From: Echinarachnius parma
Taxonomy: Eukaryota; Echinodermata; Echinoidea; Clypeasteroida; Echinarachniidae
NCBI GenBank assembly: GCA_037951105.1
Contig: JBAMJV010001312.1
Location: 1-64,000, forward strand
Reading direction: 5' to 3'
Length of the DNA: 64,000 nt
Shown one piece after another: positions 1-64,000 of the stretch (the first letter of the stretch is position 1; every line of letters begins with the position of its first letter). A program made the translations under genes and the position numbers. Below the pieces are notes generated by a model. It was not told the origin of the DNA and did not search any database. It saw nothing but the letters and a program-made list of their open reading frames with translations.

Positions 1-149
1 CCTTCAGGTCAAGTAGTTATTATTATTGTCCAGATTCTCCAGTCCAGACAGACACTGACAAATCTAATTATCGAGAACCGGGAAGAGGGTGATAATGGGC
101 GCAATAGATCAGAAAACTTCCTTTTCTTGCAATTTTTTAATCCACGGCC

Positions 150-620
150 TACAGGAACCTGTGGTCCCTGGTACTTTTCGTTACTAGACCAAGGCCTATT
201 AGGGGAATCTTCAAAATTATAAGCTCAATTTGCGACAATATTTTGTTCATTGGACCAGAGGAGACACTTAACGCTGACTATAATGAGAGTAGATATGACC
301 ACAACAAAACAAAGAAACGCAAAATCTTGAAGGCAAGGGGTTAAGAAATGTGTACATGGATTAACAACTCTGGTCCATTCACGGGTCTTCAAAGTCTCAA
401 TCATTCTTGGTAATGGGGCATACCAAGGATTATCAAAAAATATCCACCTTGTTAAATTGTTTTGGTCATATTTGGCCTCGTTGCAGTCAGCGTTAAGTGT
501 CTCACCTTAATTGTCCAACAAACAAAATGTTGCCGCAAATTGAGCTTTAAATTTGTAGATTACATGTACCTTAATAGGATATGGTCTAGTAATGAGAAGA
601 GCAAGACACTTTTTATAAGA
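150..620. repeat. Fold-back inverted repeat, ~130-170 bp arms
   Basis: The stretch at about 160-283 reappears in reverse complement at about 483-610. Landmarks are GTCAGCGTTAAGTGTCTC, CGCAAATTGAGCTT and TGGTCTAGTAA, with small indels between the arms. The central ~200 bp is unrelated and AT-rich. This is the shape of a non-autonomous fold-back DNA element. No protein of more than 61 residues is open here and nothing in it resembles a gene. Confidence 0.6.
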
Positions 621-1200
621 CAAACAGTTAAAGGGAAATGGCAGTAGTGGGAAATAACTTTATTAGTCCAACTAATTGATTAGTATTATTGAAATAACAT
701 AAAAAGGAGCGTGTGTGGAAAAATCTGAACCTTACTATCGTCAAATGCAGAAATATCAGTTAAAACGTTTATGAAAGCCGCTGACATTGAGCCTAAATTC
801 ACCGTCAGCTTGGCCCGTCTACGCTGGACACATTCTATACGCTCGTTCGAGCGATTCGCTCGTGCGAATTACCATGTGCGCATTTGCCATAGGATTAACA
901 CGCAGCGCACGAGGCTGTATATCAACATACGACCATCGGCGAGATATCTATCCGCAACAGATGACTATTTACCAAATATATCAATTAGTAGGCGGTTTCC
1001 AGGCAAAATTTGTATCATCCCGTATTAGTAAAAACATATTCTTTCACATGATTGGTAATAAGAGCGTCCATTTCATTTTTTGAGAGGGGGGCGTTTCCCA
1101 AAACTGGTATTGGCCTTTAAACTTGTTACAGTTAATCTACATTTTAATTAAAACACAAGGGAGTACGACTATATATTCTTCACTCCAAGGATTGCCCAGC
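621..1200. other. Non-coding stretch
   Basis: AT-rich sequence with two overlapping short ORFs (771-1083) that show no domain, no repeat and no splice context. I see no gene, RNA or mobile element in it. Confidence 0.5.
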
Positions 1201-1204
1201 TTAA

Positions 1205-1741
1205 AGGGGTAGTTTAGTTTTAGTAAGGCTGAACTTAAGTAGCCAAAACCTGCACAGTAACATTATAAACTAATAGTTATAACTCCACCATGCTCGAAAG
1301 GTAACATACAAAATTACAAACGACTAAGTAAAAAGCCTGTTATCATTCAAAAAGAGCCATTGAAACACAAGAGGGCGCTTTTTAAAAAGGCATGGGTTTC
1401 AACCATTTTTCATACAAAATTATGCATGATGTTTTATTGATATAATGATTAAATAGCGAGATCATCAACAACTATTTAAAAAACGCTTTTGAAAATTTTT
1501 GAAAAAGTGCAAGCATTTTTTAATTTTTGTCTAAAAATCATCTAATTATTTGGGCCCCAAATAATTATAAGATCAGATATATTTATTGATATTTCAGCCG
1601 TTTCTGGGTCGATTTTGACCAAATAAAGTTTATTCTGCCATTAAAATTGCATGTTCTCTCAAATTCGACACTCAGTTTTTCATTACCTCACAAAAAAATT
1701 GTGATCTGCAGCGCCCTCTCTACCAAAACTAAACTACCCCT
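1205..1741. mobile_element. MITE family M1, complete copy with TTAA target sites
   Basis: TTAA at 1201-1204 and 1742-1745 flank inverted ends AGGGGTAGTTTAGTTTT and AAAACTAAACTACCCCT. The 537-bp body has no coding potential. Recognisable internal landmarks are AACTAATAGTTATAACTCCA, GAGGGCGC and AATAAAGTTTATTCTG. TTAA duplication is used by piggyBac and Kolobok transposons, so this is probably a non-autonomous derivative of one of those. Related copies lie at 20,895-21,564, 29,995-30,485, 34,858-35,275, 37,919-38,377 and 48,694-48,870. Confidence 0.85.
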
Positions 1742-1759
1742 TTAAGGTGGGTGAAATAT

Positions 1760-2085
1760 TTTTCAAAGTTTCAGTAAATGGCAGAATGTTGGCGAGTACA
1801 AAAATTAGATTGCCTTCAATATATGAATTGATTGATGTATTGACAACAGCTTTGGAAGGAGACATAACACATGACTCATAAAATCAAGAACATTGAGGAA
1901 TTCTATAACAGGTTAAACTGGGTTGGTGAAATATTATTCAAGTCTTCAATAAATGGAAGAATTTTATTTGAGGCAAGTACAAAAATAGTTGTGTTTTTAA
2001 TAGATCAATGAATTGATCAATATAATGACAACAGCTTTGGAAGGAGACATAACACATGACTCATAACATGAAGAACATTAATATT
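1760..2085. repeat. Tandem duplication, ~186-bp unit, two copies
   Basis: Both units share GGTGAAATATT near their start and the near-identical block ACAGCTTTGGAAGGAGACAT followed by AACACATGACTCATAA, at 1845-1880 and 2031-2066. It is non-coding and lies directly downstream of MITE M1. Confidence 0.7.
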
Positions 2086-2357
2086 GAGCGCATCTGTTCT
2101 TTTCTGTCCTGAATGTGCAGAAAGAGTTCCCTTCATTACAACTTAAGACAGCCAGCCAGGCACCACTTAAAGATGAGATAATTTATGTCTCGAGATATGA
2201 GTCTTCTTTTATTTGAAGACATACGTGCTCATTTTTGTCATGAGATTTAGGATCTCCTTCAGAGGGGGTGGTAAAAGATGACTCAATGAAATAATTCATG
2301 AACAAAAAGCAGATATTTGACTCCTAATTCGATCCTGGATAAATCTGGGGGATCCTC

Positions 2358-2451
2358 TCATCGCAAGGGATTGTCGCATTGATCAAGGTTTAGCTTGACA
2401 GAGGCGTCAGACACAATTTTCAGAAGCTTCAGGAGTCTAGGTACGAGGTGC
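2358..2451 (-). CDS. Coding-like patch, possible terminal exon, unknown protein
   Basis: On the minus strand this reads HLVPRLLKLLKIVSDASV followed by KLNLDQCDNPLR and a stop, preceded by AG at a possible acceptor. The leucine/lysine-rich composition looks more like protein than the surrounding AT-rich DNA. I do not recognise the protein. It might be the 3' exon of the patchwork at 2,965-3,546, but the phases I can propose do not join, so the link is unproven. Confidence 0.25.
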
Positions 2452-2964
2452 TTACAGGGTTACACTTTATGGCGGTGTCATGGTATTATAAGTTGGTTTA
2501 AAACATAGTTGTCAATCAAAATAATTATGAATAATGAAGAGAAATAAAATTGGCAACAATAGTAGTTTTTGACTGATTGTCATCAAACAATAACATCGAC
2601 AACTGGCTGTTTTGTCTGCCATCTTTGAGGCCCGAATTTTCATCCGGGGGCTACATTTAACACTAGGTTATTTTAGTCCCGACTTAAATTTAACATAATG
2701 GTTGGTACACCCAATTTCGACTTATTCCGTCTTTTGATTACATTTACTTCACATGCATGGATATAGGAGCTAAAATTACATCTCATAATGTAACGTGTTA
2801 TATTTAACCCAGGACTAAATTTAAGGCTTAGCTGTATCTAAGTCTAACTCTTGTCACAGTTACTACACCCCTGCCCCATCCCCTCCATGAGGAAATTTTA
2901 AATGTATAAGAATATTAAAGTTCATTGTTAATCGACTGAGGACAGGCAAAGTACAAGGAGGGAG

Positions 2965-3546
2965 TCAGGGAGACAAAGAGGCAGGCAGAGACAGACCTGG
3001 AGGATGACATGGACAGGCTTGAAAGTTTAAACTGATGTTGTTGAGAGGTTTGAGGGAGGCCAAGGACAGAGAAGGATGTAGGGAGTTGGATGCCAAGCCA
3101 CTGGTGGCGCCCCTACGGTCTTTCAGACAATGGGATAGGTAAGGTGAGGAAACCACTGAGAAACTGTAAGAAACTTCACATGCAAGAGACCAGTCCCAGT
3201 ATCCCTGCACATAGGAACAAATATCTAGATTTATCAGAACTTTTGCAATGAAATGGTACCTGGATAGGTCTCTTTGAAACTAATTTTAGTTGGACCATCC
3301 AGGAACAAGTAATTGTTGGATTTGGGAGATTTCCAAGTGGAAGAGAATCACCGAATCGGCTTGTGCGAGTCAGAGCCAATCTATCGTGATGGCATCAAAA
3401 CGTGATTGAGTCACTAATTTACCGCCAAGGATGTCGTAAAGATGTCAACAGTTCGGTGGAATACGAGAGGACTGCTGGCGGAGAAACAAGGTATCGCTTA
3501 ATCCTACTTCCTATTGGAGGCGGATATGGTTGGATTAAACAGGCCA
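2965..3546 (-). CDS. Three phased minus-strand coding patches, unidentified protein
   Basis: Patch 1 (3546-3423, after acceptor ATTACAG) reads QPYPPPIGSRIKRYLVSPPA then VLSYSTELLTSLRHPW. Patch 2 (3380-3260) reads LALTRTSRFGDSLPLGN then LPNPTITCSWMVQLKLVSK. Patch 3 (from 3204, after acceptor TGTGCAG) reads GYWDWSLACEVSYSFSVVSS and continues to a donor near 2996 or a stop at 2965. The reading phase is kept across both junctions, each with GT and AG. The implied introns are only 42 and 55 bp, very short for an animal, so this may instead be a decayed or chance pattern. I cannot name the protein. A plus-strand reading with donor GATAG/GTAAGG at 3139 competes for the same DNA. Confidence 0.35.
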
Positions 3547-3623
3547 CTGTAATTTTTCAACAAATTTTGGGAATATGGAGGCCTAACTTTAGTAATAAAA
3601 TGGCAAGAAACCTAATTTCTTAA

Positions 3624-4060
3624 CCTCAACTAAATCCATCGAACTTGTACCCTAACCACATTGAAATTAAAATTAGAAATTACTTATTACAAGTTACATA
3701 TTTAAATAAGATTGTATTTCAGGCAGAGCTTGTCTTCAACCCGAGTTCTTTAATGATCAATTTTTAAATTTGTTATAAACTTGTCATTTTCTTACTTATA
3801 AACCTTATTTTCTAGACAATCACAATTTAAGGGAATCATAAAACGAGAAATGTTTTCACTAAAATATGAATCACATCAAAACATTGTCCAACCATGATAA
3901 TGTTGTCTTCAAATGAGAGAATGTAACAGCTCTACTGTATGAAAGTTATGAAGTTAATAATGAATACCTCATACCACCCAAGGATGACAGTCCTACGTAC
4001 ATGTATAAGGTTACGAAAAATCATAATACATGTATGTGTATATATGCAGTATGTAGACAA
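3624..4060. other. Non-coding AT-rich stretch
   Basis: No ORF, repeat or RNA signal that I can support. Confidence 0.5.
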
Positions 4061-4316
4061 TATGTGACCGGCTATAGCAAAACCCGGCACTTGTCTGTAA
4101 GAATCCAAATGTAGATATTCATACCATTACAACGGCCTTATCACAACCTTTCATTTGATCCTTTAGTCTACCTTATTGGTCAATAATTGGAAAGATATGA
4201 TTGTTTCAATTTTACAATCATAGGTCTTTTACACACATTGTGTGAACTTAAAATGCCCATTACTTCAAAACGTGAATTACCGACAAGTGCTGGGTTTTGC
4301 TATAGCCGGTCACATA
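4061..4316. mobile_element. MITE with ~42-bp TIRs
   Basis: The left end TGTGACCGGCTATAGCAAAA continues into CCCGGCACTTGTC. It is mirrored on the right by GACAAGTGCTGGGTTTTGC then TATAGCCGGTCACA. A TA dinucleotide flanks both ends (target duplication probable). It is 256 bp and non-coding. Confidence 0.75.
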
Positions 4317-4580
4317 TGTTACATAACATGTACGTGTTTGAATGTATCTGTTTCATCACGTTGCAGTGTTCAGTAGCCTTGAGTGTTATGTGCAATCAAC
4401 ATTACCAGGTTAATGAGAGGTGTTCTGGAAGTGACATCACCACACCTGCCACAGAGCTGATAGAGTCTTACTTCTGGAATCCATCCAAAAATTATACTTT
4501 ATATAGGGTGTTTTTTAAACTCTTTCACATTGGGCGGAGAATTACAATCAAAATTGTATCAAATAGCAGAATTGTTACTA
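4317..4580. other. Intergenic; weak exon-like patch
   Basis: A minus-strand block (about 4,463-4,396) is bounded by acceptor-like GATTCCAG and donor-like CTG/GTAATG and reads VRLYQLCGRCGDVTSRTPL. Its phase does not match the patches at 3.2-3.5 kb. I regard it as unproven. Confidence 0.2.
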
Positions 4581-4584
4581 TTAA

Positions 4585-4971
4585 AGGGATCTAGTAACTT
4601 TGTTGACATGTGCAAAAAGTGATGAATGGTTGATATTGATGTGTATTGTTGTAATCTGATATGTCCACTAAGTAATGTGTGAAAATTTCACGTTAAATGG
4701 ATGTTATATGGCAGAGTAATAGGCGTAAATGCAAAGTGATATTCACCAACTCATTGCACTGACTTTGTACATGGTTATGACTATCCAGTGGATAGTTAAA
4801 AATCTGAACACTTCAATCGTAAATATCTTTTTAACGACAGGGAAATTTGAAAACCCAAAACCTGTTCCATGCTTCTATTGTTAAAACGAATCCAACGAGG
4901 TAATATATAAATAAGCGCTAGGATTCCAAGTAAGTTTTGAGGATTTTGACAATGTTAGTACTGTTCCCTTT
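4585..4971. mobile_element. MITE family M2, copy 1 (TTAA target)
   Basis: TTAA at 4581-4584 and 4972-4975. The ends are AGGGATCTAGTAACTTTG and CAATGTTAGTACTGTTCCCT, imperfect TIRs. The body includes CAAAAAGTGATGAATGGTTG and ATTCACCAACTCATTGCACT, shared with the copies at 26,654-27,053 and 61,209-61,556. No coding capacity. Confidence 0.8.
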
Positions 4972-5184
4972 TTAAAACCAATTTAAATATATTTTTATAG
5001 ATCAGTTTGAAAACAGAAGATATATAGGATCAAATCAAGTTTGATCCAATTTTGAACAGCTCACAAATTATTTTGAGCAGCATCGACCTGTATTGATACG
5101 CTCAAATGTGTACCTAAATTCAGAAATGAGAGGAAATAAAGGAGAAACAAGTGTATTTTTCACATCAGTGACATCATCACCAGA

Positions 5185-5339
5185 CCAGGGGAGTGTTTCA
5201 CAAATAGTTGCAAAGAGTTGCAAGTCAGAAAATATGCACATTTGAACCAATCATATTTGCACATTTAGTCACATGTTCTGACTTTCAATTAATTGAAACT
5301 TTACAATCGATTGCTACTCTTTGTGCCACACCCTCCAGG
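5185..5339. mobile_element. Small MITE with GTGTTTCACAAA ends
   Basis: The left arm CCAGGGGAGTGTTTCACAAA pairs with the right arm TTTGTGCCACACCCTCCAGG. AAGTCAGAA and TTCTGACTTT pair further in. It is about 155 bp and non-coding. A similar end sequence is used by the element at 34,328-34,453. Confidence 0.6.
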
Positions 5340-6320
5340 TTAATGTGGGTCTTTGTATACAGTACAAACAAATATTTAATGATAATTGTTCATACTTTGT
5401 ATAAATTGAGCACTTCACAAAATGATTTAAACTTTTTCAGAATTGAGACCAATTCAAAAGGAGTCTGACTTATGATGTGAAAGGCCATAAGAGAACCATT
5501 ACAACATAACATGTAGTACACGAATGACACAGATGATCAGAGGTGCTGGTATTTAAAGGGTAAAGTGAAGAAGCAAACAAAAGTTGTGCAATATGATTGG
5601 TCGAAAGTTGAGAAAAGCTGGAAGGCCTTGGTGGGATGTCAGTGAGAATTACTCAGAACATAAATAACCTCTTAAAAAACAGTATGACTTTGCGGAACAG
5701 GTCTGAGTGGAAACGCAGGTGTAGACGTGTAGGCCTTATGTATGCGCAATTACAATTTTAGCACATCAAAGGTTACATGCAGGCCTACATGTATCTATAG
5801 ACTATATGTATGCACTATACATTATAAAATGTGCTTATTAATGTTCATTCCAAACTAAATCATAAATAAATTAATTTATGGGGATTCCAAGGTAGTACCC
5901 CATGCCTGCACTTAAATTTGTCACAAATTTGTGTAAAATACCCTTCCCCCCCCCCCTACTTTGATCATTCAATTCATGATTTTACATTGAACAATTTCAT
6001 ACTAATAAATCATTTCAAACAAATATTTGATTTTTTTAATCAACGAGTAATGGAACGATCCTCAAAAATCCATTGTGTCACCAAAGCACTACTATTCGCA
6101 TACGCTTCTCATGAAAATCACCGTAGGCCTAAAAATTATGGATATATATGCAAAAAGCTGCATCACTTTAGAGTTTAGTGATCCCTCACACATATTCCTA
6201 ATAGTTGATTTCTTATCCATCGGATTTGTGTCAGGTTTATAATAGCTTCAGTCTGACCACTGCAAGCACTGAAGAGGGTTTCAAGGATGAATGCCGTAAC
6301 GGAATCTTTCTACGAAATTC
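5340..6320. other. Non-coding stretch
   Basis: AT-rich with a C-tract near 5,946. No gene, RNA or element boundary recognised. Confidence 0.5.
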
Positions 6321-6379
6321 TAGCTCTGTCGGCCGGTTATTGATTTGGAGGTCTTTGTTTCAGATCCCGGGGAAGCCCC
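6321..6379 (+). repeat. Degraded tRNA-like SINE head
   Basis: TAGCTCTGTCGG resembles a pol III A box, and TTTCAGATCCCGGGG sits about 40 bp downstream where a B box would be. The T loop is no longer canonical, so this is a decayed tRNA-derived SINE and not a functional tRNA. Confidence 0.35.
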
Positions 6380-9300
6380 ATTTTCATTTAAATTCTGGTC
6401 AGTTTCCTTACAGGTGTATGTTTGAAATAAATACAAATTGAGTAAAATAACAAAACAATCATACCCAGACAATATTTTACAGAAAGATTGCCTTGGAGTT
6501 GTAATAGCTTATTTTCGCTACTGATCCATGATCATCCATCCAGTTGTCAAAAATTGTTATATATTCATAATTTCATTACAACCCCAAAACATAATTTTGC
6601 AGCCAGCAGCCCACAATATTGGAAATTACATTTCCCAATGACGTATAATCCCAGGAGTATAAATATACAAATTATCATTATAATCTAAATGAATCTGTAT
6701 TACAGTTACCTTACAGAGTACAGGCTCTACACTGAAAATAAATACATGATGTATAATATGTCATTTTCATAACAACATAAACAGTAAGATAATAGTTATT
6801 GTACAAAACCATACTGGCATATAGTCGGCAGTACAGAATCCTACTGCAATGTACATTATTGTATTGTTTGTAGACTACACAGGTGCAACATACCCATTCA
6901 TAACAGCAGTTTCTCCTGATGATTTCTCCAAATTCACGCTAGCTGGCACCAAGTTAGCTAGTCAAGTAGTTACATCTCTTTATTGGTACCCATCAAAATG
7001 ATAGAAATGTGGTAAACTAGTTCTTAAAACACTGAAAACACGAGCTTGAAAGTTGGAAGTATAATGGTATGATGTACGACAGTCGATCGGCGCTAGTGGT
7101 GTGTACACGGGCGAGTGCTTCCTATCTTCCCGATCGAGTTCTCCACCTTTTTATACCAAGCGACGCGTCGCGAGCAAAGACCAAAATGCAATGTGCACAA
7201 AATGTGTAGGATGCAATGGGGGTATTTAGTCTACAAAGACAGACCTTTGTTCTTGTTTTGTTGAATTATAATTTATCTTCAGAATCTTGCTTGCTAACCT
7301 AACCAGGCGCCGTACGTAGTACGGCGCTGATCACAGTTACTTGCTTGCATGAACTAATTTATAAACGCCATATTTTGATGACTGTTTGTACGAATTAAAT
7401 TTGTATCATTTATGTAAAGTAAACGTGATCAAAATCATCCTGATCCTGTGGTTTGGGGCTGTGTTCGATCGGTGAAATGAGGAGTCGATTTATAAAGAAA
7501 TAGATCAGAAGAATGAATCATAAATCATACTTCTCATCTAGGAAATATATAACTTCAAAGAGAACTACATACAAGACTACTGTATTTTATTTGATTTACT
7601 AGTAGATGACCATAATGTTTGTGGTCCTGATCAAATTGAGAGCAGTTATTATTCAATTTGTTTGCGCCTGTTCCATACTCATGAATAAACTCCACAAAGG
7701 GAAAAGAAGTGAAAATTTACGTTATGAATACTAATTTGCAATGCTAATGAACTCAATGAGGGTTTGTATTTGTACTTTAAATAGGGTGATTTGCAGAAAA
7801 GTACATCCAGGTGCAAAACACATATATATTTCAATACAATATGCATACGGCCCGTTATGCCTCCTGGCATATAAAGCTAAATATAGGAAGAATAATCATC
7901 ATAAAGTGCTCTTTTATTGATGGCATTATAGCTAGGCGGCAGTTATTTTGTCGCTGGTGTAAAATCTTATATGATTATTTTTTAAAATGTTAGTCAACTA
8001 ACAACATGGTCATAAATAAACAACTCTTATTTACAAATTCCAAACAAATAAGCGAATTAGAAATTTGGATCCCTTATAACAAGACATTATCAGAGCCGTA
8101 CACGGCTCTGGACATAATGTTTATTACGCAAGTTTTTTAATATAAATACCATGAAAGTTATTCTTCTAAAACATATATATTTGTACTTTTTCATTACATA
8201 TAGTTGTATGTGGAAAGTTTATTCATTGCATTTTTCAGTTCAGCTCTTCTAATATGATACATGTTAGCGATTCAAGGATATATTACACCAAAAAGGATTC
8301 AAGAAAAGGGGGTGTTTCTTTTTTAGTTCACAACGCATTTTTTCCTCAATTATTATTACAGTAAATTAACGTATTTATTAGAAAATACGGAATAATAAAA
8401 AGTATGAATACAAACATCTTTTGACCTATTTACAAAGTGAATAACACCGTGACAGTAAAAGAACATTGCATTTGTATGAAACACAGATTTAGCTTCATTT
8501 GGAGTCAAGCATGCACTTATTTTGATAAACATACATGTCAGCACGTCGAAGAATTGGGAGGAAATATCAATTTGATTTTTTTAGTAGAAATTCTCCCAGG
8601 TTAGCTCTGTGCAGTTTCACTAACTTGGGTCGACATAGCACAAACAAAAATGTTATGAACATTCATTTATTTTTGTGAAAACAAGAAGTTCTTTAATCTA
8701 AAACAGACGAGGTGTGATGCGCGGATAGGAAATGAAAGAAATTAACATTTTCAACATGGATGTCATGCACTAAGATGGGATTATGTCGCCTTTTAACATG
8801 CATGGCGTACGTGAGGACATACTTTAGGGGATGCTGATTTGTTCCCGAATATTGCCCCCTCCCCCCACCCCCCCCCCCCCCCCCCCCTCCTTTTTTTAAA
8901 ACCATAATTATGGTTGGTAACGAACAATATCATTTTGCCCGATAACTGGAAGATTTTGCCCATAAGTAGATACATTGCCCCTAAATTAGGACGATGGTGA
9001 AGTCTATCGGTGTTTTCAGAACTATTGGGGCTACAAATATAGCCTCCCCCCCCCCCCCCCCCCCCCCCCACTCCACCACTCCTCGTACGCTATCCTCCCG
9101 TGGTCTGCAATAAAGTTTACAAATATACATTATTGTGTATTGAGTATTGAGTTTCCCGTTTGCAAAGGGTTAATTGTAAAAGGAAAGAAGAGAGATAGAA
9201 ACTTCCCTCGGGCCGCTGGAACCATGGACGTGTGACTTGACAAAGCAACGCGCTGGCAGATTCTATTTATAATCGTATTTTGTTTTACTATGTACAGTAT

Positions 9301-9911
9301 AGAAAATCATGACAGAATGTTACAAATTCAAATTTTTTGTACGAAGATTTAACAAATTAATGTGTGTTTTCTCCGATCCGTGAAATTTGATTAATAATCT
9401 TACGAATTGGGTTCATAGAAGTGTTCCTGATTTTGATCAGTTGAATTCCTCTAATTTGTCTATATTTAGTTTGAAATTTAGGATTCAATTCGGCTATCGG
9501 CTATACAATTTACTTATCTTGTATTCAAATCGCATCTTAGACTCGGTACGTCAGTAAAAACTAATTCTAAGTGAAATATATGATGACGTCATAGTTTTGG
9601 TACACACATTTTAGTTCATTAATTAAATTAATCTACATGTTAGCATTAATCAACAATTTAAGTCAATTGCTGAACGGTTTGAATTTTGTTATGAATACTG
9701 GCCTTGCATAAAGTTTGGAGGGTTCATTTGGATAAAAATGTACCTGTGTGTGTTTTTGTTAAATTGAAAAATCGATCATAATTTGTTTGCGCCCTGTGTC
9801 TATATACAAATAATACATGTTCATATACATAAATGTGACAAAATTACATACAATTAATTACACAAAAACAAAATACATTTTCATTGTAATAATACATCAA
9901 AGTCATTAAAT
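6380..9911. other. Non-coding stretch with short hairpins and C-tract module
   Basis: No credible gene. A perfect 21-nt palindrome lies at 7,307-7,327 (GCGCCGTACGTAGTACGGCG plus C). A hairpin, CAGAGCCGT/ACGGCTCTG, lies at 8,091-8,110. A ~230-bp module at 8,850-9,072 is bounded by two runs of about 20 C and carries TTTTGCCCGATAA and TTTTGCCCATAAG; a similar C-bounded module is at 20,404-20,695. Glycine-rich ORFs over the C-runs are artefacts. Confidence 0.5.
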
Positions 9912-10130
9912 GAAGAAGAAGAAGAAGAAGAAGAAGAAGAAGAAGAAGAAGAAGAAGAAGAAGAAGAAGAAGAAGAAGAAGAAGAAGAAGAAGAAGAAGA
10001 AGAAGAAGAAGAAGAAGAAGAAGAAGAAGAAGAAGAAGAAGAAGAAGAAGAAGAAGAAGAAGAAGAAGAAGAAGAAGAAGAAGAAGAAGAAGAAGAAGAA
10101 GAAGAAGAAGAAGAAGAAGAAGAAGAAGAA
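9912..10130. repeat. (GAA)n microsatellite, ~73 uninterrupted units
   Basis: An uninterrupted run of GAA triplets, about 219 bp, read as poly-K on one strand and poly-L on the other. Both ORFs over it are artefacts. Long pure GAA/TTC tracts are known to form triplex (sticky) DNA and to be unstable in length. Confidence 0.97.
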
Positions 10131-10765
10131 TTACTTCTTCTGTAAAAGGCGTCTTCAAATTCCTTAATAATACTTTCACCGACGACTAAAACACCATCTT
10201 GACTGGCAAAATATACAATTTACCTTAGTAAAAAAGTTATAAAATATAATTTTGATAATGATAAACAATAAATTAGAAAATATGAACAGTTCATGAAAAT
10301 GTGTCAGTAATGAAAACAATGATGATTTCAAAATAAATCGATTAAAAATTAATATTTAAAAAAGGAATTCAATTATCTAAAATCGGTTAAATCATACAAA
10401 CTATAGTTGTCAAATTACAAGTAAACGTATATAGTATGTATCATAAAATCATGTCATCACAATTATGAATACATCATCGACTGAAGAAAAGTTGAACAAA
10501 GACAATTAAATATTTAAATAAAATCATTTAATGACATTAGCAAATGTTCATATTTCATGTCAATATATTGAAATGGAATCAGTTTTATACGAATGAAATA
10601 ACAAAATGAACCATTTTCCATTTACAATTTGCTAAAATATTAACCAAATTAATTCAATGTACTTCAAAGATGACAAAGATATTAATAATTAAAAAAACAA
10701 TTAGCAGAAAATGATTGAAAATGACAATACATATTGTACTGAAACTGGTCCTTAGATATAATCTC
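10131..10765. other. Non-coding AT-rich stretch
   Basis: Nothing recognised between the GAA tract and the putative exon. Confidence 0.5.
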
Positions 10766-10771
10766 ACTCAC

Positions 10772-10808
10772 CCGGGTTGAAGGGGGGACTTTCTGAAAGC
10801 ACAGGCAT
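10772..10808 (-). CDS. Putative first coding exon, MPVLSESPPFNP, unidentified gene
   Basis: On the minus strand an ATG in good context (TTGACCATGC) opens MPVLSESPPFNP. It is followed by a strong splice donor, GG/GTGAGT, at 10,771-10,766, leaving phase 1. Upstream DNA to about 10,990 would be the 5' UTR. The exon is too short to appear as a long ORF. Further exons would lie at lower coordinates or before the window; the patches at 2.4-3.5 kb are candidates only by strand and order. I do not recognise the protein. Confidence 0.4.
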
Positions 10809-10989
10809 GGTCAACTTGATGTAGAAGGTGTCCTAAAAAACGAGGGAAAATTCTGCAGAAGTCAAGTTTCGACTTACAATCTCTCAAAAACTGCGAAGTA
10901 AACGTCAGTAACTGAAACAGTGTCTCGCAACTTATTTTGGAGTTGAGCAAGGAAGTTTATGATCTAACGTTCCAAAACTAAATAGATAA

Positions 10990-11154
10990 CCGATTCCTAA
11001 GTTCTCAACCGAGTCCGCGGCCGTAAACTCTTTTGATTGGTTGGATGGGGCTGTCAATCACTTACGGTGGGCGGAGTTTAGCTCATCATTTCCTGAAAAC
11101 TTTCCCCCCTGTGTTTTAACCGTAGCAAATATCCCGCCAAGCCCTTCCAGCGGA
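10990..11154. promoter_or_regulatory. Putative bidirectional, GC-richer promoter
   Basis: A local rise in GC carries CCAAT-type sequence (GATTGGTTGGATGG), a GC box (GTGGGCGGAG) and an E2F-like ATCCCGCCAA. It sits between a minus-strand first exon (ATG at 10,808) and a plus-strand ATG at 11,155. Sp1/NF-Y/E2F motifs are typical of divergent housekeeping promoters. The motifs are seen; the function is inferred. Confidence 0.4.
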
Positions 11155-11217
11155 ATGGGTGAGGATGATTTTCCGTTGCTACCTACCCCTAAACTCCTGG
11201 CTAGATGTCACTGCTAA
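11155..11217 (+). CDS. Short ORF after the divergent promoter, MGEDDFPLLPTPKLL
   Basis: ATG with purine at -3 and G at +4 opens MGEDDFPLLPTPKLLARCHC and a stop. The acidic/proline composition is protein-like. A donor-like ATGG/GTGAGG overlaps the start, so the ATG may instead belong to an exon spliced at 11,158. Possible readings are the start of an exon, an upstream ORF, or chance. Unidentified. Confidence 0.25.
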   Translation: MGEDDFPLLPTPKLLARCHC

Positions 11218-11219
11218 GT

Positions 11220-14090
11220 TCCCCTACTACTCAGCTGACTTGGGGTAGGGATAGAAAGATTTGACTGGTTTGAAACGGATGGTATCCCCGTTTCCTCAGG
11301 TTCCTGAAAACATAAATATGATCTGCTTCCGGGATGAGTATTAATATGTTCTTTGTGATGCTCTGTCCCAGATGAGTAGTACTGTATTCTATTCATATCT
11401 CTACTCCACAAGATAGGTCTACACTTCACTGTATATTCATGATATGTTGTAAGCATTGTACGGTTTACTAGAACATTTTATAGAATTGGTTTGAGCAAAA
11501 TGTATTTTTATCGAAAGTTATATCCAAAGTAACTCATTCTCTTTACCTGCCTATATACCAATTTAGGCCCACTTAAACTACTCAGTCAGGAATTGTATAA
11601 GTTGAAACCAAGTCTAAAGAATTATACTACAGTGTTTTACACATAATATAAAGAGTTTACTTAGAAATGTTCCGCTTGAACATTATACTAAGGTGTAGAT
11701 TCCAATTCATCCAGGAACAATTTCATATTATTAAAAGGAAACAAATATAATCATAATTGAAACTGTGAAACTTTTCTACTAAACATTTTGGAATTGATTT
11801 GGGGTTTTCCAGTCCGATGAAATCTATGGAGTTGAATAAAATAGGAGAAACCCTTGCACGTATATATGTTGAGAGTTTACTAGCTTCTAGAATAAACTTT
11901 TTAGTATAAAAACGATTCAAGTAACAATTATTATATTTTTCCTCCAAATTTGTGCTTATATACCTATTCTAAGTTATTTATTGTGATGATGATTTATTGT
12001 TGTTATTTGCCCTTATCACTTTTTCAAATGTGGTAGAAAACGAAGAAATATAAACTCACCCGGACCCCAACCTCTTTTTTTTCTCTTCATATTTATATTG
12101 ATTTCATAATGAAATACAATAAAACCAAATACTGGAACACGATTTCGTTTATTTATCGTCATCCTCAACTTGCTTACACAAGAAGCGTTGATATATTTGA
12201 TACACAATATTAATATTTTGCTACACAATTCCAATATTAGCACATTATGCACCTCCTCACTATATGATCGTATTTCATTTTACATACATCATTATAATTA
12301 CAAGTGAAAACTATGTAACCTCTAAGTTTATTATAGTTATTATTTCTAGTACGTATGATAAGAATTAAATGTACAGGTAGTATCATTTCTAGGATCCACA
12401 TTCTAAAAGTTGAAAAAACGTGTATTATAGGCATTTTTTGTTTAATTTCAATGATTTCATATTATATAATATGCTTGTTTGATATTGCTTTATTGGAAAG
12501 GGGAAAACATACATTATAAAGTTTAATGTACATGAATGTCACAATCTCGAATTGTCGGGTATATACAGTCATATCGTCCATTTCTATAATTGTGTAAACA
12601 AAATAGTTAATTTGCCCAAAGTGTAACTTTTACACAATATTGTTTTCACAAATTAATTGAACCATCAACTTAACAATTAAATGTTGAAGGAACAGTGACA
12701 CATAATTGCAGTTGTGAGCCAGTTGGTTCTTTTGAAGACGATGGCACTAAAAAGTAAAATAATTAAGCTAATTTCCCTTCAAGACAAAGTTGAAGAACTA
12801 ACGTCACGGCCATAAAACACTAATCCCCAAACAATGCTGTAATATGTAGAAACGTGGTCTGAACCATGTCACTCAAATCGAAACAAATGAGAATTGAACT
12901 ACATGGGCCCCTTCTAACAGGTAATTGTTTTAATTAACAGAAATTAGGGCTTAACAATTAAACATTCCTGTATGGTCATTAACCCTCCGTTTTGTATTAT
13001 TGAGAATAATGTCGAGTTGAGAACAATTAATCCTGGATTTCCCGCGCAAACTTCTCATTCGCCGCAAAAGACACGATACAATCGAGCGAGACGTTGTCGC
13101 GATCGCATGCCCGCGCTTTGGAGGAGGGAGATCCCTCAAAAGAGCGGGAAACTTTTTTTTCGGTGTGTATGTGGTTAATGTTTTATGACACTTTCACTTT
13201 GCAAGAGGGAATGAAAGTTAATGTTTACGATCTTACCGCTTAATCACTGTACACGGGCCTCTCTAAGAACTGACATGACTGAGGGGGCATTGTTAATTGA
13301 GTTATCATTATTTGTTTGCTTTGGGTGAGAACTGTCGTTAAAAGGGCTGCATTAATCACACTTTTCTGAGATTACCATCTCAAGTTTCATGATCAAAATT
13401 CAGCAAGGATATTCACGCATAACTTTGATCCCCAAGATCATTTACAAAAGGTTCTTTGCATTATAGAATTAAATAATTGTGGATCATATTGTTTTTTTTT
13501 ATAAACTATAGAATATAATGTTTGAAAACGGGTGTAGAGTTTTATTACCATGTAGCCGTCATAATACTCTGTGATATCAATTAATACGAAGAAAAATATC
13601 ACTTCTGATATATCACGATGCAATATTCACCTCATAGCTTTCGGCTTTCATCTATAAACATCCTTCGTCAGCACTGTGCGGAGTTTAATTTCGTTGTCAT
13701 TTTGCTCAGGTTTCGTATTTCGAAAGCAAGCTTAAAGGGTACCTCCGGACAGAGATTTAGCTCTCTTACATCAAAGACATATCCCAAATGAACATACAAA
13801 ACAAGTCTGTGATCCTGAAAGTATTTCTACATTGCTAGGGAATCATTTTTAATATCACATATCACTCATTCTGTCAGCGCAGTTCCGATAACGGAAAACG
13901 GACCCCAAATTCATTTTTGACGATTTAACAGTTCATATAGGCTAAATATACAAGACTTGTATAAGAATCAATGATTTATTTCAGGCATAATATGTCATTC
14001 AGGAGGTTTCGGATTTCAATACTGCCAATATGGTCCACACTATAGCCATGAATGTTGTATTTGTTTTAATGTTTCTATCTATAGTAATTC
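11220..14090. other. Non-coding stretch
   Basis: Long AT-rich intergenic DNA. Short ORFs (for example 11,723-11,947 and 12,016-12,434, minus strand) have no motif or codon pattern I can support. No TIR pair recognised. Confidence 0.5.
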
Positions 14091-14412
14091 ATTAATGCAT
14101 ATATTAATAATTCGTATATTAATGTATTTTATCTATTTATTATTTGCTTCTTCGTAAGTTAATTTATCAAATTATTAATTTATTTATTCATTTAACAATG
14201 TATTTGCTTATTTATGGTTATTAATTAATTCATCCTTTATCTATCAATTATTTATCTATATCATATCAAACGGTTCTTTCATTTATGTATTCATTTATCC
14301 ATGTATTATATTTCGTTTATTTATGTTTGTTAACTAATTTGTTCTTTTTCTATCAATTATTTATTTATAACATATAATTGCTTCTTTCATTTATTTATTT
14401 ATTCATTTATAC
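14090..14412. repeat. ATTT-rich low-complexity tract
   Basis: Degenerate TTTATTTATTCATT-type sequence over about 320 bp, ending in an A-run. It is non-coding. Confidence 0.75.
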
Positions 14413-14774
14413 AAAAAAAAAAAATCGTGCTTTTCATTTGTATATATGATTTGAATTTCGATATACAGCTAAGTTGTCCAGACCGATCCAAATAATAAAA
14501 TAACGTCAGGGAACGATTGCGGATCAAGTCTTACTCCATATAAACATATGGCGTGTATAGTATTTAATTTTGTATAAACTACTGAAACTGATTTCAAATT
14601 CTTTTCCGATTCGTCCGGAAGGTTTCGTGTTTCAATATTATAACGTGCACGATCTATGCAACGCTGGTTTAACCAAGTAAAACATCATTGGTATTATATA
14701 CAGTATATTTCAATGAACTCCTTTTAACTATAAATTAACTCACAACCAATCGTAACAATTAAAATAATTGGTCA

Positions 14775-15640
14775 TAGTCGGGGCTGTTAGGGACATATAG
14801 GGGGTGTTTGGTGCAGATTCTTCTAAAAGCACCAAATTTGGCCCAGAGGTAGTCCATACCATACTATTATGATTTCTGCCGGGCGCCAAGAAGGGCGCCC
14901 TCCGGGGCCGCCATTTTGGGCAAATCCAAAATGGCCGCCATATGGGTTCAAAATCACTCGTAGCTTCAAAACAAAGAGAGCTAGCATAATAAAAGTTTAT
15001 ATAAATATGGGGTTTTCAGGGTCGGGGAACTTGATTATGATGTTCTTTCATCTATTTGAGGTCTCCTTGGGGCCGTCATATCGGTCAAATCCAAAATGGC
15101 CGCCATCTTAGTTAAAATTCAAGTTTATTTTCAACGGATAAGGGCTACCATTAAATAGTTTATATGAATATGGGGTTTTCAGGGTCAAGGAATCTGATAA
15201 TGATGCCCTTTCATAGATCTGAGGTCTCCTTGTGGCTGTCATGCTAGCCATAATGGTAAAATCCAAAATGGCCGCCGTCTGAGTTAAAGGTCAAGTGTAG
15301 TTTCAAACGGAAAAAGCATAGCATAAATGAGTATGCATAAATATGGGGTTTAGCGGGTCAGAGAATCTGATTATGATGGTCTTTCATCGATTTGAGGTCT
15401 ACCTGGGACTGTCATGTATAGTCATATTGGTCAAATTCAAAATGGCCGCCATTAAAGTGAAAGGTTGAGAGTAGCGAGGTATACAGGGCTAGCATAATAC
15501 ATGTACAAGGGTATATAAATATGGGGTTTTCGGTTTCAGGGATTCTGATTTTCATTAATTTCACGTCTCCTGCTGTCGTCATGCTTGCCATATTGCTAAA
15601 ATCCGAAATGCCCGCCGTACTTGATCCTTCAGACTCGCGC
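14775..15640 (+). repeat. Left arm of the 5.0-kb element, ~170-bp tandem units
   Basis: After the terminal ~220 bp come four units of 164-178 bp marked by ATATGGGGTTTTC (about 15,005, 15,169, 15,341 and 15,519). Each also carries CCAAAATGGCCGCCAT and ATTATGATG. The same units occur inverted in the right arm. The 80-residue ORF at 14,869-15,111 and its mirror at 19,458-19,730 are only translations of this repeat. Confidence 0.85.
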
Positions 15641-15873
15641 ACTCCCAAGCTACCATACACAAAGGCCTATATCATCCAGCCCCCGGTCAAACTCAGTCAA
15701 TTGGATGTCTTTGCCGAAACTGAGCATTGATGGCACACGTTTCCGGGGTGCATAAGAAAGAAAAACTGGCGTCTATCATCTCTTCCTAGACAATGCTGCA
15801 ACTACATCATGAATAAATATAAGATAAAAGTATTAGATGGATCTGACAAGACAGGGTAATGAGTTTCTCAACC

Positions 15874-16237
15874 CAGGCCAAATCTTGCAAGTCAGGCTTT
15901 TATGAAATCATCAAACTACTCCAGTGGCAATTGTCCTCAACTGTGGGTGAAGACAAGTCGGTGACTGAGATGAGCGCGTTGCATATTGAAGACAATGTTA
16001 AGATGCATGTGATGATAGGAAAGCTTCTTCGCGACTCAGGATGTGCCATTGTCCTTTCCCAGGCCAAATCCTGCAGATCAGTCTTTCATGATACCATCAA
16101 ACTACTCCAGGGGCAATTTCCCTCAACTGTGGGTGAAGACAAGTCGGTGACTGAGATGAGCGTGCTGTATATTTCAGACAATAAATATGATGATAGGAAA
16201 GCTTCTTCGAGACTCAGGATGGGCCATTGTTCTTTCC
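15874..16237 (+). pseudogene. Transposase relic with internal 186-bp tandem duplication
   Basis: Two adjacent copies encode QAKSCKSGFYEIIKLLQ and QAKSCRSVFHDTIKLLQ, each followed by STVGEDKSVTEMS. The duplication lies within an open frame of 142 codons (15,859-16,287). Beyond it the frame breaks repeatedly up to 17,190. It probably represents a middle part of the same transposase as the relic at 17,193-17,740. Confidence 0.5.
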
Positions 16238-17192
16238 CAGGCAGAGGTACTGATGTCAGGACGCGCCTTGATGACCATACAAAGTAAGCTTATTGGCTGC
16301 CAGTCCATGTGCGTGGCATGGTTGCACTAGTCAGAAAACACCATGCAGTGCATGCCGAAATCACGAAGGGCAATTTGTTGTGCAAGAAATTGTCCAGGCA
16401 CACTGCTCGCTGGAACCTTGCATGAATAGTTGAGGTATTTGAAGCTTCATACGACCCACCCTCATCATCAACTGTTCATCATCCTGAAGAAGGACACTGT
16501 TTTCAAGTCAAGTCTCAAAGGATGTTTCCTCTTCGTAAATTTGGTTGAACAGTTGGGCAGCCCTTTATTTGCAAGATGTCCAGACATTATAGCGCTCGAT
16601 ACGGAACAGGAAGTCGCCACCTCTCTGTAAATCTATGACATTGGCCAAGACATTTGTACTACCATGAACCGTTGGTAATTGCATCAACACTAATAATCAT
16701 AGTATCCCGGGAAAATGTGTTAATCTTCCCGACCAACCTGACAAGTAAAAGAGCAGGAGAAACAGTGGTACACAGAATGAAAAGTGACTTTAAGGACACA
16801 ACACTGTTCCTGTCAGTAAAGTCACGTCGTAATCATGACGATGCTTACATTCAAAGTTCTTCCGGTTTGAAAATTAGAAAAAACACCAAGACTGGCGGAT
16901 CGAAGGTCGCTGAGATTTGGTACAAAGCCGGACTTTCCCAAAGCCCCATCGTACCAAATTGGAGTGCATAGGCTGCCAGACGTACCACGGTTGTGGTTTG
17001 AATATGGCAGCTGTGATCAATATGTTCAATAACAATAACGTCCCACGACAATAAAGACATTCATGAGTATGCACAGCTCCAAATAGTTGTACCCTAGCTA
17101 TCTGGAGACACACATACACATTGATCTATTACGCACTGATCATGAATTGGATAATTACCCAGAGAAATTACCCTTAAAGCTCTTATACATCA

Positions 17193-17740
17193 ATGGAAAT
17201 GGTCCAAGGTAATCCAAAGCTTGAGTGGAACAGTGATTTTCTACAAAATGAGAATAAAACCAAAGAATTGTTTTCATTTATCGGTGTTCAGATCGTGAAG
17301 ATTGACATTGGCGGAAAGCTTCTTTTAGGTACATGTACCCACTTTGATATCGTGCTACCATACATGAATTGTGACTTTGAATACTTTCAGCCATGCAACT
17401 ATTCCGAAGCGGACAGTAAGATTCTCCTTCAGTTGGCTCATGCCTTGAAGCTAGCCATGGATATCAATGTTTTGTTTGGCAGTCCTATTTTCGAGACCCT
17501 TGGTCTATCAGAGCTCTTGGTGGGCCTGGGTAGCGGAAAAACATTATTGTGACAGTGCAGTCCATTACCTATGTCATCTTCTCTACATTTGGTCAATCAA
17601 AATTATTTGCACTGCCCCACTTCCACAGCCCAACCGTGGGTTCGGTGCAACATCACAATGTCTTGGATGTGGCAAGAAGGCTATCTGGGCAGCATGGATC
17701 TGCAAACCAGAGTTATATGTCCCCCACGCAAGATCCTGAC
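17193..17740 (+). pseudogene. Transposase relic, PIN/XPG-like nuclease region
   Basis: From 17,193 the frame reads EWNSDFLQNENKTKELFSFI, then CNYSEADSKILLQLAHALKL and LLVGLGSGK. After a frame change it reads LPHFHSPTVGSV, and after another CGKKAIWAAWICKPEL. These match in order the family signature NWxDFL-ENKxELF, EEADTR-LLHAAHA, FGTGK, LPVFHALTGCD and GRGKKTAWxxWxxxPE. The acidic EAD triplet survives; the GCD motif does not. In XPG/FEN-type PIN folds these acidic residues bind metal, so the relic is probably dead. At least two frame changes are visible (near 17,545 and 17,640). Confidence 0.6.
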
Positions 17741-17786
17741 CGTTCCACTCTCGAGTCTGTGTATGCAGCAGATTGAACGCCTATAT

Positions 17787-18386
17787 AAACCAAACACAAA
17801 AAGTAACTTCACCCCTAAGCAATTGCCTATCATTTCATAACCAAGAATCGTTTCAAGATTTCGTCTCGCCAATATATCCATATGATAGTTAGGAAAACAA
17901 TGTGTACAAATAAGAGGTAACCATTAATCCATGGTTGAGTGAGCACACATTACATACAAAATAGTCATATTTCAAAATTCGCAAAAGTATTATCATCATT
18001 ACAAATTATTGAGAGTTGGAAAATTTAAAAATACACTGTTTTACAATTGAAGTTAATGCATTTTACCACATGTGCCATCAAAAAATCCAAATGAATGGAA
18101 TATCAAAGAGCATCGTTTCATAAACCATGATCAATGCATTCCGCCACATGTGTGGATTAACAACAATGTACATGCACGCGCAATACCTTGTGACTTTTGA
18201 AAATGGGTCATGTTGTCTTTAATCTGTGCTCATTCAGCCATAACTTAATGAATATCTCTGATTTTCGCACATATCGAACATAACAACTGTGCAAATATTG
18301 TGGTAACATGACATCTTAAAACAATAATTGGTTATGAAATTATGGGCAATTGCTTAGGGGTGAAGTTACTTTTTGTGTTCGGTTTA
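17787..18386. mobile_element. MITE family M3 with ~60-bp TIRs, copy 1
   Basis: The left arm AACACAAAAAGTAACTTCAC continues CCCTAAGCAATTGCC. The right arm GGCAATTGCTTAGGGGTGAA continues GTTACTTTTTGTGTT. The body includes CATATTTCAAAATTC and CCACATGTG. A diverged copy carrying an inserted M2 element lies at 60,965-61,850. Confidence 0.7.
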
Positions 18387-18453
18387 GTTGTTCTCATTTA
18401 CAGCAAGGGGTGTTGTGCAGAATTACAGATGAAGTTATAAGAGACCTGCACAA

Positions 18454-18590
18454 CTTTTCAAATTGTTGTTATTGTCCAATTATTGTAACTATCACTGCAA
18501 CAGCTAAAATGTTTGATGCTTTGATAACAATTTGGTTGCTGCCATAGTAGTTACAATAATTGGACACTTACAACAACTGGAAAAGTTTTA
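18454..18590. repeat. Short inverted repeat (hairpin element)
   Basis: ACTTTTCAAATTGTTGTTAT plus TGTCCAATTATTGTAACTA is mirrored by TAGTTACAATAATTGGACA plus CTTACAACAACTGGAAAAGT. The arms are about 45 bp around a ~45-bp loop. It lies within the 5.0-kb element. Confidence 0.65.
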
Positions 18591-18829
18591 TGAAACAGGG
18601 GGCCCTGATATCGCATATTCTCCACTGGAAGTAGAATGTGGTGATCCTCCCAACTACACATTAGCATGTGATACGAGCGCTTGCTTGTGTGTGTATGTTA
18701 GGGTAAATTAATGTGTTCATTGTGTGTACAGGTGTGCATTTGAAGTTTGAACTAATCATTGATATTACACTGTTATATCCCAACAACACATCTTCACAAA
18801 ACAGACGAGAATGTTAGTATAAACGCCAT

Positions 18830-19784
18830 AGCGGTTGCCCGGATAGCAGCTATATTGGATTTCATCAGTATGACAGCCCAAAGTAGACCTCAAACTGAGG
18901 GGAAAATATCATAATCAGATTCCCTGACCCTAAAATTCCCACATTTATATGTTAGCCCAGTACCTTTTGACACTAAGCTTGACCTTTAACCTAAATGGCG
19001 GCCATTCTGGATTTTACAAATATGACAAGGATACCTCAAATCCCTGAAAGACTATCATAATCAGTTTCCCTGACCCTGAAAACCCCATAATCATATAAAC
19101 TGTTTAATGGTAGCCCTTATCCGTAAAATGGCGGCCATTTTGGATTTGACCAATATGACTAGCATGAGACTCCAGACCTCAAATCGGTGAAAGACCATCA
19201 TAATCGAATTCTCTGACCCCCTAAACCGCATATTTATGCATACTCATATATGCCTTTTCGGTTTGAAACTAAACTTGACCTTTAACTCAGACGGCGGCCA
19301 TTTTGGATTTTACCATTATGACTAGCATGAAAGCCCCAAGGAGACCTCAGATCGATAAAAGGGCATCATTATCAGATTCCTTGACCCTAAAAACCCCATA
19401 TTCATATAAACTATTTAATGGTAGCCCTTATCCGTTGAAAATAAACTTGAATTTTAACTAAGATGGCGGCCATTTTGGATTTGACCGATATGACGGCCCC
19501 AAGGAGACCTCAAATCGATGAAAGAACATCATAATCAAGTTCCCCGACCCTAAAAACCCCATATTAATATAAACTTTTATTATGCTAGCTCTCTTTGTTT
19601 TGAAGCTACGCGTGATTTTGAACCCATATGGCGGCCATTTTGGATTTGCCCAAAATGGCGGCCCCGGAGGGCGCCCTTCTTGGCGCCCGGCAGAAATTGT
19701 ATTAGTATGATATGAACTACCTCTGGGCATAATTTGGTGCTTTTAGAAGAATCTGCACCAAAATATCCCTAACAGCCCCGACTA
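18830..19784 (-). repeat. Right arm of the 5.0-kb element
   Basis: Reverse-complement partner of 14,775-15,640, with the same GGCCGCCATTTTGGAT and ATAATCAGATTCCCTGACCC modules. The outermost ~250 bp are closest to the left arm. The number of units appears greater (about five), so the arms have drifted by unit gain or loss. Confidence 0.85.
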
Positions 19785-20400
19785 TCATACGTATGAACAA
19801 TGTTATACTGAAATTGTAAAATGAATTTGCCCGTATACTAAAAACTAATTTGGTTATGTCAATAATGAAAGTAAAATAATATTTCATAAGTTTAATTCTA
19901 ACAAAAGCACTTCTCTAAAACATTTTCCAAGGCTCGTGCTATCATGATACAAACCTGACACAAAGCCAGACGATACTTATGCAATGGTACCGCCATCTGG
20001 AGGTCTCGGGTACGGATCTCGGTGAAGCCCAATACTATTTTCTTTGCTATTTGTTCATTTATCGTTAAGTACTGTATATATATATTTCTGAGCAAATAAT
20101 CAGCATATCGCTTTACTACTAATGATCAGTCAAACCCAATAAACGTTACATGCACGTAACTGTAACCATACACCCTGCGCAGATTGCATCTATTTCACCT
20201 GCTAATTCGTGTTACCATTGTCAAAATCAAAGTCATCTATCTTGGACTTGCATCCAATACCCCAAACAATCGCACACCTAATAGATTTATTGATGAGTCA
20301 AAAGGGGTTACTTGTATGCTAGTCAGTGCACAATAATTTTTAAAGAGACTGGAGACGATTTCCTAACGCCACAGACTTGATGTATATTGACTTACACAGG
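19785..20400. other. Non-coding; weak tRNA-like block
   Basis: Around 19,960-20,030 the plus strand has CTGGAGGTCTCGGGTACGGA preceded by a tRNA-like stretch, suggesting a very decayed tRNA-SINE. Its antisense gives the familiar spurious peptide EIRTRDL. Nothing else recognised. Confidence 0.3.
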
Positions 20401-20403
20401 CGC

Positions 20404-20695
20404 GGGGGGGGGGGGGGGTGCCCCCCCCCCCACCCCCTCCAATTCCAAGATTTGCTAAAATATCAATATTCGGGCAAAAGCACCTGCATATTGGGGCTAA
20501 ACCCTCATTATTTTCGGGTAAGACCATCATGATTTGAAACAAAAATCCACCCTATATATTCTAGCAAAATATTGCAACCTATCAACACAAATCAGCCCAT
20601 GCATAATCGGGCAATATCATCTATTTGTTTTTTTAATTGAAGACACGAAATAGGCAATTATTCTTGTAATCGACCCCCCCCCCCCCCCCCCCTCC
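20404..20695. repeat. G/C-tract-bounded module
   Basis: A run of G followed by C at 20,404-20,440 and a C-run near 20,672-20,691 bracket ~240 bp with ATATTCGGGCAAAAGCACC and CATAATCGGGCAATATCAT. It resembles the module at 8,850-9,072 in layout and in the recurring CGGGCAA motif. Non-coding. Confidence 0.45.
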
Positions 20696-20894
20696 CCGGA
20701 AAAATGCCTATATACGCCCATTTGGTATGAGGCCAGTATGCCAGCAGCGACTTGTTTGAACATTTTCTAGTTCATGAACCACTAAATTGCGCTTGAGATT
20801 TGGGGCCATGCTATGGGACTGCAGGAACAGTACCATGTTTTAACTACTAAACTGATGTTTGACAAGAACTGTACTATCCCTTTAACATATTTAA

Positions 20895-21564
20895 AGGCCA
20901 AGTTGAGTTTTGGTAATTTCCAAAGTGCCCCCCCCAACATCGATTGTAACGGATTTGGTTGATTTCAATTCCATATGAAAGATCATCGAAAAAAACATGG
21001 GAAATAATAATAATTTCCATTCAAATGCTCTAATTGTTGTGAAATTTGCTTTCAAAATATCATATAAAAGTGGTTGACGCCCGGGTATCACTTTTTAGAA
21101 CCGCTAGTGCGAGGCACTAGCGTTCTATGTTCTCCTAATAAAAAACTGAAACCAAATATTTGTGTGCACGCTAATTGTGCTTAAAACTATACATATGATA
21201 CGGTACTTACCAGCAATTTACTCTCCAATATGTGATCCAACTACCGGGTGGATTAAGATTATGATTTTTCCTTCCATTCCGCAAAAAATCAGTGATATAT
21301 GCGCCTCATGGACCAGTCTCTCCGTGTGTTAGCGCGACTGTGAACGAAAGGCGAACGAATGCGAATGGGGCTTGCGAGTTGCGTCAACGGCACTTGACAC
21401 TTCGAGATGTAACGGCTCTTTTTGAATGATAACAGGGGTTTTACTTTGTCGTTTGTAATTGTGTATACTTTTCGAGCATGGTGAAGTTATAACTATTAGT
21501 TTGTATCGTAATCGTGCAGGTTTTGGTTACTAAAGTTAAGTTTGACCAATACTCAACTATCCCT
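20895..21564. mobile_element. M1-related TTAA element, diverged
   Basis: TTAA at 20,891-20,894 and 21,565-21,568. The ends are AGGCCAAGTTGAGTTTTGGT and ATACTCAACTATCCCT. The right part (from 21,408) carries M1 landmarks inverted: GGCTCTTTTTGAATGATAAC and GTTATAACTATTAGTTTGTA. The left ~450 bp differ from other copies. A hairpin AACCGCTAGTGC/GCACTAGCGTT sits at 21,098-21,122. Confidence 0.55.
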
Positions 21565-21569
21565 TTAAT

Positions 21570-22027
21570 GTCTGCTAGTTCAAAAGGGAGGGACATTGCG
21601 AATTGTGCACATTAACTTTGCTCCCGTCCTGATTTTTCTCTTGAATATTCGCAACCGTTCAAAAGGAATAAGAAGAGAAAAAATTCCACGAAAAAAAAAC
21701 CTGACAAAATCATCACGACAATCGCACATTTTTTTCGTCACAAAATTCATGACAACATAATTTATATGCAACAGCATGCAGCAAAATTCACGACTCGCGC
21801 ACTTAAAACCTTAAAAATAAACCAATATTGCACAGTTCGAAAAGCTCAGGCAAGATTTGGTGGTCATTTTAGTGCTAGAATTGCGCTGGGCCAATGCCGT
21901 GTGCCTACCCCATTCCATTAATTTTACAACATTCTCACTTCTTCCCATTATAGTCCCAATGGCGGTGGCAACGTACTTGCGAAAATATAAATTAACTTGA
22001 TAATTGCTCAACAAAAAACAGATGAGT
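21570..22027. other. Non-coding stretch
   Basis: No gene or element recognised. Short minus-strand ORFs have no support. Confidence 0.4.
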
Positions 22028-22400
22028 TTACTCTACGGTTGTATGCCCTTGTGCCGTGACTACTCTACGGTTGTATGCCCTTGTGCCGTGACTAAGTAAT
22101 ATTTTCCTAATGAATTTATGAATGGCAAAAACGAGACTATTTTATAAATTTATATATTTCTAATGAGTGTATGAATTACACAAACTAAAACTACAAAATA
22201 ATGGCGAAGTAGAGTTTTGTTATACTGCCGTGACTAAGTGATAAATTTGTGAACGACAACAACTAAAATGACAAAACACTATTTCGCAAAAAAAGAGAAA
22301 ATAGTTAACATTTTTCTAACGAATTCATCAATGGCAAAAACTGAAATGGAACAGACAAGGCTATTTTACTATTTCCTAATAAATTTATGAATAGCATTAA
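22028..22400. repeat. Tandem repeats: exact ~34-bp pair then degenerate array
   Basis: ACTCTACGGTTGTATGCCCT with TGTGCCGTGACT occurs twice in direct succession at 22,028-22,094. It is followed by about four degenerate units with CTAATGAATTTATGAATGGC and AAAACTAAAACTAC-like segments to about 22,400. Confidence 0.6.
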
Positions 22401-22448
22401 ACCAAGGGGATCGAAACTAATCAGAATACCGTACATTAAGTTCAATGA

Positions 22449-22525
22449 AAATGGGCATCCGCGGGAATCGAATCCTAGACCTCTAGATTGCTAGACCGGT
22501 GCGCTAACCACTGAGCTACATATTT
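22449..22525 (-). repeat. tRNA-like sequence (tRNA pseudogene or SINE head)
   Basis: The minus strand reads ATGTAGCTCAGTGGTTAGCG (good A box) and, 45 bp on, GGATTCGATTCCCGCGGATG (good B box). The T stem is mispaired (TAGGA against CCCGC), the anticodon loop lacks T33, and no 5' acceptor half pairs with GCGGATG. It is therefore not a functional tRNA. Confidence 0.55.
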
Positions 22526-23815
22526 GCTAGAAATGTAATCGATGTGATTCTCCTTTTTACATGTAAATGTACGTATACAACAAATACAACAACAGCAACA
22601 TGAACACATTTTGTTTAGACTTGTCAAATAATGACACTGATATGACAATATCTCGCAGTCTTAATTATTTTCATAAAAAGGAGAAGACCCAGACATTCTT
22701 GAAATCCCGGTCAATGGACGTGCCCCATTCTCAATTAAAGTGACGGTAAGAACATGGCTGCTAAAACTTTCGAACGCTCAAAAAGAGATAGCACCTATTT
22801 CTTATTCTAACTCCGAAAGACGGATGTTCGTTAATGAAAACAAGTTTCATTAATAGAACAAGACAGATAATAGATGATGATTGTTTGTTCAAAATACATC
22901 GCCTATCGAATCATAATTGTTTCATTTCATTTTTTTATAAACGACCTATTGGAACCTATTTATGAACTTTTGTAATTTACGAACCTCCGCCTCAAAAAAA
23001 TAATCTTCGGAAAAATGAACCTCAGACTGTATAATAATATCTATAATATAGTTAGAAAAATAGTAAAGTGATTTTCAGAGACAATGTATAAGAATCAATG
23101 AATAGAGTGAATAATAAAACCAAAATCAATCCAGATGGCAATAAGAGATATTACTCATACGCTGGTGGAACATTATGCTGGAGTAGTGGGAGTGATGACT
23201 AAAAACAAAGATAACGAAATGTATTATGAAATGTTTCAGAAAACATACAATTATCATAAGTACCATAACCGTTTTATTTATTTGAAATGTTTTGAAACAG
23301 GTTCTGACTCAACAATGCCAAAAGTAAAACTTTGACAAAAACGGAAACCGAGGGAAACGAATAATACTCTTGGCAGATGGGCATATCGGTCCTACAGGGA
23401 ATTTGCGAGATCTGTGGCGTAGATACGGGGGAAGATAGGGAGGGGGGCTTTCCCCCTCCCGCTTCATGGACTGCCCTCTCATTATGTGGGAGAAAACATA
23501 AATCATGCATCAAACACATACAAATTATATATATACTGCGAGTCTTTTTTTAAATTCATGTAATGTGTATTTAATTTTGTTACCACCTTATGATGGATTT
23601 TTGTTTTCGTTTATCTTTATGTAATGTGTGGATTCTGTATAATTATTATTTGTGTATTGTTAATTTGTAGTTGTTTTATGATGTGAATTTTTTGTTGTTG
23701 TTGTTCTGAGGGAATAAAACAAATTAAACATATAAATACCCCCAAGGCTCCTCTATTTGAACGCCTCCCCCCCCCCCCCCCCCCCCTTGGCACCCCCAGC
23801 TGGAATGACTTCAGC
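22526..23815. other. Non-coding stretch
   Basis: AT-rich. The end (about 23,540-23,720) has GTTGTTGTTGTTCTGAGGGA then AATAAAAC, which could be a LINE 3' tail, but no coding part precedes it. A C-tract lies at 23,768-23,787. Confidence 0.4.
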
Positions 23816-24021
23816 TACACTCTTAAAAATATTGGGCAAAATTTTACCCAAAAATTACCCAACATGAGGGTCGTTATGAGTCCGACCAACTTTTGGGTAA
23901 ACTTTGCCCCTTTCGTAATTTACCCATTTTAGGGCAAACTTAAATGCCCATCTAATTACCCATCTTAAGATTACCCAACCCGCATATTACCCAACTATTA
24001 CCATACAATTGGGTATAAATA

Positions 24022-24353
24022 TAAAGACTGGGTAATTGAGTTGGGCAAATCATTTACCCAACGAATTGCCCAGGAATATTGCCCAATTATTACCCACTGG
24101 GTAATTGAGACTGGGTAATTGAGTTGGGTAAATCATTTACCCAACGAATTGCCCAGGAATATTGCCCAATTATTACCCACTGGGTAATTGAGACAGGGTA
24201 ATTGAGTTGTGTAAATCATTTACCCAACGAATTGCCCAGGAATATTGCCCAATTATTACCCACTGGGTAATTGAGACTGGGTAATTGAGTTGGGTAAATC
24301 ATTTACCCAACGAATTGCCCAGGAATATTGCCCAATTATTACCCACCTAGAAC
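24022..24353. repeat. 83-bp tandem array, four units
   Basis: CATTTACCCAACGAATTGCC starts at 24,051, 24,134, 24,217 and 24,300, an exact 83-bp period. Each unit carries CCCAGGAATATTGCCCAATT and ACTGGGTAATTGAG. It lies within the left subterminal region of the 4.1-kb element. The ORF at 24,290-24,589 is a translation of it. Confidence 0.9.
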
Positions 24354-25624
24354 CTAGAAAAGCAATAATTGGGCAAAACTGTTGGTCATTATTCATTACC
24401 CAATTCCATTGCCCAGTTAGACATTGCCCATATATTTACCCAACCTCCTGTTTTACCAACCTTTACCCAACTCTTACCCAGCATGAGGGTCGCTATGAGT
24501 CCAAGGCCACGTTGGGCAAAAACAAAATGGGTAAAAATATCAAAAGAAACTATTGGGCAATCTTTCCTCTTTTTTTTTACTCAGCTTGATGTACATTTTA
24601 CTCAGCATTAAATCCAATGTACAGTTTGTAACTGACAGTAAATGGGCAATATGGGGATCCAAGAAGGGTAAACTGCAAGGGCAAAGTACAGCATTTTATA
24701 TACGGACAATATAACTAAAAATATAACAGAGGAGAACGATTGCATGTTGTGAATAGTGTATATATATATTCTTCAATAAAACAAAAATACAATAAACAAC
24801 AAAATAGCCTAAATATAACAAGTAAAGTTTGATGGATAATGGCATCATACCTTTACAAATAATTTGTATACTGATTTTGTCTTGTTGTTTTCATTAATGC
24901 AGTTAGAAAAACAATGAACACATATATTTATCATTATCATGAGTCCAATAAAATAATATAGGCCTCAGCATGTAAATGTACCAATATATACATGGGGTCA
25001 AAACACATTTTCCATTAGGCACATCTTTTCTTTTATAATATTGTAAAACATATATCAAAACAAGTGTAGGGGTGTAGCCTACTCCAGTATGCTACTGTAA
25101 TATACATTTTTTTTTGTAACGGGCATAATAATGTGATGTAAAATCTAGTGGTTTCCAGTAAAATAATCAAATGCATATAACAAACATAATATAAGTGAAA
25201 TATGACATCACACAATTAATTAACTAGTTGAGAATACAAAGCTCGGTTTATTTGAATTACCCTATTTTCACCATGTATTTGTTATTATTTTTTGTCGAAC
25301 TATTGGGGAAGGAGGCAGGTGACGACCCCCCCCCCCCCCCCTGTTATGTAGCTTCTCCATAGTTATACGTCACACGATGTGGCGGGGGCAAATGAATCAT
25401 CAAACACGTATAATATTGTATAATTATTTTTCATTATATTTAATACAATCATTAAAAAGAAATCCCTACAGTCCTGAGTCCACTATTAAAACTGTCTTTC
25501 CAGTTCCAAAACATGATTACAATTGGATAAGTCCTACTGTTAATGTATAATGGATTGATTATCATTTACCATTGTATTTCTTTATCATTTATTTACATTT
25601 ACGTACTTACTTTACCCTTCCCTA

Positions 25625-25800
25625 ATCGTAAGGACACAGGGGTGGACTACCCTTGTCCGTAGTCATCACAGGGGATTATTCTGCCCCTTTTTGCATGATG
25701 ACTTGCTATATTCTACAAATTATTCACTACAATCATTGATACTATACTGATGCTGCCATAGGGGTGGACTACCATGGTCATTAGTCTTCATAGGAGGTTA
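25625..25800. repeat. Direct repeat next to the gypsy fossil
   Basis: AGGGGTGGACTACC followed by GTAGTC/TTAGTC and a TTATTCTGC end occurs at about 25,639 and 25,759, roughly 120 bp apart. It may be duplicated 3' sequence of the fossil. Non-coding. Confidence 0.5.
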
Positions 25801-26290
25801 TTCTGCTCGACTGATACTTTTGTTGAAAGATGTCTTCCTTTTTATCTGCAAGTTTAATCTATCTGGAGTTCTTGGTGTCTTTCCGATCTGCGAATCACCG
25901 TTTGAGTGGTTTCCCCTGACTCTGTAGTTGATGTTGGAGGGTTGTGACAGTTGTTTCCATTGGCATGACTGGTGCATCAGACCCCTAAACTGTATCATCT
26001 GGCGGTGGTGTCTGATCGTCTCGGGTGATGTGATGTTCCCGATGTCATGTGATCAAGATGACGTCTCCATTCAAGATTGGGCCCATATCTCAAAGTGATA
26101 GTTCCCGACCCTCTTTTGTTGCTGCCTCGGCGAAGTCGTGTACCCAGACTGTGTCACCCACGTCGAACTGGCGCACCTTCGTGTTTGTGCGTATTGCTGC
26201 CATTGTTGTATGCTTGTTGTTGACCCTCTCGCACTGGTCTGGCTTCAGCAGGTTGAGTCCAGAGCGTTATTCGGTTATTCAGCAGCATTG
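25780..26290 (-). mobile_element. Ty3/gypsy retrotransposon fossil, pol 3' part
   Basis: The minus strand shows an integrase C-terminal signature (VRQFDVGDTVWVHDF) and then a charged tail typical of the end of Ty3/gypsy pol. Only this part is recognisable; no LTRs, protease, RT or gag were found. It is clearly broken, with several disruptions, and looks old. It is nested in the 4.1-kb TIR element, so it is either a later insertion or captured DNA. Confidence 0.5.
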
Positions 26291-26653
26291 ATTGTGACAG
26301 CCTTGCAATTCTGGCAGCTCATAGTAGTATCACTGTAAATATCTCACAGCGTGGTTGGCAGTCGATGGTCAAGTCAGGAAGCAATCATATAGAAGTCCCC
26401 CACCTGGTAAGACCGTCCATGGAAAGAAGATCCATGCTACTGAAACTGGGATGGTGAGACCGCTTCACAGGTGGAATGCGTCGTGAATCCTCTGCCATAG
26501 GGTCATCGGTAATGGCTGAAATATACAAATATTTTAAATAGTTCATCAAATATTGATATTACACAATCTGTCATAAAAACCACCTTGCCTAAGCACTTTC
26601 AGTAATTAACCAACATTGGTAACCGTTCGATGTTATAATTGTGAAAGTGTTAC

Positions 26654-27053
26654 AGGGATCTAGTAAATTTGCAAAAAGTGATGAGTGGTTGATACTATGT
26701 ATTAATGTTAAATTATAAATTATGACCATTACCCTGTCCACTGGGTGTTGTGTGAACATTTCAAGTTAAAGCATAATTAAATGGACTCTGTATGGCCGAG
26801 TAATAAGCAAACATGCAAAGTGACATTCACCAACTCATTGCACTCACTTTGTACACGGTTCTGACGATCCGTTGGATAATTTGACATCTGAACAATTCAA
26901 TCGCAAATATATATCTTTTTAACGAAAGGGAAATTTGAAAAAACGAAACCTACCCCATGCTTTTTTTTTATAACAATACAATAAGGTATTAGGGAACAGG
27001 AAGAATTTCAATTGGATTTTAAGGATTTGGACTATGTTACTGTCTAAGTCCCT
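26654..27053. mobile_element. MITE family M2, copy 2
   Basis: Begins AGGGATCTAGTAAATTTG next to TTAC, ends TCTAAGTCCCT next to TTAA (27,054-27,057). It shares AAAAAGTGATGAGTGGTTGA and TTCACCAACTCATTGCACTC with the copy at 4,585-4,971. Nested in the 4.1-kb element, hence younger than it. Confidence 0.75.
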
Positions 27054-28039
27054 TTAATCATGATTTATTTTGTTATTGTGAATTCATTTAATCATCCGAA
27101 AAAAATCTGACTGGAAATCAGTGATTCCAACAATAAAGTATGTCTTCTTAATGGGGCAAGGTTCCAATACTTAATCATTAATGAGGTTCAGGTTACTGAC
27201 CCGGACTCGTGACTCTTGGACTCCCTCGACTGCCCGACAGCAGTCGGCGTAGCTTGCAGCTAGCACTGCCCGTCTGGGCTCTCTCGTGCGCCTCCATATC
27301 ATATCGCATCATCATAACTGTCAGAATTACGAACGGTTTGAGAGTTTATTTTGATGCTTACCCTGTGATTTGCTTGGTGTGTCTGGTCTCTTGTTGTTGT
27401 TGAGAATGATGATCCACTCGAGGGTTGTAAATCATCAAGAACTAGGTCGAAATCCTCCCATTTTGAGAAGCGAAAGTCGCTCAATTTGGTTCGCTCGTTT
27501 CTTCAGCCAAGCATGCAAAAGTTGGGCGTTTTATCCAATAGTGTTGGATAAAATACGCCCAATTCGGGCACTTTGGTGTTACGTTGGGTAATTATAATGA
27601 AAAAAGTTGGATTACAAAGTTGGTAAAGTTTACCCAGTTGTAGGTTTAAATATGCCCAATGTGTATTTACCCGTTGGTCTTTACCCAGTATATAGGCATT
27701 ATGTTTTGTTTTCATGATGAGTAAATGCATATAGTAAATAGTTGGGGAAGTTTTACCCAGTTGTAGGTATATTTATGCCCAATTTGTATTTCCCCAGTGC
27801 TGATTGCCCAGTATGTAGGCATTTCTCTTTTGCCCTATGTAGGGTAAATGCATGTAGTAAAAAGGTTGGGAAAGATTTACCCAACCTTTGCCCAATTTCC
27901 ATTTACCCAGTGGAGTTTACCCAACATTTTTAAGAGTGTACGCCACTGCTAAAGATGGCACAAGGATATGATAAAAAGGTGAACTTCTTTTGGCGGACGT
28001 GAGTCAGTGTCACAAGCACCGATGCCCAACCCTATCATT

Positions 28040-28440
28040 CTTTCTCTTTTGGTTTCATGTATTATGTATTTAGATTCATCTGGACTCTGGTGGCAGTCTA
28101 GGACCGAAATAGTGTTTCAAACAAAATAATATTGTCTTAAACTGTCTCCGTTTATAATTAAAATCCAAATATATTGAAATATTGACCAAGATTGTTTTGT
28201 TTTGGTGTCATGTTGATGTGTAGATTCATCTGGTGACAGTCGAGAACCGAAATAGTGTTTCAAACAATTGATATTGTCTTAGAATTTCGAAATTCAAATG
28301 TATACATAAAATATAGTTAGATGGCACCATCCAAAAATATTGAAATATTGAAACAAGAATGTATTGTTTTGGTCTCATGTATCATACATTCATCTTATGA
28401 CCGTCTATATTATCAAAATAGTGTTTCAAACAAATGTATC
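28040..28440. repeat. Degenerate tandem repeat, ~150-165-bp period, ~2.5 units
   Basis: AAATAGTGTTTCAAACAA recurs near 28,108, 28,249 and 28,416, each preceded by TTTTGGT, TCATGT and a TTCATCT segment. Non-coding. Confidence 0.65.
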
Positions 28441-28676
28441 CGTTTAAATATGGTCGAAACTCAATTGTATACATAATTATACCCAAAATGGAAAATCAAC
28501 AAATAATGAAACTATGTAAAAATGCGTTTTGTAGGTGGCTTTGTCTGACAAAGTTTTATACAGGCGAATTATTAATAAAAACATCTTTCACGAAGTTTCA
28601 TTATTTCTTGCATCTTGTCTGTATTGTAAGCAACTCCGAGCAGAACTTTCCTTGTACAATCAAGTCTATATAGCCT

Positions 28677-28904
28677 GGCCCCATATTCATGAAACCCCGC
28701 TATAGTTTATTTTTAATGTGCCCTTTATTGAGCAACACACAGTTTTCCTAGTCCCCAACTAGGGTCAACTGTGTATGCCTCAGGTACCCACTAAGTTAAC
28801 CTTCGTTAGTAACTAAAAGATATTGCGAAGAATTCTTTGCCACGTCATCAAAAATGGACTTAGCAAGTAACTATAAGCTGGCGGGCTTTCATGAATATGG
28901 GCCC
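28677..28904. mobile_element. MITE with CATATTCATGAAA ends
   Basis: The left end GGCCCCATATTCATGAAAC mirrors the right end CTTTCATGAATATGGGCCC, with CTATAG/CTATAAG pairing partly further in. 228 bp, no coding. Confidence 0.7.
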
Positions 28905-28909
28905 AGATC

Positions 28910-29990
28910 TTTTTAACTACCTTTCAAACAGTTTTCTTTATATAATCACATCTAAGTCCTTGCTATATTAATTTACCATTAATTCGTTTGTTTTTTCTTC
29001 ATCTATAATTAATAAAGTTTGGATGTTATAATCTTATTTTCCATAACATTCAATATATTCTTTCAATTCATGGGGTGAAATAAACTATTACTTGTGTGTT
29101 AATCTTCATTATCAAAATAGTATTGATCAGTAGAAAACAATTAATCGTAAACCATAATGAGGCATAAAGAATAACTTTGCTTGCATTTTAAAACCAAAGT
29201 TGAATGTCTAAACGCCGACCATGGAGTTTTCGCGCTAAATTGAATGCTCTTTCGTCGACTGTATGAATTGGATGATCCTTGTTATTAAATGTTCGATTTG
29301 ACAAGACTCTGCGATCACGTGCTCGAAAAGTTAAATTTAATATAGTAATTTTAGTTAATTATAATAATGATGATCCCAATCGTCGTTCAACTCCGTGCTA
29401 AATTGAATGATCGAATCGTCGGTTCTACTTTTCTGAAGAACATGAAGAATTTGACCGGGAAAACAAACAAACTAGTTCATCCATAATATTATTCCCTTTT
29501 GGGAATGTAAATTAATATTTCCCGCCAAAATATAATAATTTGACATCCATACTCGCTAACTTCAAAACAATAATTAATGAGTAATTTTAATAAATGATAA
29601 TGGTTCACCCATGCGTGTATGGTTATAACATGAAAATGAAAAGTATGAAGTATCATTTTGTATTGAACTGTAAGTCTAATGTAATAATTGCATGCAGTTG
29701 TTTTTTATGTTATTATATGTTTTTGTTAAATTGTTAATTTTTGTTGATTTTTGTAATTTTTACAGATTTTATTCCGTGTTTTAACAAAACAAACAAACAT
29801 ATTATAGCATGCAGTATACATGGTTACGAGACAGGTAGTACATAATATTCTTTTCTCTATCTCATGCAGTCTCTCGTCGTATATAGAGTACTGTCTTCCT
29901 GCCCGACTCTCCCCACTCCTCCCCAGGGCCCCGCCCCACCCATGCACATTGCTGCACACCTGTATGTCAACGCCTATAAGGTCATTCATT
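28910..29990. other. Non-coding stretch
   Basis: AT-rich; no gene, RNA or element recognised. Confidence 0.45.
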
Positions 29991-29994
29991 TTTG

Positions 29995-30485
29995 GAGACT
30001 AGTAACCCAAACCTGCACCATTACATTACAAACTAATATATATAACTCCACTTTGCTTGAAAGGTATACAAAATTGCAAAGTAAAAAGTCTGTTATCATT
30101 CAAAAAGAGCCGCTAAAACTCAAGAGGGCGCTCTCTAAAAACTCATTGGTTTCAACCATTTTTAATGAAATAAAAAAATTGTGCATGTAGAAAGATCATC
30201 AACAACTATTTTAAAACATCTTGTGTACATTTTTGAAAAGTGTAAGCATTTTTTTTTTCAACGGCTGGTTCAAAATTATTGAATTATTGTGGGGTCCCAC
30301 CATAATTACACATGGTTATATTTATGGATATTTCAGTCGTCTCTGCACCGAATTTGATCAAATAAAGTTTATTCTGTCATTAAATTGTATGCTCTTTCAA
30401 ATTTGACACTCAGTTTTTCATCACCTCACCAAAAAATGCATTTCGTGCAGCGCCATCTATACCAAAACTCAATTTTACCTTATAG
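29995..30485. mobile_element. MITE family M1, copy with eroded ends
   Basis: Same body order as 1,205-1,741: AAACCTGCACCATTACATTA, CAAGAGGGCGCTCT, AATAAAGTTTATTCTGTCAT, CAGCGCCATCTATACCAAAA. The terminal TTAA sites are lost. Confidence 0.75.
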
Positions 30486-30489
30486 AGGG

Positions 30490-33400
30490 ACCTATCCATG
30501 AAGCCATAATCGTCATCCAGCTAAGTTCAGTAAATGAATGTTAGCCATTGGTGTCTTCTTACTTTAGCCTACAATAGTTGGCAACTAAACAGACCACTAG
30601 TCATTATAATTGCATTATACTTTATATGTTAATACTCCAAATTAAATTTGGGAAATATGTGTACATCGCTTTCCATTTTCAAGTTTCGATAATTAGACCA
30701 TTAATTAAAAGTAAAGTCGATTAGTATCAAAATTAATTTAACATAACCGAGTCTCTCTTCAGACAAAAGGGGCCATAAATGAAAGTCAGCAAACTCATAC
30801 CAAACACGGTTACAATTTGAAATCCTGTGAACTAGTATCTTGCTGCATTGTTTGGTCTCTATTATGAGGCTTATTGAGCGCTGTTTTCCCTTTGTCCTGT
30901 TACAACGATGCTCACTAATTGGCCACGAATAAAAACAATATCCTGTCTAGACCAAGCACATTCAAGACATCCAAGGCCCATTAATTCATGTATCCATTCA
31001 TTCACAATTATTGTATTATTATAGGATGCAGTGAGTCGTCAGTGATGATAATAATAATAATAATAATTATTATAATAATAATAAGATTATGTTCGATTTC
31101 TATATTATCATGATTATAGGGCCTAATATACAGACGCTTTACAAAATATACAAGGTTGTTGTTGATGTTGATTGTGTTCTTGTTTGTGTTGATATTGCTG
31201 CTGTCGTTGTTGTTGTTACTGTTGTTGTTGTTGGTGTTGTTGTTGTTGATGATGTTGTGGATGATGTTTGTGTTATTGTTTGTGTTGATATTGCTGCCGT
31301 CGTCGTCATCGTCGCCGTTGTCGATGTTGTTACTGTTGTTATTCTGCTGTTTTTGTTTATTGGCGATATCATTCAAAATTAATTATAAATATTTTCGTCA
31401 AAGCACTTACATAATGTATTATAAATTACAATAATCACAATATCATTATAAATAACAATCTTAATATTTGGTAAATACTATTTACCAAATGTTGAAATAT
31501 AAGCATACAGTTTTAATAAACGAGGCCGTCGAGCATTGGAACTTCCCCGCTGGTTGTCGGGTGCATCATCGGGCCAACCCGGCTGTGGTAACTTGCAGGA
31601 TTGTGGCAGGCTTCTCAGCTGAACAAAAAACAACCTATAACCAGAGAGGTGGGTCCTTCCCAACTCTCTGCTATAACTATAGTAGTATAAGTGGCGGGGC
31701 AAACGGGCAGGGAGAAATTCGATTCGATATAATTCCAATAAAAACGAAACACAAATGTTGTTTTTCAACAAAATAAGAGTTAATTTCTTATTCAATTAAA
31801 CATGATAAATTTGTTATCGTATGTCTGAAGAAGTATAGTTTAACTTTCCTTCCCCCATAAATAACACCATAATAATGTTTTAAAAAACAGATCCTTGTGA
31901 ATATATGGACTTTCAGATAAAGAGTTTGCGAATTGTTTTGTTCCGTTTTATGTTTATATGAAGGTAACTCTTATTTGGTTTGGCTATGAAAGTATGCTTT
32001 GTTTATTATCTATCACGGTATATTTTTGAAATTGTGATTAATTGTATCGCAATGTTTTCTATATCACCAAAACTATCTCAATTTGACAGATATTTAGATA
32101 TTGCGATGTGTAACAAAACATTGCATGCATAATAAAGAATGATATATTTTTCTTATTTTATTTTTTCAGCAGCTCTAATCACAAGAATGGTGTAATTTTC
32201 TTTACAAAAAAAAATGATATTGTGCGTTTTGTAATACAAATTTTCATGATTATAGAATAATGTGAAGATAAGCGCCACACCTGCAAGTGTTTATGTGCGC
32301 GCATAATCAGAACAGCGATACATTAAAATAAAATACAAACAAAAACGAAAACATCATTACTATACAAATAAAAACGAAAACAAAACGTCATGCATGGGTG
32401 CGGTTGAAGTAAAGCAAAAATTGAAAATGCAAAACAGAAAAGCAGGAATCTGACAACTTTTTATTTTCTTGAAATGTCAGTTTTACGGATGGTAGGGAGA
32501 CACTTGAAGGTAGTTTGACGTTACTGTCAGGAAATCAATCTTGACAGTCGATTCCATGCACAAAACTTCAACAGTTTCTGAACTTATCTTTTTCTTGACA
32601 ATTATGGGGTAGCGAAACCACTCCTTTTGATTTCCTTTCACGATACACGTGTCACTTTCTCTCTCTTTGTAAGCTTTGGAATCCTCATATCACGTCTATC
32701 GGTCACATTACCACGGTTTAATTAAACCTTTCGATGCTATAATACCATACAATAAGCAAGCAATAGTGCTGTTATATCCGTGCGTACATGTTAAAGGGTT
32801 AAAGGGCTGTATTATCCAGTGACATTTGCACATGTGCATAATAATTTCCCTTTTGGGCACTAAAGGGATTTATGTTTTTGGTTTCAAGGCCTATATAATA
32901 TGAAGTAAATGTGTTCGTTTCTTCTCTCTTTTTTAGATAAGTCATCTCGATCTGTGACTGAGAAAAAAGAAACAAAACATGAGATAAAGGTGGGGGAGTT
33001 TCCCAATTTCTCCCAGTGTCCCTAATTGTCTTATCTTACATACGATTCCAAGTACATCCATGATACCATTTTTACATTTGGTTGCAATCGCATAATATTT
33101 TCACAGTATATATCTTACTGATAACATTGAATAATTGAAAAATGGTTGCTAAACGCAGTATTGCACACCGTATTTACATTTGTTGCATATCTCATTTATA
33201 TGCGATTGACTATTTTAAAGTTATGTGTTATTATTTTCTTTTAAACATAATTAGGAATGCATTATTTTGTATTATACAACTATTTCCTCATATTCAAAAC
33301 TGGCTTTAATAAATTACTAAATGAAATTATTATAAAATGAATGAATTCGGGGGTTTTTTCGGTCACTGATTTATAAATCATGATTAAAACGTGCCAGCAC

Positions 33401-33840
33401 TTATATAATTTTTATATAATTGCTCAGATGTTATCATTGTATTGAATACTATTTTATAACAATAACATGAATGACGATCATAAACAGGTGAAAAGCAGTT
33501 TACACCAGAGCGACAACAAACAAACAGGATTTTCACGGACGGTAAATGTGTATCAATCATCATTTTCATACCATCGAATCTTCAACTACCATTGTTTTCA
33601 TCACTTGATGTTGAAGATTAATGCTTTATCAATTCTAAATGAATAATCATGACTGTGTTGAACACATTTTGTGTACCAACGATTTATGCACAATGGTATT
33701 GTCACGGTTTTATAGAATTGATCTTAATAAAGCGATGATTTGAAAATATATTAAAAACAAATTATAGCGTGTATTCTTTCATTCAAAACTATTCTGTAAC
33801 ACATACCGCGAAAGAGGTGGATCCATTTCAAAATCAAATT
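30490..33840. other. Non-coding stretch with simple repeats
   Basis: Contains an (AAT)n run near 31,047-31,083 and a TTG/GTT-rich imperfect tract at 31,155-31,360, both of which produce spurious low-complexity ORFs. The block 31,500-31,720 is GC-richer but shows no domain or splice structure. No gene recognised. Confidence 0.5.
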
Positions 33841-33845
33841 CGGAG

Positions 33846-33868
33846 GGGGGGGGGGGGGGGGGGGGGGA
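33846..33868. repeat. Poly-G tract
   Basis: An uninterrupted run of about 22 G, one of at least eight such G or C runs in the window. Confidence 0.9.
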
Positions 33869-33899
33869 GGCGTGGTCTTCCATAAGTTAGGCCCCAGAG

Positions 33900-34323
33900 C
33901 CGTAGTTCTAGTTCTAGTTCTATGGTAATACTCATCAACGCCTGTTCAGCATCTAGATGAGGGAAAAGCATAGAGTTGTAATATATACAGCTCTATGCGG
34001 TACAGTTCCTGTAAAGGGAACTAAATAGTTTCATGAGCCACCTTGAACTGCTCCAAAGAAGGCAGTTCGACGATGTTCTGAGGTAGCTCGTCCCAGTCCT
34101 TTAATGTCCTGGGGAAATAACTAAATTTGTAAGTGTCCATTGAAGAGCCTAGTCTCATATATCGTTGTTGTTGACTCCTCCTTGTAGTTCGCTCCCTCGG
34201 TTTGATGTAATCCGGTATTGGAATCGCAATGTTGTTATTTGCTATCTTGTAGAACATTGACAATCGTGCCCGTTTTCTTCTTTCTTCAAGAGTAACACAT
34301 GGATAGATGTAGGTTCTACTTTC
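33900..34323 (-). mobile_element. LINE 3' end, reverse-transcriptase C-terminus
   Basis: The minus strand from 34,323 reads RTYIYPCVTLEERRKRARLS, MFYKIANNNIAIPIPDYI, TYKFSYFPRTLKDWDELP then SLEQFKVAHETI and a stop at 34,021. This is the familiar tail after the RT domain of metazoan non-LTR elements (FFPRTI-xWNxLP). The 3' UTR is about 100 bp and ends in a TAGAAC-type microsatellite at 33,901-33,925. The catalytic RT core is absent, so this is a 5'-truncated insertion. Clade probably CR1/L2-like; not resolved. Confidence 0.75.
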
Positions 34324-34327
34324 AACC

Positions 34328-34453
34328 CCAGGGAGTGTTACACAAAGATCTTAAGTTGAACCTAACCCTAAGTTGGACCAAATCATCATGGGAAGACGTT
34401 AGTTTCTTTATAAAAATTGTTTAAGTTCAAATAGAATCTTTGTGAAACGCCCC
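34328..34453. mobile_element. Small MITE with GTTACACAAAGAT ends
   Basis: CAGGGAGTGTTACACAAAGA pairs with TCTTTGTGAAACGCCCCC, and TTAAGTTGAAC with GTTTAAGTTCAA further in. About 126 bp, non-coding; end sequence akin to 5,185-5,339. Confidence 0.6.
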
Positions 34454-34484
34454 CTCCCGCTAGACTATAGTATAACGCGAAAAG

Positions 34485-34757
34485 AGATTGATCCATCGAT
34501 ATAAAAATACTGGATATAGCAACAGCGCCCTCATCATTAAGCCAGCGACAGTGTGAAAAAGTACTCCAAAAGTACTCCAAATACAAAGACCATGCTCGCT
34601 CGAGTGAATCGATTTACGGAAATGAATAGAAGCACCTTTTGTATTTGGTCACTTAGGTGGACTTTTAGATACTTGCGGCGGCTTCAACGTCGCTCATTCG
34701 GCATTGTTCAGCGTGCTGTATCCAGTATTTTTATATCGATGGATTGATCGCGCCCTG
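34485..34757. mobile_element. MITE with ~36-bp TIRs
   Basis: GATTGATCCATCGATATAAA plus AATACTGGATA at the left mirrors TATCCAGTATTTTTATATCG plus ATGGATTGATC at the right. The ~200-bp interior is unrelated to other elements seen here. Confidence 0.75.
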
Positions 34758-34857
34758 ATCGTGCACAGGATTATGCAATTTTGTTGCCAGGCGGGTAAAC
34801 ACGGTTTTGGCTTAGCGATTTGTGCCATCTTGTTGTGAGTTGTTGGGAAAAATTTAA

Positions 34858-35275
34858 AGGGGTAGTTCAGTTTTGGTAAAGAGGGCGCTTCAAAAAAAAA
34901 TTGTCAGGTAAATTTGGAAGAGCACGCAATAGACCGCTTCTGTAATGTATGCAAATAATATGCGTATGACGTCAGACTCCCCGTTGGCAAGTTTAACAAT
35001 AGTAACTAGGTCCGGCAAGCTCCGGCAAATTTAGCTTGCCGGACCTAGTTACTATTGTTTAGCTTGACGACGGGGAGTCTTACGTCATACGCATATTATT
35101 TGCATACATTACAGAAGCGGTCTATTCTAATGACATAATCAACTTTGTTTGATCAAAATCGGTTCGAAGACGGCTAAAATATCCATAAATATAACCATTT
35201 GTACTTATTGTGGGATCGCACAATAATTCGATAATTTTGAACCAGCCGTTTGTCCAAAACTGTACTTATATCCCT
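34858..35275. mobile_element. MITE family M1 copy interrupted by a palindromic MITE
   Basis: TTAA at 34,854-34,857 and 35,276-35,279. Begins AGGGGTAGTTCAGTTTTGGT and ends AAAACTGTACTTATATCCCT. M1 landmarks (AAAGAGGGCGCTTC, TTTGATCAAAATCGGTTCGA) lie on either side of an inserted 199-bp palindrome at 34,928-35,126. Confidence 0.8.
34928..35126. mobile_element. 199-bp near-perfect palindrome (nested fold-back MITE)
   Basis: AATAGACCGCTTCTGTAATG at the left is the exact reverse complement of CATTACAGAAGCGGTCTATT at the right. The arms continue through GCATACGTAATATT-like sequence, GGGGAGTC, ACAATAGTAACTAGGTCCGG and CAAGCT to a short loop, about 90 bp per arm with a few indels. It can fold into a long hairpin. 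Confidence 0.85.
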
Positions 35276-35377
35276 TTAAAATAAAAGGTGAATTAACTAA
35301 AATATAGTCGAGAAGTAAGTTGTTCATGAATGTTGTTAGATCAGAAAGTTGAGAGGACCTCCAACCACTCTACACAC

Positions 35378-35985
35378 ACAACCTAAATTGGTAGGCAGGA
35401 CTAACAAGAAGCTAGTCCAGATGGTGTCCTACTGGACTAGTGTTATCCTAGTAATGCTAGCCAGACTTGCATATTGGACTAACGTAAAGTTAGTAATGAC
35501 TACTGGACTAGGTAAGCCTATGCAAGTAATGACTGCTGGACTTGCGTAAACCTAGTCATGAAGTTAGTTAACACAGTTGGACTATGAAAAACCAAGCTAG
35601 TAATGAGTGATGGACTAGCATAAAGCTAGTCATCAAGTTAGTACTGATTGCTGGACTAGTTATGGATAAGATATTCAAGAGTGCTGGACTAGCGTAAAGC
35701 TAGTCATGTCTGCTGAACTAGGTTACCAAGTTTGGATTTCCATGCTAGTCATGACCACTGGACTAGCAAGAAACTAGTAATGGATGCTGGACTATGCTGA
35801 ATAAAGCTAGTTATTGCTGCTTGACTAGGAAACGACTAGCTTAAAGCTAGTGTAGATGGTGCCCAGCTGGACTAACATAGAGCTAGTACAAGCAGCTAGA
35901 CTAATGTTACGCTAGTCTGGCTGTCTTAACTAGCTTGCATCAAACCTAGTCCAGCATGTGTGACAAGCGTTAAGCTAGTCAAATT
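35378..35985. repeat. Left CTAG-motif array
   Basis: More than 20 occurrences of GGACTAG, AAGCTAGT, GCTAGTCATG and variants spaced 10-25 bp apart, in both orientations since CTAG is self-complementary. Non-coding. Confidence 0.85.
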
Positions 35986-35999
35986 CTCGCAGGTAAATC

Positions 36000-37160
36000 T
36001 GAAATGAAATTACATGCAGAGAATGTAATACTCTGAAAAATCTATTAAAGAAACGGAAGAATTAATATCAGGTAAATCTCAAATTTTTATTCATCCAGCG
36101 AATGCAGTTAATAAAGTTGGCACCTTGAATATTACAAATAAAAATTACATAATTGAAAACATAAATTTAATTCCAGCATTGAATAAACAGGGATGAACAC
36201 TTAATGCACAAGTGTGAAACAAATCGGAAATGGAGCACACTATTATCATTGGACATGCAGACAGAAAATGATCACATAGTCTCTTTGTGAATTTTGTTAT
36301 ATAGGAGAAACAATTATTACTGTATTCATAGCAAATGATACAATTCCCAGCTATTAGTGACATGAATGTCACAATTTCAAGATAAAACATCAATTCACGG
36401 TATAACGAGAGCTTTTGGTTTAATAAACTGTTATTAGTTTTATAATGTGGATAAATACAAAATAAAACTATAAAAGCATGGTTTTCACCAACAATTGAAG
36501 AAATTAGCATTGCTGTCAGGACTTTTTTTTCTTCATTATGTCTGAATTTTCATTTTATCATTGTGGCTAAACAAAGTTAATACAATGATAGAACTTTCAT
36601 TAAACTTTGGTGAATACAGTTACAGAACACATTTGTTCGGGGAAATACCAGTTGTCCTATAATAAGGTTGTTTTCAGGGCAGCTTGAAGTTTCAAAAAGT
36701 CCTGTCTGCAACATTCCCAATAGCTCAGAATTGCAATTATACAAATATTTTCAAGTGAGACTGTCTGGAGAAGAAATATCTGAATGACGACATAATATAC
36801 AGACTTATTTCAAATTACTGATGGAAATGCCTAATGTCACAGTACATACATTTCAAAGTCACTTTAATACACCGTTGCAAAGACCAGATTCTAAGCTTAG
36901 TACATCTCATAAATGGAATTGAATGGTAGCATAAGTATACAACAATTCAAGTCATGATACACAAGAAAGTTTCTTGCACAATATTACGAAATACTATCAC
37001 ACTAAACCATATCAGGATCTGTTGGATCATTTGGGTCACCAAATGGCTTTGCTAAACGCAGTAGAAATATCCATATAATTAATTATCTTAAGATGAATAT
37101 TTAATCAAATAGTGTGGCAGAACCATGGCCTTAATCCATGAGTTAGATATTAATTAGAAT
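36000..37160. other. Non-coding interior of the 12.8-kb element
   Basis: AT-rich; the 121-codon minus-strand ORF (36,145-36,510) has no recognisable motif and I do not count it as a gene. Confidence 0.4.
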
Positions 37161-37170
37161 AGCCAAATGG

Positions 37171-37670
37171 TTGAATAGCACCTTAAAATGGGGCAGTTGC
37201 TATGGTGAACTCGGGGAACTGACTGTCCAAGATAGTCCTTCAGTCTTGTGTGAGTTCGCTACTTCGGTAGCGGGTTGCAGTTCATGCGCGACACTGACGA
37301 TCATCGTCAACGACGGGGTCGAGCACGAGTTTGTGACGGTCGATGACCAAGTAGCCAATGAGTGCTGCGAAGAGTACGTTGAAGTACGACAACGTGGTAC
37401 GACGAACGCTCACGAGGATCGCGTGAAGTACGAGTCCACGATGAGTACGAGGTACACGAAGTACCCGAGGAGTACGAAGTGCAAGTCGATGACGAATACG
37501 ATGGCCCAACTTGTCCAGTAAATGCTGAGATGACAGAAAGTTGAGGGGAAATGGAGGCTTCTCCTGGCCTGTACTGCCTGAAGTTGCCACTGGAAAATGG
37601 CTGGAAAAGCTGTCCTGCCTGCGCTGCATAACATGCATAAAGCGTGTGCCTCATCCTTGGTGCCTCCAAT
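37171..37670. other. GC-rich block with overlapping ORFs, coding status unclear
   Basis: GAGTACGAAGTACGA-type repeats at 37,365-37,500 keep frames open on both strands (116 codons plus; 118-120 codons minus). The repeat, not selection, may explain the openness. It contrasts with its AT-rich surroundings and could be a relic of the host element's gene. A TATCCTGTTG triplet repeat follows at 37,719-37,760. Confidence 0.3.
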
Positions 37671-37918
37671 TACACCACAACATCACACTTAGTGCACAAC
37701 CTGCTCCTAGGAAAGCATAGTATCCTGTTGTATCCTGTTGTAAACTCAGTATCCTGTTGTATTGCAGCACGACCTCGTTGGCAAAACGGACTTGGCAGCT
37801 CTGCTCTGGAAAATGGCCCAGGTTCACCTTTCACATGCGTAGTGACTGATTGGGATTTACTTCTACCTGCAATCATAGAATGAATAAAAATAAATATCAA
37901 GGAATATCAGTACATTAA

Positions 37919-38377
37919 AGAGGTAGTTCAGTTTTGGTAGCACAGCACAATTTTTGTTGTGAGGTAATGAAAAACTGAGTGTCGAATTTTAAAGAACATG
38001 CAATTTTAATGGCAAAATACACTTTATTTGGTCAAAATCGGTTCAGAAATGGATAAAATATCCGATGGTAATAAATTTGGGCCCCACATTTATTCAATGA
38101 TTTTTTTTTATAAAAAAAATGCTTAAACTTGTTCAAACATTTTCAAAAGCGGTTTAAAATAGTTATCTGTTATGCATAATTTTGTTGTATGAAAGTGGTT
38201 GAAACTAATACCATTTTAGAGAGCACCCTCTTGTGTTTTCATGGCTCTTTTTGAATGATAACGGGCTATTTACTTAGTCGTTTGTAATACGTTTCGAGCA
38301 TGGTGGACTTATAACTATTAGTTTGTTATGTTACTGTGCAGGTTTGCGTTTATCCTTACCCAAAACGGTACTACCCC
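37919..38377. mobile_element. MITE family M1, complete inverted copy
   Basis: TTAA at 37,915-37,918 and 38,378-38,381. Ends AGAGGTAGTTCAGTTTTGGT and CCAAAACGGTACTACCCCT. Body in reverse order relative to 1,205-1,741. Nested in the 12.8-kb element. Confidence 0.85.
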
Positions 38378-38681
38378 TTAAAATATATGAATTCATATAA
38401 ATATCGATTAATAATAATTAACTAAACAGAAAATGATTCTACAGGATATTCTATATTGACCACAGTTATACATGTGTGGCATTTATCAGAAATGTGTAAT
38501 TAATCAAACAATTAAAGAAATAAGAAAATAATGATAGCTCATACAAATAATGATGAGAATACAAATGAACATTTTAAAAAGGAGATCAATCCAGTGAAAT
38601 AAAGGTAAAGCAAAACATTAATAAAGAACACCTAGTATGTAAGATAAGAAAAAACAATAATTATGTAAATATACTAACCTC

Positions 38682-39150
38682 ATGAATCAGATAAGACGTT
38701 GAGGCACGATTCCTTCTCTAGTTCGAGTTGATCAGCATGATGACTGCCGCTTATCCAGTCTCTTGAGGGTGAACACTTTTTGACGCAGGAAGGCGAGACA
38801 TCTCGTCCCGTTTCGGTGTGGAATGAAGAATGCCACTGAAGGGGTCATCTGACAAATAAAAAGAATATTATGTATATAAGTAAACTGGATTGGAAACAAT
38901 ATAAAATACAGACACATTTATAAATAAATGAAAGCATTGCAATATTGCTTGTTCTTGATTTTAAAAAAAATGTTGCTGTGGGGAAAAACATTAAGAACAT
39001 GTTGTATAAATAAGAAAAACAAGAAAGAAAAATACTACTAACCTGATGATGAAAAAGATGATGGCACGACAATGAGGAGTGGAGCGTCCAGTCATTGAAA
39101 GATCACTTGTTCCAACAGGAGGGTCACTGTAACTTTCATCAATCCTTTAT
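38682..39150 (-). pseudogene. Exon-like minus-strand pieces in the 12.8-kb element
   Basis: One piece (about 39,140-39,043) reads DESYSDPPVGTSDLSMTGRS then TPHCRAIIF, followed by donor CAG/GTTAG. Another (about 38,838-38,683) begins after an AG and reads WHSSFHTETGRDVSPS then HHADQLELEKESCLNV, followed by GAG/GTTAGT. The phases I tried do not join cleanly, so this may be a decayed gene of the element. Family unknown. Confidence 0.3.
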
Positions 39151-39159
39151 TGAAAGAAA

Positions 39160-40008
39160 GAAGTAAAAATAATACAACTTCTTTCTTTTTCAGTTTTACT
39201 TTCGACTTTCGTGAAAAGAGACATTTGATTCGTAAATATTATCCGATTGAGTTGGTTATCCTTGAAGCTCTGTATATAAGTTTGTACAGATAATGTTACT
39301 GATAATGATATTTTAATTAAACAAATAACAAAAGGGGAAATCTAAAAAAAATAAATTTAGCATAAAATAGGGGGAAATAATATTCAACTAGTCCCTCCCC
39401 TCCATTTTTGATCAATTTAAACACCCCCACAATCACAAATGGTATCGTCCGCTAAAAATAGACCGACCGCATAAGTAGGTACATAATGGACTGTTCCATA
39501 TCATTGTAGGAGTGTTTATAATATGCTTGCACCCAGACGTTCACTGAGTTGTAAATGAATTATGTATGCCTCTTATTATAGAAGCTTCGACATTAAACTA
39601 ATATTTCAAAATGTACACGACCCTGAATTCACAATCAACTCACAATCACACAAAATGATTTCACACTGCATAAGTCCAAAGGTCAAAGCAGCCGCAAAAA
39701 ATAGGACAAGGTCACGACAGAGCTAAGTGCCCCTATATGTACTGTACTGTACGTACGTAAGTACAGAGGCAGTGTACAATGCATGGCATCGATATCGTTC
39801 GATACATTTTGTCTAAAAAGCCTAAGAAAATCTCCAGAACTCCCCACACAAAACTACATATTACTAGTATAGAAACTTAAACTTCACATAATGATGTACC
39901 AAAGACATGTGCGATTCATATACTATATAGTCTTACCTTCAGATTGTCCAAATGCAGGTCAAAATCAACCGAATTGTCGTAACTTTTGTTGAACTTCTAG
40001 CTCTGGTA
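39160..40008. other. Non-coding interior
   Basis: No gene recognised between the exon-like pieces and the nested element. Confidence 0.4.
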
Positions 40009-40469
40009 CAGTCTAAACGCGAAGCGTGCGTAATGAGGTGAAACCGGCGAATCTCGCGGAACTCGAGATTAGGCTGTCAGTCGGAAATCGGGCATTGGGA
40101 TGTTACGAGACTTCTCAAGATTTTTGAGACAGGTCAACAAACTTTCATCAGGTACCCTACGTCATGCATCGTGCAAGCAGCAATGGTTGGGTACGTACAA
40201 ACATGATTCTTTCTCTTTATTTTGATGCATAATTTGCCAATTTTGGCTGTCATCTTGGGTTTGAAATATTGAGATGAAAATCGGAAACATTTTGTCTCTT
40301 TCTGGTTAATACTTTTGTCATATTGTCAGATTTTGCGACGTCTTGACCCGTCTAAAACTTACTTTGTAAAATTTTCTCCGAATAATGATAGTTTGAATTG
40401 TTGGTATTACGCACAACCCAAATTCGTTTTGATGCACGATGCTTTTCATGTAATAAATGTCACATTAAA

Positions 40470-40560
40470 AACAACAAAATCTTGAATGTTTACCGGAAGT
40501 AGGCACAATTTTGCTTTAATCGACTCGATCTTTTCGCGCGATGTACGAGAATGGCGCGCC
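40470..40560 (+). promoter_or_regulatory. Promoter-like cluster near the left end of the nested element
   Basis: ACCGGAAGT (a consensus ETS site) at 40,492-40,500 precedes TTTTCGCGCGAT (E2F-like) and a start codon in GAGAATGGCGCGCC at 40,551. Such ETS/E2F pairs near starts are common in CpG-type animal promoters. Function inferred. Confidence 0.35.
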
Positions 40561-40691
40561 AACAAAAGAAACGATTCACAGTGGCATTGTTCTTGTGTAG
40601 TCCCATATGCTTCAATTTATGTTGGGACTGCCTAGTATTACTGTATACTATAATTTGTATGTCTATGATGCTTACTATCCATAGCGATTAG
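40551..40691 (+). CDS. Small ORF, MARQQKKRF..., possible first exon
   Basis: Opens MARQQKKRFTVALFL and runs 46 codons, turning cysteine/isoleucine-rich and less protein-like after about residue 12. A basic N-terminus right after promoter motifs would suit exon 1 of the SGNH gene, but I cannot fix its donor. Unidentified. Confidence 0.25.
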   Translation: MARQQKKRFTVALFLCSPICFNLCWDCLVLLYTIICMSMMLTIHSD

Positions 40692-41729
40692 AATGTTACT
40701 ATTAGGTTTAATCTTATTTTAACTGATTCTTAAAATTACTAGGCCAGGCCCAGGGAAATGTCCCAATTTAGAAGACTCATAATCATCCATGATCCTGATC
40801 ATTCAGTGAATAATCATGATTCAGATTTCAGTGCAATTTTGTGTTTATGAATTATGTAAATTGAATTGTAATCATTGAATATTATTTACTAATACTAGTA
40901 AATACTAGCAAGTACTCGCCCACCATGCCCACATCATATCTGTGTATTAGTTGTAAATGTTACAGAGAGCATCCATTCTTAATTTTGTCATGTTTATATC
41001 GGGGAATAATTTTCCTCAAATTTGATTAGCAATTTCAGCCGATGGATAAATATTTCAAATGAAATTCTGTACATTTCTATGGAAGAAAACTGCTACACAA
41101 AAGATGTTTTGTATAGCAGTCATGCAAAAATGCATAGCAAATTGCGATGCGATACCAGGAAAATTATTCCCTGATTATATTTATATTAAGTTGATTTTCA
41201 TCGAAGTAAAGCATTGGAGAGCCACATCACCACACATAGAGTAATCAATGTATACTAAAATACTGCTGTAACTCTCAATTTCACACCATAGTATGCAGAA
41301 CTGATGTAAATGTGCGACCCTTGGGATCGCTGATCTCCAAAATAGCGGAGGGAGAAGATGGTGCATGGTGGGCAGTCTGGGCAAAGAATGCTAATTTAGC
41401 TAGTTTAAATTTTGAAGCATGTGTCCTGGGTAATGGATCAATGCACCATTAGAACTATGGGGCTTGATCAGTTGCACGTGCACTAGCCCCAGTTAGGTTT
41501 ATTGTATGTGCGTTCAAAAAATAAAAATAAACCACCATCAGGATCAGCCTGTTTACATCTTAAAGCACTTTCCATTTCCCCTCTCTGATTACAGAAATCG
41601 AAAGAGAACCATGGTTCTAACGAAATGGTGCCAACAGAGATGGGACTGATAAGGGGATTTTCATTACTAAAAGTATTTAGTAATTTCTGTGCTTCATGCT
41701 AATTTATTTTCTTTCTTTTTTAATTGCAG
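40692..41729. other. Presumed intron / non-coding
   Basis: No exon recognised. It ends in a strong polypyrimidine tract and acceptor (TTTCTTTTTTAATTGCAG) at 41,712-41,729. Confidence 0.4.
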
Positions 41730-42408
41730 GCTTGCCCCAGCCAATAACATCAAGGTAGCTGTGTTCAGTGACTCCATTTTCGGTGGGCTTCAAGACCAAC
41801 TGCAAGCTACCAACTGCTTTTTTTCCTGGACCGTTGATTTTCTGCCTGGAGCAACTTTAAATAAATTATATGATCATATACGCTATAATTATACAACAGA
41901 CAGTGACACTGGACTAGTTCTTCTCCATATTGGAACAAACAATTTAAATAAGGGTGTATGGCATCAAGATAAACTTTTATATCGCCATCTGTACTTAATT
42001 ACGAGAGAACGTTTTCCAGCTGCACATATAACATTCAGTTTTATTTTACCCCGCTGGGACAGTGAGGATCTTCACACTAAATCTTTATATTACAATTTAA
42101 AACTGCACCAACTCTCCACTTCCTTCGGGAGATGTAATATATTTGATGGAACTGGTCCATTTTTGCAACACTCCTTTCATTACCAGAGAGACGGGTTACA
42201 TTTGACAAGTGCTGGCAAGAGTGTTATTGCGGACAGTATATCTTCTTTTGTGAACAATTTATTTTTTCCTGCTACACGCGTTATTGTTCCACATCCACGA
42301 TGGCAAATACCACCCATTTGCCCTCCAAAAAAAAAGGCATCAGGAGTCGGTTCAGTCAGGACAGTGGAAGGAGACAGATTTGGACTTGGTAGTTTATTGC
42401 AGGCGTGA
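41730..42408 (+). CDS. SGNH/GDSL-type hydrolase domain exon of the nested element
   Basis: After the acceptor the frame reads LAPANNIKVAVFSDSIFGG (block I, nucleophile Ser in SDS), FLPGATLNKL (block II Gly), VLLHIGTNNLNKG (block III GxN) and RDGLHLTSAGKSVIADSI (block V, DxxH). All four SGNH catalytic or oxyanion positions are present in about 190 residues, a normal size for the fold. SGNH enzymes are esterases or acetylhydrolases. In transposons they occur as accessory ORFs of unknown substrate. The frame stops at 42,406 just after an A9 run (42,328-42,336). A neighbouring frame stays open past this point with a basic sequence, so a slip in the A-run is likely. Exon start is phase 2; the upstream exon is unknown. 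Confidence 0.75.
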
Positions 42409-42785
42409 AAAGTATGGAAATCGTCGCCGTCAACAAACACCACAACCTCTCCCGCCGAAGCCAAGAAAGAAAAAAACACCATGGCAGTCTGTTCTTGCTC
42501 CTTCAGCCCCAAAGTTATGTGCCTGATGTGCCAAGTTTTAAGATTATACCTTATGTGGCCATCAAGTCAAGATGTGTCGCATCATCTCTACAGCAACTTC
42601 AGCCAATTCAGCAACCTGCGCAACCATCGCCATATGTGCGGAGGAGGAAGGCTGCCAGGAGAAGGAGGCAGAGGAGGAAAAAGACCCTACGGAAGAGGCG
42701 GCGAAAGAAGGTACATATATTTCTGTTTGCCCAAAAAATATGTCTTGCCTCAAAATATGTTTTTGTTAAAATAACTCCCATGTAA
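42409..42785 (+). CDS. Basic C-terminal extension of the SGNH ORF, frame-shifted
   Basis: Downstream of the SGNH domain two frames in turn carry low-complexity basic sequence: RRRQQTPQPLPPKPRKKK (to 42,526) and YVRRRKAARRRRQRRKKTL then RKRRRKK (to about 42,708). The latter is followed by a donor-like AAG/GTACAT. It resembles a nuclear-localisation or nucleic-acid-binding tail. At least two shifts separate it from the SGNH frame. Confidence 0.4.
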
Positions 42786-42799
42786 AAAAAAGTAATGCA

Positions 42800-42990
42800 A
42801 GAACTGCAGTACCACAGTACTGTAATGCAGTACTCGGAGTACATACTTGAAGTACCTATGTTATTACTGCATTAGTACCGCGGTACTTGTACCACGGTAC
42901 TTGTACCACAGTACTTGTACTGCGAAAGTGTCCAATTTACCGGAGTAAATGCACTATGAGTACCGCAGTACTGCAATAACATGTTTAACT
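42800..42990. repeat. GTAC-motif array
   Basis: GCAGTACCACAGTACTG, GTACCGCGGTACTTGTACC and ACCACGGTACTTGTAC-type palindromes recur about every 15-20 bp. Non-coding and probably intronic to the SGNH unit. Confidence 0.7.
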
Positions 42991-43149
42991 AATGTTATAT
43001 ATTACAGCCCCGTAGCCAGGGGGGTGCGTAGGGTGTGTGCGCACTGTTTTATTACATTTGATAAACTTATAATCGAGTCAGTACATGTACTGAAGTTGCA
43101 GTTATACTGTTTATATGGTAAATTTTTCTGAATAGAAATTCCTAAACAA

Positions 43150-43225
43150 ATAGAGTCAAACCTGTGTATAGTGACTACCTAGGGGAAGCATGGAAAGTGG
43201 CCACTGTAGATAGGTGACCTGTAAC
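43150..43225. repeat. Fragment of a GTGGCCACTGTAGA-type MITE
   Basis: GAAAGTGGCCACTGTAGATA followed by GGTGACC resembles, in inverse orientation, CTGTCTACAGTGGCCACTTT at 48,464-48,483. The sequence type is widespread in animal repeats. Ends not resolved. Confidence 0.4.
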
Positions 43226-43419
43226 CTTCTAAATATGGTATTTAAATGCTATGAAGTTATCCAGAACTATTTATCTGTGATTATGTAGCTTGTAAAATAC
43301 AACTGTTCTTAATTAAAACACATGAATTCTGATTTGATTTTAAACTTAATTTTTTTAAAATTCAGGTTTGATTTTAATCTTATATTTTTGTTTTCCGTAT
43401 TTTTCTCTCTGCTCCCAGG

Positions 43420-43979
43420 TGAAACAGAACTTCCTACATATCCTGCCAGTGACAAACTATCGAGCTATCCTTACACCCGGGTGGAACTCTCCAGTGTTTA
43501 CAGACATTACACAAAGACCATGTTGTGATCCCGTGCACAACCAGCTAGCTCCAGTCCATGGTACACGTCCTCCACCAGCTCCCGACCCTGCAGACCATGG
43601 TACTCGTCCTTCACCAGCTCCCGACCCTGCAGACCATGGTACACGTCCTCCACCAGCTCCCGACCCTGTAGACCATGGTACACGTCCTCCACCAGCTCCC
43701 GACCTTGCAGACCATGGTACACGTCCTCCACCAGCTCCCGACCCTGCAGACCATGGTACACGTCCTCCACCAGCTCCCGACACTGTAGACCATGGTACAC
43801 GTCCCCCACCAGCTCCAGACCCTGCCATTGTTTTGGAATCGGTTTCACCACAAGCCATTCATTCAGAATCATGCTCTTGCTTACATATACTAATAAGGTC
43901 TTTTAGTGTTAAAGCCCAAGCTTTATCATTTGCTGTTATAGGATCTTCTACTTTATCTGCACGGTTCATCAAGTCTTGA
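43420..43979 (+). CDS. Proline-repeat exon of the nested element
   Basis: After a strong acceptor (TTTCTCTCTGCTCCCAG, ending 43,419) the frame reads VKQNFLHILPVTNYRAILTP and WNSPVFTDITQRPCCDP. Seven copies of the 13-residue unit HGTRPPPAPDPAD follow, then a less repetitive tail to a stop at 43,979. The tail after ~43,859 is antisense to the zinc-finger exon, so the true end is probably near the repeat. Function unknown. Confidence 0.4.
43557..43829 (+). repeat. 39-bp minisatellite, seven units
   Basis: Units start at 43,557, 43,596, 43,635, 43,674, 43,713, 43,752 and 43,791. Consensus begins CATGGTACACGTCCTCCACC. Few substitutions between units, so it is recent or homogenised. 39 is a multiple of 3, so unit gain or loss preserves frame. 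Confidence 0.95.
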
Positions 43980-44301
43980 ACACACAAATCTAGATCACTA
44001 AAACTTGTTTTCTTAACAATGTGAACAGAATAACGATAACATCTTGAGCACAAAAAACGCATCTCCATCAACAGCAAACTCTGCCTTGATGTCTTTCAAC
44101 TTGCTTACTCCTTCATCTGAGAGGATTTTTGATGAATATTTCCTTTCTTTAACTGTAACTTTAAGGCTACATATGCAACATGTAATACAAAGTTCAGTTG
44201 TTTTAAAATTTGAAAGCTCTGCCCTGTGTTTCCTGCACAGAGATATGATATTGGGTACTGACAAACAATTAAGATGGAATGCATTATTAAAGTCGTCTAA
44301 A
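43859..44301 (-). CDS. Zinc-ribbon exon of transposase-like family (block 2)
   Basis: After acceptor TTGCAG the minus strand reads LDDFNNAFHLNCLSVPN, then LCRKHRAELSNFKTTELCIT and CCICSLKVTVKERKYSSKI. After a shift by one base in a run of six T (plus 44,053-44,058) it reads FLCSRCYRYSVHIVKK, then ITANDKAWALTLKDLI and a stop. The order C..H..C..C, then CxxC, matches an uncharacterised, highly multicopy protein family of marine invertebrates. In that family, cysteine-rich N-terminal modules precede an LWNxI-LT domain and, at the far C-terminus, a PIN/XPG-like region. I infer it to be the transposase N-terminal part. Confidence 0.55.
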
Positions 44302-44392
44302 CTGCAACAGGATTCCACTTCTGATGTAAGAGCGCACATCATGTATTCCGAGAGGAAACAATTAATCCTGTGCTTCTTCCTGCTTTTTTCAG

Positions 44393-45081
44393 GCGTATAT
44401 AAAGAATTTTTAATGACAGCTGCATATGAATTATATACTAAAGTCCTAAGAAATGTGTGTCATAGTAATGTATCACTATATGATAGATCAAAAAGGTCAA
44501 AACCATGGCTTAGAATCAGAATCATGGATATTATGGGAAGTAAACTCTCAATTAGTAAATCTGGGTCTAACAGAGGAGATTTGTTTTATGTCTCAGACTT
44601 ATCAAAAGAAGACATTATCGAAGCATGGCATAAATCAAAAGCTGAAATATTTTCTCTAAACAGTAAATGTAATGATGAATGTTCTTCCTCTGATGAGACA
44701 TTGTTGTCACCTGCACATTCTTTAAATGAGAGTGAATCTCTTTCAAGTCTGTGTGACACAGCATGTGCAGTTAATACTATGCTTCGTTCACAGGGGAAAA
44801 ACATGTGTGAAACATATTCTAAAGACCCCATGTCTCTACTGCCATTTGATATTAATTCAGTTGACACTCTATTTAACCCAGTACTTTGGAATTTCGTTTG
44901 TTCGTTAACAGGAAGTAGGGAAGAGATAGCTGAAGCACGAATGGCAGTGCCTTCGTTTGGTGAGGATTTTCTTTTTCTTGCTGATACTTCATCTCAAGGG
45001 TACTTAAAACGTAACAAAAGAATATCCCTTATGTATATGTTGCATTTTATTATCAGTGATAACAACACATATCCATTCCAT
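44393..45081 (+). CDS. Transposase-like middle block in opposite orientation
   Basis: After acceptor TTTTTTCAG the plus strand reads GVYKEFLMTAAYELYTKVL, RSKPWLRIRIMDIMGSKL, then after an acidic linker TLFNPVLWNFVCSLTGSREE, KRNKRISLMYMLHFIISDN and NTYPFHC. This matches the family's middle region (YxMF..., LWNxIxLLTxSxxE, MLHFxxxxxCxxPxH). Its natural place is directly after block 2, on the same strand. Here it is inverted and lies between blocks 1 and 2. The sequence stops resembling the family at about 45,081, where unrelated GC-rich DNA begins. The 360-codon ORF starting at 44,044 is a chimera: its first ~115 codons are antisense to block 2. Confidence 0.55.
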
Positions 45082-45243
45082 TGTAGTCGGATCGGGTCGA
45101 GTCGGCTCTGTCTGCGCCGGGCTTAACGCAGCCTCATACGTCTTGGGTCTATGGTAGGATCCACAAAAGATAAACTCGAAACAAACTTGCTCAGGGTTCT
45201 CATGGAAGTCCCCCACCCTCCCCGGCCAGGATCTGTGGCCTCT

Positions 45244-45476
45244 CTATACATTTTTAAATTTTTTCCTGAACTTAACATGACATGCATTACATATACAACT
45301 ATTCCCCTCCAGTGAAACACATTTACTTTTAAATAATTCCATTAGGCTCTCTGACTTTAAAGTACAAAGATGAACATATCTAACATAATTTGTATTGCCA
45401 CTGCACACTTTACATGGGCCACACTTTGTTTTGTTGCATGGTGCAACACCTCCTTTATTTGGCTTATGTTTTACCC
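45244..45476 (-). CDS. Cysteine-rich exon of transposase-like family (block 1)
   Basis: After acceptor TTTCACAG the minus strand reads VKHKPNKGGVAPCNKTKCGP, CKVCSGNTNYVRYVHLCTL, then SLMELFKSKCVSLEGNSCIC and NACHVKFRKKFKNV and a stop at 45,244. Eight cysteines in CxxC-like spacing suggest one or two zinc-binding modules. It fits the N-terminal module of the same family as 43,859-44,301, which lies downstream on this strand. Too short and split to be obvious as an ORF. Confidence 0.55.
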
Positions 45477-45577
45477 CTGTGAAACATTGATATTTAAATT
45501 TATTTCGAACATTATTTCAGTCTGTACTACTAAAACAAAGATAGGTGCAAGACCGAGATGTTGTGGAAAGAATGATT

Positions 45578-45925
45578 CTGAGAGGGATTTGTTTTAAATG
45601 AGTGATGTACACTGATGTACAATGTGGAGTTGTACTTATCTTAGTCTTGCCATGCCAAATATGAAAATGTACACGTATGAACATACATGGTTGACTCGAA
45701 GCTGAAACTGTGACAAGATAATAGTCATTGATACATGGAAGGTGCTTATGAATTTTGCCAAAGATATCTGTTTTTTTTTCAGTTATTTTACTGAGAGGGA
45801 TTTGTCAATTTACAACGTGGAGTTGTACTTGACATGCCAAATATGAAAATGTACAAGTGTAAACATGCACTGTGACAAGATATAGTCATTGATAGGTGGA
45901 AGGTGCTTATAAATGTATGAGATAC
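45578..45925. repeat. Direct duplication, ~212-bp first unit
   Basis: GAGAGGGATTTGT, GTGGAGTTGTACTT, GCCAAATATGAAAATGTACA and GATAGTCATTGATA-like segments occur in order at 45,579-45,790 and again at 45,792-45,925, with deletions in the second unit. Non-coding. Confidence 0.75.
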
Positions 45926-47728
45926 GTTTATCTCTAAATAGTTTTTGTTTGTATTGCATACTTAAATGCTGTGGCTGAAACAGTGTGCTAAGTTAAAGTA
46001 AGCACATTCACTTCCTTGTAAATTATGGATGATTTTATCAGCATGTGTGAAGGGATGTGCAAGCACTATATTGAGATATCATGGTAATGAGGAGTATTGT
46101 ACGATAGGCCATTTACACTTAAGCATTACATTTTATGTGCATAATTATGCATTATGTCATGGTTTTATAAATGAAGATAGTAGTTTTAGTATGCAAGTTT
46201 TCTATGTACTAAGAAATACATGTAGTTGTATTTTGTACTACTTACTGGTTCACCTTTATTTGCATGCTTATAGAAATTACTGTATGTGCATACAAAATTC
46301 ATCTTGAATGTTGAAAATGCAGCTGAACACATGTACCTTACCTCAGTGTGATTCATTTCACACTATCCTTGTGTGTGATATCTTGCCTATGAACCTGTTT
46401 ATAATGAGTTTACTCTGTAAATAAAAAGTTTTTTATTCATAAAATTTAATTTTTGGTTTTAAGTGTTTTCGATAACATTATTTACCAACCAGTTAGTATG
46501 TTTGTGTTTGAGTGAAACATTGATGGGTGCTTCCCGTGTGCTTTCTTTCAATGATCATATCGGCGGGGTTGTTCATGGTTGTGTGTTTGTGTGGGCGTGT
46601 ATACGTGCGTGTGTGTCTGTGTGTTTTTGGACAGTTAGCACACTTCTCTTCAACATTTCCTTAACTCTCACTTCTTATTTTTGTTTTCGCATATTTTCTG
46701 GGGGAGAGTGGGGATGGGGATATACTATAATTAATTTGATAATTTGACCCAAACATTGTAAACAATAACAATAAACAAATAGCAAGAAACAAATATACTT
46801 TCCCAAAATCAGGAGGCCTAAGCATTTACTTTGACTTACCTCTAATATTCATCAAATTAGGAAATACACATATTCCCCCATACCCCTATGCCCTAAGAAT
46901 GGGAACAACGTAAGTTATCCAAGATTTGTCTTTAAATCCTCGACTTCCGTTTTGACACTTGTGATATTGATCAGTGATAGTTCTCAAACATCAACTTACA
47001 TAAAAATGATCATGTGGGCCTACGCGTTCTTAACTTGAGCCAATCACTCGCTGTATGTCCATTGCAATCTGTCAGATTTTATTGGTGAAAGGAGAGGAAG
47101 GAGGGAATATGGGAAATATGACATAAAATGTATTATTATCTAAGTTCTACAAATTTTAGACAGAAATGAACAAGGATAAATCCATCGCCTCGATCGCGAA
47201 TCGAACGTACGATCGAAGCGCTAGCAGACAACCGCCGATCACGTGATCACGTATTGACCAATGCGGTTGCTTCGGTGCAAGCGCGAATTGAAGCTAATTT
47301 TTTAACACAATTCGTAGATTCTAAAAATGAAGTGGGGTCATTATATCCGACGTCTTGACTCGTCTAAGGATTAACATGTCTAAAAGTGCACATTTTTCAG
47401 AAGAATATAACCATATGAATGAATATCTAAGCAGAAAGGAATGATGCAAGACTTTTTAATGGTACTTTTTGATGATCAAAACCGTAGAAAATTGTACGAT
47501 ATTAAGGGAATGTTCAGCTCATATTTTCACATTTTTTGCTGTCTTATTGTCGATAACTAATACGATATGAGGTAAGATTTGACTTTTCTCATTAATTCAT
47601 GACCAAGATTATCGAAATCTGTTCAGAAATGGCGAAGTTATGCTAATTTTTATTTGACACGTCCTATCGCAATATTTGTAAAAATGCATCTCGGGTATGA
47701 ATATTAGTTCCGCACACGGAGCCTCGCC
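45926..47728. other. Non-coding right part of the nested element
   Basis: No further exon recognised. A CGTTCGATTCG motif on the minus strand near 47,190-47,210 recalls a pol III B box, but no tRNA structure accompanies it. GACGTCTTGACTCGTCTAA at 47,349 recurs near the left end (40,337). Confidence 0.4.
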
Positions 47729-47884
47729 CGCACGCTTCGCGTTTAGACTGGGTATGAGCATATTTTGTTGGAGTACGAGCTATGTACACGTACACATTAT
47801 GTACGTAGGATCTTTGATTATTTATAGCTCTTGAGGTTACAGTTGAAACCCGTCACAATTTAGTTTATGATAAATTCTCCACTT

Positions 47885-48190
47885 TGACTGTACTAGCTTA
47901 AGCTAGTTCCTGTACTAGCTTAAGCTAGTTCCTGTACTAGCTTAAGCTAGTTCCTGTACTAGCTTAAGCTAGTTCATCCACATGCTATGTTCTTGGCGTT
48001 TTACTGCAAACTAGTACAGCATACAATAGCATGCTAGTCAGGATTGATTTACTAGCTTTGGGTTAGTAAACCTCGCCCTGATATAATCCAGTAGAGCATT
48101 ACTAGCCACATTGCCGCATTTTACTAACATCATGTTCGTAAAGCAATTTTTACTAACTTGCTCTACTAGGTTAATGCTAGTCAGGCTAGA
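47885..48190. repeat. Right CTAG-motif array with 22-bp tandem
   Basis: TACTAGCTTAAGCTAGTTCC repeats with a 22-bp period four times (47,891, 47,913, 47,935, 47,957). Each unit is largely palindromic. Looser CTAG motifs continue to 48,190. Partner of the array at 35,378-35,985. Confidence 0.85.
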
Positions 48191-48215
48191 AATTGACCCG
48201 TTTAGGTTGTGTGTG

Positions 48216-49300
48216 TAGTTAGCTCTATGAGCGTAAGGAAACAGAGGGCAGCATAGTAAATTGTAGTAACAATCAACATGGAATCTATGCTGTGTACACT
48301 TGTATGTGGGCAGTACCACTGTCCGAAGAATTTGAGGCATTGCATTATTTTTTTAATTCTAAAGCGCCCTCTAGGAAACTTAGCAAAATCATAATTCTTC
48401 TGAAAAATTTCTTAATTTCAGCCAACATGTAAGCCTACTGGTGAAAAGGTGATTTTATGGAACCTGTCTACAGTGGCCACTTTTCTTGTCATGCATTATA
48501 GTCGCATGATTGACTGTACGACTGTACGGCAATGAAAATTGTAATGTGTTTGTCAGTTGATCCGCCCGTGATGACACCCACCCCCCCCCCCTCCCCCCCC
48601 CCCCCCCACCCTAAACACTGCCTGCCCCATTTCAACAGTCGATCCAGGGGATGTCTGTGGTAGAGATCGGTGGTATAGATCGACCCCCGCAGGGGTAGTT
48701 CAGTTTTGGTATAGAGGGCGCTGCACGAAATAAATTAATTGTGAGATAATGAAAAACTGAGGGTAAAATTTGAAAGAGCATACCATTTTAATGGCAGAAT
48801 AAACTTTATTTCATCGAAATCGGTTCAGAAACGGCTGAAATATCAATAAATATATTCGGAATAAATATGGGGCCCAGACACCCCCTCCTTGAAAAATGTT
48901 GACCAACACCCACCCCCCCCCCCCCCCCTCAAAAAATGTTGACCAACACCCCTCCCCTCGAAAATACTTGACGGAGGCCCCCATATAGTGGCGAGTTCAG
49001 TGGGCTGCACCGATGAGTGGCTGGCAAAACGTTTCCGATACGATATAATTATCTCCATATTGACCGATCGCAATTGTATCGACATTCACTTGCACGTTGC
49101 GCATGCGGACTATTCCACTATTTTAGCATACCTGCAGATGAACACTTAGTCATCGTTTCCAATTATATTTGTCCATATTCACACTTAACATTCATTGAAT
49201 GTGTATTTATTTTTAATTCTTTAATATTTTTGTGCATTTAAATGATTTTTCCAAGCAAATCTGAGTTAATACATATTTACATATAATATTTAAATACCTA
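48216..49300. other. Intergenic: MITE M1 fragment and C-tracts
   Basis: M1 left part at 48,694-48,870 (AGGGGTAGTTCAGTTTTGGT, TAGAGGGCGCTGCACGAAAT) ends abruptly. C-tracts lie at about 48,578-48,607 and 48,911-48,928, the latter followed by a repeat of AAATGTTGACCAACACCC. No gene seen before the WAC promoter region. Confidence 0.6.
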
Positions 49301-49638
49301 TTATGTCAATCGACCATTCTATTTTAGAAGTCATAAAATGCATATATAATTATTATTATTTAATGAAGGTATTCACCCTAAAATGACATATAAAATAATA
49401 GTTTTAATTTATGTAGATAAATATTTGCGAAAAATGGCAAATTCCATCAGAAACGTCGATTTAAAACATTTTGTACACAAAGCCACAACTTGGGTGAAAG
49501 GTCACGAAAGACCCGGATATTGAATATGGCGACACCACCTAGATAAAATGTTGTGTGTTGGAGAGTGAGAAAGGCCTGAATTTGCAGCTTTTCTGTTATG
49601 CTTTCCGAATCTGATCCACATCTTACACTCTTGCATTG
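49300..49638 (+). promoter_or_regulatory. WAC: WAC 5' region: YY1-like site and 6-codon upstream ORF
   Basis: The DNA just before the WAC start has GAATATGGCGACACC at 49,522-49,536. It contains AATATGGCG, a good YY1 core of the kind found just downstream of transcription starts. The same ATG (49,526) opens a tiny ORF, MATPPR, stopping at 49,546, 93 bases before the WAC ATG. No TATA box is evident. Transcription start not resolved. Confidence 0.4.
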
Positions 49639-49679
49639 ATGGTGATGTATGCAAGCAAACATCCAAGACTAAGTGATGG
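49639..49679 (+). CDS. WAC: WAC exon 1, start codon
   Basis: ATG opens [13 protein letters not shown] plus two bases of Gly, then donor GG/GTAAAT. Human WAC begins MVMYARKQQRLSDG, so the start is certain. Arg6 of the human protein is Ser here. Only 41 nt is coding. Confidence 0.9.
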
Positions 49680-52600
49680 GTAAATTTCTCTTTAAATGAC
49701 AAATAATTTACATTTTGCGACGTCCAGCTCGTCTAAAATGGTATTTTCACAGTGCTGCTGCATTGAGAATGCACACAAAATGCGTAACATGTCATGTATT
49801 GCGAATGGCACCTGCAAACATGTCTCGACCAAAATTGACTCTGATTGTACCTAAATTCTAATTCTTTTCCGTTCTTTTCTTTTCTTGCAGGTTCCACGAG
49901 AGGAAAGAAGCCCATCCATTTCAGGTTTGTAATAATTATAATGACTTAATGTAGCATTTAATGATTTATCAATACAAAAATGATTAAATCGAGTGAGTGA
50001 GACTGAGGAATTTAATTGACATGATGATTGAGAATGAGACTTGAGAGAGATCAGATTCAGAGTTGGGGATACCAAATGAAAGATGATCATTCATTAGCAA
50101 GTTGGGATGTGATAAGGTATTTTTGATAAAATAAGATAATAGATCATTATTAGATGCAATGGATTTTAAGACAAAAAGTTGAGTAAATATTATACCACCA
50201 AATAAAATGGTAGAGAAATGAAGAACATGAATGATGAATTGATTGAATGAATGGATAAATAATTAAGAAAAAATGAGGGGGATGGGGGAGTATTGTCCTG
50301 AGAATCGAACTGAAATATCAGAATACGACTTTATTTAAAACGGAAAGAAATACACTTACTTCTTAGTCTGCAATAAATGGAGAGTTGGTAAAAATGAACG
50401 GTTATTAATCTGTTCCTTAGTTTTGTAAATGATGAGAGTGACAAAGATTGCAGTAAATTGGGAATAACTGAAATTTGAAATGCCCTTTAAATTTAAGATC
50501 TGATTATAAATCCGGACATGGAGATATAAACAAAAAATTTCAAAGCACAACTTAAATCTGAGTCACTTTTCTGAGTACAAAACAATGATTGTAGATTGTA
50601 ATGCCTGCTTCCATCACACACATGAACTTTGACTTTAGGGACAACAAACTTATTAAATTGCACCACCAGATTCTTAACAGTGTTTACTATAACTTAGTCT
50701 TGGATGTCGTGGCCAAGGAAAGTACAAATTTCCTCCAAAAAATGTAAATTACACATCCTATGACGACGCATTTCCCTTTTTTCTATTTTAAACGCATTGT
50801 GCATCGCTTGTGGAATATTAAGATTCTGCCATTTTTAGTGTTTCAAAACTGTTGTAATGTGTGTAATTCTCTGGAGGGGAAATTAACATGTAAATTGAGT
50901 TTTCAATTTGTGCATTTTTAGGTTTTTTGTCACCTTTTATTTGGTTAGATATTTACAAGAAGTGACCAAGTTTTAAATACATGTAAGAGTTTAGAGTTTT
51001 GTCACTATTTGGGTAGATAATGCCAAGAGGTGAACAATGTTTTTTTTTGTAAATATTGAAACGATCACATAGGACGGGGTTCACACAGGGCCTGGAAAAA
51101 CTGGAAAGTCATGGAATTTGACTCGTTAGTTTACCAGGCCTTGAAAGTCAGGGGAAATTGTAAAATTATTTCATGGGTCATGAAAAGTCATGGAATTTCA
51201 TTTTATCTGCATTTCTTCAGCACTGATTACTAATCAAAATGTTAAGAATGATTTTGGTACAAAAAGTGCTGAAAGAAGTAAAATAAAACAAACAACAACT
51301 TGTTTACGTACCAAGCTGAAAAGTCGTGGAATTCTTGCTGTAACGGTCATGGAAAGTCATGGAATTTGACTTTAAAAAAAGTGTATTAACCCTGTAAAAA
51401 AGGAGCAAAGGAAGGAAATAAAGGTGAAGTTGAGGTTTAGAATGTTTATAATTTTGTGATTTAAAACGAACAAACAAACCAGTAAATCACAGCTATTGCA
51501 ATGACTTGTGTTATTTTGCATGAATGAATGAACATGGTACATGTAGGTTCAGGCTCTGGGATGCCATAGCCATAGGGACTGGAATAAAGTATTTTAAAAT
51601 CTTTAAATGTGTAAGTGATACATGTGAATTTGTAATATTGCATTGTTTGTTTGTTTGTTTGTTGTTTTTTTTTTGGGGGGGGGAGGGCTTATTATGTACT
51701 TTGTAGTCTTGAATAATACAACCATGTGTTATTCAATAGAGACGACTCGGAGAAAGGTTCTCTTTCGGCTATTTTGAGGACAAAATCCTTTTTAAATCAA
51801 TGTTGTACAAGTATGCAAGCACTGGGAGGGAAATCCTTCTCATTTAAAAATCCTTTATAAGTGTACTTAGACTTTGACATGGATTCAAAACCGAGCCTAA
51901 CAGAAAAGGTACCCAAGTTTACCTATCATGTTAACTTTTGGTTGCTGCCTAGCATTTAGCAATTTGTTACATGTACATCAAAGGTGAAGAATACATGTAC
52001 TTGGCATGCAGTTTATTTGTGACAGGGCAGTCAACACAGCAAATTCAATTCATTTGACCGTCAACATGTTACGGTATATTAATTGGTACATTTTTATTTT
52101 ATTTTTTAGGGTCCTACATTACATGTGGAATCATATTTGTGCATTCATATGTTTGTTTCTTTTTAATAAAAAAAAGCTTCGAAATTGCATGAAGACTCTT
52201 TATTTTTCTGCATTCATATTTTTCTTTCTTTATAGGCTTCTAAAATTACATGTAGATTTCTATTTTGTGCATTTTTGTAGACCGTTGAGGGTACCCCACA
52301 GAAGAACCGAGAGGACATTGAAATGCCAGAACGTATTACAGAGAGGAAGAAGCCCTCGGCGGCTCCAGCCACTGGCAGTAACTCGGCCCCCAATCAGAAC
52401 AGCCCACGTAATGTCATCAACAAGGACATGTACATGCAGCGTGTTAGAGACAAGCAAAAAACAGGTAAACAGGACTTTCCCTTTAAATTTGTTTTCAGGT
52501 GGCCAAAATGACACATCCGACAAGATATGTGTGTTGTAGATTCAAATTTGTTTGACACATGGGTGTCTAGTGGCCAACACATGGGCCAAATGAAATTTCT

Positions 52601-55600
52601 TGTGGCCATTTGCAATGGGGCCGCAGCTACATTAATGGATAGCCCTGATATAAGGGAATCTATACAGATGCCAGAGACAGAAGAACGATTAAAAGAAATT
52701 TTGTTTTACATGTATGATCAATGTGTGTGTGTGTTTGTTCAAAGTCGGGTTTCGTTTTGTTGGTACAGTTACATGAACATGTGAGCTTATTTTGAATTTG
52801 CCTGAGAAGAGGATATTTTGAAACAAATCGTGCAATCATTGCTGTTATTACAGTTCTATTTCTTCAGTATTCAGAACATACTAGGAATATTTCTTCTTTG
52901 AGGCGAAGGAATATTTCTTCTTTGATGCGAAGAAAAATGTTCTGCAGAAATCTGAGAATTAAAAATGGTAACAAACGGGTTATCCTTTTTACTACAGGAC
53001 TGTTTGGAAGAGTTTCAAATTTTGCCCATTGTACAAACCGGTGTATGTACATACTATACATATGTACATGTATGAGCACACATTTTGGTAGAGCATGCAT
53101 GACCAAGACCATATTCCTAGAACTGTCACAATAAATTGTTTTCCTGTTCTCTCTTAACATTGATATTACAAGGCTCTACAGTGTACACCTACATGTTTAC
53201 TTTTAAATCTAGCAAGTTTATATTGCTAATCAGAGAAAAAAAATACATGGGGGCTCGGGCCATTAGCCCCCGAAATGCCAAAAAGAGCCCCCGAAAATCA
53301 TACAGGAGCCCTCGAAAATTTGCATAGAGTTCAATTTAAAACAAACTTTAGAGTGCTGTTCTCAAGCATGCAAGCTCTAAAAGTAGCCCCCGACAAATAA
53401 ATGTTAATTTTTTTTCCCTGTTGCTAATTGTTTAGTTGAGCTAGTTATATAATATCTTAATTTGTTGTTGCCCAACACAAAACATGTATTGGTCCAAGAT
53501 TCTTTTGTAAATTGTCTAATTTAAAATCTCATCCTCTTCATTGATCAAGTTGTAAGTAGATCTGAACTGGTCATGAATATGGATGGGGCTTGATTGACAT
53601 GGAAGAAATAAAACATTCCCATTCTGTCATTTTTGGATGAAAAATCTAGTTGCGATCTAGTTGGGCCACCACCCAAAATATAAAAAAATCTTGCCCTGGG
53701 CCAGAGTCGCCAAGTCTCCCTGATTCTGCAGGAGGCTTCCTGAAAATATACAAAACTGTGCACCAAACATCCCATTCATACTTGCGTCTAGCACTGGCTC
53801 GTGCTAGACGCAAGTGTGAATGAACAGTGGCTTAACAGTGGCCTGGATCGCGCATGCGCATTACGATCTTTTTGCAAAGTTATTGTGACGTCACAATACA
53901 ATAGGGTTCACTGTACTATTTGTCCAGTGTTGATGCCTAGTATGAATGGGTAGACATCTTATCCCAGGCCATTGCTAGACGTAAGTATGAATGGGGTGTA
54001 ACAAACAATATAATGTAAAAATGTCCCTGATGAAGGAAAGATTCTTTCCCATTGTGATGTATGTATACTCATTTATCGATAACAGCTGTTTGAAACCTCC
54101 CTGAACTAGACATTTGAATGTTGGCAGTTCTATTTCAAATGATAACCTTGTCTTTTGGTTTGATTACAAATCTTCCTGATTAACCAAAGATTCTCTCCCG
54201 TTGTGGTGCATATTTCATATCTGTTATATCCCTGATTGATGTTTGAACCTCCTTGAATTAGAAATGTGAGTGTTGCTAGTTCTGCATCAAGCCCTGTCTA
54301 TTGATTTGATTAACCCGCTGTAACTCTTGTCTGTTGCAGATCATGTTAATGCCGGCAACTCCAACTCCACACACGTTGCTCCTGAAGGCAAAACAGCAAA
54401 TCACCAGGTCCATTCACTGCCGAATTCCCATGCATCAACCGACCATGAAAAGCACATCAAAGCTGTAAGTATGGCTTCAAACCTTCTCTAGCAACCACCT
54501 CTCCATAAAGACCACTATTCTTGATTCTCTTGAAAAGCAGTTTGCATGTTCAAGAACTTGTCTAAGATAGACCTCCTGTTATATACAAATGGACTCCATG
54601 GACTGTTTGATTGTACTTAGTACAATTGAAAGCAAATTGCAAATACTTTCACTTTCAATTTCAATGTAGAAACCAGAATGTCTAAATTAAAGAAATATGA
54701 TTTGTTATTTTGTCAAACAAAATGTTTTCTTTGTCATCTGTCAATGCAGTTTTTAGTGTTTCAGGAAATAAGAATGTTATATTATTTTGTGTGTGTTAAC
54801 TAAAATGGAACTGTTGCCTTATTTGCTGTATATAGATGTAAATTAACTGGAGTTTCTTCTATTTTTTCAGATTCTTGAAAAGGCCAAAGAATGGACGGAG
54901 CACACAAGTTCGTCGGGGAAGAAATACTACTACAACTGTAGAACGGAAGTATCTCAATGGGGCAAGCCCAAAGAATGGGTCGAGAGGTAAGCTTTGCTAA
55001 TTTTCTTTTTTTGCTTGTAAAGACTTTGATGTGTCGGCAACAAAGACAATCCCAATGTGCAGCCATCTTGTGTATCCTGCAGCCTGTGCATTCTATGTAA
55101 AATACATGGTTATAAGTGAATTGTGTTTCTTTGAATTGAAATCCCCTAACAGTAGATAGTGCATTCATATATTCTATGTACTTGAACAAAAAAAAACAGA
55201 CGTAGGTATGGAAAATAATGCAGGTGTCATTTGTACAACGCACCTCTTGACCCCCGGAAAAGGTGCGTCACCCTTTTATGAACCATGACGCACCCTCCGT
55301 CAGAAAAAGTGACTCACCATTAGGAAACATTGATGCATATTTGAGTATGTTTGAGTCAAAATTGTGACGCACCATTTCATGAAAATGACCGACCCATGAC
55401 GCACGTCATTTTGCGCACCGGAAAGAAACCTCGCCAAATTTCAAGACAGTCCTATTGACGAATCTTGTGACGCACTCATGGTAAAGTGATTGACTATGAT
55501 GCACACATGATCAGTGTTGTGACTGACCTTTTGCTTCCATGACGGTACTGTGCGTCGATCAATATGGGAGTACATGACGCATCCATGACGCACCTTTCCC

Positions 55601-58600
55601 GGGGGTCAAGAGGTGCATCATACAAATGATATCTGCATAATAAAGACACGCAAAGCTGATAGCAGCAGAGTCTCCTACAATTTGTTAGCAGTGTGGAGAC
55701 ATTGTTGCAGAGTAAGTTCAGGTATTTCAAGCAAATATCCTTTGTTCACTTGAACATTTTATCTTATACAAATCTTGTAAAATATATGTATTACAATTTT
55801 TTTTCTTTCAGAGAGAAGCTGCAAAGAGCAGTTGGAAAAGAGAGACTCGGCACGAATGATTCTCCTGTTCCTACTACTCCTACTAAAGGTGAGTTGAAAG
55901 CTTGCATTTATGTAGTATCCTTTGTTGACAAAGATTCAGTGTTTGTGTGAGAGACAATATAGAAATCAACCATATCCAGAATATGTATTGATCAACTGTT
56001 GAGATTGGGTTGGGGAGGAGAAAGCAGTATGAAAAGAAATTATATGATGACCTTCCTGACAACATTCTACATGTAAACTCAATCCATAGCATCATTCTCC
56101 CTTGTACATACCGTGTATCTTAGTGAAATGTTTTTTTTAATACTTGTTTTATTATTTCTTTTCTTGCAGCTACGTCTAACGACAAGCATTCCACTAATAG
56201 CAAGCCTGATGCAAGTCAGCATCTATCACAGGCATCTAATAAATCTGAACGACCAGCCGATGGCCAGTCGCAAGATAAACCCTCCTCCAATGCACACCAA
56301 ACCTTGAGTAGACCACAGCTCACCAGTCCGCACTCAAAGACAGCAACACAATCACAATCTTCATCCAGCTCCTCTTCCTCATCTAGCGTGGTTAACCAAT
56401 CACAGCAGCTTCGTCAGGGCACCAGCAGCCAATCACAGACATCGTCACATCACAGTAATGCAGTAGGACAATGTCACTCACAATCAAAACCGAGCGGTGG
56501 TCCCCAGCCGCAGTCGGTATCCAAGGCGCAACCCATAGAAAAGACTCAAAGTAATCGGCCTGATTACGCAAAGAGCGAATCTTCACAATCGCCAACCATG
56601 AAGTCGCCATTCCCCTATGCTGGGACTTTGTCTATAGCCACGGACATGTATGGAAGACTGAAGAACCTTGTCAGCGATTCACCTGCTCCAAAGGGAAGTA
56701 GGTCAGATCGAGGTACGTAATACCCAAACACTGCACATGATAATGTAATTAGTAATCTATTGCTGATGAATGTAATTTTCTCTTTCTCTAGGATTGTCCA
56801 TATGCAATGTCGCTCAATGTCTGTATGACAATTGAAATTTTATTGAAGACAATTTGGTTTTGTTACAACAAAAAGCCCAAAGAAATTTGTGCACTGTCCT
56901 ATTTACATATTTGTTACAGCCACAGAGTTGTTGAAACGGGTGCTATCTTGTAGAGAGAAGAAGATATTGTGGCTTTCAACTGCCTGTTAACTTGTTACGA
57001 CCAACCGATTTGGTTTAACCCTAACCAGGCCGGGTTATTTTGGCTATAGCCGGGGGGGGGGGGGGGGGTGGATTCCACCCCCCCCCCCCCCCCCCCCCCC
57101 CCGAGATCTCGGCCGCTGAACGCGCGGCCACCGCAAAATTTGGCACACAGATAGTTTGCGACATAATCTACAAGATTGCATTGTTATTTTTTTGAAAAAA
57201 ATAAATTTCTACTTAATTATGCAAATTTATGCACAAATATTCTTTTTGTCTATAAATCACTAAATATGGCTCAGAATATGCTAATTTTGTGCATGAATAT
57301 TCTTTATGACCTAATTAAAAGGTTTTCAACATTAAAAATTGCGACAGCCAAAAAATTCCTTATGTATTTCTTTGTTTTTGGAATTTCTTATGTATTTTTT
57401 TTTGTTTTTTTTACTTTTGTTTTTTATTGTTTTTTCGATGGAATAAATTGTTAACCATTATTTAACAATTTTTAGCTCAAAATTAAATGATTGCAGTGAT
57501 TAGAATGAAAAATAATGAAGGTTTTGTCTATTCTAGGAAAAACTCAATTTCCATAGGATTTGTACACAAATCACAAAATTGAGCGATTTTCGTGCCGACG
57601 CTCACTTACAAAAGGTCACGTGACTTTAGAACGGTATACCCGGTCGTCGCAAATTTGGTCTCAAAAGTTGCGCAAGACCTTCAACAAAAAAAGTCGTGAA
57701 GTCGCGCGGCAAAGCCTGCGCGCGTTGCGGAATTATCGCGCGAAAAGTCGAGGGGGGGGTGGATTCCCCCCAAGCGCACTCACATCACTCCCATTTTGAG
57801 ATCATTACACTGGTTACCTGTAAAGCAACGTATTATTTTTAAGATCTTATTATTGACTTTTCATTGTGTCCATGGCTCCTCTCCCCAATATTTAATTTCA
57901 TTAATTCAGAGGTACACCCCTGCAAGATCATTACGTTCATCCACCTCCAGTTCTCTAGTTCCTCTCAAAGTCTCAAAAACCTGGGGGAAAGATCGTTTGT
58001 TTATTCATCTCCGAATTTATGGAACAGGCTTCCTGAACATATAAAGTTATGCCTCACTTCTGAATCTTTTAAGTCTCACCTTAAAACCTTTCTGTTTGAT
58101 TCTTAATTTTCTTTAAAAAGCGCCTTGAGCACTCTTCAGAGTGGATTTGGCGCTCTAAAAGTCTAATTTATTATTATTATTATTATTCCACTGGTTAGGG
58201 TTAAGGTCACTGGAGTTGAAAAAGTTTTACTACTTGTCGAAATGGGCAATAAGGGAAGGAAAAAAAGTAAATTCTGACTCTGGCCTTTCTTGAGCAGTTA
58301 TCCATCTATCCGTAAGATATATTCTCCTGGCACCTTGCCACCAGTCACACCAACATCCCAGAATTAATCCCGGTCTTTGAACCTTTTCCATCTAAATCAC
58401 CATTAGGGCTTGGAGAGATTTGCATATTTTGTTTTCTCCTCGTGATCTATTGATTTGATTTCATAAGTTACATAGTTCATTCAACTAGATTGTCTCTCTA
58501 CTCTGTTTAGATTCACCGAGGATACAAGGCACACCATCACCAGCCGGCACCGTATCACCCGTCACACCAAGACTCCAGAACCAATCCAAGTCCTTACCAT

Positions 58601-60227
58601 CAAAGTCACCTTCAACAGACAAACATTCTTCCCTGCATAATGATAGGCATGACGAACTCAATGATAGTAAGTCCATCACAGTTATTCTTATTTTTTGCCG
58701 TATCAATGTGCAACATTATTACTTGCCCACTACCCAATGGACAGTAGAAATGACTGTGCCCCTGCAGAATTTCTTTCCTTTTTAATGACAGTCACTGTAT
58801 TCCTTGTGTTTGATAATAAGCTGTTTAGCCAAGAGAAAGATAACTTAATGCAAACCTTGCTGATGAATTTAATTAATAAGGGCTTGAGGTCCTACATTAT
58901 ATGTATGGTATCTATATTTAGACATTGTAGTTCGGGGGTTGTAATATTTCAAGTCCTAAATTTTATGCCAGGTGGCAAATGTTGCTTCTAGAGATCCCTG
59001 ATACATGACATGTACTTGTTAAAGAAAAATACATTCAATTGAAGTCATGAATAAACTAAATAAGGGGGGGGGGGGGCTTTAGAAAACATGTTTTTATACC
59101 TGAACTGTCTGGTTGAAATGTTTGAAACATTAAAACATGTTGAGATTGTCTTGGATATCTTATCAGATATGTTCAAGATATCATTTGTTAGGAATCACTT
59201 ATGATTATTTTAGTCAAATCTTCCAATACATGTACAACTAGTGTTAATTGTTAACTCGATTATGCTGTGCTTTCTATTCAAATCTATGACAGCTTATATC
59301 AAGTAATAATTGCTTGCTTGACCTTACAGGGTTATCCAGTCAATCTCCACTGTCTGCATCTTCAATATCGCCATCTCCGTCCCATCCCTCTCCCCGGTTA
59401 AGTCAGTCGACGCTCGGGGGCTCCAAGCCCCATCACGCTGGCTCAGGGAGTACCACGCCTCACACGCCATCGGCTGACGACAGACAGAGGAGAAACCATA
59501 GGAGCGGAGGAACGGGGGGTTCTAATCACACCCCAACGTCTATATCAAGTAGTGGTGCAAGGAACTCTTCTTCTTCACAGAGCAGGGATAGAGAACGTGA
59601 TTCAAGATATTGGGAGCGCGACCGAGATAGAGATCGCGACCGCGATAAGGATCGCGTTCGGGAACGAGATCGCGATAGAGACAGAGAACGTGATAGGGAC
59701 CGTGAACGTGACAAAGACAGGGATAATGACCGTGTAAGGACGAGAGACTACGATCGTGATCGAGAAAAAGACCGCGATCGTGATAGGGATAGGGAACGTT
59801 ATCGCGAAAGAGATCGTGACCGGGAACGAGATCGGGAACGGGAACGAGAAAGTGACAGGGAAAGGGAAAGGTCAAGGTCTCAAGAAAGGAATACAGATAG
59901 GGAACGGGATAGGGAACGAGAGAAAGATCGTGATAGAGATCCTGATCGCGAACGGGAGCGGGATCGTGATCGAGACAATGGCAGAGAGAAGGAGAGAGAC
60001 AATCACCGGGATACTGAAAGAAGGCCCAACTCTGAATCTTCACGCGACTCGGAGGATAAGGAGAAGGAGAAGGAGAGGGATAGACACATATCCGGGAATG
60101 GAAAGCAGGTTCCTGCTGAGAATTGTGAAGTGGTTGGGAAAAATCAGAAAGAGACTGATGAAAAAGTTCTAGAAGCAAAGCCGTCAGCGGAAAGTGATGG
60201 GAAGGTGGAGGCTCCTTCAACTTCAAG
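49639..60227 (+). CDS. WAC: WAC orthologue, WW-domain adaptor, nine exons, 3' end outside window
   Basis: In vertebrates WAC binds RNA polymerase II C-terminal domain and the RNF20/40 ubiquitin ligase to promote H2B ubiquitination, and acts in the nucleus. Exons (49,639-49,679; 49,891-49,924; 52,281-52,464; 54,340-54,464; 54,871-54,986; 55,812-55,888; 56,170-56,712; 58,511-58,666; 59,330-60,227) have GT-AG borders and matching phases and give 724 codons plus 2 bases. Order: conserved N-terminus; WW domain at about residues 136-164; Ser/Gln/Pro-rich linker; mixed-charge RD/RE tract at about 511-656; acidic/lysine tail. Human WAC is 647 residues in all, so this protein is longer even without its C-terminal coiled coil, which lies past 64,000. 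Identification rests on the N-terminus and WW domain and is firm. Confidence 0.93.
49891..49924 (+). CDS. WAC: WAC exon 2, 34-nt microexon
   Basis: Bounded by TTTCTTTTCTTGCAG and TTTCAG/GTTTGT, it adds G then [11 protein letters not shown] in phase. Human WAC has CHDRRGDSQPYQ at the same place. It is invisible to ORF finding; phase on both sides (2 in, 0 out) confirms it. Confidence 0.88.
50090..52280. other. WAC intron 2
   Basis: Contains a repeat at 51,075-51,390 with CTGGAAAGTCATGGAATTTG and AAAGTCATGGAATTT copies, a type common in animal genomes, and G/T-rich runs. No exon recognised. Confidence 0.55.
52281..52464 (+). CDS. WAC: WAC exon 3
   Basis: Reads [40 protein letters not shown] and [17 protein letters not shown]. 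Phase 0 in, 1 out, acceptor TTTTTGTAG, donor ACAG/GTAAAC. Low-complexity, basic; corresponds to the variable segment between the N-terminus and WW domain in other WAC proteins. Confidence 0.85.
53763..54000. mobile_element. MITE in WAC intron 3
   Basis: CCCATTCATACTTGCGTCTA with GCACTGG at the left mirrors CCATTGCTAGACGTAAGTAT with GAATGGGG at the right. The left end also has its own hairpin, GCGTCTAGCA/TGCTAGACGC, at 53,784-53,812. Non-coding. Confidence 0.7.
54340..54464 (+). CDS. WAC: WAC exon 4
   Basis: Reads [19 protein letters not shown] then [19 protein letters not shown] and HIKA. Acceptor GTTGCAG, donor GCT/GTAAGT. The histidine/asparagine/serine-rich composition parallels the NSHNHSALHSSNSH part of human WAC just before the WW domain. 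Confidence 0.88.
54871..54986 (+). CDS. WAC: WAC exon 5, WW domain
   Basis: Reads [20 protein letters not shown] then [18 protein letters not shown]. First Trp at about residue 136, the YYY block at 147-149, second Trp 158, Pro 161. Human WAC reads [20 protein letters not shown] then VSQWEKPKEWLER. Ligand-binding aromatic positions are kept. The residue after the second Trp is Gly where human has Glu. WW domains bind proline-rich partners; in WAC it contacts the polymerase/chromatin machinery. Confidence 0.95.
55215..55643. mobile_element. MITE in WAC intron 5, TGACGCAC-motif rich, ~55-bp TIRs
   Basis: ATAATGCAGGTGTCATTTGT then GCACCTCTTGACCCCCGG at the left pairs with CCGGGGGTCAAGAGGTGC then ACAAATGATATCTGCATAAT at the right. 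Between them TGACGCAC or GTGCGTCA and close variants recur about ten times in both orientations. No coding. Confidence 0.85.
55812..55888 (+). CDS. WAC: WAC exon 6
   Basis: Reads (R)[18 protein letters not shown] then VPTTPTK. Directly follows the WW domain, replacing human EREQRQKEANKM. Acceptor TTCTTTCAG, donor AAAG/GTGAGT. Phase 2 in, 1 out. Confidence 0.88.
56170..56712 (+). CDS. WAC: WAC exon 7, Ser/Gln-rich linker
   Basis: 181 codons. Begins (A)[18 protein letters not shown], has a ten-serine run at about 56,361-56,390 and ends [20 protein letters not shown] then [14 protein letters not shown]. Intrinsically disordered composition as in other WAC proteins. Acceptor CTTGCAG, donor CGAG/GTACGT. 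Confidence 0.88.
57005..57776 (+). repeat. Interspersed repeat M4, copy A (forward)
   Basis: Begins CCCTAACCAGGCC, passes a G-run/C-run palindrome, then CAAAATTTGGCACACAGATAG, ATTATGCAAATTTATGCA, AATTGAGCGATTTTCGTGCC and GGTCACGTGACTTTAGA. Ends AAAAGTCGAGGGGGGGGTGG with ATTCCCCCC, echoing the GGGGTGGATTCCACCCC near its start. An inverted copy lies at 62,337-63,076. Non-coding, in the intron before exon 8. Confidence 0.8.
57777..58188 (+). mobile_element. LINE 3' end fragment with (ATT)n tail
   Basis: Reads [20 protein letters not shown] then [20 protein letters not shown]. After a frame change near 57,960 it reads [19 protein letters not shown] and [10 protein letters not shown], stopping near 58,106. 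This is the post-RT tail of a CR1/L2-type non-LTR element. The 3' UTR (GCGCCTTGAGCACTC, ATTTGGCGCTCTAAAAG) ends in ATT repeats at 58,168-58,187. The RT core is missing (5' truncation). Joins copy A of M4 directly. Confidence 0.8.
58321..58402 (+). pseudogene. Decayed duplicate of WAC exon 8
   Basis: CACCAGTCACACCAACATCC and TCCATCTAAATCACC parallel CACCCGTCACACCAAGACTC and ACCATCAAAGTCACC of exon 8 (58,511-58,666), about 190 bp upstream of it in the same orientation. The translated trace [14 protein letters not shown] ends in a stop and has no clear splice sites, so it is a dead tandem exon copy. Confidence 0.6.
58511..58666 (+). CDS. WAC: WAC exon 8
   Basis: Reads (D)[39 protein letters not shown] and [12 protein letters not shown]. 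Ser/Pro-rich linker. Acceptor CTGTTTAG, donor GATA/GTAAGT. Phase 1 in, 1 out, matching exons 7 and 9. Confidence 0.87.
58667..59329. other. WAC intron 8
   Basis: No exon or element recognised; a G-run at about 59,065-59,074. Confidence 0.5.
59330..60227 (+). CDS. WAC: WAC exon 9, Arg-Asp/Glu mixed-charge tract
   Basis: 299 codons. A Ser/Pro/His/Thr-rich first third ([20 protein letters not shown]...) is followed from about residue 511 by near-continuous RD/RE dipeptides ([20 protein letters not shown] and so on) to about 656. A lysine/acidic tail ends APSTSR at donor AAG/GTGAGT. Such mixed-charge Arg tracts are known to send proteins to nuclear speckles and favour condensation. Codons vary (CGA, CGT, CGC, AGG, AGA), so the tract is old protein sequence and not a fresh microsatellite. 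The long minus-strand ORF over it (60,226-59,540) is its antisense shadow. Confidence 0.9.
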
Positions 60228-60964
60228 GTGAGTGTACATTGTCATGTTGATTATATACATGTGTAATTTTTACCAGTTTTTGGTGTACTGTACATGTAGG
60301 TATCTTCAGATTGGGCATTTTATTCATTTCACTTTATCCCCCTTGTATTGCCATGAATTTTGTTAGGTACATGACCTATTATTGAAGGCAAAAGGTTAAA
60401 AGATTAAGGTGTCTGAATAGCATTTAAGCATGGTAGAGTGATAACCAAAATCTAAGGTGGATCAGGTCATAGCCGACCTCTCGTGACCCCTCTGATCTCT
60501 CACCAGGTTTTCCTGTCTTGCAGACTCCTTCAGCATTCTTAAATCCATCTCCCGGTTCCTTTACACCATCAAGCATCTCTTTCTGGGTCTTCTATTTTTC
60601 TGCCTTGATCCATTCCATTCATCATATTTTTCTCCAATTAAAATGAAAATGTACAAGCCATAGCAACTATAATAGTTTTAGTGTTGCCCTTTGAAATACA
60701 GTGTAACTGCATGTAATGTGTATTTCATGAGGTCCTACAATAATAATGCATTGCAACATTATGACATTTGTACAATGACTTTTAGAAAAGCACTCACTTT
60801 TGTATAATTTCAATTATTGAAATCCGGAAAGCTTACAAGTAAATCATGTTTATTATGTACAGGGATTTGATGAAGTAAATGGATGTTGATAAGTTGATTA
60901 CAAGCCAGTATCGTGAAGTTAATTGTTTTAAATTTGAATTCATTATAAACCTTAACACAACAAA

Positions 60965-61850
60965 AAAAGTCCCTGCCCCCTAAACAACTCCCCATAATTT
61001 TGTGACCAAGAATTGTGTTAATATTTTGTACTGACCAACATATTTCTATGGTAGTTAAAGTTCAAGAAAAAATTACCATATTTCAAAATTCACAATTTAA
61101 GTATCATTACTGCCGTTTATTAAAAGTTTAGAAATTTATATGTCAAATTGCATTATTGTACAATCACAATTAATGCATATTACATGTATGTATTAAGCCT
61201 CAAATACCGGATCGTGTAACTTTGTTGACATGTACAAAAAGTGATGAATGGTTGATATAATTTGTATTGCTGATAAAATGTGTATTGCTGTGATGTAATA
61301 TGTCCACTGAGTAATATGTGAACATTTCATGTTGATTGGATATTATATAATATGGCCAAGTAATGAGCAAAAATCAAAATTGATATTTGTTAACTGCACT
61401 GACCGTTTTCCAGTGGATAATTAAAAATCAGAACACTTAAATCGACAATATCTTTTCAACCTGTTCCATTCTTCTACAAATACAGCATGGTAAGAGAGAA
61501 CCACTATCAGAGTTCTAAGTAAGATTTGGGGATTGGGACAATGTTACTAATTCCCTTTAAAATCAAAATGGATGGACTTTCAAACAGTATTGTTTCACAA
61601 ACCATAATTAATGTATTCAACCAGATGTGCTGTTTCACAATGTATGTACACACACACATGCATAAGTTATTGTGAAATCAGGCCATTTTGTCAAATGAAC
61701 AGTCAGCCATGAAGTGATTGATAAATCTGTAAATTTCACACATGCATACTGTACGTACACATTAACTGTAGAAGCATTTTTGTGAAGGCAGAATTTTGAG
61801 CAACTTCTTGATAACGAAATTATGACTAATTGTTTAGGGAGGCGGTGTAC
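60965..61850. mobile_element. MITE family M3, copy 2, interrupted by an M2 MITE
   Basis: The left CCCCTAAACAACTCCCCATA with TTGTGACCAAGAATTGT and the right TAACGAAATTATGACTAATT with GTTTAGGGAGG correspond to the arms of 17,787-18,386. The body keeps CATATTTCAAAATTCACAA and CCATGAAGTGATTGATAAAT. An M2 copy occupies 61,209-61,556, which explains the extra length. Confidence 0.6.
61209..61556. mobile_element. MITE family M2, copy 3
   Basis: Starts GGATCGTGTAACTTTGTTGA, ends CAATGTTACTAATTCCCT next to TTAA (61,557-61,560). Contains CAAAAAGTGATGAATGGTTG as in the other two copies. Confidence 0.7.
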
Positions 61851-62336
61851 TTGAAAATATTTTGATAGGTTTTTTTTATACACACCTGTGGCCCTAAGGA
61901 CAGATAATAAATAGAATACATGTAGGTGCATTGAATCAACAATACAGAAAAACTGTAGGTGCGAGGTTCTTTCTGGGCCCTTTTAAGATACCAAAGTTGA
62001 AATTGTGTTCTCTGTAATTTGTTTACATGACCAGTATTTTATAAAATCTGAATAAAGTCTGATAAAATCAATCATGGATTTACTTTCACTAGGTAAACAT
62101 TATTTCCTTTCTATGAAAAAAATCACATATTATTATCAAGAATTTTACAATGATATTTGTATATTATTGAAGTTTCAAATATTACTTTTTTGGGAAAATA
62201 AGTTAATGAATCACTTAAATATACATTGTAAACTTCTAAATAATATTATGTGATATTTTAATAGAAAAGGAACAATGTTTACCCAGTGAACAAATTGAAA
62301 AATTGATCGATAGCGTGTAAAGTATAAAATTCAGGT

Positions 62337-63076
62337 ACTAAGAACGATCGAAGTATCTTAATTTGGAAAGTTCGATGTTTCGCGTGATAATTTTGCAACG
62401 TGCGCAGGTATTGCCGCACGACTTCATGAGTTTTTTCATTGAAGTCTTGCGCAACTTTTGAGACCAGGGACCTTTTGACGACCGGGTAAACCGATCTAAA
62501 GTCACGTGACCTTTTAAGTGAATGTCGACCCGAAAATCGCTCAATTTTTTGATTTGTGTACAAATCCTATGGAAATGGATTTTTTTCCTAAAATACACAA
62601 AAATCTTCATTATTTTTCATTCTAATCACTGTAATTATTTTATTTTGGGCTAAAAATGGATAATGGTCAATAATTTATTGACATTTTTTTTTTTCTTAAA
62701 AAAAACAGAAATAAATAAGAAATTTCAAATACAAAGAAATACATCAGGAAAATTTTGGCTGTCGCAATTTGTAATGTTGAAAACCAGTTGAATTAAGTCA
62801 TAAAGAATATACAAATGTACATGCACAAAATAAGCATATTTTGAGCAATATTTAGTGATTTGCAGACAAAAAGGGGATTTCTGCATAAATTTGCATAATT
62901 AATTGATATGAATTAATAATGTATTATTTTCAAAAAAATTATGCAAACTTGTAAATTATGTTGCAAGCTATCTGTGTGCCAAATTTTGTGGCGGCTGCGT
63001 GTTCGTCAGCCGAGATCTCAGGGGGGTAGAATCCATCCCCCCCCCCCCCCCCCTCCCCCCAGTATGGCCTGATTAG
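62337..63076 (-). repeat. Interspersed repeat M4, copy B (inverted)
   Basis: Reverse-complement relative of 57,005-57,776. CAAAATTTGGCACACAGATA, TAATTATGCAAATTTATGCA, GGAAATGG/CCATAGGATTTGTACAC and GGTCACGTGACTTTAGATCG occur in the same order on the minus strand. C-run at 63,038-63,052. It lies 2.1 kb after exon 9. Confidence 0.8.
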
Positions 63077-63082
63077 AGTTAA

Positions 63083-63628
63083 AGTCATACCTGTAAAGTG
63101 TCAGATATTGCACAAAATGACATTTGAGACTTCAATCCTATATCAATATCATTGTAAAATACAATTGAAAGATTTGTGAAAGTTTGAAAGAAAACAAACA
63201 CTGTTTACCTAGTGAAAAAAACGAATATTGAGTTCATATTTTATCACCGAATACTGATGGTCTGCAATACATTTGTCGCAGTAATGAATGATCCGTTTGA
63301 GATATTCGCACCCATGTATGTTTACACACGTAGTACAGAATTCATGGAATTTGCACTCGCTCGGCTCAAAGTTCAATCTCCGGAATGTTCTCACGCATGC
63401 TGCATGCGGACATTCTCAGCTAGGACAATTGTACTTTTTATCAAAAGCGTTAATCAACGTGATTGAAATAAAAGATTTAAATGATAATTATCTTCATTCT
63501 AAAGGGACATTTGAAAAAATCAAACCCTATTTTATTCTTCTTTTACCATAAGCTAAACAACACGGTAGAAGAGAAACGAGGAAGCTCCAAGTAATTTTCG
63601 TGGATTTGGACACTTTACAGGTATGACT
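63083..63628. mobile_element. TTAA MITE adjoining copy B
   Basis: TTAA at 63,079-63,082 and 63,629-63,632 flank inverted ends AGTCATACCTGTAAAGTGTC and GACACTTTACAGGTATGACT. 546 bp, no convincing ORF. The left site falls in the edge sequence of M4 copy B, so this insertion is younger. Confidence 0.85.
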
Positions 63629-63960
63629 TTAAGCCAAACAACAAGGTACAAGAGAAGTGTAAAAGCTCCAAGTGATTTTGGTTGAAAATAACAAAGTGAA
63701 TTTATCATTTTCAGAATCAATTGCTGATTTGACACATTTCACTTGTTCCCCCAATGTAGCCAAATAAACAGTGATACGCCTGAGAAGCCTGCATATAGGG
63801 AGGAGCTGCTTTGAGGGGAGTGGTCCCAATAAGCTTTTCCTTTTAATTTACAGCATTAAACATCAGTGTAATAAATTTGACTGTTGGTTTTATTTGACAC
63901 ATTTCACTTCAAACCTTAATGCAGCCAAACAAACAGTGGTGATATGCAGAGATGAAGCCT
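63551..63960. repeat. Two short direct duplications
   Basis: AAACAACACGGTAGAAGAGA with AGCTCCAAGTAATTTT (63,554-63,597) recurs as AAACAACAAGGTACAAGAGA with AGCTCCAAGTGATTTT (63,637-63,680). TTGACACATTTCACTTGTTC with GTAGCCAAATAAACAGTGAT (63,729-63,774) recurs as TTGACACATTTCACTTCAAA with GCAGCCAAACAAACAGTGGT (63,893-63,941). Confidence 0.7.
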
Positions 63961-64000
63961 CTACTTAGATGACTCTAAAAAAAGACACAAGGAATCAATT

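Follow-up and report, generated by a model that had tools for sequence, protein, structure and literature searches.

An SGNH esterase in a probable Academ-type DNA transposon family of Echinarachnius parma, seen from a scrambled, probably non-autonomous copy

SGNH esterases are recurrent in retroelements and in fish Helitrons. The locus described here shares with the ORF1 esterase of LINEs (ZfL2-1, CR1/L2/RTEX; PDB 4c1b) the catalytic residues and an H/S pair, the latter termed transposon-specific in the part of the 4c1b paper that treats it (PMC3905857); unlike the LINE protein, however, the esterase here lies N-terminal to a basic tail and repeats and precedes the transposase of a DNA transposon, and no reverse transcriptase was found in the six frames of the element. 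The texim genes of fish Helitrons likewise tie an SGNH hydrolase to a DNA transposon (PMC4021074), but Helitrons move by rolling circle, have no terminal inverted repeats and, in fish, mostly lack texim, whereas here an SGNH gene lies upstream of the transposase, on the same strand, in 21 of the 24 transposase contigs among the matches listed. SGNH/GDSL accessory ORFs are also described, in the relevant portions of PMC9210276 and PMC5408684, from Ngaro/DIRS elements, bdelloid Vesta LTR elements and Athena Penelope-like elements, all of them retroelements, unlike the element here. The esterase type is otherwise mainly known from retrotransposons, and the present family would make it a module common to retrotransposons and a DNA transposon. 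As for the transposon itself, AcademX elements encode a nuclease and make 3- or 4-bp duplications, according to the passages of PMC10045372 devoted to them; the family here resembles them in its short duplications and differs in having its transposase preceded by an SGNH gene and an exon of proline-rich repeats, with a -1 frame junction. Our literature search, outside whose range the AcademH paper fell, found no description of an Academ-type element with these three features.

The DNA studied, hereafter the window, is a stretch of 64,000 nucleotides (positions 1-64,000, forward strand, of contig JBAMJV010001312.1, assembly GCA_037951105.1, Echinarachnius parma); C4763, C4582, C2209 and similar handles denote other contigs or loci of the same genome. 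The element occupies 40009..47750. Its 22-bp terminal inverted repeats (left, 40009..40030, plus strand; right, 47729..47750, minus strand) are 100% complementary; when up to 3 mismatches are allowed, the window contains no further match to the 22-bp end, and 100 shuffles put the expected number at 0. They are flanked by exact GGTA target-site duplications, read from the sequence without assignment to a strand, at 40005..40008 and 47751..47754. An earlier note on this DNA had reported both the ends and the duplications, and both are confirmed; it had also called the element nested, but comparison of the flanks within the window revealed interspersed repeats and no enclosing element. In a Markov control, perfect inverted pairs of at least 14 bases with equal 4-mer flanks, at most 20 kb apart, arose in 2 of 20 simulations (1 each), and other repeats in the window likewise yield such 4-mer-flanked inverted pairs, many with palindromic flanks. 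The weight of the end evidence lies in the 22-bp length and in the sister copies.

A copy search found 20 contigs, the window included. Eighteen copies (the window plus 17 others) are of the window type, 98-99% identical and with one common scrambled interior; the 17 others are collinear with the window interior, with a short deletion in C13562 and an insertion in C2080. Identical 22-bp ends also bound the elements in C4763 and C2209. Both ends could be seen in 20 elements, and 18 of these have exact 4-bp duplications: the window, C4582, C4763, C2209 and 14 of 16 further copies, the mismatches being in C7872 and C10624. GGTA is the target of the window copy alone, and other copies carry other 4-mers. 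Ends, duplications and sister copies together bear out the claim of a real mobile unit, but the unit is not the intact two-gene one that had been proposed: the window holds one of 18 broken copies, and no transposase core or DDE family was detected in a six-frame scan of its element. The SGNH frame is stop-free in 16 of the 18. Few changes separate these copies, and dN/dS among them carries no selection signal.

Taking these data together with those from the fuller relatives described below, we favour an explanation to which we assign, as a whole, a probability of roughly 0.8: the window copy is a non-autonomous, internally scrambled member of a family of Academ-type (AcademX-like) cut-and-paste DNA transposons, in which a retrotransposon ORF1-type SGNH esterase with a basic tail is an integral accessory and not random cargo. 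Fuller copies carry, on one strand, the SGNH gene, the basic tail, the proline-rich repeat exon and then one long transposase frame, which would be ordered as zinc fingers, DUF6589 catalytic region, nuclease-like part and CXC. Their transposase would cut at the shared 22-bp ends and paste with a 4-bp stagger and, because it acts on ends that window-type copies share, would also move those copies in trans. At some point a rearrangement probably inverted the two Cys-rich pieces and deleted the catalytic part, and the uniformity of the 18 scrambled copies suggests that a single rearranged master was then amplified. Standing beside an intact-looking relative, they would be a clear-cut example of how a non-autonomous derivative is amplified.

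The fuller members measure about 11.5-12.6 kb. C4763 has the ends of the window copy, a 4-bp duplication, a 371-aa SGNH frame and an uninterrupted transposase frame of 1,803 codons on the same strand; relative to such members, window-type copies have both Cys-rich pieces inverted and the catalytic part gone. DUF6589, which we take to be the Academ transposase core, scores above cut-off in C4582, C4763 and C9905. XPG-like nuclease and Cys8/CXC zinc-binding regions are presumably also Academ traits. The TCR/CXC family reaches 24.1 bits in C4582 against a cut-off of 23.5, and 20.7 and 21.3 bits, both below it, in C4763 and C9905. By eye, we assume that the motifs VRVLFDQ..RSRRD, YSIDRDIGMIGL and CSGCDYVSFF mark a putative nuclease-like region, for which there was no Pfam or PDB match and no Foldseek match at E <= 0.001 with a model built from 3 sequences (pLDDT 37.8). 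The guess in the earlier note that the element is Academ-like fits both the 4-bp duplications and the domains of the fuller relatives. AcademH, with its 9-10 bp duplications and helicase, is rejected on duplication length, and no helicase family appeared in the transposase frames scanned. Kolobok elements make TTAA duplications; no copy here has TTAA and the targets vary, so this superfamily is rejected as well.

The junction between the two genes may bear on how the transposase is expressed. Fifteen junctions from 5 lineages were fetched, and in every one GGGG-TRA closes the SGNH frame where that of the transposase begins, shifted by -1; a +1 shift was considered and does not agree with the frames. 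GGGG-TRA is perhaps a candidate for a gag-pol-like frameshift site, the layout being as though one messenger made both proteins. One possibility, which we hold tentatively and at close to even odds, is that SGNH plus basic tail plus tandem repeats is the main product, and that a -1 slip on GGGG before the stop yields an SGNH-transposase fusion, an arrangement kept across lineages with transposases only about half identical; the esterase would be a module shared with retrotransposons that has become an integral part of an Academ-type element. Such frameshifting is known from bacterial IS elements; to our knowledge, none is known in eukaryotic DNA transposons. If real, it would provide a retrovirus-like means of tying the amount of transposase to that of an accessory protein. 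Alternatively, and this too is quite possible though short of an even chance, the same element may produce its transposase by splicing, through an alternative acceptor near the junction. An AG is present within the short -1 interval in 3 of the 5 lineages, the intron that we place between exons 2 and 3 indicates a spliced gene, and RNA folds downstream of the junction gave no stable structure (z of -0.04, -1.14 and -2.26) that would back frameshifting. Yet this interval lacks an AG in the other two lineages, C6334/C13458 and C14098, whereas GGGG-TRA is found at 15 of 15 loci.

The earlier note had read a plus-strand SGNH exon with all four catalytic blocks, and the exon is there, at 41730..42408, with motifs FSDS, PGAT, GTNN and DGLH, block I being SDS rather than GDS. 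D14-S15, G40, N70 and D154/H157 are invariant in an alignment of three lineages, the window, C6334 and C9905, which share the four-block SGNH feature; so are, in alignment A2 of the same three, H66 and S103, the equivalents of H191 and S228 of the 4c1b paper. Pfam Lipase_GDSL_2 matches the window protein at E 4.4e-4 and the set at 4e-4 to 3e-6, every one below the curated cut-off. Against solved proteins, the SGNH profile finds 4c1b, the zebrafish LINE ORF1 esterase, at E 1.8e-14, the next being PAF acetylhydrolase at 5.3e-4; a fold from the single sequence has pLDDT 32.2. By analogy with LINE ORF1 esterases, the protein may perhaps act as a membrane- or lipid-linked helper.

That the SGNH gene and the zinc-finger transposase belong together, as the earlier note had supposed, is upheld by the arrangement of the transposase contigs, which were drawn from the 26 candidates scored out of 602; as judged from gene order, the pairing is no coincidence. 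The two genes lie on one strand in C4763, C2209, C4582, C6334, C13458 and C9905; contrary to the earlier note they are not naturally convergent, and the layout of the window copy is an artefact of rearrangement. It is unlikely that the SGNH gene is a passenger without a role that a single copy happened to pick up from a LINE or a host gene. The parts of PMC4021074 on texim do document captured SGNH genes in animal transposons, the window-type SGNH is frame-broken past residue ~203, and 15 of 30 diverged SGNH contigs lack a transposase among the matches listed. Against this stand the upstream, same-strand SGNH gene in nearly all transposase contigs listed, the diverged ones being just 36-42% identical to the window SGNH, the catalytic residues, which are retained, and the diverged loci fetched, 3 of 3 of which show the same order and strand and have a repeat exon. 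Between lineages, dN/dS is near saturation. One transposase contig, C8358, has no detected SGNH, and its transposase N-terminus is also missing. For this lineage the chance-passenger reading is largely refuted, and since SGNH is retained over strongly diverged lineages, "esterase cargo", the earlier term, is too weak. A lineage with terminal inverted repeats and SGNH nearly always beside an intact transposase frame would allow any contribution of the esterase to transposition to be tested directly.

It is very improbable that the SGNH part is a LINE fragment inserted in the element: although a LINE ORF1 esterase is the solved protein closest to it, neither a reverse transcriptase nor an endonuclease family was found in the element's six frames, ORF1 rather than ORF2 is what ordinary 5'-truncated LINE insertions lose, and the putative introns and the order conserved in diverged elements speak against it; no reverse transcriptase remnants or LINE tails were seen beside the SGNH exon in C4763-type elements. 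Equally remote is a functional two-gene convergent design, for although 18 copies retain the interior at 98-99% identity, the minus-strand pieces cover the N-terminal zinc-finger region only and one is frameshifted, no DDE family was found in the six frames, the fuller relatives are one-stranded, and single-master amplification accounts for the uniformity.

The interior of the window copy is a series of scrambled parts. The SGNH exon stays open to 42408 but is off the relatives' frame past about residue 203, and a remnant of the basic tail with two frame changes relative to C2 follows at 42327..42710 (plus), then a probable phase-0 intron at 42711..43418 (plus) and the repeat exon at 43419..43875 (plus), whose 39-bp (13-aa) proline-rich repeats occupy 43552-43825. 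Inverted fragments of the transposase N-terminus, on the minus strand, lie at 45250..45581 (first Cys-rich piece) and 43867..44413 (second, from the zinc-finger region). The minus-strand Cys-rich exons of the earlier note survive as two such frames, 45250-45475 and about 43884-44378, the second of them, like the SGNH tail, broken by frameshift relative to relatives. The LWNF-LT segment does not belong with these exons; it is on the plus strand, in a fragment of the transposase pre-catalytic region at 44407..45081. A gene model in which this segment was reached through an acceptor site at 44393 was rejected: comparison with C4582 and C4763 identifies the stretch as the antisense of the inverted zinc-finger piece. 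Between the transposase fragments, 45082..45249 (no strand assigned) matches nothing in the portion of C4582 that could be aligned. Rfam, tRNA and host-gene scans gave nothing informative, and neither did the SGNH, the LWNF segment and the terminal repeat when run against viral and bacterial/archaeal contigs. The right-end region, 45579..47750 (likewise unstranded), in which no protein family was found, is common to C2 and C4582. At the other end, reading phase hints at a short first exon of the SGNH gene, ATGGTTGG (MVG), at 40183..40190 (plus), with a donor that scores among the best 4% of GT sites. Inside the terminal repeats, a subterminal direct repeat, CGACGTCTTGACYCGTCTAA, occurs on the plus strand at 40336..40355 and again at 47348..47367.

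The element at 40009..47750 is real. It is non-autonomous, was amplified recently, and derives from a lineage of DNA transposons, most likely of Academ type, in which a retrotransposon-type SGNH esterase regularly partners the transposase. The identical 22-bp ends and GGTA duplications reported in the earlier note are both present as described. The left (40009-40030) and right (47729-47750) inverted repeats are exact complements of one another and are the sole occurrences within the window at up to three mismatches (0 expected; 100 shuffles), GGTA adjoins the element on either side, and some 330-400 bp inward from each end there is a copy of a 20-bp direct repeat. The SGNH exon begins at 41730 on the plus strand with S, G, N and D/H all in place, and it is the single Pfam match in the six frames of the element, where no transposase or reverse transcriptase family was matched.

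In the genome (1.2 Gb, 14,790 contigs), DNA of the element matches 20 contigs, the window counted, and the other 19 were fetched. Seventeen of these copies align collinearly to the window, with 98-99% identity, and its interior is thus common to 18 copies; C2 and C4582 depart from it. Two contigs, C13562 with a short deletion and C2080 with an insertion, are otherwise collinear, the insertion (L025/L026) being a few extra kilobases within the transposase remnant near window position 45036. Exact 4-bp duplications flank 14 of the 16 fetched copies with both ends readable and no matching duplication is present at C7872 and C10624; when the window, C4582, C4763 and C2209 are included, the count is 18 of 20 elements, with C9264 and C10464 left out. 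The target 4-mers vary between copies, so GGTA is no fixed target. The SGNH exon is stop-free in 16 of the 18 window-type copies (one stop each in C9686 and C2080) and finishes in the same short frame in all 18; the SGNH frames of C2, C2209 and C4763 reach 369-371 aa, continuing into a basic tail.

The window type is rearranged relative to fuller elements. The 12,640-bp element of C4582, whose right end matches the window's and whose left end carries 4-5 changes, is broken by two insertions and has on one strand SGNH, a repeat exon, a zinc-finger region and transposase, in that order. The C4763 element has the same 22-bp ends as the window, a TTTA duplication, an SGNH frame of 371 aa and a single stop-free transposase frame of 1,803 codons. 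C2209 resembles it, but its transposase is divided among frames, and C2 is missing the catalytic part through a different deletion. Against these elements, both Cys-rich pieces of the window type (45250-45475 and about 43884-44378, minus strand) are inverted, the pre-catalytic fragment with LWNF-LT has retained its strand, and the sequence beyond it is lost. The convergent genes proposed in the earlier note must accordingly be given up, as SGNH and transposase share a strand in the fuller relatives, and the LWNF-LT stretch is on the plus strand. A single simple inversion does not produce the observed arrangement. The 39-bp repeats of the repeat exon (window 43552-43825; loci L012-L026) vary in copy number among element copies, and the reading frame across them remains open in C4582, C4763 and C2209. 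In the right-end region, an old duplication has left 45615-45753 and 45808-45914 as imperfect tandem copies with about 70% identity, and C2 and C4582 share it with the window.

The pairing of SGNH with a transposase, proposed from the window alone, stands well. The C4763 transposase was matched on at least 24 contigs (26 of 602 candidates scored), and among the matches listed SGNH lies upstream on the same strand in 21 of 24. Of the other three, C4484 begins within the transposase and C14098 926 bp ahead of it, too late in each case to bear on the pairing; C8358 lacks SGNH along with the N-terminus of the transposase. Conversely, among the matches listed the transposase is found on 15 of 30 contigs with a diverged SGNH and not on the other 15, which may be fragments or other elements. 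Full-length diverged copies have 50-57% identity in the transposase and 36-42% in SGNH, and all three diverged loci fetched whole keep order and strand, with the 39-bp repeat replaced by an unrelated tandem repeat.

The Academ guess has likewise fared well, given the 4-bp duplications and the DUF6589 domain of the fuller relatives, and Academ-type is most likely the right filing. Pfam places DUF6589 above cut-off in the transposase frames of C4582 (8.5e-11), C4763 (6.5e-12) and C9905 (4.3e-11), and TCR/CXC above cut-off only in C4582 among the three. Between the two domains lie motifs that look XPG-like, an identity supported by no tool applied. Duplications are described as 3-4 bp for AcademX and 9-10 bp for AcademH (PMC10045372).

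A profile of the SGNH domains of the window, C6334 and C9905 matches the zebrafish LINE ORF1 esterase 4c1b (1.8e-14), the next SGNH protein being PAF acetylhydrolase (5.3e-4). The 4c1b paper describes H191 and S228 as conserved solely among transposon-encoded esterases, and reports pNP-acetate hydrolysis and acidic phospholipid binding (PMC3905857); each of the three lineages has H and S at the equivalent positions, the comparison covering these alone among SGNH proteins. SGNH is also reported in bdelloid LTR and Penelope-like elements and amphibian Ngaro elements (PMC5408684, PMC9210276) and in fish Helitrons (PMC4021074). Searches of the open-licence literature listed no paper that places SGNH within Academ or any other TIR elements. 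Between the window and C9905 SGNH, dN (0.69) is well under a dS (2.36) that is near saturation; the remaining between-lineage dS values are saturated, and changes within families are too few.

In 3/3 lineages tested (C4763, C6334, C9905), a phase-0 splice could join the SGNH exon to the repeat exon. The splice sites were chosen by eye; the donors rank among the best 1-3% of window sites and the acceptors among the best 1.5%. The resulting frame has 191-285 codons and stops at a TAA or TGA directly after GGGG, and the transposase frame begins there, one base back, its opening preceded by 4-14 open codons, none of them ATG. This layout is found in all 15 loci with the junction fetched, which form five sequence groups and, with six loci of one group near-identical, count as five. 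Inspected by hand, 5/5 groups have G as the third base of the glycine codon in the transposase frame, and 5/5 have A or G as that of the valine codon, choices that protein constraint alone would not require. One possibility is that a GGG-reading tRNA slips -1 on GGGG ahead of a slow stop and would thereby join both frames, much as gag-pol frames are joined by a -1 slip. Against such a slip, there is no convincing RNA structure downstream (z -0.04, -1.14, -2.26), and the standard heptamer is absent in most groups, C9905 alone fitting by eye. A possible acceptor AG lies within the short open window in three groups, and none does in two.

Elsewhere in the window, plus-strand open frames at 56127-56720 and 59290-60231, with Ser/Gln-rich and Arg/Asp/Glu-rich repeats and no Pfam match, are probably host-gene exons. 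An interspersed repeat at 1205-1741 (relatives at 30001-30472, 37912-38382, 21411-21568 and 48691-48876) is bounded by inverted ends that match perfectly over 14 bp or more, with TTAA on its flanks, and is perhaps a TTAA-targeting MITE; at 63083-63628, TTAA also flanks a pair of inverted ends, again perfect for at least 14 bp, about 550 bp apart. Inverted repeats of 680 bp, 92% identical (14774-15453 and 19127-19785), hold tandem arrays of about 163-173 bp and possibly belong to an element about 5 kb in length, of the foldback or long-TIR kind. An inverted repeat of about 700 bp (57052-57751 and 62372-63052; 78% identical) spans about 6 kb, and a perfect GAA triplet array of 73 copies occupies 9912-10130.
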